This document shows positions 1 to 64,000 of a DNA stretch of 64,000 nt, piece after piece (the first letter of the stretch is position 1; every line of letters starts with the position of its first letter). The position numbers were made by a program, and so were the translations under genes. Source of the stretch: Zygnema cylindricum (lineage: Eukaryota; Streptophyta; Zygnematophyceae; Zygnematales; Zygnemataceae); assembly GCA_037447655.1 (NCBI GenBank), contig JBBHKE010000674.1, positions 19,776 to 83,775 on the forward strand, given 5' to 3'. The notes under the pieces were generated by a model. That model was not told where the DNA came from and searched no databases. It was given only the letters and a program-made list of their open reading frames with translations.

Positions 1-358
1 GGACGTGCTTTTTCCCCATCGCTGCAAGTGCGATAATAATCCGTAGTGAATCGAACTTCACCACGGGAGCATAAGTCTCCTTGAAATCGATTCCCTCACG
101 TTGTTGGAACCCCTTACAAACAAGCCTCGCCTTGTATTTAATTATTTCACCCGACGCTCCAGTTTTGGTTTTAAACACCCACTTTGCATCAATCGCCTTT
201 TTCCCCTCCGGTAATTTCACTTCCTCAAAAGTTCGATTATCAACCACCGACTTAAATTCTCTCTCCCATGCCGGTTTCCACTTACTCTCCCAATCAACCG
301 ACCTTCTAGCCTCGACATAAGATTGAGGGTCGCTGGTCATATTTTCCGTAAGTGATTG
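1..358 (-). CDS. copia A reverse transcriptase, N-terminal part (partial)
   Basis: The frame is open from the codon after the TAG (CAA at 356-358) to base 1. It begins Q-S-L-T-E-N and carries the RT start region: AKWVFKTKTGASGE, YKARLVCKGFQQREGIDF, TYAPVVKFDS and then MGKKHV at the edge. There is no independent initiation context at its start. Synthesis would need readthrough of the TAG at 359-361, or internal initiation at the ATG near 340. The catalytic YVDD box and RNase H lie outside the window. Confidence 0.85.
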
Positions 359-361
359 CTA
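353..361 (-). promoter_or_regulatory. candidate stop-codon readthrough site (TAG CAATCA), element A
   Basis: On the minus strand the codons read CTT TTG TAG CAA TCA CTT. TAG followed by CAATCA fits UAG-CAR-YYA, the leaky context established for tobamovirus replicase and used by soybean SIRE1. Coding similarity to B, C and D continues on both sides of the TAG. Function is inferred from conservation in four elements. Confidence 0.75.
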
Positions 362-3300
362 CAAAAGAAACTCCGTCTCCTTAGCATCGGTTAGAAAATA
401 TTGCGAATTCGATGCATTTTCCCCTTTTTGATCGTAAGTGAGTTTCTCCGGTTTCTTCCCTTTTGTAATCCGAGAGCTCCTCCTAATAACTTGCTCCTCC
501 TCCTTTTCCTCTTCTCTTCTTCGAATTCAATTTCAATTTCTTTCTCACACGATTTAAAACTCGATTTAGAGCTTTGAGATTTCCGAATGTTCGAAGGCAC
601 TCGGGAATCCAAAGATCCATGACTCTTACTTTCAAATTCAGTTTCAACCGATTTCTTCAAATTCTTTTTCTTAGTTTTCTCATTCGGTTCCACATCGGAT
701 TCCGAATCCCCAATGAACGGAAAACTCTCAATTTCACTCTCCTCATAAAAATCCAAATTTTCTTTAAATTTCTCAACGGAATTCATGGCGGATTTGAGAT
801 CCTCATGAAAATCCACATTCCGAGATTCCTCCACGGTGTGACGAGCCGGATCATATACTCGGTATAAACTCCCCTTCGCACTATATCCAATAAAAATTCC
901 CGGCCAACTCCTTGGTGCAAATTTCCCCTTCCTCTTAATTGATTCCACATAAACCGTAGCATGACATCCCCAAATTCTCAAATGATGAACCGTGGGCTTT
1001 CTACCACTCCATAACTCCTCCGGTGTTTTACTTCCTGAAACCGAAGTGAGTCTTCGGTTACAAATATAATTCGCCGTAAGAATCGCATCTCCCCACAAAA
1101 ACATCTCTCGTCCGGAGCTATGAACCATCGCACGGACCATTTCTTGTAAGGTACGATTCTTCCTCTCGGCCACTCCATTTGACTCCGGAGGATAAGACGC
1201 CGTGAATTGGTGCCTTATCCCCCACTCCTTACAATACCCCTCAAAAACAACAAACTCCCCTCCATTATCCGATCGAATAGATTTAAGCTTCTTATCAATT
1301 TGCCTTTCGGCCATCACATGCCATTCTTTAAATTTTTCAAATGCATCCGATTTCTTTTTTAATAAATAAACCCATGACTTCCGGGAGAAGTCATCAACAA
1401 TCACCAAAGTATACTTGTTACCTCCAATTGTCTCGGGTTTAATATGTCCACAAAGATCGATGTGAACAACCTCCAAAGGACTTTGAGCTCGATGCTTGAT
1501 GTCTTTATTCGGATGAGATTTCCGAATTTGACGTCCTTTGCTACATCCTCCGCATCCATTCACCTTCTCACCGGATGCGAGGTCCAAACCTCTCACCGAA
1601 GAATGACGAATCATCTTCTTCAAACTTACCTCGGATGTGTGACACATTCGATGATGCCACAAGGTAAGATCACCTTTCAACTCCGAAATTTGGTGTGAAA
1701 TTCCCTTGGTGGGAACTTTAGATTTCGGCCTCCTCCATAAGAGCCGACTATGATTCGCATCCGTTACAACTCCTTCTCCAATTACATTCCCCTCCTCATT
1801 CCAAATCTCGATAGATTGATCACCTCTCGCAAGTAAGCTTCCACCACTCTTTTGGATTTGTGGAACACTTAACAAATTAACCGAACCGTCCGGAAGGTAA
1901 AGAGTATTTTGAAGACTATACTCCGTCGATTTCTCCTTCCCATTAATATCCCATGAAAGAAGATCAAGCCGAACCGTGCCAACCGTATCAACCGAGATGA
2001 CATGGCCGCTTGCTACCGTAATGAACTTTGGAACCGTAAGTTCCCTCATGTCATCAAACAAGGTAGCATCCGTGCAAACATGGTGAGATGCCCCCGTATC
2101 AATGATCCACTCTTTCTCTAAATTTCCTTCACTACTCACCGAATCAAGTGTAAGGTTAAGAACCGGAAAAACATCACCGGTTTCATTACCATAGTCGAAG
2201 TAATTTGCATTACCATAACCTCGACCACCACCATGGTCTCCTCCTCGACCGCCACCTCGGCCACCTCTATCACCTCCTCTACTTCCTCTTCCACCTCCGG
2301 AATCACGACTCTTCGAATAACATTGAGAGATCGTGTGTCCCCACTTACCACAAAAATGACATTGCTTGTCCTTATCCGGACAAGATGAAGACAAATGTCC
2401 AAGCCGGTTACACCGGTAGCATGTCACATTGGAAAGATCCGAAGGGACCTTCGGTGGACGACCTTGCTCCCTCTTGTTGCCTCGGCCGCCACCACCACCT
2501 CTCGGGCCACCTCCTCTACCACCTCCTCTACCACCGGCATAGTTGAGATCCGGGGTTTCGGGAGTAGTAGAGTTGAGAACTCCTCCTCCTCCACTTGAAG
2601 AAGCCGATGGAGTTCCCTCCGACATTTTGATAAAATTAACGGTGAATCCGAAAGTATTATCCGCCTTCGCTCGTAAAATAGCCTTAAGATGCGAAAGCTT
2701 CTCGGGCAAAGCGTTAAGAAAAACGCTTAATTTATCCGCATCCAAAATAACTCGACCATTGTTGAGTAATTGCTCGAGTATAATATTGAAGCGCTTCACG
2801 GCATCATCCATCATTTCATTTGATTTGATTTTAAAATTCATAAAGTCCGTATAGACATATTGACCCTTGTTCTCAACACCTTTCTCATATTGCTCCTCAA
2901 GTGCTTGCCAACACTCATGGGCCGTACCGTGAGCAAGGAAATGATCAAGCACGGAAGAAGTGCAATTCTTCATCAAACCGGTCGTTGCCGCAATATCCTT
3001 CAATCTCCATTGAGCACGTGCCTTGCTCTCCGTTGGCATCTTCTCTTCTCCATTGACAATCCTCCAAAGCCTCTTGAGAATAAGTTGATTTGAAATAAAT
3101 TTCTTCCAAACCGCATAATTGGTGCCATTAAAGGCCACGGATTTCCCCGACATATTATAATCATCTTCATTATCCAATGCCTCTTCAAAATCTGAATCTT
3201 CCTCTATCTTTGCTTTACCTTTCCTAATTCTCTCTTTTATCTCACTCTCATTAGCTCCTCCACTGAATGGATCGGCAGCCTGAAATGAAGCAAATTCTCT

Positions 3301-3483
3301 TTTCTCACTAGATTGAGTTTGAAATCGTGAATCTACATATCTCATTAATGTATCAAACATCTCCTCAAATTTTCTCTCCGTATTCCGAGTCTCCTCAAAT
3401 TGAGAACCCGAAAAACTGAACTCTCTTGCTCTCTCCGAAGTCGACATGGGGGTAGGAGTATTTCTGTTCTTCTTCCTCCCCAT
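359..3483 (-). pseudogene. copia A Gag-protease-integrase, one frameshift
   Basis: Starts with ATG at 3483 (MGRKK..., the same start as in elements C and D). In order it shows a charged N-terminal region, a UBN2/DUF4219-type gag (FNGTNY near residue 120), an RGG-rich stretch, two CCHC zinc knuckles (CYRCNRLGHLSSSC and CHFCGKWGHTISQC), a second RGG stretch, the protease motif DTGASHH, the integrase HHCC zinc finger (LWHHRMCH ... CGGC) and the DDE core (HIDLCG, SDNGGEF, ESNGVAERKN). Compared with B, one base is missing near 510-522, which shifts the frame before the conserved end FLL and the TAG at 359-361; the shifted reading stays open to 391. It would make virus-like particle protein, protease and integrase. 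Confidence 0.9.
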
Positions 3484-3511
3484 GCGCTCCCTCTCTATCT
3501 CCGAAGCACTA

Positions 3512-3523
3512 GCTCCGATACCA
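3512..3523 (-). other. primer-binding site, element A
   Basis: On the minus strand it reads TGGTATCGGAGC, the plant copia site complementary to the 3' end of initiator Met tRNA. It lies two bases inside the LTR end, the standard spacing. Confidence 0.9.
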
Positions 3524-3525
3524 AC

Positions 3526-4171
3526 TGTAGGATCTAGGGCAAAAGAGTTTTGCTTAAAATAATTCTCAAAACATAAATCATTACACAGCGGAAGCTCATA
3601 AAAGACAAGAGGAATATTCAGCCAAAAAGATTTATAAGTGTTTTTGGCCGAAGCCTCTTTACATCATGTCTCTTCTCTCTTCTCTCTCTTCACTCCTCTT
3701 TGAATAATCTCTACTCCAATATAAATCCTCTATGATTAATTGGTTGATTAATTAATACACTGCACATGTACACTGCTGCCTATATATACTCGTTACTCTA
3801 CACTAAGAGACAACAAGAAATGACAAGCAGAACTTAGCGTAGCGACGAAGTCTGTCCCTAGCTGACTGTGCACTCTTCAATGAAAGTTCCACGAAGGAAG
3901 GCGCACACGCTTCTTCCTTCGAAATAACAAAACTCCAAACGTTGACTTAACACGTGTCGCATCACGAACACACCTGCACGCAAATTGAAACACCTGCGCA
4001 CGAAACAAACAAGTGACGCGAAACGAAATAGTATGTTTCGTTCGCGGACATCAAAAGTACCGTCGCGAAATGACGTCGTACTTTTGTATGATGACGCGAC
4101 AGTTCGCGTCAAACAAATTCAAGTTGGAATGACGTTTCGCGAAATGTCGCGAAAACGACAATATCCCAACA
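3526..4171 (-). repeat. 5' LTR of element A (646 bp)
   Basis: Minus-strand ends are TGTTGGGATATTG and GATCCTACA (TG...CA). It matches the LTRs at 9820-10480, 13782-14221 and 63478-64000. A TATATATA box near 3781 on the transcribed strand is a plausible core promoter. Near the 5' end an inverted repeat (AAAGTAC ... GTACTTT, about 4047-4087) could form a hairpin in U3. Confidence 0.93.
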
Positions 4172-4259
4172 GTTTCATACTAATCCGTACCTCTTTTTTT
4201 TTGAAAGAAAAACATCCTAACGGAAGAGTCTCCGAGATTGTATGCGTAAAACCTGACCG

Positions 4260-4475
4260 TCGGATGTATTGCACTTTTTATCCAAGACGCCACTTCGGTA
4301 ACCTTACAGTGTGTGGCGAATGTCCTCGAAGAGGACACTTTGCACAGACTGAACGTGTAAAATTGGGCTGCGTGGAAAGGGTAAAAATAATCCACAATGA
4401 GCGCGCGATTATGTGTACGTCGCACAGGCCTTGTGCTTTCCGCCAAGGTAGATGCAAATCCACCAAAATTTTACC
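4260..4475 (-). repeat. dispersed repeat, copy 1
   Basis: The reverse complement of this stretch aligns by eye with 33850-34035: shared blocks include GCATCTACC, ACGCAG, TTTACACGT and CCACACACT. A shorter related piece lies near 35195-35255 in the opposite sense. No coding or terminal-repeat structure is evident; probably an unclassified interspersed element. Confidence 0.5.
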
Positions 4476-4539
4476 GTCACGCTCCCACCACCAAAGTTTG
4501 CCGCCGCCTTTTTGTCCTAACGTTTTCAAATTTTAGATA

Positions 4540-4902
4540 GTTGGTGATTCCTTTTAATTTATTTGTTTAGTGTGGATCCGGGTATCGATCGTTACATTTT
4601 TAGTACATCAACACTCCCCCTTGAGAGGTAGCCGGTCACAATATCCATGTAAACCCTGATCCCCGTGGCTTTGATACCATGTTAAGATTCATAGAATCGG
4701 AGGATATAATGGACGATCCCAATAAAAGAAATGATGAGCCAGCCTGGATTTGAACCTCAGACCTTTCATTTAAGTTGTGAATGCACTAACCACACTGCTA
4801 TAAGCTCAAATGTTGAGATTGGGGGCCCCACTTAATAAGTTTTCTACTTTGGATTTTACCACAAATCCAGGAATCGATCGGCATGTTTCACGTATCTCAA
4901 CA
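4540..4902 (-). mobile_element. miniature LTR retroelement (TRIM-like)
   Basis: On the minus strand the 5' LTR is 4680-4902 (TGTTGAGATACG ... ATCTTAACA, 223 bp). It is followed at once by a primer-binding-like TGGTATCAAAGCC (4667-4679) and, only 44 bases later, by a polypurine tract AAGGGGGAG (4614-4622) abutting a second LTR start TGTTGATGTACTAAAAATG (4613 leftward). The second LTR is recognisable only to about 4540. A 66-bp interior with PBS and PPT but no genes is the plan of a TRIM, or an extreme internal deletion. The two LTRs are well diverged, so the insertion is old. Confidence 0.6.
4736..4807 (-). pseudogene. tRNA-like segment inside the miniature element's LTR
   Basis: The minus strand gives 72 bases that partition exactly as a tRNA: acceptor 7, spacer 2, D arm 16 (GCAGTGTGGTTAGTGC), 1, anticodon arm 17 with stem TTCA/TGAA, variable 5, T arm 17 with GGTTCAAATCC, acceptor 7. 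The acceptor pairs GAGC with GCTC and then decays; the T stem keeps only its two inner pairs. Anticodon-loop position 33 is A instead of U and the nominal anticodon is CTT. The A- and B-box Pol III promoter elements are recognisable. Probably a fossil tRNA or tRNA-derived module and not a working gene. Confidence 0.5.
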
Positions 4903-6379
4903 AGATGGATGAGGTCCAATTGCACTCGGAAAGGTAGGGGGGAACTAATGGATTTTTTTTAAAAACAGAGCTTTTGTCAAGGGAAAATGTAGGTGCTTCA
5001 AGACAAACAAAGTCTCGTGACCCCTAGACGAAAGATTGGAGGAAGGGTCAGAACTACATCTAGAGGAGAATGCATTAACTTGGGTCTCGAAATGAAAATC
5101 TCTTGTGAGGAACGACAAGGCTCCAGTAAATATATCCGCCCATTAACCCTTTTCCAACTTGCCTAATTAAGGCAAGGGTGCTGCATTGAAAAAGTGATGT
5201 TAGGGGAAGGTAAGCGATAAAAACTTTTGCGCAGGGAGAACACCACAACCGCAAGTGGAAGCAACCCTCATGATAGAAGCAGCGAATATGGAATTGGCGA
5301 ACTTAAGGGATGTACAATGATGAAGAATAGCTAAGTGAACCTTTAAGAAGGCTAAAGTTTACTTTTGCCCAAGATTCTAGGATTGATTAAGCCTTAAAGG
5401 CTAAAAGAACGAAATGAGGAACAAAGTTCAAGTTTGTTAAAATGCAAGGCGCCAAAAATGCAAGTACCAGAAATAAATTTGGCCAGCGTTCAGGTGCCCG
5501 ATGTGTACGTGTCAAAAATGCAAGTGCCAGAAATAAAAGGGTTTTAAATGACCAATACCACGAGTAAGGTTACTTTGAGGGCACATGTGGGAGGAGTCAA
5601 AACCAAAGTCCTAGCCCTCAGAACATCATAAGCCCATATGGAGGTGGAGTAGTTACCGGGAGCACATCCTTGACCCTTAGAAAGGGCTTGTTACGGAATT
5701 ATACCAAGAGAGGGAGAAAACCCATGTTGAGCAAAGACTTAGGGAATTATGCCTAGAAAGGGAGAAAACCCATGATGAGTAAGGACCTCGGGATCAACAG
5801 AAAAGGAGGAACCACATAAATCCAATCTCTCCTCTATGAAATCACCACGGGCTAGAAAACACTATTGGGATCTAAATGAGGGGTGTTAAGAACTTAAAAG
5901 AGAGGATGAATCTGCGTCATCTTTTGAAAAGCAAGAGATTGAATATGTAATTCTAGTGCAAGTTGAGGAAGGAGGAAGGAGGGAGCACAAACACGATTTG
6001 AGGGGGACCGTTGTTGCAGGTAACGGGTTGAAAAGATGGTTGGATTGATATTATATGGGGGAAGCTCACTGAAAGTCGAGTTGCCCCACCATTGCTATGA
6101 AGGAGCTCAGGAGAATGTGACAAGGTGAGAAAGGAATTCCCTCCTAACTACTCCCATATACCCATAAGAGAAGGCAATTGCTATCGCAATCGCAATCGCA
6201 GTGAATCATTCAAAGGGTTTGGCATACAAAAGTGGTTGACGTAAAGGGTGAAATAAAACCAGTGGATAAAAATTGTGCTCCGGACTACTCGAGATAAAAA
6301 TTGTGTTCCTGACTACTCGGGCCCATTCCAGTTGAGCGTGAGATAATTTAGGGGAAGGCTTCTAGCCGACACCCATCCC
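4903..6379. other. no recognisable gene; degraded repeat DNA
   Basis: No sustained open frame or domain on either strand. Besides the tandem duplication at 5695-5790, the phrase AAAATGCAAGTNCCAGAAATAAA occurs twice (about 5456 and 5517). It may be decayed internal sequence of the plus-strand retroelement recognised at 6380-7048. Confidence 0.5.
5695..5790 (+). repeat. two-copy tandem repeat, about 48 bp unit
   Basis: GGAATTAT...GGGAGAAAACCCATG...GAGNAANGAC is repeated head to tail with about ten differences between copies. The two units begin at 5695 and 5742. Confidence 0.75.
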
Positions 6380-7048
6380 ATCTCCAAGCCAACAAGATTT
6401 AATCTCTTTAATGGAAAAATTGGTTCAAGAAATGAAGAGGACGCTAGAAGCGGGAAAACAAGAATTCTGACAACAGTAGTTCAAGTACGAGGATTTTGAA
6501 GACAATTCAAACGAATCACGGAATTTCGGAGTACCCTCAAAAGGACGTGACTGGTAGGAAGGAACGGAAAGAATGGAGGCGACGTCCTAAAAGAATAGAG
6601 GACCCAGCTATTCTGAAAGTGGGGAGTCAAAGTGGGGAGTCGTCAACAAGGGCGGTTCCTAATGAGAAATCGGAGTCCATACCCACAAAAGAAAAGGACC
6701 CAAAAAGAAATAGTAGAATAACCCTAGGTCAAATGACAGAATTGGAAAATTGAAATAGACATTCGAAATCCAAATGACCCTCCTCCAAGAAGAAAATTGT
6801 TGAATGGAAGCAAAGGAGAGGGGAAGTATCAAACTTCAACCAAAGGAAGATTTTATGCTAAACGAAAATAGTTCAACGAAAATACTTCAACCACTCAGGA
6901 GGAGGTGACATCGTACCGGTTCCAACTCTGTTGCTTTACTGCTAACACTGGAGGTGGGAACAAACTCGAGTGGGTAATGGATTTCGGGGCTTCAATATAC
7001 ATGTGTAAGCACCAAAGCAGAAAGAAGTTTTTTCAGATCCCTCCCACT
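6380..7048 (+). pseudogene. decayed copia Gag/protease remnant
   Basis: Near the gap the plus strand encodes NKLEWVMDFGASIYMCKH. This fits the copia protease box (W-I-D-S-G-A-S-x-H-M-C) with the serine of DSGAS replaced by phenylalanine. Upstream, a short charged helix-like stretch begins LISLMEKLVQEMKRTLEAGK and is followed by several stops and frame changes, as expected of a dead gag. The fragment ends at the assembly gap, so the downstream part cannot be judged. It is on the opposite strand to elements A-D and not obviously their family. Confidence 0.5.
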
Positions 7049-7058
7049 NNNNNNNNNN
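7049..7058. other. assembly gap (10 N)
   Basis: Ten Ns between the protease remnant and a GA-rich tract. Its true size is unknown. Confidence 0.99.
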
Positions 7059-7196
7059 GAGAGAGAGAGAGAGGGAAAGGGAGCGGAGGAAACAGAAGGA
7101 GAGGGAGAAGGAGAGGGAGAGGGGAAGAAAAAAGTTGGGAGAGAGGTTGTGGGATTGGCAGGGGGAGAGGGAGAGGGAGAGGGAGAGTGTCCCGTT
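7059..7196 (+). repeat. GA-rich low-complexity tract
   Basis: (GA)n followed by irregular GGGAGA units. Open frames here are compositional. Confidence 0.9.
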
Positions 7197-7384
7197 CTGT
7201 CTACGAAGTTTGACTTAGAGTTTGAGTTTTGCGATATCGGAATCATGTGTGAGGAGTTCATGATGGTGCTGTTCGGGAACGAGAGTTATTAAAAGGTGAA
7301 AAAGAAGGTAGACACTACGGAGTACAGTTAGTTGGTGTTCGAACGGGAGAGGAACGGCGTTTGAGACCAGAAAGATTTGTAGTT

Positions 7385-7616
7385 TAGTGGTAAGATTTGA
7401 GAACTACTGAAAGCTCAACAAGGTCCTGTAGGAAGACCAGAGTTTGCGGCAAGGAGAGGGCAAGCTTGTGGTTGATTGACATGAGGCATCACAGATGGAA
7501 GAAAAAGTGGAAAATTATTGAGAGCAAGGGCTTGTCGTGGTAGTACTTGAGGAGTGTGTACTAAGGCTATAGCGTTTTGAGTTTGAGATTCAGTTTGAAG
7601 CATCTGTCTTGCCCTG
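7385..7616 (-). pseudogene. captured fragment of the glutamine-rich gene
   Basis: About 230 bp matches the coding exon of the host gene at roughly 21097-21330 in the same orientation, with about 85-90% identity by eye (shared peptides ALALNN, MPHVNQPQA, PLLAA, GLPTGPC, SQILPLN). The match lies within the region between two polyglutamine tracts and includes neither tract. It carries a TGA where the parent has Gly (GPC-stop), so it encodes nothing. GA-rich tracts flank it on both sides (7059-7196 at some distance, 7618-7797 immediately), and parent similarity ends exactly where the second begins. It contains no intron, so retro- and DNA-level copying cannot be told apart. Confidence 0.85.
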
Positions 7617-7617
7617 T

Positions 7618-7797
7618 GAGAGGGAGAGGGAGAGGGAGAGGGGGACGGTTAGGGTGTTGGAGAGAGGGTTGAAAAAAGAAGGGGAGAGGGAGAGGAAGAG
7701 GGAGAGGAAGACAAAGGAGGCGAGGGAAAGGGAGAGAGAGAGAGAGGGAAAGACAAAGAGAAGGAGAGGGAGGGAGGGAGGGAGGGAGGCAAGGCCT
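7618..7797 (+). repeat. GGGAGA/GA-rich low-complexity tract
   Basis: Repeated GAGAGGGAGAGG units ending in (GGGA)n. It directly abuts the captured gene fragment. Confidence 0.9.
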
Positions 7798-8195
7798 TAA
7801 ATTTTTATGGCAAATTTAATGCATAAACTAAAATTTGTCGCTTCAAAGTGGCTAATTGCATGAATTTGTCGCTTCAAAGTGGCTAATTGCATGTTATTCA
7901 TAACCATACAGTCTACGTTGCTCTCATACGGAGGTTTTGGAAGCGGATGACCTAATTGCAGAATCTTAGAGCCTCTAGTACCAATATTCGCGGTTACTGG
8001 TGTAGCTATGGCAATAGTTATGGGAAGAGATGGAGATGGAAGAGGAGGAGTTGATGCTGGAGATGGTTGTAATGCTATACTTGTATCTTTTGGAGCCTTT
8101 GCTCTTGCGACTTCAGCATCCATTCTAATTACAATCAACCACTGATGAACATATTGTAGATTGCCTAGAAAGAGCATCCGGGAGAATTGACACAT
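7797..8195 (-). CDS. hypothetical Ser/Pro-rich reading frame, possibly a gene fragment
   Basis: A 132-codon frame whose middle is rich in Ser, Pro, Thr and Ala (PSPASTPPLPSPSLPITIA). Its C-terminus runs through a recent 31-bp duplication at 7831-7892. I recognise no domain. It lies beside the captured glutamine-rich fragment on the same strand, so it may be a second captured exon. It may equally be chance: there is no promoter, splice or codon evidence. Confidence 0.2.
   Translation of the reverse strand: MCQFSRMLFLGNLQYVHQWLIVIRMDAEVARAKAPKDTSIALQPSPASTPPLPSPSLPITIAIATPVTANIGTRGSKILQLGHPLPKPPYESNVDCMVMNNMQLATLKRQIHAISHFEATNFSLCIKFAIKI
7831..7892 (+). repeat. near-perfect 31-bp tandem duplication
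   Basis: AATTTGTCGCTTCAAAGTGG...TTGCAT occurs twice head to tail, with one difference at the first base. Confidence 0.95.
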
Positions 8196-8444
8196 TTTTT
8201 TTTAAAGCACAGGCGTACAGAGTTTAGTACAGAACCACAAAGAGTGATAGCCTGTTCCCATCGGAGCATTTGTAACCTTTTGCCCATTCCTATGATTCTC
8301 CGAGAACTCATCGGAAAACGGGTCTTGTTCCCACCAAAATTTTGACATGTAACTCTGATTGAACGTGTCCTATGACACGTCACACGCTTTGACATCATCA
8401 AACATAGGCGCGAAAACAAACCTGCAGTTTTTTAAACTTACATA

Positions 8445-9009
8445 ATTCAAAAGTAGGCGTTTTTATGGTAGGCCTTTGGTAGGCGCACAAAGCTTGGCAC
8501 AAAACTCGCGCAACGTAGGCATACTGTATTTGTGTGTGTTGTGCACACCCCTGTACGAGCGTACGAATCTTACGTATGCTCATAGTACAGCGCACGCCGC
8601 CGAACGAAATTTTTTAGCAAACTGACACGGTGTAGGATGACACTGCGCGGGAAAAAAAATCGGAAAAAAAAACCCGCAAACGAATCTAACGATAGTCCTG
8701 TCATAAGTTCTGTTATGGGCTTTTCATGTGATCTTCTTAGATCGTTACTTTTATCAACGACCGTCAGATCATCCGAATTTGACGGTTTAAATAAAAAGTC
8801 GCTCAAAACTCACAGAAAAAGATTTTTTTGTCCTTTTTTTTTTTCAAATTTAGACATGACGTTTAATTCTCTATTGAACCATGTGCAAATCAACCTTGTT
8901 ACTGTTTTATTTCATTTTGCGGCCAATAAAATATGGGTCTTAAGGTAGTATTATAAAATTTACGTACAATAGGCATATTGTATTGGTGTACTGTCACCTA
9001 CTTTTGAAC
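8445..9009 (-). mobile_element. MITE with TTCAAAAGTAGG termini, copy 1
   Basis: Ends ATTCAAAAGTAGGCG and CACCTACTTTTGAAC are inverted repeats flanked by TA on each side, as in Stowaway/mariner-like elements. The interior matches copy 2 in the opposite direction (GATCTTCTTAGATCG, CCGTCAGAT). Non-coding. Confidence 0.75.
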
Positions 9010-9200
9010 TATTCTTACTAATAATGAAATGTTCAAAGGACAACGACGGAGGTTCAAAGTGTTGCAGCTTTTTCGCGCGATTACAATGAAATTGTATTAT
9101 TTTAAACTTGCAAATAAAGAATGTTTGAAGGACGACAATAGTGGCTCAAAGTCCTTCAACTTTTTCCCGCGATTACAATGAAATAGTCGTTCGGGTCATA

Positions 9201-9550
9201 GTTCAAAAGTAGGTGAAAGTAGGCCCATACAATATGCCTATTGTACGCAAAACTTACAATATGACCTTAAGACCCATATTTTATTGGTCGCAAAATGAAA
9301 AAAAAAAGTAACAAGGTTAAGTTGCACATCGATCGATAGAGAATTAAACGTCATGCCTAAATTTTGAAAAACATTCGGACATATTTTTTTGTGAGTTTTG
9401 AGGTATTTTTTACTTAAACCGTCAGATTTGGACAATCGAACGGAAGCTGATCAAAGTAGCGATTTAAGAAGATCACATGAAAATCCCATAACAAAACTTA
9501 CGAGAAAGGCGCCTACAAAAATCCTCCAATAGAAACGCCTAGTTTTGAAC
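9201..9550 (+). mobile_element. MITE with TTCAAAAGTAGG termini, copy 2
   Basis: Begins GTTCAAAAGTAGGTG and ends CGCCTAGTTTTGAAC, with TA on both sides. It lies 191 bp from copy 1 in inverted orientation. The spacer (9012-9198) holds an imperfect tandem duplication of about 95 bp containing CGCGATTACAATGAAAT. Confidence 0.8.
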
Positions 9551-9819
9551 TATGGTTCGGGTGTTGTTTTTGCTACGTCAACTTTTGGGGTTACCGTTGG
9601 CTTGTTTGAAGGAAAGACGCAACTTTAACTCGAATTCAATATCCTCAAATATTTTGAGAAAGTTCGTTTGTACGATTTTCCGAGGAAAACAACAAAGTCG
9701 GTGCTCACAAATCCGTACATTATTCGAACGCACGTCTGTTGCGGAAGTGATTTTTTTTCCGGTGGGAATAGATTATGGGAGAGTATAAGAGAAGATTCCA
9801 AGGTTCCATATGAAAATTG

Positions 9820-10480
9820 TGTAGGATCTTAAGCAAAAGATATTTACTCAAATTGATTCACAAAACATAAATCATTACACAGCGGAAGCCCATAAAAGAC
9901 AAGAGGAATATTCAGCCAAAAAAAAAATTATATGTGTTCTTGGCCAAAGCCTCTTTACATCATCTCTCTTCTCTCTTCTCTCTCTTCTCTATCCTCTTTA
10001 AATAATCTCTTACTCCAAAATTAATCCTCTATGATATAATCATTTAAAATCCAGTTGATTGATTACTCGGCACATGTACACTGCTGCCTATATATACTCG
10101 CGACTCTACACTAAGAGACAACAAGATAAGACAAGTATAACATGGCGTAGCGACAAAGTCTATCCCTAGCTGAATGTGCACTCTTCAATGAAATTTCCAT
10201 GAAAGAAGTCGCACGCGCTTTCTTCCTTTGAAACGTCTAACTCCAAACATTGACTTTACAAGTGTCGTTTCACGAACACACCTGCACGCAAATTGAAACA
10301 CCTGCGCACAAAACAAACAAGTGATGCTAAACGAAATAAAACACTTCGTTCGCGTATACCAAAAGTACCGTCGCGAAGCGACATAGTACTTTTTGTAGGA
10401 TGACGCGACACTTTGCGTCAAACAAATAAAAGTTGGTATGACGCTTCGTGAAAATACCGCGAAACGACAATATCCCAACA
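9820..10480 (-). repeat. 3' LTR of element B (661 bp)
   Basis: TGTTGGGATATTG ... GATCCTACA on the minus strand, like the LTR of A. The polypurine tract AAGAGAGGGAT (10481-10491) directly precedes it. Confidence 0.93.
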
Positions 10481-10493
10481 ATCCCTCTCTTGT

Positions 10494-11352
10494 TGTCTGA
10501 ATCGCCAAATCCTCAAAATAAACCAAGTTTTGGTCGTCCCCTCTCAAATACATCATGTGTGGCAGCTTTCGTCAACAAATCTGCCGCCTCCTCTTTTGTC
10601 GCGTATCACTTCAATCCCCAAAAAAAATATTGTACCTCTCCAAGATCCGTAACTTTGAAGTGTAATCCAAGGTAGCGTCTCAACTCATCAATGCCCTCCA
10701 ATTTGTCGCATGCCATCAAGAAATCATCCACATAAACAGAAAAGATGATTTGGTCAATTCCTTCACCTTTCACGTAAACTCCAGAATCGGACGTAGTGCG
10801 TACAAATCCAAACTTCAATAGTACTTGATGAAGTCTCAAATACCAAGTGCATGACGCTTGTTTTAAACCATATAAAGACTTTCTCAAACGCCATACATTT
10901 CCTTCCTGCAAAGGAGAGACACCTTCCAGTACCTTCATATATATCTCTTCCTCCAACTCACCATTTAAAAACGCGGTTTCAACGTCCATTTGATGGACGT
11001 GCTTCTTCCCCATCGCTGTAATTGCAATAGTAATCCGAATTGAGTCGAACTTCACCACGGGAGCATAAGTCTCCTTAAAATCGATTCCCTCACGTTGTTG
11101 GAATCCCTTACAAACAAGTCTCGCCTTGTACTTAATTATCTCACCCGAAGCTCTAGTTTTGGTCTTAAAGACCCACTTTGCATCAATAGCCTTTTTCCCC
11201 TCCGGAAATTTCACTTCCTCAAAAGATCGATTATCAACCACCGACTTAAATTCTTTCTCCCACACCGGTTTCCACTTACTCTCACAATCAACCGACCTCC
11301 TAGCCTCGACATAAGATTGTGGGTCGCCAGTCATATTTTCCGTAAGTGATTG
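10494..11352 (-). pseudogene. copia B RT fragment fused to RNase H tail
   Basis: Starts directly after the TAG at 11353-11355 and carries the RT fingers and palm, including VYVDDFLM near 10725. At GEVQY (about 10620) the frame breaks (an extra T in a T-run) and then jumps near 10597 to the last 30 or so codons of the polyprotein (EEAADLLTKAATHDV ... GRPKLGL, stop near 10515). Roughly 230 codons of RT thumb and RNase H are missing. No active enzyme is possible. Confidence 0.9.
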
Positions 11353-11355
11353 CTA
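11347..11355 (-). promoter_or_regulatory. candidate stop-codon readthrough site (TAG CAATCA), element B
   Basis: CTT TTG TAG CAA TCA CTT at the integrase/RT boundary, the same codon position as in A, C and D. Confidence 0.72.
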
Positions 11356-13778
11356 CAAAAGAAACTCCATCTCCTTAGCATCGGAAAGAAAATAATGCGA
11401 ATTTGATGCATTTTCCCCTTTTCGATGGTAAGTGAGTTTCTCCGGTTTCTTCCCCTTTGTAATCCAAGAGCTCCTCCTAATAACTTGCTCCTCCTCCTTT
11501 TCCTCTTTCACTTCCTCGGATTCAATTTCAATTTCTTTCTCACTCGATTTAGAACTCGATTTAGAGCTTTGAGATTTCCGAATGTTCGAAGGCACCCGGG
11601 AATCCAAAGATGCATTACTCTTTCTTTCAAATTCTATTTCAACCCATTTCCCCAATTTCTTTTTTTTTAGTTTTCACATTCGGTTCCTCATCGGATTCCG
11701 AATCTCCAATGAATGCAAAGTTCTCAATTTCACTCTCCTCATAAAAATCCAAATTTTCTTTAAACTTCCCAACGGAATTCATGGCGGATTTGAGATCCTC
11801 ATGAAAATCCACATTCCGAGATTCCTCCATGGTGTGACGAGCCGGATCATATACTCGGTATAAAATCCCCTTCGCACTATATCCAATAAAAATTCTCGGC
11901 CAACTCCTTGACTCCACATAGACCGTAGCATGACTTCCCCAAATTCTCAAATGATAAACCGTGGGCTTTCTACCACACCACAATTCCTCCGGTGTTTTAC
12001 TTCCGGAAACCGAAGTGAGTCTTTGGTTACAAATGTAATTAGCCGTAAGAATTGCATCCCCCCACAAAAAACATCTCTCGCCGGAGCTATGAACCATCGC
12101 ACGGACCATTTACTGTAAGGTACGATTCTTCCTCTCGGCCACTCCACTTGACTCCAGAGAATAAGGTGTCGTAAATTGATGCCTTATCCCCCACTCCTTA
12201 CAATACCCCTCAAAAACAACAAACTCCCCTCCATTGTCCGACCGAATGGACTTAAGTTTCTTATCAATTTGCCTCTCGGCCATTACATGCCATTCTTTAA
12301 ATTTTTCAAAGGCATCCGATTTCTTTTTCAATAAATACACCCATGACTTCCGAGAAAAGCCATCAACAATCACCAAAGTATATTTAATACCTCCAACTGT
12401 CTCGGGTTTAATATGTCCACAAAGATCAATGTGGACAACCTCCAAAGGACTTTGCTCGATGCTTGATGTCTTTATTCGGATGGGATTTCCGAATTTGACT
12501 TCCTTTGCTACATCATCCGCATCCATTCACCTTCTCACCAGATGCGAGGTCCAAACCCCTCATCGAAGAATGACGAATCATCTTCTTCAAACTTACCTCG
12601 AATGTGTGACACATCCGATGATGCCATAAGGTAAGATCACCTTTTAACTCCCAAATTTGATGTGAAATTCCCTTGGTGGGAACTTTAGATTTCGGCCTCC
12701 TCCATAAGAGCCGACTATGATTCGCATCCGTTACAACTCTTTCTCCAATTACATTCCCCTTCTCATTCCAAATCTCGATCGATCGATCACCTCTCGCAAG
12801 TAAGCTTCCACCACTCTTTTGGATTTGTGGAACGCTTAACAAATTAACCGAACCGTCCAGAATGTAAAGAGTATTTTCAAGACGATACTCCGTCGATTTC
12901 TCCTTCCCATCAATATCCCATGAAAGGAGATCAAGCCGAACTGTGCCAACCGTAGCAACCGAAATGACATGGCCGCTTGCTACCGTAATAAAATTTGGAA
13001 CCGTAAGTTCCCTCATGTCATCAAACAAAGTAGCATCCGTGCAAACATGGTGGGATGCCCCCGTATCAATAATCCACTCTTTCTCCAAGTTTCCTTCACT
13101 ACTTACCGAATCAAGGGCAAGGTTAAGAACCGGATAATCATCACCTGTTTCATTACCATAGTCAAAGTAATTTGCATTACCGTAACCACGACCACCACCG
13201 CGACCTCCTCCTCGGCCGCCACCTCGGCCGCCTCTATCACCTCCTCTACCTCCTCTTCCACCTCCGAAATCTCCACTCTTTGCATAACATTGAGGACTCG
13301 TATGCCCCCACTTACCACAAAAATGACATTGCTTATCCTTATCCGGACAAGAGGAACACAAATGTCCAAGCCGGTTACACCAGTAGCATGTCACATTGGA
13401 AAGATCCGAACGGACTTTCGGTGGACGACCTTGCTCCCTCTTGTTGCCTCGGCCGCCACCACCACCTCTCGGGCCACCTCCTCTACCACCTCCTCTACCA
13501 CCGGCATAGTTAAGATCCGGGGTTTCGCGAGTAGTAGAGTTGAGAACTCCTCCACTTGAAGAAGCCGATGGAGTTCCCTCCGACATTTTAATAAAATTGA
13601 CGGTGAATCCGAAAGTGTTATCCGCCTTCGCTCGTAAAATAGCTGTAAGATGCGAAAACTTATCCGGTAAAGCCTTAAGAAAAACGCTTAATTTATCCGC
13701 ATCCAAAATAACTCGACCATTGTTGAGTAATTGCTCGAGTATAATATTGAAGCGCTTCGCGGCATCATCCATGTTCAA
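11353..13778 (-). pseudogene. copia B Gag-protease-integrase, N-terminally deleted, frameshifted
   Basis: Gag starts in the middle (DDAAKRFNIILEQLL) because its first 220 or so codons are deleted. RGG stretches, two CCHC knuckles (CYWCNRLGHLCSSC, CHFCGKWGHTSPQC), protease DTGASHH and the integrase HHCC are present down to 12513. A frameshift near 12515-12525 interrupts HHCC; the next segment (12110-12526) has HIDLCGHIKPETVGG and SDNGGEF; another break near 12115 precedes the segment 11639-12109. The last part (11353-11655) ends FLL before the TAG. Residues between YVES and RSWP are missing relative to A. Confidence 0.9.
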
Positions 13779-13781
13779 TCG

Positions 13782-14221
13782 ATTAATCCTCTATGTTATA
13801 ATCATGTAAGATCCAATTGATTGATTACTCTGCACATGTTCACTGCTGCCTATATATACTCACTACTCTACACTAAGAGACAACAAGATAAGACAAGCAG
13901 AACTTAGCGTAGCAACGAAGTATGTCCCTAGCTGACTGTGCACTCTTCAATGAAAGTTCCACGAAGGAAGGCGCAGGCGCTCTCTTCCTTCGAAACGTCT
14001 AGCTCCAAATATTGACTTACACGTGTCGTTTCACGAACACACCTGCGCACGAAACAAACAAGTGACGCAAAACAAAATAGAACATTTTGTTCGCGTATAC
14101 CAAAAGTATCGTTGCGAAGCGACGTAGTACTTTTTGTATGATGGCGCGATGCTTCGCGTCAAACAAATAAAAGTTGGTATGACGCTTCGCGAAAATATTG
14201 CGAAACGACAATATCCCAACA
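13782..14221 (-). repeat. truncated 5' LTR of element B (440 bp)
   Basis: Has the TGTTGGGATATTG end at 14221 and matches the other family LTRs back to ATTAATCCTCTATG. The remaining LTR, primer-binding site and gag start are lost, so gag codons abut LTR sequence. Confidence 0.88.
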
Positions 14222-14345
14222 GATTGCCCATGATGTTTTTAAGTTTTTTAGTTCGCATACAATTCGATACCCTTACACGATTCCGTGCGAAGCCAAACTT
14301 TAAAAAATATTGTACAATCGGATGCCTCTCACGTGCACTAATTTA

Positions 14346-15286
14346 GGGTACGTCCCCATGTACTAAAGTATCTACTTTCATTGTCTTTTTGCCCTAAAAT
14401 TTAGGGAACTTTGGCAAAAACTTTAGTCGTACGAGAAAATTATTTTTACCAAAGTAGAGTGAATGTCAATTCACACTTCGGATGTGCGGCGTGTTTGTCG
14501 TCACGTGAACGCATTTTGGCGTTTTCCCCTTTTCGACCACCGGGCAAGAGAATCCAGCCCAAAAAAAAACTTCATCAAAATCACCTCGAGGGGGGGATTT
14601 TAGTTCAAGTACTGCTCAAACAGCGAATAAAAAACGAGCCATGCACGCTCCACAAGCGTGGGAAAAGGATGAGGGAGAGTCCTCACTATTTTTCTCCGTG
14701 CCCGTCATGCGGATGTACGGAGAAAAAATTGTAGGGGTCTCGGACCTCCACTTTCATTCATGGGGTCCTTTGCAAAATTTTGCGCCATCATCACCTCTCC
14801 CCTCTCCCTTTCATAATGTCGCTTTTATCTCACAGTTTTTAGAATGAGACACAACAATATTGGTATAAAATGAAAGATCTTTTAAAAATGTATTATTTTT
14901 CAATATTTAGGTTTTTTTTTAATTGTAAGTCGAGTGAGAAAAGTACAAAAAACGAAATCACGAAACCATGGCGGAAAGTTATTTAACCACTGACGTCGAC
15001 GTTGTCAAAAGTGAGCATGACGCCACAATGTCACCAAACCCTAAACATCTACAATTTCACAAAAATCTAGGTTTCTACCGCTGTCGCTGTTTTTGTTGGC
15101 TTCACTACTCGTCCGGAATTTCAAAGTCGTCTTCCACCATCACAAGTTCTACTTACGTCTACAACGTCACATTTCAAAGTTCTGATTTCATTTTTGCACA
15201 TAAGGACGCTCTCCAAAGTAGTACGGAGAATCTTTACTACAATCCAAAATGCTTTATCAAAGTATCGATTGCATGGGGACGTACAC
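14346..15286 (+). mobile_element. Harbinger-like non-autonomous element, copy 1
   Basis: Left end GGGTACGTCCCCATGTAC and right end GCATGGGGACGTACAC are inverted repeats. TTA lies on both sides (14343-14345 and 15287-15289), the 3-bp duplication typical of PIF/Harbinger. The 941-bp interior aligns along its whole length with 46881-47820. No transposase is encoded. Confidence 0.85.
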
Positions 15287-15289
15287 TTA

Positions 15290-16215
15290 GTATTTTTTAT
15301 TTAACAAAAAGTTTGTGTTTACAATGTCAACTTTTCATGAGAAATAAATAACGCGCTAATATATGTTTCGCACTAAAACTTTTCTTGTACACATGCACGC
15401 ACTACGAAGTCCGTGCACATAAATCGTTGTAAAGTCTAGATTTTAATTGGATTTGCGCCCGACCACTAAGTTAGACCGAATGTTCCTCAAGTGGACCAAA
15501 AATCCCAAATTCTCTAAGTTTTAAAACCCTAAATTTATAGATTTTGGAAATTTAAAACTTTTCCCAGATTCCTAATCACATTATGCTCGACTTGGTGCTT
15601 CCTGCCTACAGATTGCTAAAAAATTGTTCACATATCTGTTCTTTTGAATTTGAGAAAGTTAGATAATGTGATGCACTTCCTCGCTAAATTTTCGTTTTTG
15701 TACTTTAAGCACAATGAAGTATCATTTCTCTGTGTGTTAAGCGTTTCACTGTCCGGACTAAATTTCCGTAGTTTAGTTCTAAACGTACGTCATACATGGC
15801 ATTCCATACAGTATATAATGTATGTGTTGTAGAATACTATATTGTAAAAATATCGTGATGATGTTTGTTGGTCCTGGAGCAATATAATTGGCCCCCTAAC
15901 CGCTCGATGTTCTTATCGAATTTATCGCGATAAGAAATCTCCCAATACACAACACTATAAATAAAAACCGAAGCTGCAAAACATCTTCACAATTCTAAGA
16001 ATAAGTTTTAGTGAATGATTCCCGCTAGTGGTGTTTGGGAAATAATCATTTTGGATGATGAGCAGAACATTATTGATATTCTTTCCAGACTAAAAGCAAG
16101 AGTTTTTTTTTAAGAACAAGGTCTTAATGCGAATTGAAATTTTTTGTTCTTCTGCTATGAGACCAAAAGGGAATAGTACACCGTGTATCGCTATTAGTGT
16201 TAATACTTATTTCTA
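15290..16215. other. no recognisable feature
   Basis: AT-rich intergenic DNA without a sustained frame, terminal repeats or RNA motif that I can see. Confidence 0.5.
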
Positions 16216-16217
16216 TA

Positions 16218-16485
16218 GTTCAAAAGTAGGTGAAAGTAGGCCTATACAATATGCCCATTGTATGCAAAACATACAATATAACCTTAAGACCCATATTGTT
16301 TTCGGACCTATTCGGACCAATTAATACATTCGGAACACAAATTTGCATTTACACCGTCAGATTCGGACGATCGGACGGTCGCTGATCAAAGTAGCGATCT
16401 AAGAAGATCACATGAAAAGCATATAACACAACTTACGATAAAGGCGCCGACCAAAGGCCTACCATTAATACGCCTACTTTTAAAC
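16218..16485 (+). mobile_element. MITE with TTCAAAAGTAGG termini, copy 3
   Basis: GTTCAAAAGTAGGTG ... CGCCTACTTTTAAAC, flanked by TA. The interior matches copy 2 (AATATGCCNATTGTA, AGAAGATCACATGAAAA). Confidence 0.8.
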
Positions 16486-16497
16486 TATGTTTTTTTT

Positions 16498-16645
16498 GCC
16501 ACTTAAAACATATTTTTCTCCGTACACATTTGTCCTATTATCAATTTGAGAGCGCCAACCGGAAGCTAAGAATCTTACCTTTCAATCGCAACCGTCAAAT
16601 CCACAATCCAAAAAGTGTGTACGGAGAAAATATGTTTTAAGTGGC
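16498..16645. mobile_element. small MITE with 30-bp inverted ends
   Basis: GCCACTTAAAACATATTT...CTCCGTACACA at the left is repeated inverted at the right with one indel. The total length is 148 bp. Only 12 bp separate it from the preceding MITE. Confidence 0.75.
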
Positions 16646-16649
16646 GAAA

Positions 16650-17582
16650 AATTTATTAACAGTAATAGCGATTCACGGTGTAGTGGAAAGAGGTAAGCAC
16701 CAAGTAGAAAAAACTGGGGGGACATTGCTCAGAATAAGAAAATTTGTAAGTAAGGGTAAGGTTTCATCAGGCGAAAAGTGGGGATGTTTACACAAATCCG
16801 CGACTCTCCGTACCAAATCGTACTGGCTATTTTGTTTTTATACGAAAAACAACATAACATAGAATCTTCCCAATACTCTTCGAAGGTCTTAGAGGTAATA
16901 CTAGCCGTCGGATGTTGATCTGCGAAGAGATCACTTCATTTTTCTTTGTAACTGTCAACCCACCTCGAGGAGGTAGGTTGGCAGATACAAAAAAAAAAAT
17001 CATGACACGCTGGACAATTAAGCTACGTGTCATGATGGAAAACCAACGAAAATTCTTAAGATTTGCACATGACACGCGCTTTCCAAAATACAATTGGAAA
17101 TAAAAACGAAATTTCGCAACATTCCTTCGTCACGCTATTTTCGATAACTTTTGTTCGTCACACTATTTATCTCAAAGGACTTTCGTTATGTTCGAAAACA
17201 TAAACCCTAAAAAATGAGTTGGCGTACTGACGGGCGTCTGTAAAAAGTATAAAAGTTTTGTCGCATGATTACTTCGTACGCAGGTACATGGTACGAAAGT
17301 GAAGATTTGAAGTTAAGCTTGTCGGTGCTAAAAATCTGAAAGATATTCAATTTCGGATCGTACCTTGCGCCAATCAATTTAGAACACGTGGCTTACAAAC
17401 TATTCGTGATGGAACATCGACTCAGGGTGAACCTCCATCAGGCGAAAAGAGAGGTTCATTACTGGAAAAATTGCATTATAGTACAGGTCCAGCTCATTTC
17501 GTACATGGCTTTACTGTTTTTTTTTCTATATTTTATGCATAGTCCTCTATAATGGCATCTGCCGAAAACCCCCCCACATTCC
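16650..17582. other. no gene; short hairpins only
   Basis: Small palindromes (for example CCACCTCGAGGAGGTAGG near 16970 and CATGACACG ... CGTGTCATG near 17000-17035) suggest decayed MITEs. No coding signal. Confidence 0.4.
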
Positions 17583-18605
17583 AATGGCATTATGTCGCAA
17601 ATCTCTGAATTAAAAGGCGATTTAACCTTGTGGCACCATCGGATGTGTCCCACATCTAAGACGAGTTTACGACGGATGATTAAAAAAAAGAGCTCAAGGG
17701 GATCAGATTTGGCGTTGGGGAAGAAAATTAACTGGTGTGAGGGATGTAGTAAATGGAGACAAATTTAAAAGCCGCATCTGGCTAAAAATCCTATGCATCG
17801 ATCTTAGCACCCGCTTAATCTAGTGCATATTGATTTATGTGGGGACGTAAAATCGGAGACGATTGGAGGAAACAAATGTATTAGAGTGGTGGACGACTTC
17901 TCTCGCTTCACATGGGAAATATTACTTAAACACAAATCCGAAGCATTTTTCCGCTTTCAAGAGTCGCATGTGATGGCTGAGAGGCAATGTGAGAGAAAAC
18001 AAAAGTCTATTAGATTGGATAATGGAGGGGAATTTCTTGCTTTAGATCCTTATTGTAAAGAGTGGGGAATTTCTCACCAATATACTACATCTTACGCACT
18101 GGTATCAAATGGCGTAGCCGAAAAAAAGAACCGCATTCTTCAAGAGACGGTACAAGCCATGGTACATGGATCTAGAAAGAGCATTAATTTATGGGGCAAT
18201 GCGAATTTGACGGCGAAATATATTTGCAACCAGAGGATTACATCGGTTTCGGGAGATAAAACTCCGTACGAATTGTGGTATGGCTGAAAACCTACTCTTC
18301 ACCACATTCGGATTTAGGGATGCCGTGCGTCGCTTTATATTCAAGCACAAAAGAGAAAAGGTAAATTTGCATCGAGGAGTTGGAGTGGTTACTTTGTGGG
18401 ATAAAGCACTAAAAGGAATCTTTATCGAGTTTATGGTATGATTCGAAATACCATTGAAGAATCCAAGAATGTGGAATTTCACGAGGATTTATTATCCACA
18501 ATCTCTCGATCGACTAAGCGACTTTCTTATTTTGATTTTCATGAAGAATTTGAAATTGGTGATCTTAATCACATTGAGGGTTTGGATTCACTGGAGATTA
18601 GTTGA
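17583..18605 (+). pseudogene. copia integrase fragment related to element C
   Basis: The plus strand matches element C from just before the integrase HHCC finger (ISELKGDLTLWHHRMC) through the DDE core (HIDLCGDVKSETIGGNK; SIRLDNGGEF, where the S-D-N-G-G aspartate is retained; SNGVAEKKN) to the region after GYS (HIEGLDS). Stops, frame changes and substitutions (for example W-C-E-G-C for N-G-C-E-G-C) show it is dead. There is no LTR, PBS or RT at either side, and it ends well before the integrase/RT boundary, so it says nothing about the readthrough site. It is in the opposite orientation to C. Confidence 0.88.
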
Positions 18606-20143
18606 GATTCTCCAAACTTTTGGGGGACAACGTTGCCAGTTCGACTGTGTTTTCGAAGCAAACGCTCCTTCTGTCCAGGCGACTCTCCTCAACTGTTCTT
18701 GTCTTTAGGAGGAGACTAGCTAGAAGCTGGACATGTAAAATTTTAGCGCGTGGAATGGCTACGTGCGATCCATAATAAAACCCTACAAGTGGCATACGCC
18801 ACGCGCCTTCGAACATATGCCACGCGCCTTCGGACAGGCGGGAATCAAATCCCAAAGAAAACCACGAGAAAATCTTTGTCGAAGAATGTGCAGTGACGCC
18901 TCCTCCACCATCCGTTGACATCCGGAATTTCCGGCGCCACGACGAAACACGAACGACAAAACAACGATAAAAAAGGACAACACACGAACTTACAAATTGT
19001 ACATTCACGTAACTTAATTTTGCGGCTGGCTGTACGGAGTTGAAATCATATATTGTGCTTTTGGAATATTTGACATGCTCGCCGTCAGAACATGAACCTG
19101 CGTGCATCCAATCGAAAGAAAACACTAACGCGATAGATTCCGTTGTTGACACGAATTGATGGAGAAGTGAACGAAATATTACTGCCAGTAAACGTATTCG
19201 TACGATTACTGTCGGCGCTTGATGGGGGTTCACCTTTCAATCGACCCGGTCTGTAGTTGTAGAGTTGGCCGTACAATGACAGAAACGTCTGATGGAACTC
19301 GACCCTAAGACGCCCTAGTGAACAACAAAGGAGAATGACGCAAAAGGAATCTATGCGAAATAAATATGCGCATTGCATTCTCGCTTTTGGTCAATGTATT
19401 GGTATATAACTTTTTGAGCCTCTCTGGCGCTCGCTTTTTGAGCAACCGCTTTTAGTTTCATTGCAGCTAGTTGCCTCTTAAAAACAGGATTTTGTATTTG
19501 ACTGTTTGACAATGTCTCAAGAAATAATTGGTTTTCAGGAATGATTCGAAAAAACAACCAAAAGGAATTATTTTCTTGTCTATGGAGAGACAAAGATCAG
19601 CGAAGTATACCACCTTATGGTGATTCTACTGTTGTGATTTTCTTCGCCAAGGAACCATGGTGATAAACTGACAAGCTTGACATAAGAGGCTAAAACAGGA
19701 ACAGGAAACAATTCAATGATTTTTTTTGCTGTAAGCATATAACATGTATAATTTTTGGAATAATTGCATGCTAGAAAAATAAATTTGAGGCTCATACAGT
19801 TTATTAGTCTAAACAATTTAACAACATGAAGATCTTAACGAGTTCGTGTTTCACTCACAGAAAGATGCACCAGCTAATAATTAAGACAAAGACGTTACTT
19901 AGAAAACTAAGCCGCACTTTCCATAATACAACATATCAACCTTCCCTTCCCTCCCCTCTTATCAAAAAACTCATCCTTCAAACACCTACCGCGAGATTTC
20001 CAGCCTACTGCTGAAATGGTTCCTATGTGATTTTTAACGTGTCTATCTATTTACAGAACGAGGAAACAATCCAAAATTCAAAACCTCAGTCTTGCTACTG
20101 CTAAAACCTAGATGCAAACATTACTCCTACAAGACCCGGATTT
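18606..20143. other. intergenic; one possible exon on the minus strand
   Basis: A duplicated motif GCCACGCGCCTTCG occurs twice near 18797-18833. On the minus strand 19351-19593 is open and reads NPVFKRQLAAMKLKAVAQ...ASAREAQKVIYQY. A good acceptor (TCTCTCCATAG) lies near 19582, so it could be an exon of an unidentified gene, but no partner exon was found. A TTTATT (AATAAA on the minus strand) near 19799 could be the polyadenylation signal of the upstream glutamine-rich gene. Confidence 0.3.
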
Positions 20144-20170
20144 CTTATTTTTATTGAACCACGGAGCATA

Positions 20171-21421
20171 TCACAGATGTAACGACGTGTCTAATGCACT
20201 TGTCACTATGTCATCATCTCCATCGCCTTCTTCAACCGACTCTTGTGAAACATTGAAGTCCTTCGTTTTCGGTTCGTCCTCGGTCTTGGCGCATTTTGTT
20301 TCACACTTTGGAGGTTTGCTTTCAAAAGAAAAGAATGGAAATGCACATGCTGGTGGCATTTCATTCGTCGACTGCGAGGTTTGTGACTGCAGATTGGTTC
20401 CTGGAGGAAGTATTACACCACTGGACCACGGCATTGACTGCTATGGATCAATATACCGAGCTTGCAAAACTGCTGATTTTCCAGCCCACTCCAAACCCGT
20501 CTGACCTGGAACACATACTTGAATAGGAACCTGGACAAGCTCCTGGGTATTGTTCAACTGCCTCTGCTGTGAGGTTCCCTGAGAACTGAAGTTTCCTTGC
20601 TTCCCCTTCAAAATGACATCTCGAGTTCCTTGGTTTCCTGGAGCTCCCTTGTATCTTGACGAACCAGCTTGCTCATAGGGCACCACAGGAGTAGGAACAT
20701 CTCCAAACCCCGGTTGACTGCTAAAAACAGCTGGTTGACCGAGCCTTACGCTATTCCTTCTCTGCAGATTTCCTGAGTAAGAAGATTGTGTTCCTATAAA
20801 CTGTGGCCATGTTCCAATCGCTTGTTGTCTATCATTGTTCACAACTTCTGGACATTGCTGAATCCCAGAGCCTTCCTTTCCTATTTGAGGCTCTGCTCTT
20901 GATATTCCTTCATTCCTTCCTCCCATTGAAGTTCCTGTATGGATTCCTCCTCCATCTCCACGTGGTTGTTGTTGTTGTTGTAATTGCTGTTGCTGTTGTT
21001 GGAGTTCAAGCTTAATCTGCTGTTGTAAAAGCCAAAGGTGATGTTGTTGCTGTAAAATTTGCTGAAAATTTTGTTGAACCGGAGATCCCTGGTTCAGTGG
21101 TAAGATTTGAGAATTACTGACAGCTCCACAAGGTCCTGTAGGAAGACCAGAGCTTGCGGCAAGGAGAGGGTAAGCTTGTGGTTGATTGACATGAGGCATC
21201 AAAGATGGAAAAATATGCGGACAATTATTGAGAGCAAGGGCTTGCTGTGGTAAGACGGGGGGACTCTGTACTGAGGGTACAGAGTTTTGAGTTTGAGATT
21301 CAGCTTGAGGCATTTGTCTTGCTCTGTCTAAAAGCTGCAATTGTTGCTGGAGAAACAACTGTTGTTGGAGATTCAAGGCTTGAAATAATGGCCCACTGGT
21401 CCCATGCAAAGTCAACTGTTG

Positions 21422-21459
<38 letters not shown>

Positions 21460-23849
21460 GCGATGTCTGATCAAGAGGAGAAACCCCTTGAAAATTTTGT
21501 TGAGCCTGTTGCATTTGTATTTGCTGCTGTAACAGATATGCTACAAGAGGCATATCAGCAGTTGGCAACATCTGCAAGTTTGGTGGTGAAGTTGGCAATT
21601 GACCTGGTTGTTGTAACCATTGTCCTCTTTTATCAACAGAAGTTGGAGGTGGAGGACCTACAGAGATGTTTCCACCGCTACTATGTGAAGAAGACTCACA
21701 CGGTCCCTCTACCCCCCTCTGTGGCAGTGTATACTCCTCTTTTCGGTTCACATAATTCCCCTAGTGCCTTTTCTTCTTCCTTTCTATAGCTCTGCGATTC
21801 CGTGAAAAAGCAACACTCCCAATATTTGGAGGAGATCCTTGTTCCTTTCCTCCCGGCCAAAAGACACTCGGTTCTGTCTCACTTCTCAGCTTTTTCGAAC
21901 CAGGTGTCTCACTTACACCTTCAACCTCAGAAGGTAGTCTCCTCGGTATTAAGGGATTTTGGCGCCCTGTTGACTGCAACTGACTTTCTGTTACAGGCAT
22001 CGATTCCAATTGCTTATGTTTGTCATATGCCCGGGTCTCCCCAATGCTTTGTCCGGACCGTCGTGTTCGATCACTCCAAAAATTGTCGGTGACAATAGTC
22101 CCTTTCTTGTCTACACACAAAAATCAGAAAGATACAACAGGATATAGCACGTTAACGCTCATAGCCCAAAAAGCTAGACATACTACACTTGAAGCCAGTA
22201 GTTGTATATGTACAGCCCTGCATCTTCCTTGACAATTCAGTGGCCAGTGGTCCATTTGATTGTATTGATAAAGTTAAGACCGGAAATACAACAGTCAAAC
22301 TTGATGTGAGCCACACACCAGTCTGAGAAAACTTGACAGCTGTACGGTCTTCAGTAGAAGTGAAACATCTATGAATATGGTTTATGAAACGCATGAAACT
22401 TTCCTGCTAGTATCTGTGTCTAGTCATCCTATTAATACAGCTGCGTGAAAAATTCCCTATGTCGGAATCATTGTACCACCGCCAACCCAACACATTAAAA
22501 GAAAACTATTTTAAATGGAACGAATCAAAGTTATCTGCACTGAACATCCGTACTACCTTACAGTGAACAGGGCACAAAGCCTGATACCTGCCAGTGTGTG
22601 CCTCCGACCACCGAGGAGTGACTGCCAATACTTCCATTGTGGGGGCTCATACCATGTTGTAGGAATGCCATGAGACAGTGGCGCATGCTCACCTGCTGCT
22701 ACGGGCGCAGCTACTGGACAAGCGGTACTGATATCCTCAGCGGAGAGGCTTGTTGTTGTTAAAGCTGATCCAGCACTCTGACTTGTTTGTTGTATAGGAA
22801 GTATCATTGACATTTGAGCCAACGAACTATTTCCTTGCGGCTTCTCAGCTGCTAGTTCCAAATGTTGTTGTAAACAAGCTTTCAGGATGTCTGAATTGCA
22901 AAGTCTTGGAAGACTCTCTGGGAGAGAAGGTGTCGTTGAGGGACTTGCAGCCAAGGCTGAATTTGCGCACACTGCTTTGGTCACCGTCTCTTTTTTGGTA
23001 TGAATTGCAACTTCCCCGCGTGGATTTGCCCGCCCTCCATTAAGAAGAAATTGTTTCGTCTCTGTTACGGTCACGGAAAAAAAGTGTGAATGGAAATTGG
23101 AAGTGAAAGGGCTTGCGAATCCCCTTCCCATCAACTCTGATTAAAATTTATCAGCCCATGGTCCGTCGTGCTTGATGCTTCTAATAAACTAAAACTACGC
23201 TTAGGTTATCTTTTATCAGCAACAGCGGCCAAATTATGAAACATCTAAAACACTACTCTGTTATGACCAGGTCAGATTCAGCAGATCAGAAGCTACAGAT
23301 AAGTTCTGTACAATCTACACAATCTATTTTACAGTCTACTATACAAACATTTACTATACGATCTACTAAAAAAAAATCTACTATACAAACATCTACTATA
23401 CAGTGACCATCAACTGGCACTAGATCTTCTGGCTAAGTTGAGACCAAATGATTACATTATGGAGGAAACTAGAAATTATAATCTTCTAGCTTTGATCGAA
23501 AATTTGACAACTAATCATGAACCTCTTTGCCACACCTTAAGCCTAACGTAATACCTTTCTTATAGTAGTATGTTACTTTAAAAAAATACACAACTTCTTC
23601 GCAAATACCTGCATCATCACCCTCTTTCCTCCTCCCTCTCCCTTTTTCCTCTCCCTCTCCCTTTCTCTCTGCTATCTTTCCCCCTCTCACTCTCCCTCTC
23701 CCTGTAGATGAGAGAGCGGAGAAAGCAATAAGTGATGCCATTCCGTACCAGAGCTTTGCATTGAACTGATTCGAGGGTAGAGGTTGATAAGTCCTTCCAC
23801 TGCAGCTTGTACTTCCTGATCTTTTGGATCAATATGAGTGCCCTTATTC
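20171..23849 (-). CDS. glutamine-rich protein gene, three exons, two in-frame TAGs
   Basis: Inferred minus-strand model. A possible first exon starts at ATG 23849 (MNKGTHIDPKDQEVQAAVEG...) and its end near 23700 is uncertain. Exon 2 lies within 23134-22693 and ends CAG|GTGAGC. An intron spans 22692-22111 (acceptor TTTGTGTGTAG), and exon 3 is 22110-20171. The exon 2/3 junction joins in phase 1 and reads PVAA-D-KKGTIVTDNFWSDRTRR. Exon 3 has a basic stretch (AIERKKKRH), long Gln runs encoded mainly by CAA (about 21430-21465) and by CAA/CAG elsewhere, and an acidic C-terminus (EEGDGDDDIV). The composition suggests a nuclear transcription- or chromatin-associated protein; I do not recognise the family. 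In-frame TAGs at 21761-21763 and 20441-20443 interrupt it, each with coding-like sequence after it. It may be a recent pseudogene, a gene with recoding or unseen splicing, or have sequence errors. Confidence 0.6.
20435..20443 (-). promoter_or_regulatory. TAG CAGTCA in host gene: readthrough-type context
   Basis: The codons GAT CCA TAG CAG TCA ATG fit UAG-CAR-YYA. After the TAG, 89 codons stay open to a TAA/TAG-type end at 20171-20173 and look like genuine protein sequence. A single C-to-T change of a glutamine codon would also produce it. Confidence 0.4.
23620..23705 (-). repeat. CT/CCCTCT-rich tract in intron 1 region
   Basis: Irregular CTCCCTCTCC units directly downstream of the putative first exon, read as GGGAGAGG on the gene strand. 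Confidence 0.8.
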
Positions 23850-24129
23850 ATGTTATGACCGTTTTAACAGATAGACGTCTCAATATCAATCTGCCAACAA
23901 CCTGGACCCTCCATAACAAAGAGATGTTAGTCATATTTAACAAAGTTTGATGTGTCTACACTTTTCTAAAACGACTGGCAACTTTTAAGCAGGCTTTCTA
24001 TTCAACATATTTAGTAAAAAATCCAAACTGAATTGGGCAAATCTTTATATTCTCACTATACAAAAGTTATCAACGGCAGAAAACACTATGCAAAATAATC
24101 AAAATTGGTTAAGCTTAGTGGCTAAGACA

Positions 24130-24415
24130 GAGCTGAGATAAAGAAAACCAACAACATAAGTTTTGAAATTAGAAAAGCAATAATATAATAATTTTGATAT
24201 CAGAAAACCAACAACGTTGTATTTGATGATAAAAAAAACCAACAATAATGCTTTGCAGTGAAAAGCCACAATTGTAATATCTTGAGATTAGAAAACCAAT
24301 AGTGCAATATTTTGAGATCAGAAAATTAATTTAGAGTATTTTAAGAACAGAAAATCAATAATATAACGTTGATTCGTTTGAGATCAGAAAATTGATAAGG
24401 TAATATTTTGTGCTT
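24130..24415 (+). repeat. degenerate minisatellite upstream of the glutamine-rich gene
   Basis: Seven to eight imperfect units of about 35-40 bp built around TTTTGAGATCAGAAAACCAATA. Lies between the putative first exon and element C. Confidence 0.75.
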
Positions 24416-24829
24416 ACTATAATTTTTATTCCGATTAACTAAATTTACCGAATATGACAAAGAAATATACACAGACTGTTAAAGCAACAAGTATTTTACA
24501 CTCAAAATCGAGGAATAGATTAAATGCAACGATTCTATACTATATTAAACAACTCTATACTCATACAATAATTCATGGAGTGATTTGTTTAAAACCTTCT
24601 CCCAAACTCTTAGTTGTTTGGATGAGGCTTAAGGAATGAGAATTGAATACTTTTTAGCTTCATTTCTCAAAACTTTATCTGAATAAAAATAAATATTGTT
24701 GGGGAAGTAATTTAAATGTCAGCGACAATTGCATAGAACTACTGAACTATTCAAACAGAGAAACTTGACAAAAGGGAAAAGAAGGAAACACAAACAGCAA
24801 TTCATTTTTTGAGAATGTCAACAATTGCC

Positions 24830-24834
24830 ATTTC
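24830..24834. other. target-site duplication, element C (left)
   Basis: ATTTC, identical to 30987-30991 on the far side of the element. Confidence 0.95.
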
Positions 24835-25428
24835 TGAAAGGATCTTACACAAAAATCAGAGTGCAAGACTACAACGGAAGCAAAAATAAAACATACAGAT
24901 AAGAACGAACTGTCCACAAAAGCCAATATATTTCATAGACATTTTCTCCCATAAAAGATTTTTTTTCCTACTCCCTCTAATCTGCAGTATATAGTACAGT
25001 TACTGTGACGTCACTACTTCAAACTACAAATCAACCCAAATCATATAGTGCGCACTAAGTGCGTACAAGTCAATACGTGTCAACAGCGAAACTCAAAGAA
25101 CTGCCGGCACAACTCACACGTACGACCAAAACTAACTAAAGACAAAACATACATACTAACCGTACACACCAAACGAAACATAACCTGGTCATAGTCAAAC
25201 TGAATCTCCAAGAATCCAAGAAAACTACAATCCACTACACGACTAAATAAAACCACTCGTGACCACTAACTTAGCGTAATGACAAATTAATCACACTAAC
25301 TTAACGTAACGACAAATTAGCCAGCCGCGCGACAGACCGCGACGGCCGACTACAACTTTGACTGAAAAAGACAGAATAGTCGGCCGCGCGATAGGCCGCG
25401 ACGGCCGATTACAAATTTTGACTTAACA
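24835..25428 (-). repeat. 3' LTR of element C (594 bp)
   Basis: Minus-strand ends TGTTAAGTCAAAATTTG and GATCCTTTCA. Its U3 holds two tandem duplications: a 30-bp unit (CACTAACTTANCGTAANGAC, 25264-25320) and a GC-rich unit (CCGCGCGAYAGNCCGCGACGG, 25325-25425). TATATAC near 24986 is a candidate TATA box. Confidence 0.98.
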
Positions 25429-25441
25429 ATCCCCCTCTCAA
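25429..25441 (-). other. polypurine tract, element C
   Basis: Minus strand TTTGAGAGGGGGAT, immediately before the 3' LTR; the plus-strand DNA primer site. Confidence 0.9.
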
Positions 25442-25452
25442 ACTTGTAATCA

Positions 25453-27009
25453 TCACATCAAACCTAATTTAGGTCTCCCCCTCAAAAGTACATCATGGGC
25501 CGCGGCTTTTGTCAACATATCCGCTGCTTCCTCCAACGTCGAAACATATAAAAATTCAATTTCCTTTGCCGTGACCAAATCGCGTACGAAATGCCACTGA
25601 ATCCTAATATGTTTTGTCCTCTTGTGAAAGACAGGATTCTTCACCAATGCCATCGAACTCATACTGTCAGAAAATATTTTCATACAACCTATTGAAATCC
25701 CCAATTCGCCAAGTAGTTCCTTGATCCAAATCGACGCCTTAGATGTGTGACACGCCGCCATGTATTCTGCTTCGGTTGAACTTAAAGCAACAGTTGGTTG
25801 GAGTCGTGAACTCCAAGAAACTGACGCGCCGCCAAAAACAAAAGCATATCCAGACGTTGATTTTCCTGTGTCAAAATCTCCACCCCAATCTGCGTCACAA
25901 TATCCCACGCACTCCAAAGATGTCCGTCCAGATCGGAACAATAAACCAATCTCGATTGTACCCGCAAGGTAACGAAATATCCTCTTCACGGCCTCCCAAT
26001 GAATCTTTTTAGGAGCCTGACAAAATCGGCTCACGACAGAAACTGCGGCTGAAATATCCGGTCGCGTGGCCACACTTAAATACATTAAACTTCCAACGGC
26101 CTCACGATAGGGCACGTGGACAGTTTCCTCCTCCTCAAATTTGCGATATTGTAGTTTGGAATCTAGTGGTGTCAAAACCGGCTTAGAGTCCAACATAACA
26201 AATTTTGTTAGTACTTCTTTGCAATATTGCGCTTGCGACAATTTAATATCTCCATTATCGTATCTTAAAACTTCCACTCCAAGAATATATCGTACGTCCC
26301 CCAAATCCGTGACTTTAAAATGTAGACGTAGGTACTCCTTCAATTCCGCGATTTGCGTCAACTTGTCACATATCATCAAAAAATCATCCACGTAGACAGA
26401 AAATATAATTTGATCTTCCCCCTCACCTTTTACGTAAACTCCAGAGTCTGAAACTGTTCGGACGAATCCAAATTCGGTAAGGACCTTGTGTAATCGTAAA
26501 TACCAAGTCCGCGGTGCCTGTTTTAGTCCGTACAAGGACTTTCGCAGCCGCCATACCTTCCCCTCCTTCGACACTACTCCCTCCGGAACTTTCATATAAA
26601 CCTCCTCCTCTAAGTCACCATTCAAGAACGCCGTCTCTACGTCCATTTGGTGAATGTGCTTTTTGCCGGCAGCGGCAATAGCAATAATCATCCTCAAAGA
26701 ATCAAACTTAACAACCGGTGCATATGTCTCCGTATAATCTATCCCCTCCCTTTGTTGAAAGCCCTTGCAAACTAGCCGAGCCTTATGTTTTACTACTTCC
26801 CCCGATGCACCAGTTTTGGTTTTAAAAATCCACTTCGCATCAATAGCCATTTTACCCTCCGGTAGGCTTACCTCCTCAAACGTACGGTTGTCGATAATAG
26901 ATTGAAGTTCTCGCTCCCACGCCGGTTTCCAATGCTTCTCCCAATCGCATGATTTTCGTGCTTCCACATACGATTGTGGATCGCCCGGCTTATTTTCACA
27001 TAATGATTG
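25453..27009 (-). CDS. copia C reverse transcriptase-RNase H (readthrough domain)
   Basis: 518 codons open from the CAA following the TAG. RT: AKWIFKTKTGASGE, GFQQREGIDY, DVETAFLNGDLEE and the catalytic YVDD at 26383-26394. RNase H: CDADWGGD, TSGYAF, STEAEYMAA, DSMSSMALVKN, RTKHIRIQWHFVRD, and the tail EEAADMLTKAAAHDV. All catalytic signatures are present and there is no other stop or frameshift. The first 14 codons have no ATG, and the first in-frame residue that could initiate is far from any leader. I infer that it is made as a C-terminal extension of Gag-PR-INT by readthrough. It would perform cDNA synthesis in the virus-like particle. Confidence 0.93.
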   Translation of the reverse strand, partial: QSLCENKPGDPQSYVEARKSCDWEKHWKPAWERELQSIIDNRTFEEVSLPEGKMAIDAKWIFKTKTGASGEVVKHKARLVCKGFQQREGIDYTETYAPVVKFDSLRMIIAIAAAGKKHIHQMDVETAFLNGDLEEEVYMKVPEGVVSKEGKVWRLRKSLYGLKQAPRTWYLRLHKVLTEFGFVRTVSDSGVYVKGEGEDQIIFSVYVDDFLMICDKLTQIAELKEYLRLHFKVTDLGDVRYILGVEVLRYDNGDIKLSQAQYCKEVLTKFVMLDSKPVLTPLDSKLQYRKFEEEETVHVPYREAVGSLMYLSVATRPDISAAVSVVSRFCQAPKKIHWEAVKRIFRYLAGTIEIGLLFRSGRTSLECVGYCDADWGGDFDTGKSTSGYAFVFGGASVSWSSRLQPTVALSSTEAEYMAACHTSKASIWIKELLGELGISIGCMKIFSDSMSSMALVKNPVFHKRTKHIRIQWHFVRDLVTAKEIEFLYVSTLEEAADMLTKAAAHDVLLRGRPKLGLM

Positions 27010-27012
27010 CTA
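27004..27012 (-). promoter_or_regulatory. candidate stop-codon readthrough site (TAG CAATCA), element C
   Basis: CTT TTA TAG CAA TCA TTA. The element is otherwise intact and almost unmutated, so this TAG is unlikely to be decay. It sits between integrase (ends D-F-L-L) and RT (Q-S-L-C-E-N). Confidence 0.85.
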
Positions 27013-30000
27013 TAAAAGAAAATCGTCCTCCCTCTCCGCCGAGATAAAATAATATGAATTTTCCACATTCCCCTTACCATCAAAAGAAAGACGAGCCGGT
27101 TTCTTTCCCCTATTTTCTCGCATACTCCTCCTCGGCTCAAATTCTTTCTCCTCCTTTGCCGATTCCTCCTCGATGACATGTGGACCACTCGATTTAGAAG
27201 ACGAAGATTTCCTCGTGTCCGAAGACATTCGGGAATTTTCGCTTCTCCAATCCCCACCAATGTTACCAAAATTTACTTTCTCCTTAATTTTACCTTTCCC
27301 CCACTTAACATTGGATGTGGATTCCGGCTCAATTTCCCAATCCGAACCCTCAATGTCATTAAGATCACCAATTTCAAATTCCTCATGAAAATCAAGATTA
27401 GAATGTCGATTAGCCGATCGAGAGATTGTGGATAATAAGTCCTCGTGAAAATCCACATTTCTTGATTCCTCAATGATATTTCGAATCGGATCATAAACTC
27501 GATAAAGGCTCCCTCTCTCACTATATCCGACGAAATAACCACTCCAACTTCTCGATGCAAACTTACCCTTCCTCTTTTGTGCTTGAATATAAACCGACGC
27601 ACGACATCCCCAAATCCGAATGTGGTGTAGAGTAGGCTTGCGCCCAAACCACAACTCATACGGAGTTTTATCACCCGAAACCGACGTGATTCGCCGATTG
27701 CAAATATAATTTGCCGTTAAAATTGCATCGCCCCATAAATGAATACTCCTCCCGGATCCGTGTACCATGGATCGTACCATTTCTTGAAGAGTACGATTTT
27801 TCCTCTCGGCAATGCCATTGGATTCCGGTGAGTAAGATGCGGTATATTGATGAGAAATTCCCCACTCTTTACAATAAGGATCAAAAGCAAGAAATTCCCC
27901 TCCGTTATCCGATCTAATAGATTTTAACTTTCTCTCACATTGCCTTTCGGCCATCACATGCCACTCTTGAAAGCGTAAAAATGCTTCGGATTTGTGTTTA
28001 AGTAATATTACCCATGTGAGGCGAGAGAAGTCGTCTACCACCACCATGATATATTTGTTTCCACCAATCGTCTCCGGTTTCACGTCCCCACATAAATCAA
28101 TGTGCACAAGATCAAGCGGATGCTTAGATCGATGCATCGGATCCTTAGCCGGATGCGGCTTTCGGATTTGTCTCCCCTTACTACACCCCTCACATCCGTT
28201 AATTTTCTCTCCCGACGCCAAGTCTAATCCCCTTACGCTTCCATTTTTAATCATCCGTCGTAAACTCGTCTCCGATGTGTGACACATTCGATGGTGCCAC
28301 AAGGTTAGATCACCTTTCAATTCGGAAATTTGCGAAATAATGCCATAAGAATTTGGTTGGGATTTCGGCCGACGCCATTTTAGTCGACTATGCATAAAAT
28401 CCGTGACCTCTCCTTCACCTATTTGTACACCATCAGATCGTACAATTTTTATTGTGGAATCTCCGTACGCAAGTACACTGCCGCCCGCTCGTTGAATCTG
28501 CGGTACACTGAGAAGGTTCACTGAACCTTCGGGTAAGTACAAAACATTAGTTAATTGAGTTTGCATAACTTTTTCTACTCCACGTGAGTCCAAACTTGGT
28601 AAATCCAACCGTACAGTACCCACGGTACTTATCGAAATCACTTGTCCACTTGCGACAGTGATTCTTTTTGGTACCGTAAGTTCGCGAAAATCGTCAAATA
28701 GTGAAGCGTCGGTACAAACGTGATGTGACGCTCCAGAGTCAATAATCCACTCTTTTTCGTGTAACGTAGAACCTGCCAAAAGATCAACCGACAGGTTAAG
28801 GGCGGAAAATATTTGTGCTTCGTCGCCTCCCTCAAAGTAATCGTCACCCATAAAGTGTCCTCCTCCTCTTCCATTGCGGCCTCCACGACCACCGCGGCCG
28901 CCAAGACGACCGCCACCGCGTCCACCGTATCGACCGCCGCCGTCTCCTCTACCGACGCCGTTTCCTCTAGCGCCGCCGCCTCCTCTACCGCCCGCTCCTC
29001 CATTTTCAGCCTTTGAATAACATTGGGGGCTTATATGGCCCCATTTCCCGCAAAAATGGCATTGACACTCCTTGTCCGGGCAAGAAGCCGCCATGTGACC
29101 AAGTTTGCCGCACTGAAAGCAAGCAATATTGGTTAGATCTGAATATCCGGGTTGGGAAGGAGATCTCCCGGCCCTTTCGTGTCCTCTTCCCCCTCTTCCT
29201 CTCGGATTTCCACCTCTTCTACCTCCTCTTCCCCGAAGATAATTAAGATCGGGCGTTTCCGGTGTCGTCGCATTGAGGGAACCGGTCGGTTGGGGTCCCC
29301 TCGATGAACTCGGACGATTCGCCTCGGTGGATTTGAGGAAAGTAATAATCGAATCCAAAGTGTTCGAATCCCTCGATAAAAGAATGTCCCTCAAATGTAT
29401 CATTTTTTCCGGTAAGGCATGGATGAAGACCGATGCCTTATCACTCTCATCGATGAACTTTCCCAAGTTTGTGAGTTGCTCGATAATAATATTGAATCTC
29501 TTCGCGGCTTCATCGATCGACTCACTCGACTTAACCTTAAAGGAGGTATAATCGGTATAAATGTGTTGCCCCTTATTTTGAAGACTCTTTTCGAAGTGAT
29601 TCTCAAGAGCCACCCAACAATCATGGGCAAATCTTCGGGTAAGGAATAGATCATGTATAGAAGTGCTACATGATTGAAATAAACCGCCGATAGCGGAAAG
29701 ATTTTTCTTCGTCCACACACGATAAGCTCTCCGATCCGAGGTAGGCATCTTGTCCACCCCTTTTACCACCTTCCAAAGCCGTTTCAATTTAAATTGACCT
29801 TTGATATATTTCTTCCACGATTGATAATTTGTACCATTGAAGATGACAATCTTGCCGGACATAGATTCAACCGGTTCGTCCCCTTCACTCCAATCATCGA
29901 GATCGGAATCATCATCGATTGGAAGTTTCCCCTTTCGAATAAATTCCCTCGTCTCCTCCTCATCTCCTCCACCTTCTTCCGTATCGCCGATGCTTTGATC

Positions 30001-30333
30001 CGGAATCGGATCTCCGAATAATGGAGATCTAGTAACACGGTTTGCCTCGGAGATTCGCTGATCCACATAACGGAAAAGACCATCCATCAGTTTTTGGAGA
30101 CGATCTCCCATCGCGTCATCTTCCTCCTTCTTTTTCCCCTCATTCTCCTCTTTTTGACCGACAGGATCGATCGGAACGGTCTCCTCAAAAGTTTTGCCGG
30201 TGAAAGCAAATGGAGTTTCTACTTCCGGATCCGAAGATGATTCGGATGGATCCGGAGGATCCGGATCCGGAGGTTGCGGAAATATCGGAGAAGGCATCAA
30301 AGGAGAAGGGGTATTTTTCTTCTTTCTCCCCAT
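27010..30333 (-). CDS. copia C Gag-protease-integrase
   Basis: 1107 codons from ATG 30333 (MGRKKKNTP); the frame stays open 15 codons further upstream, but this start matches A and D. Approximate residues: acidic/proline-rich N-terminus 1-155; UBN2-type gag from FNGTNY (165) to about 340; RGG stretch 367-387; CCHC knuckles 405-418 (CFQCGKLGHMAASC) and 426-438 (CHFCGKWGHISPQC); second RGG stretch 446-492; protease DSGAS at 532; integrase zinc finger (WHHRMCH 679, CEGC 714) and DDE residues in HIDLCG (746), SDNGG (809) and AERKN (843); Arg/Ser-rich C-terminal tail ending at the TAG. Supplies capsid, protease and integrase. Copia elements normally read Gag-Pol as one frame through RT, so stopping after integrase is unusual. 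Confidence 0.95.
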   Translation of the reverse strand: MGRKKKNTPSPLMPSPIFPQPPDPDPPDPSESSSDPEVETPFAFTGKTFEETVPIDPVGQKEENEGKKKEEDDAMGDRLQKLMDGLFRYVDQRISEANRVTRSPLFGDPIPDQSIGDTEEGGGDEEETREFIRKGKLPIDDDSDLDDWSEGDEPVESMSGKIVIFNGTNYQSWKKYIKGQFKLKRLWKVVKGVDKMPTSDRRAYRVWTKKNLSAIGGLFQSCSTSIHDLFLTRRFAHDCWVALENHFEKSLQNKGQHIYTDYTSFKVKSSESIDEAAKRFNIIIEQLTNLGKFIDESDKASVFIHALPEKMIHLRDILLSRDSNTLDSIITFLKSTEANRPSSSRGPQPTGSLNATTPETPDLNYLRGRGGRRGGNPRGRGGRGHERAGRSPSQPGYSDLTNIACFQCGKLGHMAASCPDKECQCHFCGKWGHISPQCYSKAENGGAGGRGGGGARGNGVGRGDGGGRYGGRGGGRLGGRGGRGGRNGRGGGHFMGDDYFEGGDEAQIFSALNLSVDLLAGSTLHEKEWIIDSGASHHVCTDASLFDDFRELTVPKRITVASGQVISISTVGTVRLDLPSLDSRGVEKVMQTQLTNVLYLPEGSVNLLSVPQIQRAGGSVLAYGDSTIKIVRSDGVQIGEGEVTDFMHSRLKWRRPKSQPNSYGIISQISELKGDLTLWHHRMCHTSETSLRRMIKNGSVRGLDLASGEKINGCEGCSKGRQIRKPHPAKDPMHRSKHPLDLVHIDLCGDVKPETIGGNKYIMVVVDDFSRLTWVILLKHKSEAFLRFQEWHVMAERQCERKLKSIRSDNGGEFLAFDPYCKEWGISHQYTASYSPESNGIAERKNRTLQEMVRSMVHGSGRSIHLWGDAILTANYICNRRITSVSGDKTPYELWFGRKPTLHHIRIWGCRASVYIQAQKRKGKFASRSWSGYFVGYSERGSLYRVYDPIRNIIEESRNVDFHEDLLSTISRSANRHSNLDFHEEFEIGDLNDIEGSDWEIEPESTSNVKWGKGKIKEKVNFGNIGGDWRSENSRMSSDTRKSSSSKSSGPHVIEEESAKEEKEFEPRRSMRENRGKKPARLSFDGKGNVENSYYFISAEREDDFLL

Positions 30334-30378
30334 GGCGGCCAAACTAGCCACCCTTCTACACCTCAAAGGAGCACACAA

Positions 30379-30390
30379 GCTCCGATACCA
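30379..30390 (-). other. primer-binding site, element C
   Basis: TGGTATCGGAGC on the minus strand, two bases inside the LTR. Confidence 0.93.
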
Positions 30391-30392
30391 AT

Positions 30393-30986
30393 TGAAAGGA
30401 TCTTACACAAAAATCAGAGTGCAAGACTACAGCGGAAGCAAAAATAAAACATACAGATAAGAACGAACTGTCCACAAAAGCCAATATATTTCATAGACAT
30501 TTTCTCCCATAAAAGATTTTTTTTCCTACTCCCTCTAATCTGCAGTATATAGTACAGTTACTGTGACGTCACTACTTCAAACTACAAATCAACCCAAATC
30601 ATATAGTGCGCACTAAGTGCGTACAAGTCAATACGTGTCAACAGCGAAACTCAAAGAACTGCCGGCACAACTCACACGTACGACCAAAACTAACTAAAGA
30701 CAAAACATACATACTAACCGTACACACCAAACGAAACATAACCTGGTCATAGTCAAACTGAATCTCCAAGAATCCAAGAAAACTACAATCCACTACACGA
30801 CTAAATAAAACCACTCGTGACCACTAACTTAGCGTAATGACAAATTAATCACACTAACTTAACGTAACGACAAATTAGCCAGCCGCGCGACAGACCGCGA
30901 CGGCCGACTACAACTTTGACTGAAAAAGACAGAATAGTCGGCCGCGCGATAGGCCGCGACGGCCGATTACAAATTTTGACTTAACA
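30393..30986 (-). repeat. 5' LTR of element C (594 bp)
   Basis: Identical to the 3' LTR except G at 30432 where the other has A at 24874. The flank 30987-30991 is ATTTC, the second copy of the target duplication. Confidence 0.98.
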
Positions 30987-30991
30987 ATTTC

Positions 30992-33900
30992 CACTCTAGA
31001 AGGTTTACTTTCCTTCCATTAAAAATACTTTTAAAATGTTTAATTTCCTGTCATCAAAAATTTCACAAACCTGCCTGTTGACTCTAGCACTGTGAAAAAC
31101 AAAAACATGTTACTACAGAAGTAACGCAAATAGTTTTAATGTCTGAAAGCAATTTAGTTGAATTTTGTTTCGGACTGATAATTCTTCAATTTGTTTTTCT
31201 TTTTCTTGTTAAGGCTCTATAAAACAAACTCCAAACTTACAAACCTTTGATGATTATAGAGCCAGAACTTCAATTAGTTTTTGTTTTTTCTTTCTCAAAC
31301 TTCATAGCACATAGTACAAACTTCAAATAGTTGCAAATTACTCACTCAGCTTATCATGCACCTATCAGAAATAAGTTTTTGAATTCCATCATGATTCAAG
31401 ATAAATAGACTCAGATAAGTAAAAAATCCAGACTAATCATGAACTGAAACGACCAGGTCTCACCTAACAAAGTGAAACAAAAAGCATGAAAGCTCAAAGC
31501 GTTCAGAATCCACTTAAGCTTGAGCTCCTTCACCCTTTCCAAACTTTTCAATTTTCAAACTTTTCAAAAGCATCTCAAATCCAGAGAAGTTTTCAGCATT
31601 GAGATTCACGCGCACTCCAAGGTTGAAACTTAACTTGCAGAGCTTCAAAATACAGTACACTCAATTTCACCTTTGGCTTTCAGTACAGTCAGTGTTGAAA
31701 GTACTGTACCTATCTTACAAAGAATCTAGAAGCTGGTTGGTCAGCAACACGTCAAAATCCACAAAAAAGGTAATGACAATTTTGTACAGTTTACTTTGTT
31801 AATAATCAATTTGTTGTTTGGCTAAAAAAAAAATCACAATTTGCCGGCGGCCGACATCATAGCGATGACGTCTATAATTTTTCCCATGATAAATTCTTTA
31901 AGTGCACCCTGAGTCCTTTACTTTCAACAACTTTGGTTTCAAGAGATGCAAAAGACGTTTAACTTTTTCGTGCACTCTGCAATTAAATCCTGCCCGAAAC
32001 CTAAAATGTATTAATATTTACGCTCCCTGATCTCCCGAAAGTTTGGCGACTGGTGTCAGTTTGAGAACCGCGATCGGTAAGTCTGGGAAGGTCTTTCCTG
32101 ATAGACCGAATTTGAAACGTGCGAAAACGTGCCAAAAGCCCGAAACCCTGACAGTGCAGTATCTCTGCCAATTCTAGTGAAATACGCGTATATTAAATGG
32201 ATAACGCATATAAAGTTTTCAAACTTCTGCCATTTTTCGCACTTTAAGCTTTGATTACAAATTTTTTCTTTATTTACTTTTTGCACACTTGACCATTCGC
32301 GTTTCCTGTACAAAAGATCTTTTCACATGGGGCGACCGTCTGAACCACTTATAGACTGACACGGAAGCCGGATCCTCGTGAACGCCGTTTTGGATGCATG
32401 CATAAAGCAAGCCATGGATCAAAAGTACCTCATTTTATGATCAGACGTAAAAACCCCAATTCATTAAATGCGCATGTAGCTGCTTAAAATACGTGTGCAC
32501 AAATGCACACCATATAGTTGACGTCATATTTGCTGTACCGTGACAAAACCAGGCGTCAGGTACATTATTGGCTCGATCGGGCGCCCTCATCTCAAATAGT
32601 GTTCCTTATCATGGAAAATTGAGGGCGATATTCGCGCTCTCAGCTGATTTGCATAATCGGGAAATTCTAAGATCGGTATTTATCAGCAAACGACAACGAT
32701 GACGTTAACAAGACAAGAAAAGGTTGACAGTGTGGATTAAGACTGTATTATATCTAAACGCGTGTACACGAGTGAGAAAGTAAATGTCCTCGTGTATACA
32801 TGTGCGAGCATGATTGTGCATTTTTGCCTGTACAAATTGAAACGTCATCAAAGCGTGCAACCCGAACACAAGCGTGAACGCTGGAACGGATAGAAAGGAC
32901 AAATCCACATGTCCCCTAAACAGTAGAATCTCAAAAAGGTGAAATCCTATTGGATCCATTTTCGCGGGAAAAAGCAATTTCCAAACGTTCGTAAATGTCC
33001 CGCGGGGGCGGGACACGATTTCGGCGAAATGTTCTTGTTTTTGTCTTTTCCACCAAAATCAATGTTTCGGCACAAACATTGTCGCTCGTCACGTGTCACT
33101 GCTCGAAGGCGGGTGTGAGAAGCCGAAACTCCAAAGTTGCACACTTGCGAAACCAGGTTTTAATGCAACAGCGTAAAATAATAGTTGCAAGTAGATTTGT
33201 ACAAGGACTAGTATCACCTGTGGGGTCGGCCAGAAGTGTTGTGGCAGACGACGTGATATGGATTAAAGTGGTAAGGGTCCTCGAAATTATAGACATTCCT
33301 ACGGAAATAGTTGTCATGTTTCGGCATAAAACATTAGAGGCTGCATTATTCTATGACATTACATCCGTTCAGTTCCAAAATTCGACGACTATTACATTTA
33401 TACCTTAAGGTCGTGGTTCCATCTGGTGGTTCTCCGTAATTGTACGGACAACATTGCTAGCCGTATATTAGGACTTGGTGCCGTCGGGTAATGTTTAAAG
33501 AGCTAAGGCCGGACTTCCCTTAGGCGGTCTCGGTAAATGTACGGATGTATTTACTGGTTGTCGTGTCTTTCATTCTGTGTCGTTCATTCTATCGGGTCAG
33601 TAAACAACTATTTATTTGCGTGGCTCATTATGGTTGGTACCACCTAGGTTAAAGCTATGATGTTGAAAATCTACAAAGAATCTTTGAATGCAAAGTTTGA
33701 ACGTAGTATTATACCAATGCGAAATTTGAATCAAAACATGTGCGCGCGGAAGAAACTTAAGATTTGTAAAAGCTTACAAAAATGTCAGATTTGTACAACA
33801 AAGTCAGTGGATGGCGAAAGAAGCGTTAAAGGTGATCCTCCATCAAATATTTTCTCGCGGCTTTGGGTGGACTCGCATCTACCACGACGGAAGACACATA

Positions 33901-35679
33901 GCCTATACGACGTGTAGGCACCTGATTGTGCGTTCATCGTGGATATATTTTCTTTTTTCCACGCAGACCAAACTTTACACGTCCAATTTGTGCGTATTAT
34001 CCTCTTTGACGACATTAACCACACACTAAAGGGTTCGAGCGATGGCATATCGGATTCTAAAAAGCATAACATTTGACAGTCAAGGTTTACACGTATAAAC
34101 ATGATAAATCTAGTGAGTCCTTTGGTAAAGATGTTTTCCTAAAAACAAAAAAAAACAAAATATGGTACGGACCTGTACGAAAGAGTACGACCTACGTCCT
34201 TCAGTAAACAACTTCACTTTTTCGCTAATGGAAGTACGGCCTAAGTGTCCTCATTTGAGTGGTACCACGTAATTTTCAGATCATATATTGAAAATTGTGA
34301 AGAGATTTTACAAACTGACCAGTTTCAATGCAATAGTTATAGTTTTATACTACATCATTGTACAAAATATGCGTATAATGTCATTGTACCACCGAAACCC
34401 CCTCTTCTTTGCATACGCTCTGTCGTTTTTAGCAGTCAACCTATGTTTTTCAGAAACGGAAACTCGAAGTATGGGAAACTAATAAGTTGAAGGCGAGGTG
34501 ATAACTTCCGACAAAGACTTTATGATGGATTTAGGTGGATCCGCGCCCACCTTGTTAGAAGACGCATGGCATTTGCAACTTGTGACAATATCGGTGGTAG
34601 TCCATTTTGTACCACGAGTCTATATCATCCAAATGAAGGAATTCCACACATACTACAATAGACTACTCACCTCCTCAAGGTGGGTAGTCCATTATAGATC
34701 GATGGAAAGATTGCATCGCGGATGAAGACCCAAACATAATCGAACGGTCAATGTTTTCGCCAAAAATCCTGGAGAATAACACTCGATCTTTTCTTATGTT
34801 TTATTTAAAAAAAATATAAAAAATAAATAGTACCATATGGTGTGGCGAAGTACAAGATCTTGTAAACAACCTCAACTTTCGTCTTATGGAACTCCACCAT
34901 CAAAGTGGACCTCCATTAGCTGAAAACGTGAGTTATTTTTTTATGTCGTACATTTTGGTACCATTCATTACCATATTTTTCATTTTTATTTGAGAAACAT
35001 ATACACTGGAGATATTTTAATTTCATTTAAGCTTACAGGCATAAACATTCACCGTCCGGTTGTTTGTTTTTTTACATTCACGACGCAATCCCTCAAACCG
35101 TAGCCACAAACTAGTCGCGTGCAATTGGTCCACGCGAAAAATTTGGATGATATTCGTGATAAACAAGCGATGAAAGCCTTACACATCGTATTGGCCATGT
35201 GTCTTTTGACAAGTTGGATACAAATCCACCAAAAGTCGCGAGAAAATCTTTTTGCATAAGATCCTTTTTGGCCCTCTTTTGGTCATCCATAAACAGTAGT
35301 GGAAGGATGTTTAAGTTATAAAAAGTTATAAGAAAGTTTATACATTAATATAGTAGGCACATAAAAATTTGCAATTTGCGTACGATTTACAAATCGCAAT
35401 TTTCGTCCGCATGGACAAAATTTCATTCAAATTTTACGCTTGAAGAATATTTGATTATTAATAACGTATGAACATAAGCCTACGTAGTACCAATAAAAAT
35501 AAAACACCTAAGTGAAAAGCCGCTTATGGGCAAGAACGTATTAAATGATTTTGTATAATATCAATGAGACTAAACCTGTCCATATGTTTATTGGGACTGC
35601 CTAATGGATATGAGGCCTAGCCCGTCTCTCATTCAAGAGTTGTAGGTATTGGACGAAGACATTTACTGGTTAAATTTCT
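30992..35679. other. intergenic, no supported gene
   Basis: AT-rich DNA without a convincing frame. It contains the dispersed repeat at 33850-34035. Longer frames (for example 32995-33408) show no domain and no splice or promoter context. Confidence 0.5.
33850..34035 (+). repeat. dispersed repeat, copy 2
   Basis: Homologous to 4260-4475 in inverted orientation. A partial further copy with CACCAAAAGTCGCGAGAAAATC is near 35225-35250. Confidence 0.5.
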
Positions 35680-36631
35680 CAAGTCAAATTTCCATCAAGT
35701 TGTGCCACTAAATGAGACTGAAACATGTGTCTTATCTGCAGTTTTGTGGTCTCCATTGACCCACAAAATGCCCCTTCCTCTTTCTCAATGAATAGGTGCC
35801 ACCCTGGCACACAAGTATTTTGACCACCCTCACCCCTGTGAGGACCCGACTCCCGTGATGCAATCGTAAAAAGAATCATTGAATTTGCTCTCTTGAGTAG
35901 TAAGTTATTGCTGGTCAAAAATGACCTTTAGATATACTAGGTCTCTTAGGGAGAGGTACCTTAATTCCACTAAGTCCTCGTTTGCCTACTCACAACTACC
36001 TACTACTAGATCCTAGTTCAATAGGAACATTGTATAGTACAAGAAGGTACAATGGATGAAGTACTTGTTATACAGAATTTGTACGACATGACCTTCAAGG
36101 TGACGTTTGTCAAATCGGGAGCCATGGTTCCTCCTCCCATCTTCAGTGGTATCCAATAACGTGGCGCCACGTGGCATTGAGTGACGTTATCTCCAAAGGC
36201 CGCCAAAAAGGTCATTCCGCGTGGCGACTACAACGATGGGTCCGATCAAATATATTTACACGGTTCGGATTCGCGTATGTATATGAATTGTTTTACATGC
36301 ACGTCGTCGCCAGTTTGGGGTGAATTAACCGTTGCATCATTGTTTATTTTTTTATCAAACCTGATACGTGTATCATTTATTTAACGACATAATGGATAAG
36401 GCATCATGTTATACGGGCTTCCCAGGATCCAGGATCAAATCATGGCCAGGGTAAAATTTTGGTAAAACGCCATCTACTTCAATCTGCCACCTTCTGAATA
36501 AGGCAGCAGCCATGGCTTTTCTTTGATCCTCTCGATCTCTTTTTAGATTCTAACTAAAATAGAGAAGTGAACCATTAATTACCTCTTCTTCAAACCTAGA
36601 AAATACTCAAAGAAAGCCATTGATTTCTACA
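35680..36631 (-). mobile_element. copia array: LTR c followed by a truncated gag leader
   Basis: On the minus strand an LTR-like segment starts at 36631 (TGTAGAAATCAATGG), directly after the polypurine tract AAAGGGAG of unit F, and runs to about 36010. It is followed by the leader block 35993-35757 (GTGAGTAGG ... GTCAATGG) also found before the gag starts at 40841 and 43331. A gag-like start METTKLQ lies at 35756, then similarity ends. So a third unit begins here but is cut off. Confidence 0.55.
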
Positions 36632-36639
36632 CTCCCTTT

Positions 36640-39600
36640 ATCTTCTAGTCACCTTTTAATTTGAGACCACTTCTCCTTGCAGAAAATTAACTTAGGAGAG
36701 GGCATAGGTTTAGTCATCATATTGGCTACCATCTCACTATCTGGTCTATACTCTAAACTGATTAATTTGTTTTCTACCTTCTGGCTAACAAAGTTTAGTC
36801 TAATGTCCATGTTTTGGCTTTGAAGTGGTGTTTAAGATTGGCATCGATTGCAATGGCTGCCTGATTTACAAAAAAAAATATTCACGCCACTTTTAAGATG
36901 AACAAGCTCACCAAGCAAAGACTTGACCCACATCAACTCTTTTACAACAAAGCAAGAAGCTATATACTCAACCTCCATAGTGGACTGGGCAATTACCTTT
37001 CGTTGTTTACTGCTCTAACAACAAGCCCCATCTCCCACATAAAACACATATCCAGAGGTATACCTCCTCATACAAGCATCCCCATAACTAGCATCACTCC
37101 AAGTGGTGATGTCGCTATTGTCCCCTCCGAAATGCAACTATAGATCCCTAATCCCTATCAGATATCTAAGGACCCTCTTAGCTGCCGCCCAATCATTCTT
37201 AATGGGAGAATTCAGACTCCTAATTAGCACTCCTATTGGTGCAGCTAAATCCGACCGGGTACAATTTATAAAGTAGATTAAGCTGTCATCTACTTGCCTG
37301 TAAGGAATAGCTTTCATGAACTTTTGCTCTTCAGAACCTAATTCATCATTCAACATTATAACTCCCTCTTCCACACTCCCTTCACTTCCCTTCTTTAGCT
37401 CTATTGGAGTTGTACAACTATTAGCCTTTTCCATTTGAAATTTCTCCAGCATGTTTCCAATGGCTACCATCTAAGTTAATCTGATTATTTTCCTATCTCT
37501 GTCCCTAAATTCCCAAAATGTACTTTGTCTCCCCCATATCTTTCCTTTCAAATCTACCTTTTAGATCCGTTTTCAGTTTATTAATTTTATCCATAGATTT
37601 ATTTTAGATAAGCAAATCATCAACATAAATAGCAAAAACAATAATTCCTTTGTCATCTTCAAACAGATAAATTGAGTGATCTAGGCTGATCTGAATGTAT
37701 CCCAAACCTGTAAGAAACTCATCGAGCTTCCTATTCCGTTGGCGGGGCGCCTGTTTCAGTCCATACAGAGATTTGATCAATCGACATACCTTGCTCTCCT
37801 TCCCTTACTCCACAAACCCTTCGGGTTGCCTCATAAAAATCTCCTCTTCCAACTCTCCATGCAAGAAGGTCGTTTTGATGTCCATTTGATGCATTTCCAT
37901 GTCTTTCGTTGCTGCCAGACTGACAAGTATCCGGACGGAGGGAAATTTGACGACCGGAGCAAATGTCTCCTCGTAGTTAATTCCCTCTTTATGATCAAAT
38001 CCTTTTGCCACTAACCGAGCCTTGTAGCGCTCAATGGTGTTATCCGGGTTAAGTTTTAGTTTAAATACCCACTTACACCCGATTAGTTTATGGTCACGTA
38101 GACAGTCCACAATTTCCAATATATTTGCCGCCATTCAGTCATTCCCATTACTATTGTCTACCTGGTTTCTCTGATGATAGTTCATCGCCTCACCATAAGT
38201 TTGGGGTTTATCGAGGCGAGACAGTTTGGTTACCTTGTTTTTAGCTTGTTTTTTTTGCAGTCTTTTGCTGCTTCTCCTTCCTCCTTCAAAATTTGATGCC
38301 GGAATAGATGGTTGTTGTGGATTCTTTTGAACAATTTTGACTTCTCCCCTATCCCTTGATTCTCGATCTATTTCCACCATGTCTTTCGCTTCTAGTTGAG
38401 TTATCACTTGAGGTTCCACGGCTGATTCTTTCTTTATCTGATTTGTACCTGCAAGGTTTTCATCTCTTTGAAAATCTTGGTAGTTAGGAAAATCAAAGTC
38501 ATAAGAACTTTTTGACTCAAATCTGATTTTGACTAACTTTGTATGCTTAAAGGGATCTACAGATTTCCCTTCATCCATAATTACCAGGTGCTTAACTAGA
38601 ATTTTGTCTTCTTTTCTAAGATCCTAAACACTACACCCTTTTACATCCTCATAATATCCTAGCAAGTATCCTAGTTTTCCTTTAGGATCTAACATCCAGT
38701 TTGATCGATCTGTATCTAGACTGAACAGTATACGACCGAAAACCATTAAGCGTGATACATCTGGTATTTGGCCAGTCCATCTCTCATAGGGCGTTTGTCC
38801 TTTGCTTTACTCCATGATGTTGTACTCCATCTTTTCTAAAAAAATCCTCAAACTGGTTACTCCCACTTGTTTAAGTATGCTCAAACTTCCCTCCATTATC
38901 ACTTCTCACTCTCTTGATTGGGGTTTCATGGAGTTTCTCACTCCATGCTTTGTATTGCTTAAATTATTTTGGGGCTTCTGATTTATATTTCAGAAAATAT
39001 ACTCTTAAATATCGAAACCAATCACCAGTGATGGTCATCATAAACGTTTTATCTCAGGGTGACAGCACTCTTGCTGGTCCCCATATATCTGTGTATACTA
39101 AATTCAAAACTTTTTCTCCTAAATAAGTGGCTGCTTTTGGGAAGGGTAACATGTGTGCCTTACCTTGAGCACATCCGCTTCAATCACTTGGATTCTCATT
39201 TTCTCCAAACTGAATTCCTTTCACTTTGCCCATCTTGTTCATTTCTTTTAACTAATCTAAATGCACATGTCCAAGCCTCTTATGCCACAACATTATATCA
39301 TGAAAACCAGAATAATAAAGTTTTTTTCTTCTCATTGCTTAAAATCAGCCTAAACATCCCTTGGCTACCTTTTTCAGCGGTGAAATATAAACTTCCTCCT
39401 CAAAACTAGCAGTGAAGACTCCTTTCCTTCTGCTAGTTTCAAAACCTTTATCATCTAACAGTGATGTTTATATGAGATTTTTGTTCAACTCAAGAATAAA
39501 CAACCATCAAAAGAATGTAACTATGGATATTTTTCCTTTCATTAATACTTTCAGATCCACCGATCCTACCAAAGTAGCAGTGACTATCCTCTCATCCCCA

Positions 39601-40841
39601 TTCACTATCTCTCCGTTTGGATTCTTTCTCATTTTGGTGAACATGTGTTTATCATTACACATGTGCATATAAGCACCTGAATCCACAATCCAACCTGCTT
39701 CACCTGTCAACCCCTCGAAGGTACATTTTTGTTTTTCGTGGAATTTCGACCTCGGTCTTCACCTCCATCTCCTCATCCAACAAAAGCTCATTGTCCTCGG
39801 TTACCTCCTCACGTACCTACGTCATAAGAGATTTATTTTTTCCTTTCGTAGGTTTAGTCTGCCCGTCTTTTAACCGGAGTGCAGCTAGTTTAGAGCACTC
39901 TGCCATATAGTGTCCGAGTTTCTTACAAAAGTGACACAACCCCTTAGAAACCCCCGGTTTCGGATTCATCATACTGATTTTTTTGTCCACTTCCTCCATA
40001 ACCTCGAAATGGTTTCCTCGGATCCTTGTTCCTCCAATCTGTCCCAGCTGCCAAGGCTGGTCCGCTCTTTCCTCCCCTCCGAATCTCTATCGTATTCTCT
40101 CGAACGAGATTCATCCCTACCACAGGGTTCCAAGTCCACCTGGAATCTGGTACATCTTGTACGCGGTTAACTATATTTTCATAATCATTGGGTAACTTTA
40201 TGAGTAGACAGTTAACCTTTCTCTTTTCGGTTTCTACCTGTCCAACACTCTCTAACTCCATAAAAAGTGTAGCAAGCTCATTACAAAAATCTAGCATCTT
40301 CCCTCTATATGCATTTTTTTTCTGATCTATCTGTTGTTGCTGAATTGTTCCACTTCGATAAATTTCTATGAGTGCCACCCATAGATCAGATGTCATTTCT
40401 ACTTGCAAATGAGGAGATACAAGCCCTTGAGTGAGATGGTAGAGAATGAAGTGCTTTGCCGCCATATTATTATAGTCGCATGTATCAATATCATTATCCA
40501 CTTTCCTTGAAATAGGTGTCATGAATGATGACCCGGTTGCTATCGGTGTTGCCATCGGTTTGATTGTCTCCTTTTCTTTCCCCTTTTCCATCTCAATGCT
40601 TCCCCCATCCTTACTTTCCTCCGGTGGAGCTGGATGTGATTTTTTGGTAAACCTAGTCCTAGCAAACCCTGGAGGAATGCCCAGGTTGGATGGACGCCTC
40701 ACTTGTCCACTCAGTATCCCCCAAAAACCTTTTCTCGCGCAGAGCTCCTATCATCATACTCTCCCAGTATATGAAGCTAGTTCTATTAAAGATGGGTACC
40801 GTAGAGGGTGCGCCTATAACCTGCATTTCTCTAGTCTCCAT
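36640..40841 (-). pseudogene. copia unit F polyprotein, heavily mutated
   Basis: A different copia lineage from A-D. Gag starts at ATG 40841 (METREMQV; VPIFNRTSFIYWES; frameshift by an extra T near 40725; body 39944-40702). It has one CCHC knuckle (CHFCKKLGHYMAEC, 39817-39999), protease WIVDSGAYMHMC (39507-39710), decayed integrase with VYTDIWGPARV and VRSDNGGKFE (about 38640-39400), a linker (38135-38578), RT start (WVFKLKLNPDNTIERYKARLVAKGF, 37805-38134), YVDD at 37616-37627, RNase H pieces (37138-37470), and a tail near 36700. Many stops and frameshifts; inactive. It has no conserved TAG-CARYYA at the integrase/RT border. Confidence 0.85.
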
Positions 40842-40844
40842 TGA

Positions 40845-41147
40845 CTCACAGAATGGGCAACCAATGTAAAGCCTCTGGGATAATTTATGCCCTTTCCTCT
40901 TTCTCAATGAATAGGTGCCAACCTGGCACACAAACATTTTGACCACCCTCACCCCTGCGAGGACCTGCCTCCGCTGAGCCAATCGCAAAAAGAATCATTG
41001 AATTTGCTCAAGGCCAATCGCAAAAAGAATCACTGAATTTGCTCCCCTAAGCAGTAAGTTATGGCTGGTCAAAAATGACATTTATATATACAAGCTCTCT
41101 AAGAGAAAGGTACCTAAATTTCACTAAGTCTTGGTCTGCCTACTCAC
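40845..41147 (-). repeat. leader block shared three times in the array
   Basis: A block of about 235-305 bases preceding each gag start (35757-35993, 40845-41147, 43339-43604). It begins with GTGAGTAGG-type sequence and contains GGTGAGGGTGGTCA and TGCCAGG-TGGCACC. The three copies are clearly homologous but well diverged. In the middle copy, a 27-bp segment with AATCGCAAAAAGAATCA is tandemly duplicated (about 40979-41043). Confidence 0.65.
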
Positions 41148-41214
41148 AGCTGTTGTTCAACAACCACCGTTGCAGACGGAGAACCAGCAGTAGTAGTAGA
41201 AGTAGACATGAAAA

Positions 41215-42146
41215 ACAGCAGAAATTATCAAAGTACCTACTCAACAGCCAACTTTGAACTGACACAAAATATAACGCAAAACCCCAATATGTTTCAAATT
41301 TTATACAGTGATACACAATAGAGTAAACGGTAAATTCCCAAAATTTCAGCCCAAATGACCCAGTAAACCATAAGATATGATGTCTAGAAGTTTCCCAAAA
41401 ACAACCCTTAGAAAATCATATTCCAAATTTGGATACTACAAAATTGGCTAAGTCCTAATTTATATACTCACAGTGTGTATCTACTGATCTACACTAATTC
41501 GGGTAACCGTTACTATGGTTATTATCCTGATTAACGACAAAGCATCCTACCCGTACGTCATTGTACCTCAAAAACCCTAATTACTAATTTCTAAAAACCT
41601 GATTAATAGAAAACTATTTTATATCACACTAAACGACAAACTAATGTTATTCAAATATTTACAAAAATTGAAACGTACACAAAACGTTCTAACCGTACAC
41701 AAAACGTTCCAAATGCTTAGTCAGCGGTGACCGCTAAAGTCCAGCCGAATGTGGTCGTGTAATACGAATCACCTGAGTGCTTCGTCACTTGTGGTCCCTC
41801 GTGAATCATGCTTATGGTCCCAGGTGAATCGCGTCCGTTGGAACAGATTCGATTGACGGTGGAACCGTCGATCTGTATCATATGTTTCCGGAATACTCGG
41901 GACAGATCTCGTTCGTCCGATCATGTGAATCGCATTGTCAACTTTTTGACACGTATGCTTGACTGTCGGCGCTACTCCGAAAAACCTGCATACGTTCTTT
42001 TGCCAACATGTGTCCCTGCAAAAGTACAATACACTCTACTGTACCTTTTGCTACTCTAACACTAATTAAGGTAAGTATTACTAGAAAAAATATCCTAAGT
42101 TATTTTAACCCCTACAAACTGAAATAAAGATTTATAAATTCCAACA
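41215..42146 (-). repeat. copia array: LTR b between units G and F
   Basis: The minus-strand start TGTTGGAATTTATAAATC at 42146 directly follows the polypurine tract TTTAGGGGAG (42147-42156) of unit G. The inner end is approximate. It contains an ATG-initiated short frame (MSTSTTTAGS, 41209 leftward) just inside unit F. The segment would serve as 3' LTR of G and 5' LTR of F. Confidence 0.5.
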
Positions 42147-42253
42147 CTCCCCTAAATCTTTAGACTCAGTTACTCTCTTAGTCCAATAGCATGTCTGCAA
42201 AACTGTAACTTAGGAGCAGGAAGGGCTTTTGTTAACATGTCAACCACCATCTT

Positions 42254-42607
42254 CTAATCTGGTAAATAACATAATTTAACGACTTTTGCAAGTACTTTTT
42301 CTCTAACAAAATGAAGTCTAACATCCATGTGTTTGCTCTTAAAGTGATGGCTAGGGTTAGAGGCAATTGCTATGGCAGCTTGGTTGTCACACCATATAGC
42401 TTGAGGGCAAGTTTGCATATACCGAAGTTCCAGTAGAATGGACTTGACCCATAGGAGCTCCTTCAGGGCGAAAGCTGCTGCCATATATTCTGACTCCATT
42501 GTGGATTGAGCTGTAACCTTTTGTAATTTGCTACTCCAGTAGCAAGTTCCATCTCCAATCTTCAGTACGAAGCGGGTCGTAGATTTCCGGCTTGGCATGT
42601 CCCCATA
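42254..42607 (-). pseudogene. copia unit G RNase H
   Basis: Shows SRKSTTRFVLKIGDG, the WSSKLQKVTAQSTMESEYMAA catalytic block, WCDNQAAIAIASNPSHH and HMDVRLHFVREKV. The frame reads up to the assembly gap, so its upstream part is hidden or missing. Same lineage as F, better preserved here. Confidence 0.85.
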
Positions 42608-42617
42608 NNNNNNNNNN
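42608..42617. other. assembly gap (10 N)
   Basis: Lies exactly where unit G passes from RNase H to gag-proximal sequence. The several kb of missing Pol could be a real deletion or hidden in this gap. Confidence 0.99.
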
Positions 42618-42859
42618 GCTCTTTTCCAAAACCCCCTATCACTCATCAGCTCACCCCGCAGGTAGTTCAGAACCTCAGGGAGGTCCCAAACCTCCTCGTC
42701 TAAGTCTTTCTTTCGTCTAGGTAGAAGTTGCCTCCTCTGTTTCCTACCTCTCCACCACCTGTTTCGTAGCCTCTTCCTCTGCTGGAGTGGTTACCGTTGA
42801 CCAAGTTGTAAGTACAGTGGATAAGACTACTTGCTCCTCTTACTATCACTATGGACGTA

Positions 42860-43331
42860 CCACTTCAGTACATCTCTATGAGAGCCATCCAAAGATCGGA
42901 TGCCTTTTCTACCTGCAAATCAGGACATGCAAGCCCTTGAGTAAGATGGCGGAGGATGAAGTGCTTTGCCACCATATTGTTAAATTCCCAGGTATCACTA
43001 TCATTCTCCTCGTTCATCAGAATAGGTGACATGAATGTTGAACCAGTTGCCATTGGTGAGGTCGTCTCCTTCTCCGATGCTTTGTCCACCACCTCTCCAT
43101 CCTTTGTCTCCTCCGTTGAAGATGGATCTGCTTTCTTTCTGAATCTGCTCCTCCAAACCCTGGAGGGACTCCAAGACTTGATGGACGCCCCACTCGACTA
43201 CTCACTATCCCCCAAAACCTTTTCTCGCATAGAGCTCCTATCATCCTACTTTCCTAGTATATGAAGCCAACTCCATTGAATATAGGCACCCTAGATGGTG
43301 GGCCCATAACGTGCAACTCTGAGACCTCCAT
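42860..43331 (-). pseudogene. copia unit G Gag, N-terminal fragment
   Basis: Starts at ATG 43331 (MEVSELHVMGPPSRVPIFNG). It shares EKRFWGI, GRPSSLGVPPGF, MVAKHFILRHLTQGLACPDLQVE and SDLWMALIEMY with unit F. A stop in FIY-stop-ES and a frame change near 43090 inactivate it, and similarity stops at about 42860. Confidence 0.8.
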
Positions 43332-43604
43332 AGGACCTCTGAATAAGCAGCTCACACGAAGCCTCTAGGATAACCTTGACCCTTTTGTGTTTCAGCAAGA
43401 ATAAACGCCACCCTAGCAAACAAAAACTCTGACCACCTTCACCCATATAAAGGCAAGAATCCCTTGAGTCAATAGCAAAAAGAATCTCTGAATTTGCTCC
43501 CTTGAGCAGTAAGTTATGGAGGGTCAAAGCTGACCTTTTTGTACAGAAGCTCTCTGTGAGAGAGGGTCCAATCTACCAATTTTTCTAAGTCCTATCTCTC
43601 TCAC

Positions 43605-44378
43605 AAACTCTATCTACTGGTGAACAGCACCAATCATATTGCACTGCCATATATAAAAGTACAACTGCCGGTGTACTTTATGTACGGAATTTGTACGATA
43701 TGGCTTAAATGTCGACACATGTCATATCCAGATTCGGTCCCGTAAATCTCGGAGATGCTGCAATCCAACGTAATCGTGCCACGTGTCATCTGATGTGGCG
43801 ATGACCACAAACCGCCGAGAATCTCTTCCGCGATCTCGGCTTTCTTTTCGGCCGTCCGATTGAATGCAAATTTCAATCGTAGCCGTCATAAATGCTTGTG
43901 CGGTATTTGTTTTCGTAAAAGAAACAAAATGCGCGGTACTTTTTTCTTGTCCATACCGAAATCCGTATGTTTACATAACGGGATCTATCTAACCGTAAAC
44001 ATCTGCCGTTAAATGAATTTTCCTACGTGGTAACATATGAATACATATCAAACCCACTAGTATGTATTGGAACTTTTAGACTTAACGGCTAAGGCTACCG
44101 GCTACCGGCGCTTTGACGGTCGGTAGGTACCAGGATCAAATCCTGTCACCGACATACTTCTTTTAGTAAATAAACCTTCCTATCTGTAAATTAACTAATA
44201 TATTTCCCGTAAACCTCTGGATAGCCTAGGTAGCCATGGCTCTAGCTTCCTCTCCATCTTCACTGTGACTGCAACAAGTGTGGGAGTTTGAGAGAGAAGT
44301 TAGAGGCAGACTTCCTCGGCTTCTTTCTATATTTCAATTTAGACCTAGAAAATAATAAAATAACCATCGATAACTACA
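43605..44378 (-). repeat. copia array: LTR a
   Basis: The minus strand begins TGTAGTTATCGATGG at 44378, and the adjoining CCTAGAAAATA matches the corresponding end of LTR c (36631). The leader block of unit G begins at 43604. Its outer end coincides with the first base of the fold-back element, so the LTR may have inserted into that element. Confidence 0.5.
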
Positions 44379-45448
44379 AGTCACTTACGTCATTTTGTCA
44401 AAAATTGTACGTTTGAAGTACATATTGGTACAAATAAAGTACCGTTGAGTACAAATTTGACAGTCAATCAGTTGGACTACTTTTTCTTTCAAAATATTGT
44501 TTCAACTGCTTAAAGTTTTGTCGCGCTTGCGGACGTCGACCGTTATAATAAAATTAGCAATTCACACGGCCGGCGAAAGTTTACGGTAACAAAACTGTGG
44601 CAACCACATGTAAATAAAAGTTTTTTAGACAGTCACTTTTTGTATTTACGTGAGCTCCACGGTGAGAGCACTTAGCCGCAAAATTGAAATTGAATCGTCT
44701 AAGGGTTACATTGAACTTAGATGCAAAGTGAAACGAAACCTCTTTAAACTACAATATTATAAGTCTTGTACGGAAATATTAAAACGCACGAAACGAAATA
44801 AACTTTGTGCACTATAATAAAACGAATCTGCGTAAAAATATCAATTGAAATTAAATGAAAAAAATGCGCGTCGTAACCCGCGACGAAATCGAGCGACACT
44901 ATCTACGAATCAACATGCGACGTCACGCGCGGCGAAATCGAGCCACACTATCTACGAATCAACATTCTTACATTACAGCAAAATTTCGTTTCGGGCGTTT
45001 TACTATTTACGTACAAAACTTACAGTAGTTTAGGTTAGTTTAAAGAGGTTTTGTTTCAAGTTGCTTCTAAGTTCAATGTAACGCTTACACGATTCAGTTT
45101 CAATTTTGCGGGTAGCTGATGTCACCGTGGAGCTCACGTAAAGACAAAAAGTGACTGTCTGCAACAATTTTGTTTACATGTGGTTGCCGCAGTTTTGTTA
45201 GCGTAAACGTTTGCCTGCTGTGTGGATTGCTAATTTTATAATGACGGTCAACGTCCGCAAGCGCGGCAAAATTTTAAACGGTTGAAACAATATTTTGAAA
45301 GTCAAAGATGTCCAACTGATTGACCGTCAAATTTGTACTCAACGGTACATTATTTGTACCAATATGAACTTCAAACGTACATTTTTTGACAAAATGACGT
45401 AAGTGACTTTGCGCAACCAAAACAGTCCCTGCCATTGATCAATTCCCT
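44379..45448. mobile_element. large fold-back element with about 425-bp inverted arms
   Basis: The left arm 44379-44803 is repeated inverted as the right arm 44985-45409 (shared: AGTCACTTACGTCATTTTG, GTACTCAACGGTAC, CGCTTGCGGACGT, GTGAGCTCCACGGTGA, ACATTGAACTTAGA). The loop of about 180 bp contains a 38-bp direct repeat. The right side extends to 45448 with sequence also present in the partial copy at 63184, so the left arm is probably truncated at 44379. No coding capacity. It is likely a non-autonomous DNA transposon (Mutator- or fold-back-like); no clear target duplication was found. Confidence 0.85.
44879..44965 (+). repeat. 38-bp direct repeat in fold-back loop
   Basis: CGCGNCGAAATCGAGC...ATCTACGAATCAACAT at 44879-44916 and 44928-44965, with two differences. 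Confidence 0.93.
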
Positions 45449-45541
45449 TAATATATTATGCTATTTTGTAGATGTCGAACTACGGTAAGGGTGACTCGGT
45501 TCGCACTGTGTAAGCATGTCGTCAGCAGCAATTGGTTGGTA

Positions 45542-45758
45542 TATCGCCAATCGTTATTAGCGTGTAAGTGTTTTTAGCTTATACGAATAATTAGCGTGGT
45601 TTACGCTAATTAGGAATTTGAAAATTTTTGAAGAAATCGTCTATTCTAATTAGGAATTAGGGTTTTTTTTAAATAGTGTGGATAATTCTATTTGAGAATA
45701 AAAATAAAAAGAAGGGGGACGGAATTAGCGTACACAACGCTAATAACGATTGGCGGTG
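45542..45758. mobile_element. MITE with CACCGCCAATCGTTATTAGCG termini
   Basis: 217 bp. The right end reads CGCTAATAACGATTGGCGGTG, the left end is its inverted copy with two changes, and TA lies on both sides. Related ends recur at 62021, 62353, 62882 and 63056. Confidence 0.85.
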
Positions 45759-45760
45759 TA

Positions 45761-46880
45761 ATTTACTGTTGTGAGAGCCAAGAAATTATTGTGATGCGCA
45801 AATGGGAAAAGCCCATGTAGCTGCATGAGCATCAATTTTGTAATTCTGACATGCGTTGTGTTTCATTATTCTCACATTTGAGAACACTTCACGTGTCCCC
45901 TCTTTCGAAATTTGACACGTCGGCGACAATAAAAGCTCACGAATAAAAACATATGGATACAAATCCACGATCATTTGGATATTTGGAATTGACGTATCGC
46001 CAAGAAGAACCCGATACGATATTTAATACTGAATTCGTTCCGTTGGTAACGGCGGTTCGCAATGTCCGAAAATCGCGTGGACTCTACGGCAATTCAATAC
46101 CAAGTCCCCGTCCGTACAAACCGGATTTTACGGCTCTCGCTTCGCCAGTTTAACAGTTTTGTACCGTTGTATCATTCCGTGTCATAACGGCCGAATACGG
46201 ATGAGTACGGATTGCAGGATGGCGACCAAGTGTGGCCTCACGAATGCCTTGTCCCAACGAATAAAAACTCGAAAACCATAAAAAAAATCCATAAAACCAT
46301 TAAATAACCCCAACACTTTCAGTTCAGTGTTATTAATGTCGAACACATTAAATAATGTGATTTTTAGTTAGGGTTAGCTCCATCGGGGCACCTAAGCCGT
46401 TAGATTCTGGACAAAATGGTGGAAAGACGGGTCGTATGAAAACAATTTGCCGCAGAAAAAGTGTAAACATTAAAGAGAACCCGAAATTACCAGCATGTAC
46501 GGTAATCATCGGGCCGGTCCATATGTACGGATTAAAAGTTGGTTGGGTCAGCCTATCAGAGACCAATCACAGCCACCACAAAATAATTATGTGTTTGAAA
46601 TTTGAACCCAGCGAACCTTTGACCAGATTTGAATCCAGATTTTCGTTATACTCCCACCAAAAAGGGAAGTTATTCCGATTACCGTCGATTCTTGTAGAAA
46701 AATATTAACGATTTTAGGATTTTCAAAGGGACAAAGGTAGATAGCAGATTTTCCTTGTCGCGCTGTCTAGGATTATTTGGATACGACAAGCGGCTCTATA
46801 CCATAAGTTTGTGTGTCTCGTATAAAATTAGGTGCTTCTCCATGTGCCAAAGTAAAGAAAAACTCCATGCTAAAAACGTA
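45761..46880. other. intergenic, no supported gene
   Basis: A 66-codon plus-strand frame at 45953-46153 (MDTNPRSFGYLELTYRQEE...) has no recognisable domain or gene context. Nothing else evident. Confidence 0.4.
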
Positions 46881-47820
46881 GGGTACGTCCCCATGTATTA
46901 AAGTATCTACTTTTCTCTACCTTTTTGCCCTCAAATTCGGGGAACTTTGACAAAAACTTTAACCGTACGAGAAAGTCATTTTTACCAAAGTAGAGTGAAC
47001 GTCAATTCATACTTTAGATGTACGACATGTTTGTCGTCATGTGAACGCATTTTGGCGTTTTCCCCTTTTCGACCCCCGGGCAAGAGAATCCAACCCAAAA
47101 AAAACTTCATCCAAAATCACCTCGAGGGGGTGATTTTAGTAAAATTACCGCCTAAACAGCGAATGAAAAATGACCCACGCACACGCTACAGGAGTGGGGA
47201 AATTTAAGGACGAGGGAGAGTCCTCTCTAATGCCCGTCACGGGCATGTACGGAAAAAAAAATTGCAGGGGTCTCGGACCTCCACTTTCATTCATGGGGTC
47301 CTTTGCAAAATTTTGCGCCGTCGTCGCCTCTCCCCTCTCCCTCTCACACTATCGCTTTTATCTCACACTATTTAGAATAAGACACGACAATATTGGTATA
47401 TGATGAATGATATTTTAAAAATAATATTTTTGAAAATTTTTAGGTTTTTTTTTAATGGCAAATCGAGTGAGAAAAGTAGAAAAAACGAAATCGGGAAACC
47501 ATGGCTGAAAGTTATTGAGACAGTGACATCGACGTTGTCACAAGTGAGCATGACGTCACAATGTCACCAAACCCTAAACATCATAAATTTCACAAAAATC
47601 TAGACGTCTACCACTGTCGTTGTTTTTGTTGGCGTCACTAATCGTTGGAAGTTTTGTAGTCGACTTCAATCGTCACAAGTTGTACCTACGTCTACCACCG
47701 TCACATTCCAAAGTTCCGATTTCATTTTCGCACACAGGGACGCTCTTCAAAGTAGTACAAAAAATCTTCACTACAGTCCAAAATACTTTATCAAAGTACC
47801 GATTACATGGGGACGTACCC
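46881..47820 (+). mobile_element. Harbinger-like non-autonomous element, copy 2
   Basis: GGGTACGTCCCCATGTA ... TACATGGGGACGTACCC, flanked by GTA (46878-46880) and TTA (47821-47823). Aligns over its full 940 bp with 14346-15286. Confidence 0.85.
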
Positions 47821-47823
47821 TTA

Positions 47824-48536
47824 AAGCCATACCGCGTAAGTTTTAACCGTACAAAAAAATAGAAAAAAATTGAAGTACATTTTGGGTCATCATCGAATTT
47901 AGGATGAAGTACATGTTGTCGTTTTGTGTTCTTTGACCCACGGCCACTCCAAAAAAACGTCATCTTCAGACTTTTATTTAAAACACAAGGACGATGTGTT
48001 TTAAAACAAAGTATATTCGAAAAACAAATAAGAACACGTATTCGCACGTGTAAATTTTTTTTTACAAAAATTTCAAATGAATTCAAGCGACCGCGAAAAG
48101 TACACCATTTGTTATGTTTTGTCCGTTTGCGTTCAGGTACGACGAGGCAAAGTACATAATTTGTTTGGTTTTGTCCGTTTGCGCTTGGTACGATTTTATT
48201 TTGCCAAGGGTCTCAAGATTCCGACGTCGAGCAGATAGGAGAAGCAAAGGCAAAGTGCATCTTCTTCAATCGCGAAAGGGCACACGCTGGAAGGTAGTAC
48301 TTCTATAATGCCACGAAAACTCATGGGACGTCACAAGCAGTTACAAAAAATAACGTGCGTCATCACAGATTGTAGACGTTGACAACCGTCATGGGCATTG
48401 TCAACGTATACAATCGTCACACCCTTAAGTAACTATTTCGTTGTTACACATAAGGACACTTGAAATCTCGGTTTGTCGGATCTGCGCTAGAAAGAAAAGC
48501 AAGTTCGCTAAGTTTTAAGTACATGGAGACGCACCC
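47824..48536 (-). mobile_element. Harbinger-like element, copy of the 55-kb type
   Basis: The right end ACATGGAGACGCACCC is followed by TTA. Read in reverse, the interior matches 55327-56101 (AACTTAGCGAACNTNCTTT, GTGACGATTNTANACGT, TTTAAAACACATNG). The left end abuts copy 2 and is decayed. Confidence 0.65.
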
Positions 48537-48539
48537 TTA

Positions 48540-49374
48540 GTAGATAACATTAAAGTACATTACTTGCCAAAATAAAAAAAAGGTTGAATCATTTTAATAA
48601 CGCTGACCGTATATGATTTTCAATTGATTGTAAGAGAAGACATGTGAAATTATCAATATAGATCATACTTAACACATCAACACGTGTGATAAATTAATAA
48701 TTATTTTGCAACTTGCCATACGACCTAGGCAAACGTAAAATTTCAGCCTCAAAAACGACGAAAGACGCTCGAAGACGCTATTTCTCACGTGCGGATATTT
48801 TGGCAAACTCACGTCCACGCGGCAAATTAGGTCCGTGCGTTTTTAAGTGGTTGATGTTTTTTTTTTTCATTGGAAAACAATAATCAGAGAAAATCCCTAA
48901 ACGTGCCTGAAAATGTTTTGGGCACATGCGAATACGACAATCCAATTTTTCTTGCTTTTGTGGGGTTTTTAATGGATTTTTAGGTGGTTTAAGTTTTTTT
49001 CTTTTTAAATAATAAAATAGACAACTGTAAACAAATAAAAGATTATCCTAAAAAAAATTTAAGCTTTCGGCTCGTCGAGTGATTTTTTCGGGGCGTGAGA
49101 TTACAATTACACGAAGTTTTTTTTTTTTTGAAGGTGATAAAATATTTGAAGTGTCTGTTTTTGTCGGCCCTCCAATGAAAAAATAATGAAATAAAAAAAT
49201 AGAATCGCAGCAACGACGTCGAATGGTAGAATTTTTTTTTGGGAATTGCAAAATATATGTTAAGTCGTCAGCTCCCACGTGGCTCAACATGACATTATTT
49301 TTTTTTATTTTTTTTTTACGGAAAAAGATTATTGTCCCTTGTGGACACGTACAACAACTGACTAAGGGTTGAAT
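48540..49374. other. AT-rich intergenic DNA, nothing recognised
   Basis: Several poly-T runs and no gene signal. Confidence 0.45.
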
Positions 49375-49650
49375 TTAAGCTAGAATGCTCTAAATTTCAC
49401 TAAGGAATGAAACATAGCAAAACGACAAGCTAAGACGAAAGTACTAAACAAATCTAAAAGTACTATCGTACTAAACTAGACGTACGACAATTATAGACGC
49501 GAAACGAAACGACAAATGTTTCGCAAAATCTATAGAACTTTATCGAAACTTACATTAGAGTACTTTTGATACATTCTAAAAAGTACAGTTTTCCTTTCGC
49601 GAAATCGAACCGATTTCGCGTGCGTACGATTCTTTCAATGAATCGTAACA
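49375..49650 (-). repeat. truncated 3' LTR of element D (276 bp)
   Basis: Starts TGTTACGATTCATTG at 49650 on the minus strand and matches 54816-55091. The other 299 bp of the LTR are missing. Confidence 0.9.
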
Positions 49651-49680
49651 TTCCCCCTCTTCATTGAAGAATCGTCTACA

Positions 49681-51234
49681 TCACATCAACCCTAATTTAG
49701 GTCTTCCTCTTAGAAGTACATCAAACGTCGCCGCCTTAGTAAGCATATCGGCAGTTTCCTCAAATGTCGATACATACAAAAATTCCACTTCTTTTGCCGC
49801 TACCAAATCTCGTACGAAATGCCATTGAATCTGTATATGTTTAGTGCGTTTGTGAAAAACGTGATTTTTCACAAGTGCCATCGAACTCATACTAACCGTA
49901 AAAATTTGTAAGCATCCAATCGAAAATCCAAGTTCGCTTAACATTTCCTTTATCCATATTGATGCCTTGCTTGCATGGCACGCCGCTATATACTCGGCCT
50001 CCGTTGAACTTAGTGCCACAGTTGGTTGCAAACGCGAACTCCACGAAATCGTTGCTCCACCAAACAGAAACGCATATCCGGACGTTGATTTTCCCGAATC
50101 AAAGTCTCCGCCCCAATCGGCGTCGCAATATCTGACGCATTCCAACGATTCTCTTTTAGATTTGAATACAAGATCGATATCCATAGTTCCCGCCAAGTAT
50201 CGATATATACTCTTGACGGCTTCCCAATGTGATTTCTTTGGCGCTTGACAATATCGACTTACAATTGAAACGACCGCTGAAATATCGGGCCGCGTACCTA
50301 CACTTAGGGACATTAAACTTCCAATCGCTTCGCGGTACGGTACATCTACCGTCGCTTCTTCCTCAAACTTTCGCAATTGACTTTTTGCATCCATAGGCGT
50401 CGAAATTGGTTTTGCATCAAGCATAGAAAGCCGAGTTAATACCTCTTTACAATATTGTGCTTGACTTAACTTTATATCCCCGTTCTCATTACGAATCACT
50501 TCAATTCCCAAAATATATTTTACTTCGCCAAGATCTGTGACTTTGAAATGTTGTCGTAAGTACGCTTTCAATTCGCGTATACGTATCAAACTATCCGACG
50601 TCATCAAGAAATCATCGACGTAAACCGAAAATATAATTTGATCTTTTCCTTGTCCTTTCACGTACACTCCAAAATCCGAGATCGTACGCTTGAAACCAAA
50701 ATCCAAAAGTACTTTGTGTAGTCGTAAATACCAAGTGCGAGGCGCCTGCTTCAATCCGTAGAGCGATTTGCGAAGACGCCATACCATGCCTTGTCGTGAT
50801 GTCACGCCTTCGGCTACCTTCATATAAACTTGTTCTTCTAAGTCTCCATTTAGGAACGTGGTCTCCATATCCATTTGATGAACGTGTTTCTTCTTTGCAG
50901 CGGTAATCGCCATAATCATCCTTAAAGAGTCGAATTTCACAACGGGAGCATACGTCTCCGTTTAATCTACCCTCTCTCTTTGCTGAAATCCTTTGCATAC
51001 GAGTCTCGCCTTATATTTTACTACTTCACCCGATGCACCAGTTTTAGTTTTGAAGACCCAATTCGCGACAATCGCCTTCTTTCCTTCCGATAAATTTACT
51101 TCCTCAAATGTCCGATTTTCCACGATTGATTTATACTCCTTCTCCCATGCCGGCTTCCACTTTGTTTCCCAATCACACGAATTTCTTGCCTCCGCGTATG
51201 ATTGAACGCCGGCCAGATTCTCGCACATTAATTG
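49681..51234 (-). pseudogene. copia D reverse transcriptase-RNase H, one nonsense codon
   Basis: Continuous with the integrase frame across the TAG at 51235-51237. RT motifs: NWVFKTKTGASGE, LVCKGFQQRE, VYVDDFLM near 50615. RNase H: CDADWGGD, STEAEYIAA, VSMSSMALVKN, RTKHIQIQWHFVRD. TAA at 50962-50964 replaces the tyrosine of the D-Y-T-E-T-Y segment. The first codons are CAA TTA ATG. Confidence 0.92.
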
Positions 51235-51237
51235 CTA
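51229..51237 (-). promoter_or_regulatory. candidate stop-codon readthrough site (TAG CAATTA), element D
   Basis: CTT TTA TAG CAA TTA ATG. The nine bases TAGCAATTA are exactly the tobamovirus leaky context. It is at the same codon position as in A, B and C. Confidence 0.82.
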
Positions 51238-54200
51238 TAAAAGGAATTCCGTCTCCTTCGCATCGGAGACGAAATAACGGGAATTGGAATTCTCTCCACC
51301 AATTTTATCATAAGAAAGCCGATTTGGTTTCTTTCCTCTATTCTCTCGAGTACTCCGTCTAAGGACCGGAACTTGTTCCACAATCTTCTCCTCCTCGTCC
51401 ACATTCGATTTTGAACTCGAAGATTTTTGACTTTCCGTCGACATTTTGGAATTTCGGCTCACATTACTCCGAACATCAATGTCAATGTCCAATTTCTCCA
51501 AACTCGAATTAACATTTGATTTTCCCTTCTTGATGTTAACAATGGATTCCGGTTCCTCATCCGAATCCGAATCCTCAATGTCCGGGAAATTGGCAACATT
51601 GTCTACCTCATAAAAATCAAGTTTCTTCTTCAATTCCGCCGATTTTTCAATAACCGATTTTAAGTCTTCGTGAAAATTAACATTTCGGGATTCTTCCACA
51701 ATACGACGAACCTGATCGAATATACGATAAAGATTTCCTTTCGTACTATAGCCCACTATAATTTCGAGCCAACTTCTCGCCGCAAATTTCCCTTTCCTTT
51801 TCACTTGATCGACATATACCGTAGCACGATATCAACAAATTCGGAGATGATGGAGAGCCGGTTTCCGCCCATAAAGTAATTCGAATGGTGTTTTATCACC
51901 GGAAACCGAAGTAAGTCTCCGATTACGAATGTAATTGGCCGTGAGGATAGCATCTCCCCATATTAAGATACTTTGAACGGCCGAATGCACCATCGCTCTC
52001 ACCATTTCTTGTAAAGTCCTATTTTTCCTTTCGGCAACTCCATTTGATTCCGGAGAATAAGGTGAAGTAAATTGTTGGGTAATACCTTTCTCCTTACAAT
52101 ACCTCTCGAATGCGATAAATTCGCCTCCATTATCCGAACGAATGGCTTTCAATTCCCGTTTGCATTGTCTTTCAGCAAATGCATGCCACTCAATAAAAGT
52201 TTCAAGAGCATCTGATTTCCTCTTCAATAATCGAACCCACGAAAATCTTGAATAGTCATCAACGATGACCATAATATATCGGTTTCCTCTGAGGCTCTCC
52301 GGCTTAATTTGTCCACATAGATCGACGTGGACAAGCTCCAAAGGATGTTGAGCCCAAAATTTCACATCCTTCGTAGGATGTGGTTCCCGAATTTGTAGTC
52401 CTTGACTACATCCATCACATCCATTTACTTTTTCGCCGGTAGCAAGATCCAATCCTCTCACACATGCCGTTTTTATCATTTTCCTCAATTTCCCTTCGGA
52501 TATATGACACATCCGATGGTGCCATAACGTTAAATCTCCCTTTAATTCCGAGATTTGATTTAGAATGCCCGTGGAAGAAACATTCTTCCTCGGTCGCTTC
52601 CATAAAAGTCGACTATGCATCGAATTGGTGACTTCGCCTTCGCCGATTAATTTGCCGTCGGCGCAATATATGAGAATCGCCGAATCACCTCTAGCGACCA
52701 CGCTTCCACCGGCACGCTGAATTTGAGGTACGCTTAATAGATTCACTGAACCATCCGGAATATATAGGACATTCAATAGACGCGCCTCCGAAATAGTTTC
52801 ATTTTCAAAACGGTCCCATGTAGGTAAATTCAATCGAACGGTACCCACTTTATCAACCGTAATCGTTTGTCCACTTGCAACCGTAATTAATTTTGGTACG
52901 GTAAGTGAACGCATGTCGTCAAACAATGTAGCGTCCGTACACACGTGGTGAGACGCTCCCGTGTCAATAATCCACTCCTTTTCGCGTGCGTCACTTGGTT
53001 CACTTAATGAACCAATAGAGAGGTGAAGACAAGTGAATGTTTGTCCTCCTTCGTCTCCTTCAAAATTTTCCAAGTCAACAAAATTTCCATGGTTGCCGCC
53101 ATGGCCGCCATAGCGTCCAGGACCACGACCACTATCACGTCCGCGACCGCGACCTCCAAAACTGCGACCGCCTCTTACTCCTTCTCTACTAAATTTAGAG
53201 TAGCATTGTTGGCTCGTGTGGCCTAGTTTCCCACAATTGAAGCATTCTTTCTCCTTTTCCGGACAAGAGGCTGAAATATGGCCGGGCCGGTTGCAACGGA
53301 AGCATAAGACGCTGCTACCATCATTTTGGGCAGACCAAATTTTTAGATTTCCACCCCTATCAAGCCATTTTCCACGACCTCTCAGACCTCCTCCTTTTCC
53401 ACCCCCTCTTCCACGGAAATAATGCAAATCTGCGAATTCGGGAGCGGTCACATTCAAAGATCCCATGCTCAAGGAGCCTTTTGAAGAGCAAACACGATTA
53501 CTTTCTGCCATATTTAAATAATTCACAATAAATTCGTAAGTATTATTTTCCCTTGCAAGTAAAACCTCCTTGAGGTGGATCCATTTATCCGGTAACGCAT
53601 TCAAAAAACCGGTTACTTTGTCCTCCTCGGTGATCACTCTTCCATTGTTAAGAAGTTGCTTCACAATAATATTGAATCTCTTCACGGCATCATCAAAAGA
53701 TTCATTGGATTTCATTTTAAATTGCATGAAATCGGAGAACACGTATTGCCCTTTGTTTTGGATTCCCCTCTCAAATTGGGATTCCAACGCCTTCCAACAT
53801 CCGTGTGCGGTGCTATGCGTGAGGAAATGATCATGCATGGAAACTGAACACGTTTGCATCAATCCGGTGATAGCCGCAAGATTCTTTCGCCTCCACAAAC
53901 GACGAGCCTTCGCATCTCCGACCGGCATTTTCTCTTCTCCAAATACGACCTTCCAAAGACCTCTCAAAATCAATTGAGCTCGAATATATTTCTTCCACGA
54001 AGGGTAATTCGATCCATTGAATACGACGGTCTTTCAGGGCATCTGAAACATTTCCACTCCTCCTTGACTATCTTCTTCTAAATCGGAATCGTCATCAAGC
54101 TTAAATTTCCCCCTCTTATCTTTCACTTTCTTTGCCTCCTCATCACTATCATCGGAATCTCCTCCATCCGGATCGGGATCCGGCTCACCGTGATCTAACT

Positions 54201-54480
54201 CATCAAACCTCCTATCCACGGCTGAGAATTTCTCATCAATCCGACGCATAAAATTCTCCAAATACTCTCGCATTTGATTTTTGGACATCGAGCCACCTAT
54301 ACCTCTATTTTGGTCAACCAAATCCGTGGGGAATGATGAATCAAATGCGGCTCCGGTAAAACTGAACTCTTTCTCTTCTTTAGGAGGATCTTTGGGAGTC
54401 GGCAAATTTTCCCAAAAGTTCGAAATAGGGGTAGCTGAAGAGGAGGGAGTGAAAAGGGACTTCTTTTTGTTCCTTCCCAT
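51235..54480 (-). pseudogene. copia D Gag-protease-integrase, two nonsense codons
   Basis: Begins at ATG 54480 (MGRNKKK). TGA at 54034-54036 replaces the glycine of the M-S-G-K motif before FNGSNY, and TGA at 51832-51834 replaces the glycine of I-W-G-C-R. Between them it shows gag, a weak RGG region, CCHC knuckles (CFRCNRPGHISASC, CFNCGKLGHTSQQC), protease DTGASHH, integrase HHCC (LWHHRMCH ... CDGC) and DDE (HVDLCG, SDNGGEF, ESNGVAERKN). The last segment ends E-F-L-L before the TAG. Confidence 0.93.
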
Positions 54481-54502
54481 ACACTATGATGGACCTCTAC
54501 CC

Positions 54503-54514
54503 GCTCCGATACCA
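54503..54514 (-). other. primer-binding site, element D
   Basis: TGGTATCGGAGC on the minus strand, two bases from the LTR end. Confidence 0.92.
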
Positions 54515-54516
54515 AA

Positions 54517-55091
54517 TAAAAGGATCGATAATAAACTCTGAGCTCATTTACAAACACTTATAGCAGCAAAAGCATTCAGATTATAAAACATTAAATCAAC
54601 ATTGAAGAGACATTTTGAAAAATTCTCACATTAATATAAAACTGAAATTACAATTTATTCTCTATCTCTTCTATTACTCCATATAAACCTCCAATTTCTC
54701 ATTGATTGATTAACACACAGTCATGGTGTCCCTTAAATACAATACCAGCCATGGCGTGACACGTGTGAGCATGCGCCGCCAAGAATCCTCCAGAAATCTG
54801 CCACATGTCCGCAGATTAAGCTAGAATACTCTAAATTTCACTAAGGGTTGAAACATAGCAAAACGACAAGCTAAGACGAAAGTACTAGACAAATATAAAA
54901 GTACTATCATACTAAACTAGACGTACGACAATTATAGACGCGAAACGAAATGACAAATGTTTCGCGAAATCTATAGAACTTTATTGCAACTTACGTTAGA
55001 GTACTTTCGATACATTCTAAAAAGTACAGTTTTTCTTTCGCGAAATCGAACCGATTTCGCGTGCGTACGATTCTTTCAATGAATCGTAACA
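54517..55091 (-). repeat. 5' LTR of element D (575 bp)
   Basis: TGTTACGATTC ... GATCCTTTTA; the expected terminal CA is mutated to TA. The part 54816-55091 aligns with the 3' LTR, with about 14 differences in 276 bp. Confidence 0.9.
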
Positions 55092-55326
55092 ACTCTATCA
55101 TGTACGATTTTGTAATTCTGTACCATTTGTACAGAAGCACAGTAGAGTACAAAGTCGTGCAAAGGACAATACTGGAAATCTGTGTTAAAAGATTTTGAGT
55201 CCCTATGGCAGATTCACCTCCCTCGATACCCAAAACATATTATGTCCGAAATTTAGTTGCTTGTGACTTTTAGGCGACCACGTGGGGGTTTTAAAAATTA
55301 AAACTTTAAAAGTCAACTTCGTCTAA

Positions 55327-56101
55327 AGGTACGGCCCCATGTATGTGTAACTTAGCGAACCTACTTTGTATTTTATTGCGGATCCGGCGGACCCTGATTT
55401 CAGGTGTCTCTATGTGTTTACTTGAAATTGTTACTTAACTTTGTGACGATTCTACACGTCGACAATACCGGTGACGGCTGTCGCCGTGTACAATTTGTCT
55501 TTCCCGCACCGTATTTTTTTGAAACTTTTTGAAGCGTCGCAAGACACATCGTAATTTTTGAAATTTTTTGCGGAGTTGGCATGTCGCATGTCATTGCGTG
55601 ACATCGTAGACGTGCAGCCTTGCAGCCGTGGCTGTACGACATGCCTTTGCGTAAACCTCTCCTGTCCGGCCGCCATGACTTCGCAGATTTTACACCTTCG
55701 CAGATTTTTCAACTTTGCGTGAAATGACACTGCACCATCGAGACCCCTGCAAAAAAAAAACCGTACAACATGCAATCGGACAAAAAAATTACCTTGTAAT
55801 TTTTTAAGTCGTCAAAAACTTCTAAAAACTTTTCACACGTGGGAATATGTTTTCCTATTAGTTTTACTTTGCTTAAAACACATTGCCGATGTGGTTTATG
55901 ATAAGTTTGAAGATGACGTGACAATGGGTCAAAAAAACGCAAGACCACAAATTTTCGTACAACTTAAGTTCGCGGATGACGCAAATTGTACCCTACAAAT
56001 TTGCTATATCTTCGTACGGCTGCAACTTAAGCAGTACGGCGCTAAGCTACAAAGGATAACGACAGAAAAAAACCCGTACTTAGCCACATGGAGCCGTACC
56101 C
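55327..56101 (+). mobile_element. Harbinger-like non-autonomous element, second type
   Basis: AGGTACGGCCCCATGTA ... CACATGGAGCCGTACCC with TAA on both sides (55324-55326 and 56102-56104). Termini resemble the 14346/46881 type but the interior differs. A reverse copy is at 47824-48536. Confidence 0.82.
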
Positions 56102-56407
56102 TAAATGAAAAAACATTTTATCGGAATAGCAGATTCGATCCTCCTGATTTTTTTTTTTTGTGAATTGGTGTCCAAAAACAATGTCGGCCACAAAAAACAG
56201 AAATCGCATCAATGGAAGTACTGAGGTACCAGAAAACGACAAACATTACAATCCAGAAAGTATATGCGAATCTCGACACGATCCACTGAAAAGACCACTG
56301 CTTTCCGTACACCTTGTACTATCTATAAGACAGACGCGGTAGGGTACAATTCGACATTTGTGCACCAACCACAAGTCACGAGCATCCTTCCCCTACGGTC
56401 TAAATCA

Positions 56408-56413
56408 CACGTG
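56408..56413. promoter_or_regulatory. G-box-like CACGTG upstream of proline-rich gene 1
   Basis: ACACGTGT about 160 bp upstream of the TATA box. It lies outside the part duplicated in gene 2. Function is inferred only. Confidence 0.3.
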
Positions 56414-56571
56414 TGAGCGCCGCACTGAATTCGAATCCGTACAATCCTTGTTCGTGAGGCCGTTTCGCCGTACATCAAAAGGAAATAACTATCCCGCTTC
56501 CGGAAGTCCCACAATCACTCAAATAACGCGTATTGGAATACCCACTCCCTACCATCCTCCCGCTTCCCTCC

Positions 56572-56578
56572 TATAAAT
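56572..56578 (+). promoter_or_regulatory. TATA box of proline-rich gene 1
   Basis: TATAAAT, 132 bp before the ATG and followed by a pyrimidine-rich leader. Sequence upstream from 56436 is shared, inverted, with gene 2. Confidence 0.75.
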
Positions 56579-56709
56579 TTCCCTCTCTCCTCCTCATTCT
56601 ACATCCAAATTTTCACTCTCCTCCTCCCTTCTCCCCTCCATATTCCACTCTGCCTCTCCATTTTTTTTCACTCCTTCGCCTCAGAGCTCCCAAAAGAAAT
56701 AAGGCAGCC

Positions 56710-57192
56710 ATGGCTTCCCCCTCCCTCTCCCTCCTCTCCGCCCTTGTCCTCTTCACCTTCTCTCTCTCCCTCTCCGTCTCTGCCCATATGAATCCGCAAC
56801 ATGGGCCCTCTCCTCCCCGCAAATCCAAGCCTACCTCTCCCCCCAAATCTAAACCTCTCTCTCCTCCCCACTCTCCCAAATCCCCAAAACCTTCCTCTCC
56901 TCCCAAAACTCTCTCTCCACCCCCTAAGAAGGGGCCCCACCGTCATCTTCTCAGCAAAAGCGGAGGAGAGGGAGAAGGAAAGAAGCCTCCCCATCCCCCC
57001 CATACCAAAGACTTGAAACCTCCCCACCCTCCCCACTACCCCCACCCCTCGAAGGATTCTAAACCTCCCCATCCTCCTCTCTCCCCCCACCCCTCCAAGG
57101 GCCCCAAAGCGCCCCATCCTCCTCTCTCCTCTTACCCCCCCAAAGAGGCCCACCCTCTTCACCCTCCTAAGGGGAAGAAGAATAAACTTTGA
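56710..57192 (+). CDS. secreted proline-rich cell-wall protein, gene 1
   Basis: 160 codons. I chose the ATG at 56710 because it gives a clean signal peptide (MASPSLSLLSALVLFTFSLS, cleavage likely after SVSA). The mature part is Pro/Lys/His/Ser-rich with SPPK-, SPPH- and PPHPP-type repeats and one Gly/Glu spacer (SGGEGEGKK), as in extensin-like and hybrid proline-rich proteins of the plant cell wall. Prolines would be hydroxylated and partly glycosylated after secretion. No cysteine-rich lipid-transfer domain follows and no GPI signal is seen. A TATA box and CT-rich leader precede it. Stop TGA is followed by a 3' UTR intron. It forms a convergent inverted pair with gene 2 (61293-61697). Confidence 0.85.
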   Translation: MASPSLSLLSALVLFTFSLSLSVSAHMNPQHGPSPPRKSKPTSPPKSKPLSPPHSPKSPKPSSPPKTLSPPPKKGPHRHLLSKSGGEGEGKKPPHPPHTKDLKPPHPPHYPHPSKDSKPPHPPLSPHPSKGPKAPHPPLSSYPPKEAHPLHPPKGKKNKL

Positions 57193-57199
57193 CTTTAAG

Positions 57200-57447
57200 G
57201 TAAATGAAGAATTTCTTTATCAAATCTTGGCTTTCTCTGGTATTCAATTTCTTTTTTTCTTTTAATTACTTTTTGTATTTTTTTTTTGTTTTATCTCCTT
57301 TTTTTTTTTTTCGTATTTTTTTCTTTGGTTTTCCATTACCTTTTTTTTTTTTTTTGTACTCGGTTGTTTCAAAGGATTTTGGCGTAGGTTTAAATGTATG
57401 TAATTTTTTCTTTCTTCATGAAAATTTTTGGATTCGTGTTTTTGCAG
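57200..57447 (+). other. 3' UTR intron of proline-rich gene 1
   Basis: Donor TTTAAG|GTAAAT lies 7 bases after the stop; acceptor TTTTTGCAG|ATG is at 57447 after long T runs. Gene 2 has the same arrangement, which supports splicing. Confidence 0.6.
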
Positions 57448-60400
57448 ATGATTGAAATTTTTTGAGATTTTCAGCGGAAATTGGACAATTTCGAGCGTTT
57501 TTCCGAAGATTACAACAACCTTTGAAATTTTGTAGGATTTTGGAGATTTCGAACCAAATTCGGCTTTTCGGAAATTCTAGAAATAAGAGTAGAATTTGTT
57601 AAAGAAAAGTATGGAAAAAAATGAATCTGAGTTTAATTTTTTAGTGATTTAGGATTTCTCAACTTTTTATCTTATGTGGCCGTTGATTAATGTGGAGATT
57701 TTGGATTTTAGAAGGGATTGAAAATAGAAATAATGATGTGTACAATTTATCCAAACTTTTTTACATTTTAAAAAAGAATGGGAAAAAGGGAGCGTAAGGA
57801 AAGGATTGTAGTTTAAGATGACATTTTATCCTACATAAGGAGAAATCAGCTATATTTTTTTTTCTTTTTATATTTCTAGTTTGACAAGAAATTGTAAGTT
57901 CTGAATTAAGTTATAAATAAGGAAGATGAAAATGTTTGACTGTTTTTGTAATCTTTGATATTTTTCATTTGGTTTTCTTTCATTACTTTCAATTTTTAAA
58001 AAGGAAAGGTCTGGAATTTATGTGCAAATATTATTGACTACGCAATTTTCTTGTTTCCCTCAATGTTCGGATGTTTTCTCTATTTGTTTCCTTTCCCCCA
58101 TTTTGTGTTTTAATACAATTTTCTTTTTTTTTTCCTTTTTTCGTTTATTTTCAAGATGCTGTCTCTTTTCTTTGGAATAAATCCTCTTCTCTCTCAAAAA
58201 AACCTCTTATGAAGATTGTAGTTCAAATAAATGAAAGTTTTGAGATCAGAAAGGGAGAGAGAGAGGGAAAAGGAAAGGGAGCGCTAAGTGAGATGTTTCT
58301 TTCATTGACAAATCTGGTAGTTTACTACACTAAGTCAGGTGAGTAGTTGTGTGACAAGTTTCAAAGAATTTTTCCTTTCTTTTCAATTTTTCATCCGGAA
58401 AGTTTTCATTTCGGCAATAACAGTTCATTTTCTAAGATTTTTTTTTTAGTTGCACTTTCTAATATTTGAATACAATGCATAAAAACTAAAGTGCAAGAAA
58501 TCCTAAAACTAGCATCACTCAGAAAACGTCTTGGAGAAGAAGGAAGTGGGGAATTAAAAGCGAAGGAGAAGAGAGAGGGAGAGAGAGATATGAAATCCCA
58601 GATAGAACCACAGGTGTTTACACAAGTTTTTTTTGCCGAGATTCTTGATTTCTGGTGGGAATCCGAAGAATCGAAAATAGATTTGAAATATTGTTGAAGG
58701 AGAGGAAAAGGTGGGATGACATGGTAATGGAACGGAGAGGGGGAGGTAGGAGGAAAGTCACAGACAAGTATGGAAAAGAAAAAGTAGAGTCAATAACAAT
58801 AATGAAGAAGTTGAAGGATGTTAAGATTCCCAACAAGCACAACATTGTGATACTTCATTGCAGGTGTTTGTGTGAGTTTTTTTCACAATCTGCTATTTTG
58901 ATAATTCACGCCACGTAGTACAATATAGAATAGTATTTTCAACAAATGATTGAAAGGATTTCCAAGCAGCTTTTTTATATCAGAGTTAAAGAGATACTAA
59001 ATAAGGGAAACGTGTGAAACTACCGACTGATTGGACCTACGAGTAAAACAAAGTTAGCCTCAGGAAGACTAAGCTGATTGGGCAAAACAAAACTGAATTC
59101 TAAAATTTAATCTAAAATTATAAAAGGCAATGAAAATATAATCTAGAAATAAGAACGCACTAAAAACTACAAGGGATTTCAGACTCATAATTGTAAACAA
59201 ACAGTAAGGCAGGGACATCAAACTAAACTTGTATTAAACAAACAAAATTGGTGTAAGAACACTGTTGGAAAACTAAAATAATACGGATGAAAGGTGACGT
59301 GTATTTTGTTAGGTGAAAAACAATATAAGAAAAACGATTCTGCAATATGAGAGAAATGAAAAGCACAATAGTTCGCAGCATTTCCCCCGTTTTTCATTTT
59401 CTGAAACCTGCTATTAAGCTGAGACAATCGAATTGTGGCTGATAGAATGCTTTGGTGACAAAATCTGCAAAAAGCCCGATATTGAAAGGCAACAGTGAGA
59501 TCATCGATTTTCTCCCAAGTGAAAGAATATTGGATGTCGAAATATTTGGTGCGTTGTCGTAAAGGGATTCGATTGAGCACCAAACTGCTGTAAAAATCGG
59601 TGGAAATAGGCTTCGATGAGTTGGTGGACTCTGGAGGCTTCTAAGGAGAAAATTTTGGGGAACAAAGAAAGTCCTTCGTGACTTGTGTGGCGTCCCTATC
59701 TTCAGCTTATGTGGACGAGAGGGTCACAACTGCTGCTTCCAGGGCTCCAAGAAGTTAAAAACAGGCCAGATAGAAACCAGAACATGTGATGGACCAACAA
59801 TCATTTCTATCTGACTCTCAGTCACTATTCTAGAATCTGAGGAGTTCTCGCGATGGGGGACCCACTAAACATGTTTGCTTGAGGCACACATATGCCCATT
59901 AAGTAAGTAACCACTCGGTTGCCTTTTAGAGGTAACCAAGTGATCGGAATTAGGGTGGAGGAGAACTCGACTCACCTAGTGAAGTGTCATCTATGGATCT
60001 GGGCAAGAGTTTGCCATAGTGTATGTAAGCTCGATAACTCTGGATCGATAACGACTATGAAGATAAAGAAAAGATCTCGAGAGGAATCAGCCAACAAAGA
60101 GGAGTTTGCATTCAGGAGTGTTGGTGTGAAATTAACATTTTACATAGAAAAGCCGCCAACAAGTGAGTTATTTGAGTAGTAATTGAAGCAGTAACTTGAG
60201 TACCAGTTTAAGTCATAACTAAGTCTTAATTTAACGAGTGATTTAAATTTCGAGGCAGTAGGGATTTTATTTATAAGAAAGAAGACAGCATTGAGAATGT
60301 AAACAACAATAAAAAAAAACAGCATTTTTCATGAATAAGAAAACTGGGAAAAAAGACGAGAAAACATCAAAACAGAGGGCGAAAAAAAAAACGCGTATTC

Positions 60401-61021
60401 AAGAACACTAGCGCATACTCCGTGTCCAAATTAAAGTTTTAAAGATAAAACGGTGAAATTATCAAAAGATAAAAGAGAAACATAAAAAAATCTGAAAGCT
60501 GTTTCCATGTTTTATATTTATAGCATGCTTCTGAACTTATGGTAAAACATTTTCTTTTCAAACTACGAATATAAAAACAGAAAATAAATAAACTGATCGC
60601 TTTTTACTAGGATATAATGTCATCTTAACCAAAGTTTTCCAAATTTTCCAGATTTGGGATTCCCTCTCTCTTTCTTAATTCCTGTTTTTCTCTAATGAGG
60701 TAAAATTTGTAAAAAGACTTTAGCACTCAATAATTATTTTTTATTCACCTCCACACTTAAAACCCGAATTACCACACTAAATTACTCCCACATAAAATAC
60801 AGATTTGAATAATCCTAAATAATGAGGCTTAAATCCCTTTCCATCTTTTCCTTCAAAACTCTATTCTCAATTTCCAAATGTTGCCTCAAAACCTCTGAAT
60901 GTTATTCAAATCTTCAAGTTTGAATAAAAGAATACAAAACGAGCTCTAAGCTCTCCAAATTTTTCTCCAAATGTCCAAAATTCGGGTAAAAATCTCCAGT
61001 TTTAATTTAATATTGGCGATT
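57448..61021. other. spacer between the convergent genes
   Basis: Holds the presumed 3' UTR ends of both genes and AT-rich DNA, with GA-rich patches at 58250-58280 and 58560-58590 and a copia RNase H remnant near 59.5 kb. Sequence just inside each intron acceptor is similar (GAGATTTT ... TTGGACA), so the duplication extends into the second 3' UTR exon. Confidence 0.45.
59390..59610 (-). pseudogene. copia RNase H C-terminal remnant
   Basis: The minus strand reads LNRIPLRQRTKYFDIQYSF, then TWEKIDDLTVAFQY, then in another frame DFVTKAFYQPQFDCL, the order found at the end of copia polyproteins (RTKHIEIDxHFxREK ... ADxxTKxL). One frameshift separates the parts. No LTR was identified. Lineage unknown. 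Confidence 0.5.
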
Positions 61022-61240
61022 CTGCAAAAAAACAAAATCTGAAAAAATGAATAACAGTAATAATTACATAAATAAAAATCAATGCAGAAATTCTTTAAAA
61101 TTGGTGAACAATAACAAAGTGATTATTTCATAAAAAATATTTACTAAAAACACAAAACACAAGAAAAGCTAGCTAAACGAACCCAAAAAGAAAGAAACAA
61201 AATACAATACTACTATCACAAATCAGAAACATTAACTCAC
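61022..61240 (-). other. 3' UTR intron of proline-rich gene 2
   Basis: Donor TTTAAG|GTGAGT at 61240 and acceptor TTTTTTTGCAG at 61022 on the minus strand, matching gene 1. Confidence 0.55.
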
Positions 61241-61292
61241 CTTAAAGTCAAAGTTAAGCCTTTTTCCCCTTGGGAGGGTGAGGGGGGTGGGC

Positions 61293-61697
61293 CTATTTGA
61301 GGGGATGGGGAGAGTGAGGAGGATGGGAGGATTTGGGGCCCTTGGAGGGGTGGGGGGAGAAAGGAGGATGGGAAGGTTTAGAATCCTTCGAGGGGTGGGG
61401 GAAGTGGGGAGGGTGGGGAGGCTTCTTTCCTTCTCCCTCTCCTCCTCCAATTTTTCTGAGAAGATGACGGTGGGGGCCTTTCTTAGGGGGTGGAGAGAGA
61501 GGTTTGTGAGGAGAGGAAGGTTTTGGGGATTTGGGAGAGTGGGGAGGAGAGAGAGGTTTAGATTTGGGGGGAGAGGTAGGCTTGGATTTGTGGGGAGGAG
61601 AAGGCCCATGAGGCGGATTCGTATGAGCGGAGACGGAGAGGGAGAGCGAGAAGGTGAGGAGGAGGGCGGAGAGGAGGGAGAGGGAGGGGGAAGCCAT
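61293..61697 (-). CDS. secreted proline-rich cell-wall protein, gene 2 (shortened)
   Basis: 134 codons from ATG 61697, the same start as gene 1 (MASPSLSLLSALLLTFSLS, signal peptide). The mature part has the same SPPK/PPHPP repeats but lacks one unit of about 11 residues present in gene 1. TAG at 61293-61295 replaces the Glu codon of P-K-E-A-H-P, removing 12 residues that remain recognisable down to a TAA at 61254-61256. The loss is small and the protein may still work. The context TAG GCC is not a readthrough context. The TATA box is at 61828-61834 (TATAAAC on the minus strand). Confidence 0.8.
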   Translation of the reverse strand: MASPSLSLLSALLLTFSLSLSVSAHTNPPHGPSPPHKSKPTSPPKSKPLSPPHSPKSPKPSSPHKPLSPPPKKGPHRHLLRKIGGGEGEGKKPPHPPHFPHPSKDSKPSHPPFSPHPSKGPKSSHPPHSPHPLK

Positions 61698-61827
61698 GGC
61701 TGCCTTCTTTCTTTTGGGAGCTCCGAGGCGGAAGGGTGAAAAATAAGGGAGAGGCAACAAGGGGGGGAGAGGGGGGAAGTGAAGGGAAGAGTGAGAATTC
61801 AGATGAAATTGAGGAGGAGAGGGGGAA

Positions 61828-61834
61828 GTTTATA
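61828..61834 (-). promoter_or_regulatory. TATA box of proline-rich gene 2
   Basis: TATAAAC on the minus strand. The motif AATAACGCGT further upstream (about 61881-61890) is shared with gene 1 (56522-56531), as is CCGTACAATCCTTGTTCG. Confidence 0.7.
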
Positions 61835-62020
61835 GGTGAGGAAGCGAGAGACATCGGAGGGTAGTGAGAGTGGATATTCCAAAACGCGTTATTTGGGAAA
61901 CTGTCGATTTCTAGGGTGAGATTTGTATTCCTTTTGATTTTCGGCCAAAAGGCCTCGCGAACAAGGATTGTACGGATTACAATAAATTGTGAGTTTCGCA
62001 TGTGCGATTTAGGTACAGTA

Positions 62021-63056
62021 CACCGCCAATCGTTGTTAGCGTTGTGTACGCTAATTCCGTCCCGCTTTTTTTTTTTTTTATTCTCCAATAGCGTAGTTTA
62101 TTCTGTACCGTACAAAATGGAGGACGCCAGTCAATGTGTGGTATACGGACAGTGTCGACCGTACAACTTGTATTAAGTGAAAAAGTATAATTAACGAGCC
62201 AGCCGCGGACGCTGAGAATTGGCGCTCTAAAAGGGGTCAAATAGGCTTGTCAAATATCACTTTCACACATATTCGTCCAGCAACCACGTTTCTACTGTGT
62301 GAACGTACGATTTGCGTACGATTTGTCAGATTTTGTACGAATACCTATACTACACCGCCAATCGTTATTAGCGTTGTGTACACTAATTCCGTCCCGCTTT
62401 TTTTTTTTATTATTCTCCATTAGCGTAGTTCATTCTATTTTTTTCTTTATTCTATTTAGGGTTATTTTCAGTACGTTGTCTCTTAAATAGAGTGGTGTAC
62501 AGTCAGTGTAAGACCGTACATAAATGTACCTTTTTAAGGTAAAAAGTACAATAAATTAGGTTTTAGTTAACGCTGGCGCATGAGAATGTGCGTTCTAAAA
62601 AGGAAAAAAAACCAGTTCGTAAAAATCCCGCTCGCACATATTCGTCCGACAGCCGCGTTTCGACCGTGTGAATGTACGATTTTTCAAATTTTGTACGGAG
62701 ACCTATATTAGTGTAAGCATGTTTGCCACCGGCAATTTTTTTTTCAAAGATCTAAATTACCATAACCAAACAATTAGAATGTATGATTTTTTCCTAAATT
62801 TTCAAATTCTTAAATAGCTTACACCACGGTAATTATTTTTATACGCTAAAAAAACTTACACGCTAATAACGATTGGCGGTGTAGTGTAAGCATATTTGCG
62901 ACCAACATTTTTTTTTTCAAAGACCCAAATTAGAATTATTGAAATAATTAGAATGTATGTTTTTTTTCAAAACTTTCAAATTCTTAGCTAGCGTAAACCA
63001 CAGTAATTTTTCATGTACGCTAAAGAAACTTCTATGCTAATAACGATTGGCAGTGT
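62021..63056. mobile_element. cluster of CACCGCC-type MITE ends with a 174-bp tandem duplication
   Basis: Left ends CACCGCCAATCG at 62021 and 62353, each preceded by TA, share TTGTGTAC-CTAATTCCGTCCCGC. Right ends CGATTGGCGGTG (to 62882) and CGATTGGCAGTG (to 63056) are each followed by TA. The right half exists twice in tandem (62709-62882 and 62883-63056). The interior matches the MITE at 45542-45758 only near the ends, so these are related subfamilies or nested copies. Confidence 0.75.
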
Positions 63057-63183
63057 AGTGCGAGAGCTATGCTCGTGACTCGTGGTTGGTGTACCCTCCC
63101 GCGTCATTCATTATAGAATAGTACAAGATGTACGGTGCGTAGTGGTCCTTTCACGCGGATTATGTATGGATTCGTTTTTATTT

Positions 63184-63477
63184 AGGGAATTGATAATGAC
63201 AGTGACTGTTTTGGTTGCGTACAGTCACTTACGCCATTTTGTCAAAAAAAGTAGGTTTGAAGTACACACAGGTACAAATAAAGCACCGTTGAGTACAAAT
63301 TTGACATTCAATCGGTTTAACAACTTTGACTTTAAAAACATTTTTCAACCGCTTAAAATTATGCCGCGCTTGCGAATGTCGACTGTAATTATAAATTTAG
63401 CAATTCACACGGCCGACGAACGTTTACGGTAACAAAACAGGGGCAACCACATGTAAATAAAAAGTGTTGCAGACAGT
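63184..63477 (+). mobile_element. partial copy of the fold-back element, interrupted by an LTR
   Basis: Begins AGGGAATTGAT-AATG and follows the fold-back arm (GACTGTTTTGGTTGCG, AGTCACTTACG, CGCTTGCGNATGTCGAC, GCAACCACATGTAAATAAAA) to GCAGACAGT, where the LTR at 63478 cuts in. The unbroken arm at 44640 continues AGACAGTCACTTTTT. Confidence 0.85.
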
Positions 63478-64000
63478 TGTAGGATCTTAACCAAAAGAGT
63501 TTCACTTAAAATAATTTACAAAACATAAATCATTACACAATAGAAGTTCATAAAAGACAAGAGGAATATTCAGCCAAAAAAGATTTATAAGTGTTCTTGG
63601 CCGAAGCCTCTTTACATCATCTCTCTTCTCTCTCTTCTCTATCCTCTTTAAATAATCTCTTACTCCAATATCAAATCCTCTATGATTCAATCATGTAAGA
63701 TATAATTGATAGATTACTCTGCACATGTACACTGCTACCTATATATACTCGCTACTTTACACTAAGAGACAACAAGATAAGACAAGCAGAACTTAGCGTA
63801 GCGACGAAGTCTGTCCCTAGCTGACTGTGCACTCTTCAATGAAAGCTCCACGAAGGAAGGCGCACACGCTTCTTCATTCGAAAAAATAAACTCCAAACGT
63901 TGACTTAAACACGTGTCACTTCACGAACACACCTGCACGCAAATTGAAAAACCTGCGCACGAAACAAACAAGTTATGCGAAACGTAATAATATGTTTCGT
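63478..64000 (-). repeat. A/B-family LTR, running off right edge
   Basis: Starts TGTAGGATCTTAACC like the LTRs of A and B and matches them through the TATATATA box to the window end. It would be the 3' LTR of a minus-strand element or a solo LTR; the rest is outside. The expected target duplication is ACAGT (63473-63477). Confidence 0.9.

What the first reader, a model, noticed from the sequence alone, without database searches (positions are those of the whole stretch)
25453..30333. Conserved TAG-CARYYA between integrase and RT in four copia elements of three LTR families: probable programmed readthrough
Seen: A (353-361), B (11347-11355), C (27004-27012) and D (51229-51237) each have exactly one shared in-frame TAG, at the same codon, after F-L-L and before Q-[SL]. 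The hexamer is CAATCA, CAATCA, CAATCA and CAATTA. Coding similarity continues on both sides. Every other stop or frameshift in A, B and D is private to one element and has no such context, and C has none. Known: UAG-CAR-YYA is the leaky context of tobamovirus replicase and of the SIRE1 envelope-like frame; copia Gag-Pol is normally one frame, with Gag excess achieved by splicing or frameshift. Inference: this copia group limits RT-RNase H dosage by readthrough downstream of integrase, so particles would hold many Gag-PR-INT chains and few RT. I know of no copia group described with the stop at this point.
Basis: partly seen in the sequence, partly recalled or inferred. Interest (0 to 1): 0.93.

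Follow-up and report, generated by a model that had tools for sequence, protein, structure and literature searches.

The report
Leaky stop before retrotransposon reverse transcriptase
A group of copia jumping genes carries a stop codon of the kind some plant viruses read through, placed just before the reverse transcriptase, so that enzyme is probably made only when ribosomes occasionally ignore the stop.

Summary
Confirmed. Four Ty1/copia elements of three LTR families share one in-frame TAG between integrase (INT) and reverse transcriptase (RT), followed by CAATCA (three) or CAATTA (one). Element C is young: 594-bp LTRs with one mismatch, a GAAAT target duplication, no other internal stop. 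Synonymous sites between families are near saturation (pS 0.71-0.81), yet RT behind the shared stop is under purifying selection (pN 0.12-0.17). If the stop is ancestral, as is simplest, RT was expressed past it.

Outside the window, four INT-bearing clade members were found. Three (P0001-P0003) end at or within three codons of this point; the fourth, P0241, is one long ORF with Cys there. The search that found the three could not return fused members.

Readthrough fits best: CAA-UYA is the TMV/BNYVV leaky context, the frame is kept, no early AUG is shared, and none of C's nine coding-region donor-like sites is kept in all readable copies. Readthrough itself is unmeasured. I rate it a new variant of a known kind.

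The parts
30393..30986 (-). 5' LTR of element C (TGTTAA...CTTTCA)
   Evidence: 594 bp, 1 mismatch to the other LTR; GAAAT on both flanks
30379..30390 (-). probable primer binding site TGGTATCGGAGC of element C, 2 nt inside the 5' LTR
   Evidence: read; likeness to the plant tRNA-Met primer site is recalled. Neumann et al. (section 13) report tRNA-Met in all copia lineages that use complete tRNAs
27013..30333 (-). Gag-protease-integrase ORF of element C, 1107 codons from the first ATG, open to the TAG
   Evidence: Pfam Retrotran_gag_2, zf-CCHC, Pol_BBD, gag_pre-integrs, rve, SH3_retrovirus on two overlapping pieces
27010..27012 (-). shared in-frame TAG of element C
27004..27009 (-). CAATCA, CARYYA-type hexamer of element C
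25453..27009 (-). RT-RNase H ORF of element C, 518 sense codons plus terminal TGA, in frame with the ORF before the TAG
   Evidence: Pfam RVT_2 E 1e-78; RNase H by homology, no separate Pfam hit
25431..25439 (-). polypurine tract GAGAGGGGG of element C
24835..25428 (-). 3' LTR of element C
353..361 (-). TAGCAATCA of element A (cut by the window start)
11347..11355 (-). TAGCAATCA of element B (damaged copy, same family as A)
51229..51237 (-). TAGCAATTA of element D; identical to the TMV nonamer in a construct printed in PMC2754532
49681..54033 (-). coding stretch of element D (two private stops besides the shared TAG in the codons aligned to C)
49375..49650 (-). LTR match of element D (3' copy; pair at 54816-55091, 95.3% identical)
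17530..18588 (+). fragment E, 85% identical to C over integrase, six stops, ends before the junction

Best explanation
This is a lineage of Ty1/copia retrotransposons whose polyprotein frame is interrupted by one amber codon between integrase and reverse transcriptase. Most ribosomes would stop there and make Gag-PR-INT (1107 aa in C). A minority would decode UAG-CAA-UYA as an amino acid (Tyr in the TMV context, PMC2754532) and make the full Gag-PR-INT-RT-RH chain. Shown: the shared stop, the context, the frame kept across the junction, strong selection on RT behind the stop, and three relatives ending at or near the same point. Inferred: that the stop is ancestral, that the bypass is readthrough, and that its purpose is to keep RT-RNase H below Gag-PR-INT.
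For: Same TAG codon in four copies of three LTR families, including a recent insertion with no other internal stop. RT divergence between families: pN 0.12-0.17 against pS 0.73-0.81; pre-TAG stretch pN 0.25-0.29 against pS 0.71-0.76. The shared stop most simply predates that divergence, so RT was under selection behind it. Amino-acid constraint runs up to the stop and resumes after it: last 40 codons pN 0.23-0.32, pS 0.53-0.78; first 30 codons pN 0.18-0.24, pS 0.50-0.85 (29-40 codons each, noisy). Both hexamers fit the 'CAA UYA' that PMC2754532 gives for TMV and BNYVV; D's nonamer equals the TMV test sequence printed there. No AUG is shared near the start of the RT frame: first in-frame AUG is codon 7 in A and B, 54 in C, 3 in D. 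P0002 and P0003 stop 23 residues after the L[ST][YF] anchor, as C does (D, A and B 24; P0001 20), and 11 residues after a Phe, as C, D, A and B do. Clade member P0121 is an RT-only ORF starting 8 residues before the conserved D-P of the RT frame.
Against: No expression data. P0241, inside the clade, has Cys at the stop position and one 1574-aa ORF. Hexamer conservation is statistically thin: among codons aligned in A, C and D, 34 of 78 Lys/Glu/Gln codons keep their third base and 136 of 810 codons are identical. No clear downstream RNA structure: z -0.6 to -1.1 in four folds; the consensus fold has 20 pairs, 4 with a both-sides change, but a covariation term of only -0.06. That type I contexts need none is from PMC2194720 passages. 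The 12 nt before the TAG are pyrimidine-rich (8-9 of 12), so a splice acceptor is not excluded. DNA of P0001-P0003 and P0121 was not available, so TAG and CARYYA outside the window are untested.
Confidence: 0.75

Rival explanations
1. The TAG is part of a 3' splice site (TTTTCTTTTATAG|CAA in C). RT would be made from a spliced RNA, or an alternatively retained intron would end at the TAG, as between coding blocks in Ogre elements or in Drosophila copia.
For: Pyrimidine-rich F-L-L codons precede the TAG in all four copies; 2 of 313 AGs in C's body reach the 9 of 12 pyrimidines with a preceding pyrimidine that C's TAG has. Splicing precedents exist (Ogre, PMC6317226 section 13; Drosophila copia, PMC2194720 passages).
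Against: Nine donor-like sites in C's coding region were compared across copies; D lacks GT at all nine, and the best C site (27566) has no GT in A or D and a gap in B. Two donor-like sites in C's LTR were not compared because the LTRs differ, and donors private to other copies were not sought. Codons up to the TAG evolve as coding sequence. C has no in-frame AUG before RT codon 54, so a leader-only exon could not make full-length RT. P0001 ends T-E-D-S, which by its codons cannot be a pyrimidine tract, if its stop is homologous (inference).
Confidence: 0.1
2. The RT ORF is translated on its own, by internal entry, reinitiation or a non-AUG start after the stop.
For: RT is a separate ORF. P0121 is annotated as an RT-only ORF beginning with L, taken here as a TTG start (inference).
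Against: The first in-frame AUG is not at a shared place. The frame relation to INT is kept at all four junctions with no spacer, which this model does not need. In C, conserved residues of the RT frame precede its first AUG.
Confidence: 0.07
3. The TAG is a fixed defect: these are non-autonomous elements using RT supplied in trans, or the stop arose from shared damage of a master copy.
For: Three of the four copies carry other lesions or are cut.
Against: C is young and otherwise open. RT is better conserved than the stretch before the TAG between families that all carry the stop. Relatives at 43-49% identity end at or near the same point.
Confidence: 0.06
4. The host reads TAG (or TAA and TAG) as an amino acid, so there is no stop at all.
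For: The frame is open on both sides.
Against: C has no other stop triplet in its 1107 pre-TAG codons or before the end of its RT ORF, while its two ORFs hold 47 Gln, necessarily CAA or CAG; a recoded host should scatter such codons.
Confidence: 0.01

Closest known systems
SIRE1 (Sirevirus) pol/env-like stop codon suppression
   Same: Plant copia retroelement with an in-frame stop that is suppressed (PMC2829016 passages; PMC2194720 passages).
   Different: There the stop lies between pol and an env-like frame; here it splits pol itself, between INT and RT.
Tobamovirus and BNYVV type I readthrough (UAG CAA UYA)
   Same: Same stop codon and same hexamers. For TMV, a readthrough product of about 20% of the sense control, nearly 40% in some NAN-GUS experiments, and Tyr inserted (PMC2754532 passages).
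   Different: RNA virus replicase; no kinship with copia is implied.
Tca2 of Candida and VdLTRE5 of Verticillium (copia, gag UGA pol)
   Same: Copia elements with an in-frame stop inside the polyprotein frame (PMC2194720 and PMC3441728 passages).
   Different: The stop lies between gag and pol and is UGA. VdLTRE5 lacks CARYYA, and its authors say Tca2 does too.
Plant LTR-retrotransposon groups with two ORFs (REXdb survey)
   Same: Split polyprotein frame.
   Different: The first ORF is GAG or GAG-PROT and the second holds all remaining domains; that sentence covers copia and gypsy groups together (PMC6317226 section 13). No INT|RT split is mentioned in that section; the survey's supplements were not open to me.

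Membership tests
Ty1/copia LTR retrotransposon (Pseudoviridae) | Domain order GAG-PR-INT-RT-RH with copia-type Pfam models | tested here: met
   Retrotran_gag_2, zf-CCHC, Pol_BBD, gag_pre-integrs, rve, SH3, RVT_2 on pieces of C in that order. Protease only by the D-S-G motif (recalled) and Pol_BBD; RNase H by homology.
Ty1/copia LTR retrotransposon (Pseudoviridae) | Two LTRs, tRNA-type PBS, PPT, 5-bp TSD | tested here: met
   Element C; PBS type by recall. Not resolved for A, B and D.
Type I (UAG-CARYYA) programmed readthrough | UAG followed by CARYYA with an in-frame downstream ORF under coding selection | tested here: met
   Four of four window copies have the site; selection between families
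Type I (UAG-CARYYA) programmed readthrough | UAG and CARYYA conserved in relatives outside the window | not testable with these tools
   Only proteins of P0001-P0003 and P0121 were available; three scans of viral contigs gave no relative and no metagenome scan was allowed. P0241, as a protein, has Cys-His there instead.
Type I (UAG-CARYYA) programmed readthrough | Measured readthrough above background | not testable with these tools
   Needs a reporter assay
Known two-ORF organisation (GAG or GAG-PROT | rest) | Break lies upstream of integrase | tested here: not met
   The break follows integrase: rve and SH3 lie before it, RVT_2 after it
Spliced polyprotein (Ogre-like, Drosophila copia) | Conserved donor paired with the acceptor | tested here: inconclusive
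   None of C's 9 coding-region donor-like sites is kept in all readable copies; 2 LTR sites and donors private to other copies not compared; acceptor-like tract present
Altered nuclear code (TAG as Gln) | TAG or TAA used elsewhere in open frames | tested here: not met
   None inside C's two ORFs

The most novel reading that the evidence does not exclude
A deep copia lineage uses programmed UAG readthrough inside pol, between integrase and reverse transcriptase. Its particles would be built from Gag-PR-INT with only a minority of chains carrying RT-RNase H, a stoichiometry that I met in none of the retroelement papers I could search. The stop is ancestral to the lineage and P0241 lost it.
Probability: 0.6. 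Interest if true: 0.82.

Novelty: new variant of a known kind. Interest (0 to 1): 0.72.

Why it matters
Retroelements face the task of making Gag in excess over Pol (20:1 according to PMC2194720, passage). Here the break would ration only RT-RNase H, with protease and integrase made at the same level as Gag. That makes it testable whether the enzyme that needs limiting is RT rather than Pol as a whole. It would also add a plant-virus-like leaky codon to a chromosomal element at a new place, and tell annotators not to discard such copies as broken.

Tried and rejected
Downstream RNA structure as the signal: four 123-nt folds gave z -0.6 to -1.1; the consensus fold had 4 of 20 pairs with a both-sides change but a covariation term of -0.06. 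Hexamer conservation as proof by itself: rejected, because 34 of 78 K/E/Q codons keep their third base among A, C and D anyway. Count of TAGCARYYA in the window as proof: rejected, 3 of 100 shuffles reach it. Altered genetic code: rejected. Splicing and independent initiation were weighed and kept only as rivals.

Collections: viral contigs gave no relative in 3 scans of 8 allowed. Genome contigs gave 5 copia-like contigs at 34-47% identity, not followed up. Plasmids gave 2 records at about 40% identity. The host was not identified; that it is a land plant is inference from the element types.

Ascertainment: by the tool's length rule (0.55-1.75 of a 796-aa query) the first protein search could return only proteins of about 438-1393 aa, so it was blind to fused members of about 1570 aa. 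The third search reached longer proteins, and among its 120 listed hits are one stopped member (P0002) and one fused member (P0241); P0001 and P0003 are not in that list. The ratio of stopped to fused members is therefore not an estimate of anything. Only the best 120 hits of each search are listed (356, 6529 and 166 passed the E-value limits). Two further RT relatives, P0123 and P0169, group with P0241 but begin inside RT and say nothing about the junction. The two trees used 44 and 36 hand-picked rows.

Full report
What is there. The window holds four copia elements on the minus strand with the same in-frame TAG: A (353-361), B (11347-11355), C (27004-27012) and D (51229-51237). The nonamers are TAGCAATCA three times and TAGCAATTA once. 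A and B are one family (92% identical over 2.8 kb), while C and D are separate families with their own LTRs. C is a recent insertion: 594-bp LTRs with one mismatch, flanking GAAAT duplications, a probable primer site TGGTATCGGAGC two bases inside the 5' LTR, and a GAGAGGGGG tract before the 3' LTR. Its first ORF runs from an ATG at 30333 to the TAG at 27010-27012 (1107 codons) and carries Gag, zinc knuckle, Pol_BBD, gag_pre-integrs, integrase and SH3 models. The next ORF starts at the following codon, in the same frame, and carries RVT_2.

Is it more than chance? The simple motif count is weak (7 seen, 2.56 expected, 3 of 100 shuffles as high). The shared position is not. In the codons that align to C, D has two other stops, B two, A none in 825 codons, and none is shared. 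The hexamer is also unusual after a TAG: 3 of 1426 other TAG triplets on both strands are followed by CARYYA, and in-frame CARYYA occurs 5 times among 1624 hexamer steps of C (3 of 1106 and 2 of 518).

Key argument. Because all three families carry the TAG, their ancestor most simply carried it too. Since then synonymous sites have come near saturation (pS 0.71-0.81). RT downstream of the TAG has pN of only 0.12-0.17, and the stretch before it 0.25-0.29. Selection on RT thus acted behind a stop codon, so something gets past it. Constraint extends to both edges of the stop, though the edge samples are small (29-40 codons).

How it gets past. No in-frame AUG is shared near the start of the RT ORF: codon 7 in A and B, 54 in C, 3 in D. 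Nine donor-like sites in C's coding region were compared; none keeps GT in all the copies readable there, and D lacks it at all nine. Two sites in C's LTR could not be compared, and donors private to other copies were not sought. The tract before the TAG is pyrimidine-rich (8-9 of 12), so an acceptor is possible and splicing stays the main rival. The hexamers CAATCA and CAATTA both fit 'CAA UYA', which Versatile Dual Reporter Gene Systems for Investigating Stop Codon Readthrough in Plants (PMC2754532, passages) gives for TMV and BNYVV. D's nonamer equals the TMV test sequence printed there. That paper reports, for TMV, a readthrough product at about 20% of the sense control, nearly 40% in some NAN-GUS experiments, and Tyr at the UAG. 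PMC2194720 (passages) says that readthrough in TMV is directed solely by CAR-YYA; no clear RNA structure was found here.

Relatives. A search with the pre-TAG piece of C returned three proteins far above all others: P0001, P0002 and P0003 (bits 539, 536, 510; next 291). They hold Gag to SH3 but no RVT_2, although they lie on contigs of 4.5-5.5 kb. Of the 239 proteins listed have no RT match; in their best alignment only these three reach beyond residue 775 of 796 of C's piece, and none of the other 59 goes beyond 699. P0002 and P0003 end 23 residues after the L[ST][YF] anchor, exactly like C (D, A and B 24; P0001 20). Counted from a Phe, the stop comes after 11 residues in C, D, A, B, P0002 and P0003; P0001 lacks that Phe. 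In an integrase tree they form a clade with the window elements and P0241 (100/99). P0241 is a 1574-aa fusion with Cys at the stop position, again 11 residues after the Phe, and by eye no insertion or deletion up to the D-P of RT. Its placement beside P0001-P0003 is weak (83/55), so on that tree one gain plus a loss and two gains are equally parsimonious. In the RT tree, P0121 is basal in the clade (100/100 for the clade, 84/52 for its position). It is an RT-only ORF that starts 8 residues before the conserved D-P of RT, where C has 9 residues between its stop and that D-P. This is compatible with a stop at the same place, but the DNA was not seen. P0123 and P0169 belong to the clade too but begin inside RT.

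Limits. The search that found P0001-P0003 could not return fused members (length limits about 438-1393 aa), so counts of stopped against fused members mean nothing. P0001-P0003 could stop by another codon or use another way past it. The host genome could not be searched.

Literature. Neumann et al. 2019 (PMC6317226, passages and section 13) surveyed plant LTR-retrotransposons, 5410 of them copia; for groups with two ORFs (copia and gypsy together) they say the first encodes GAG or GAG-PROT. Tca2 (PMC2194720, passages) and VdLTRE5 (PMC3441728, passages) have gag-UGA-pol; SIRE1 has a stop between pol and env (PMC2829016, passages). The original SIRE1 paper and Gao et al. 2003 were not held. In nine searches no listed title or abstract start told of a stop between integrase and RT in copia. 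The library holds open-licence papers only, most searches matched more papers than were listed, and I read only listings, the passages named and one section.

Verdict. Readthrough is the best explanation (0.75) and unmeasured. The position of the leaky codon inside pol is what appears new.

Noticed in passing
window 20435-21760 (-): A Gln-rich ORF of 439 codons with no Pfam hit ends in TAG-CAGTCA, also CARYYA, and the frame stays open for 89 more codons. It looks like a host gene fragment; a plain nonsense mutation is the likelier reading.
   Followed up: partly
window 36709-40747 (-): A second, more distant and heavily damaged copia element (gag_2 hit at 39947-40747; RT pieces match C at 31-44%).
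   Followed up: no
window 28500-29400 (-): Gag of this lineage has two CCHC-type knuckles by eye (one zf-CCHC stretch) followed by a long Gly-Arg-rich stretch, also seen in P0001-P0003 and P0241.
   Followed up: no
window 56400-57201 and 61239-62012: Inverted repeat pair of about 800 bp, 81% identical, with direct repeats next to it at 62019-63060.
   Followed up: no
Genome-contig hits L001-L005; plasmid hits H1, H2: Copia-type RT on contigs and plasmid records labelled as bacteria (34-47% identical to C). Some may be eukaryotic contamination, but two rhizosphere actinobacterial plasmid records of 4.6-5.2 kb carry an annotated RT-domain protein across the whole query.
   Followed up: no
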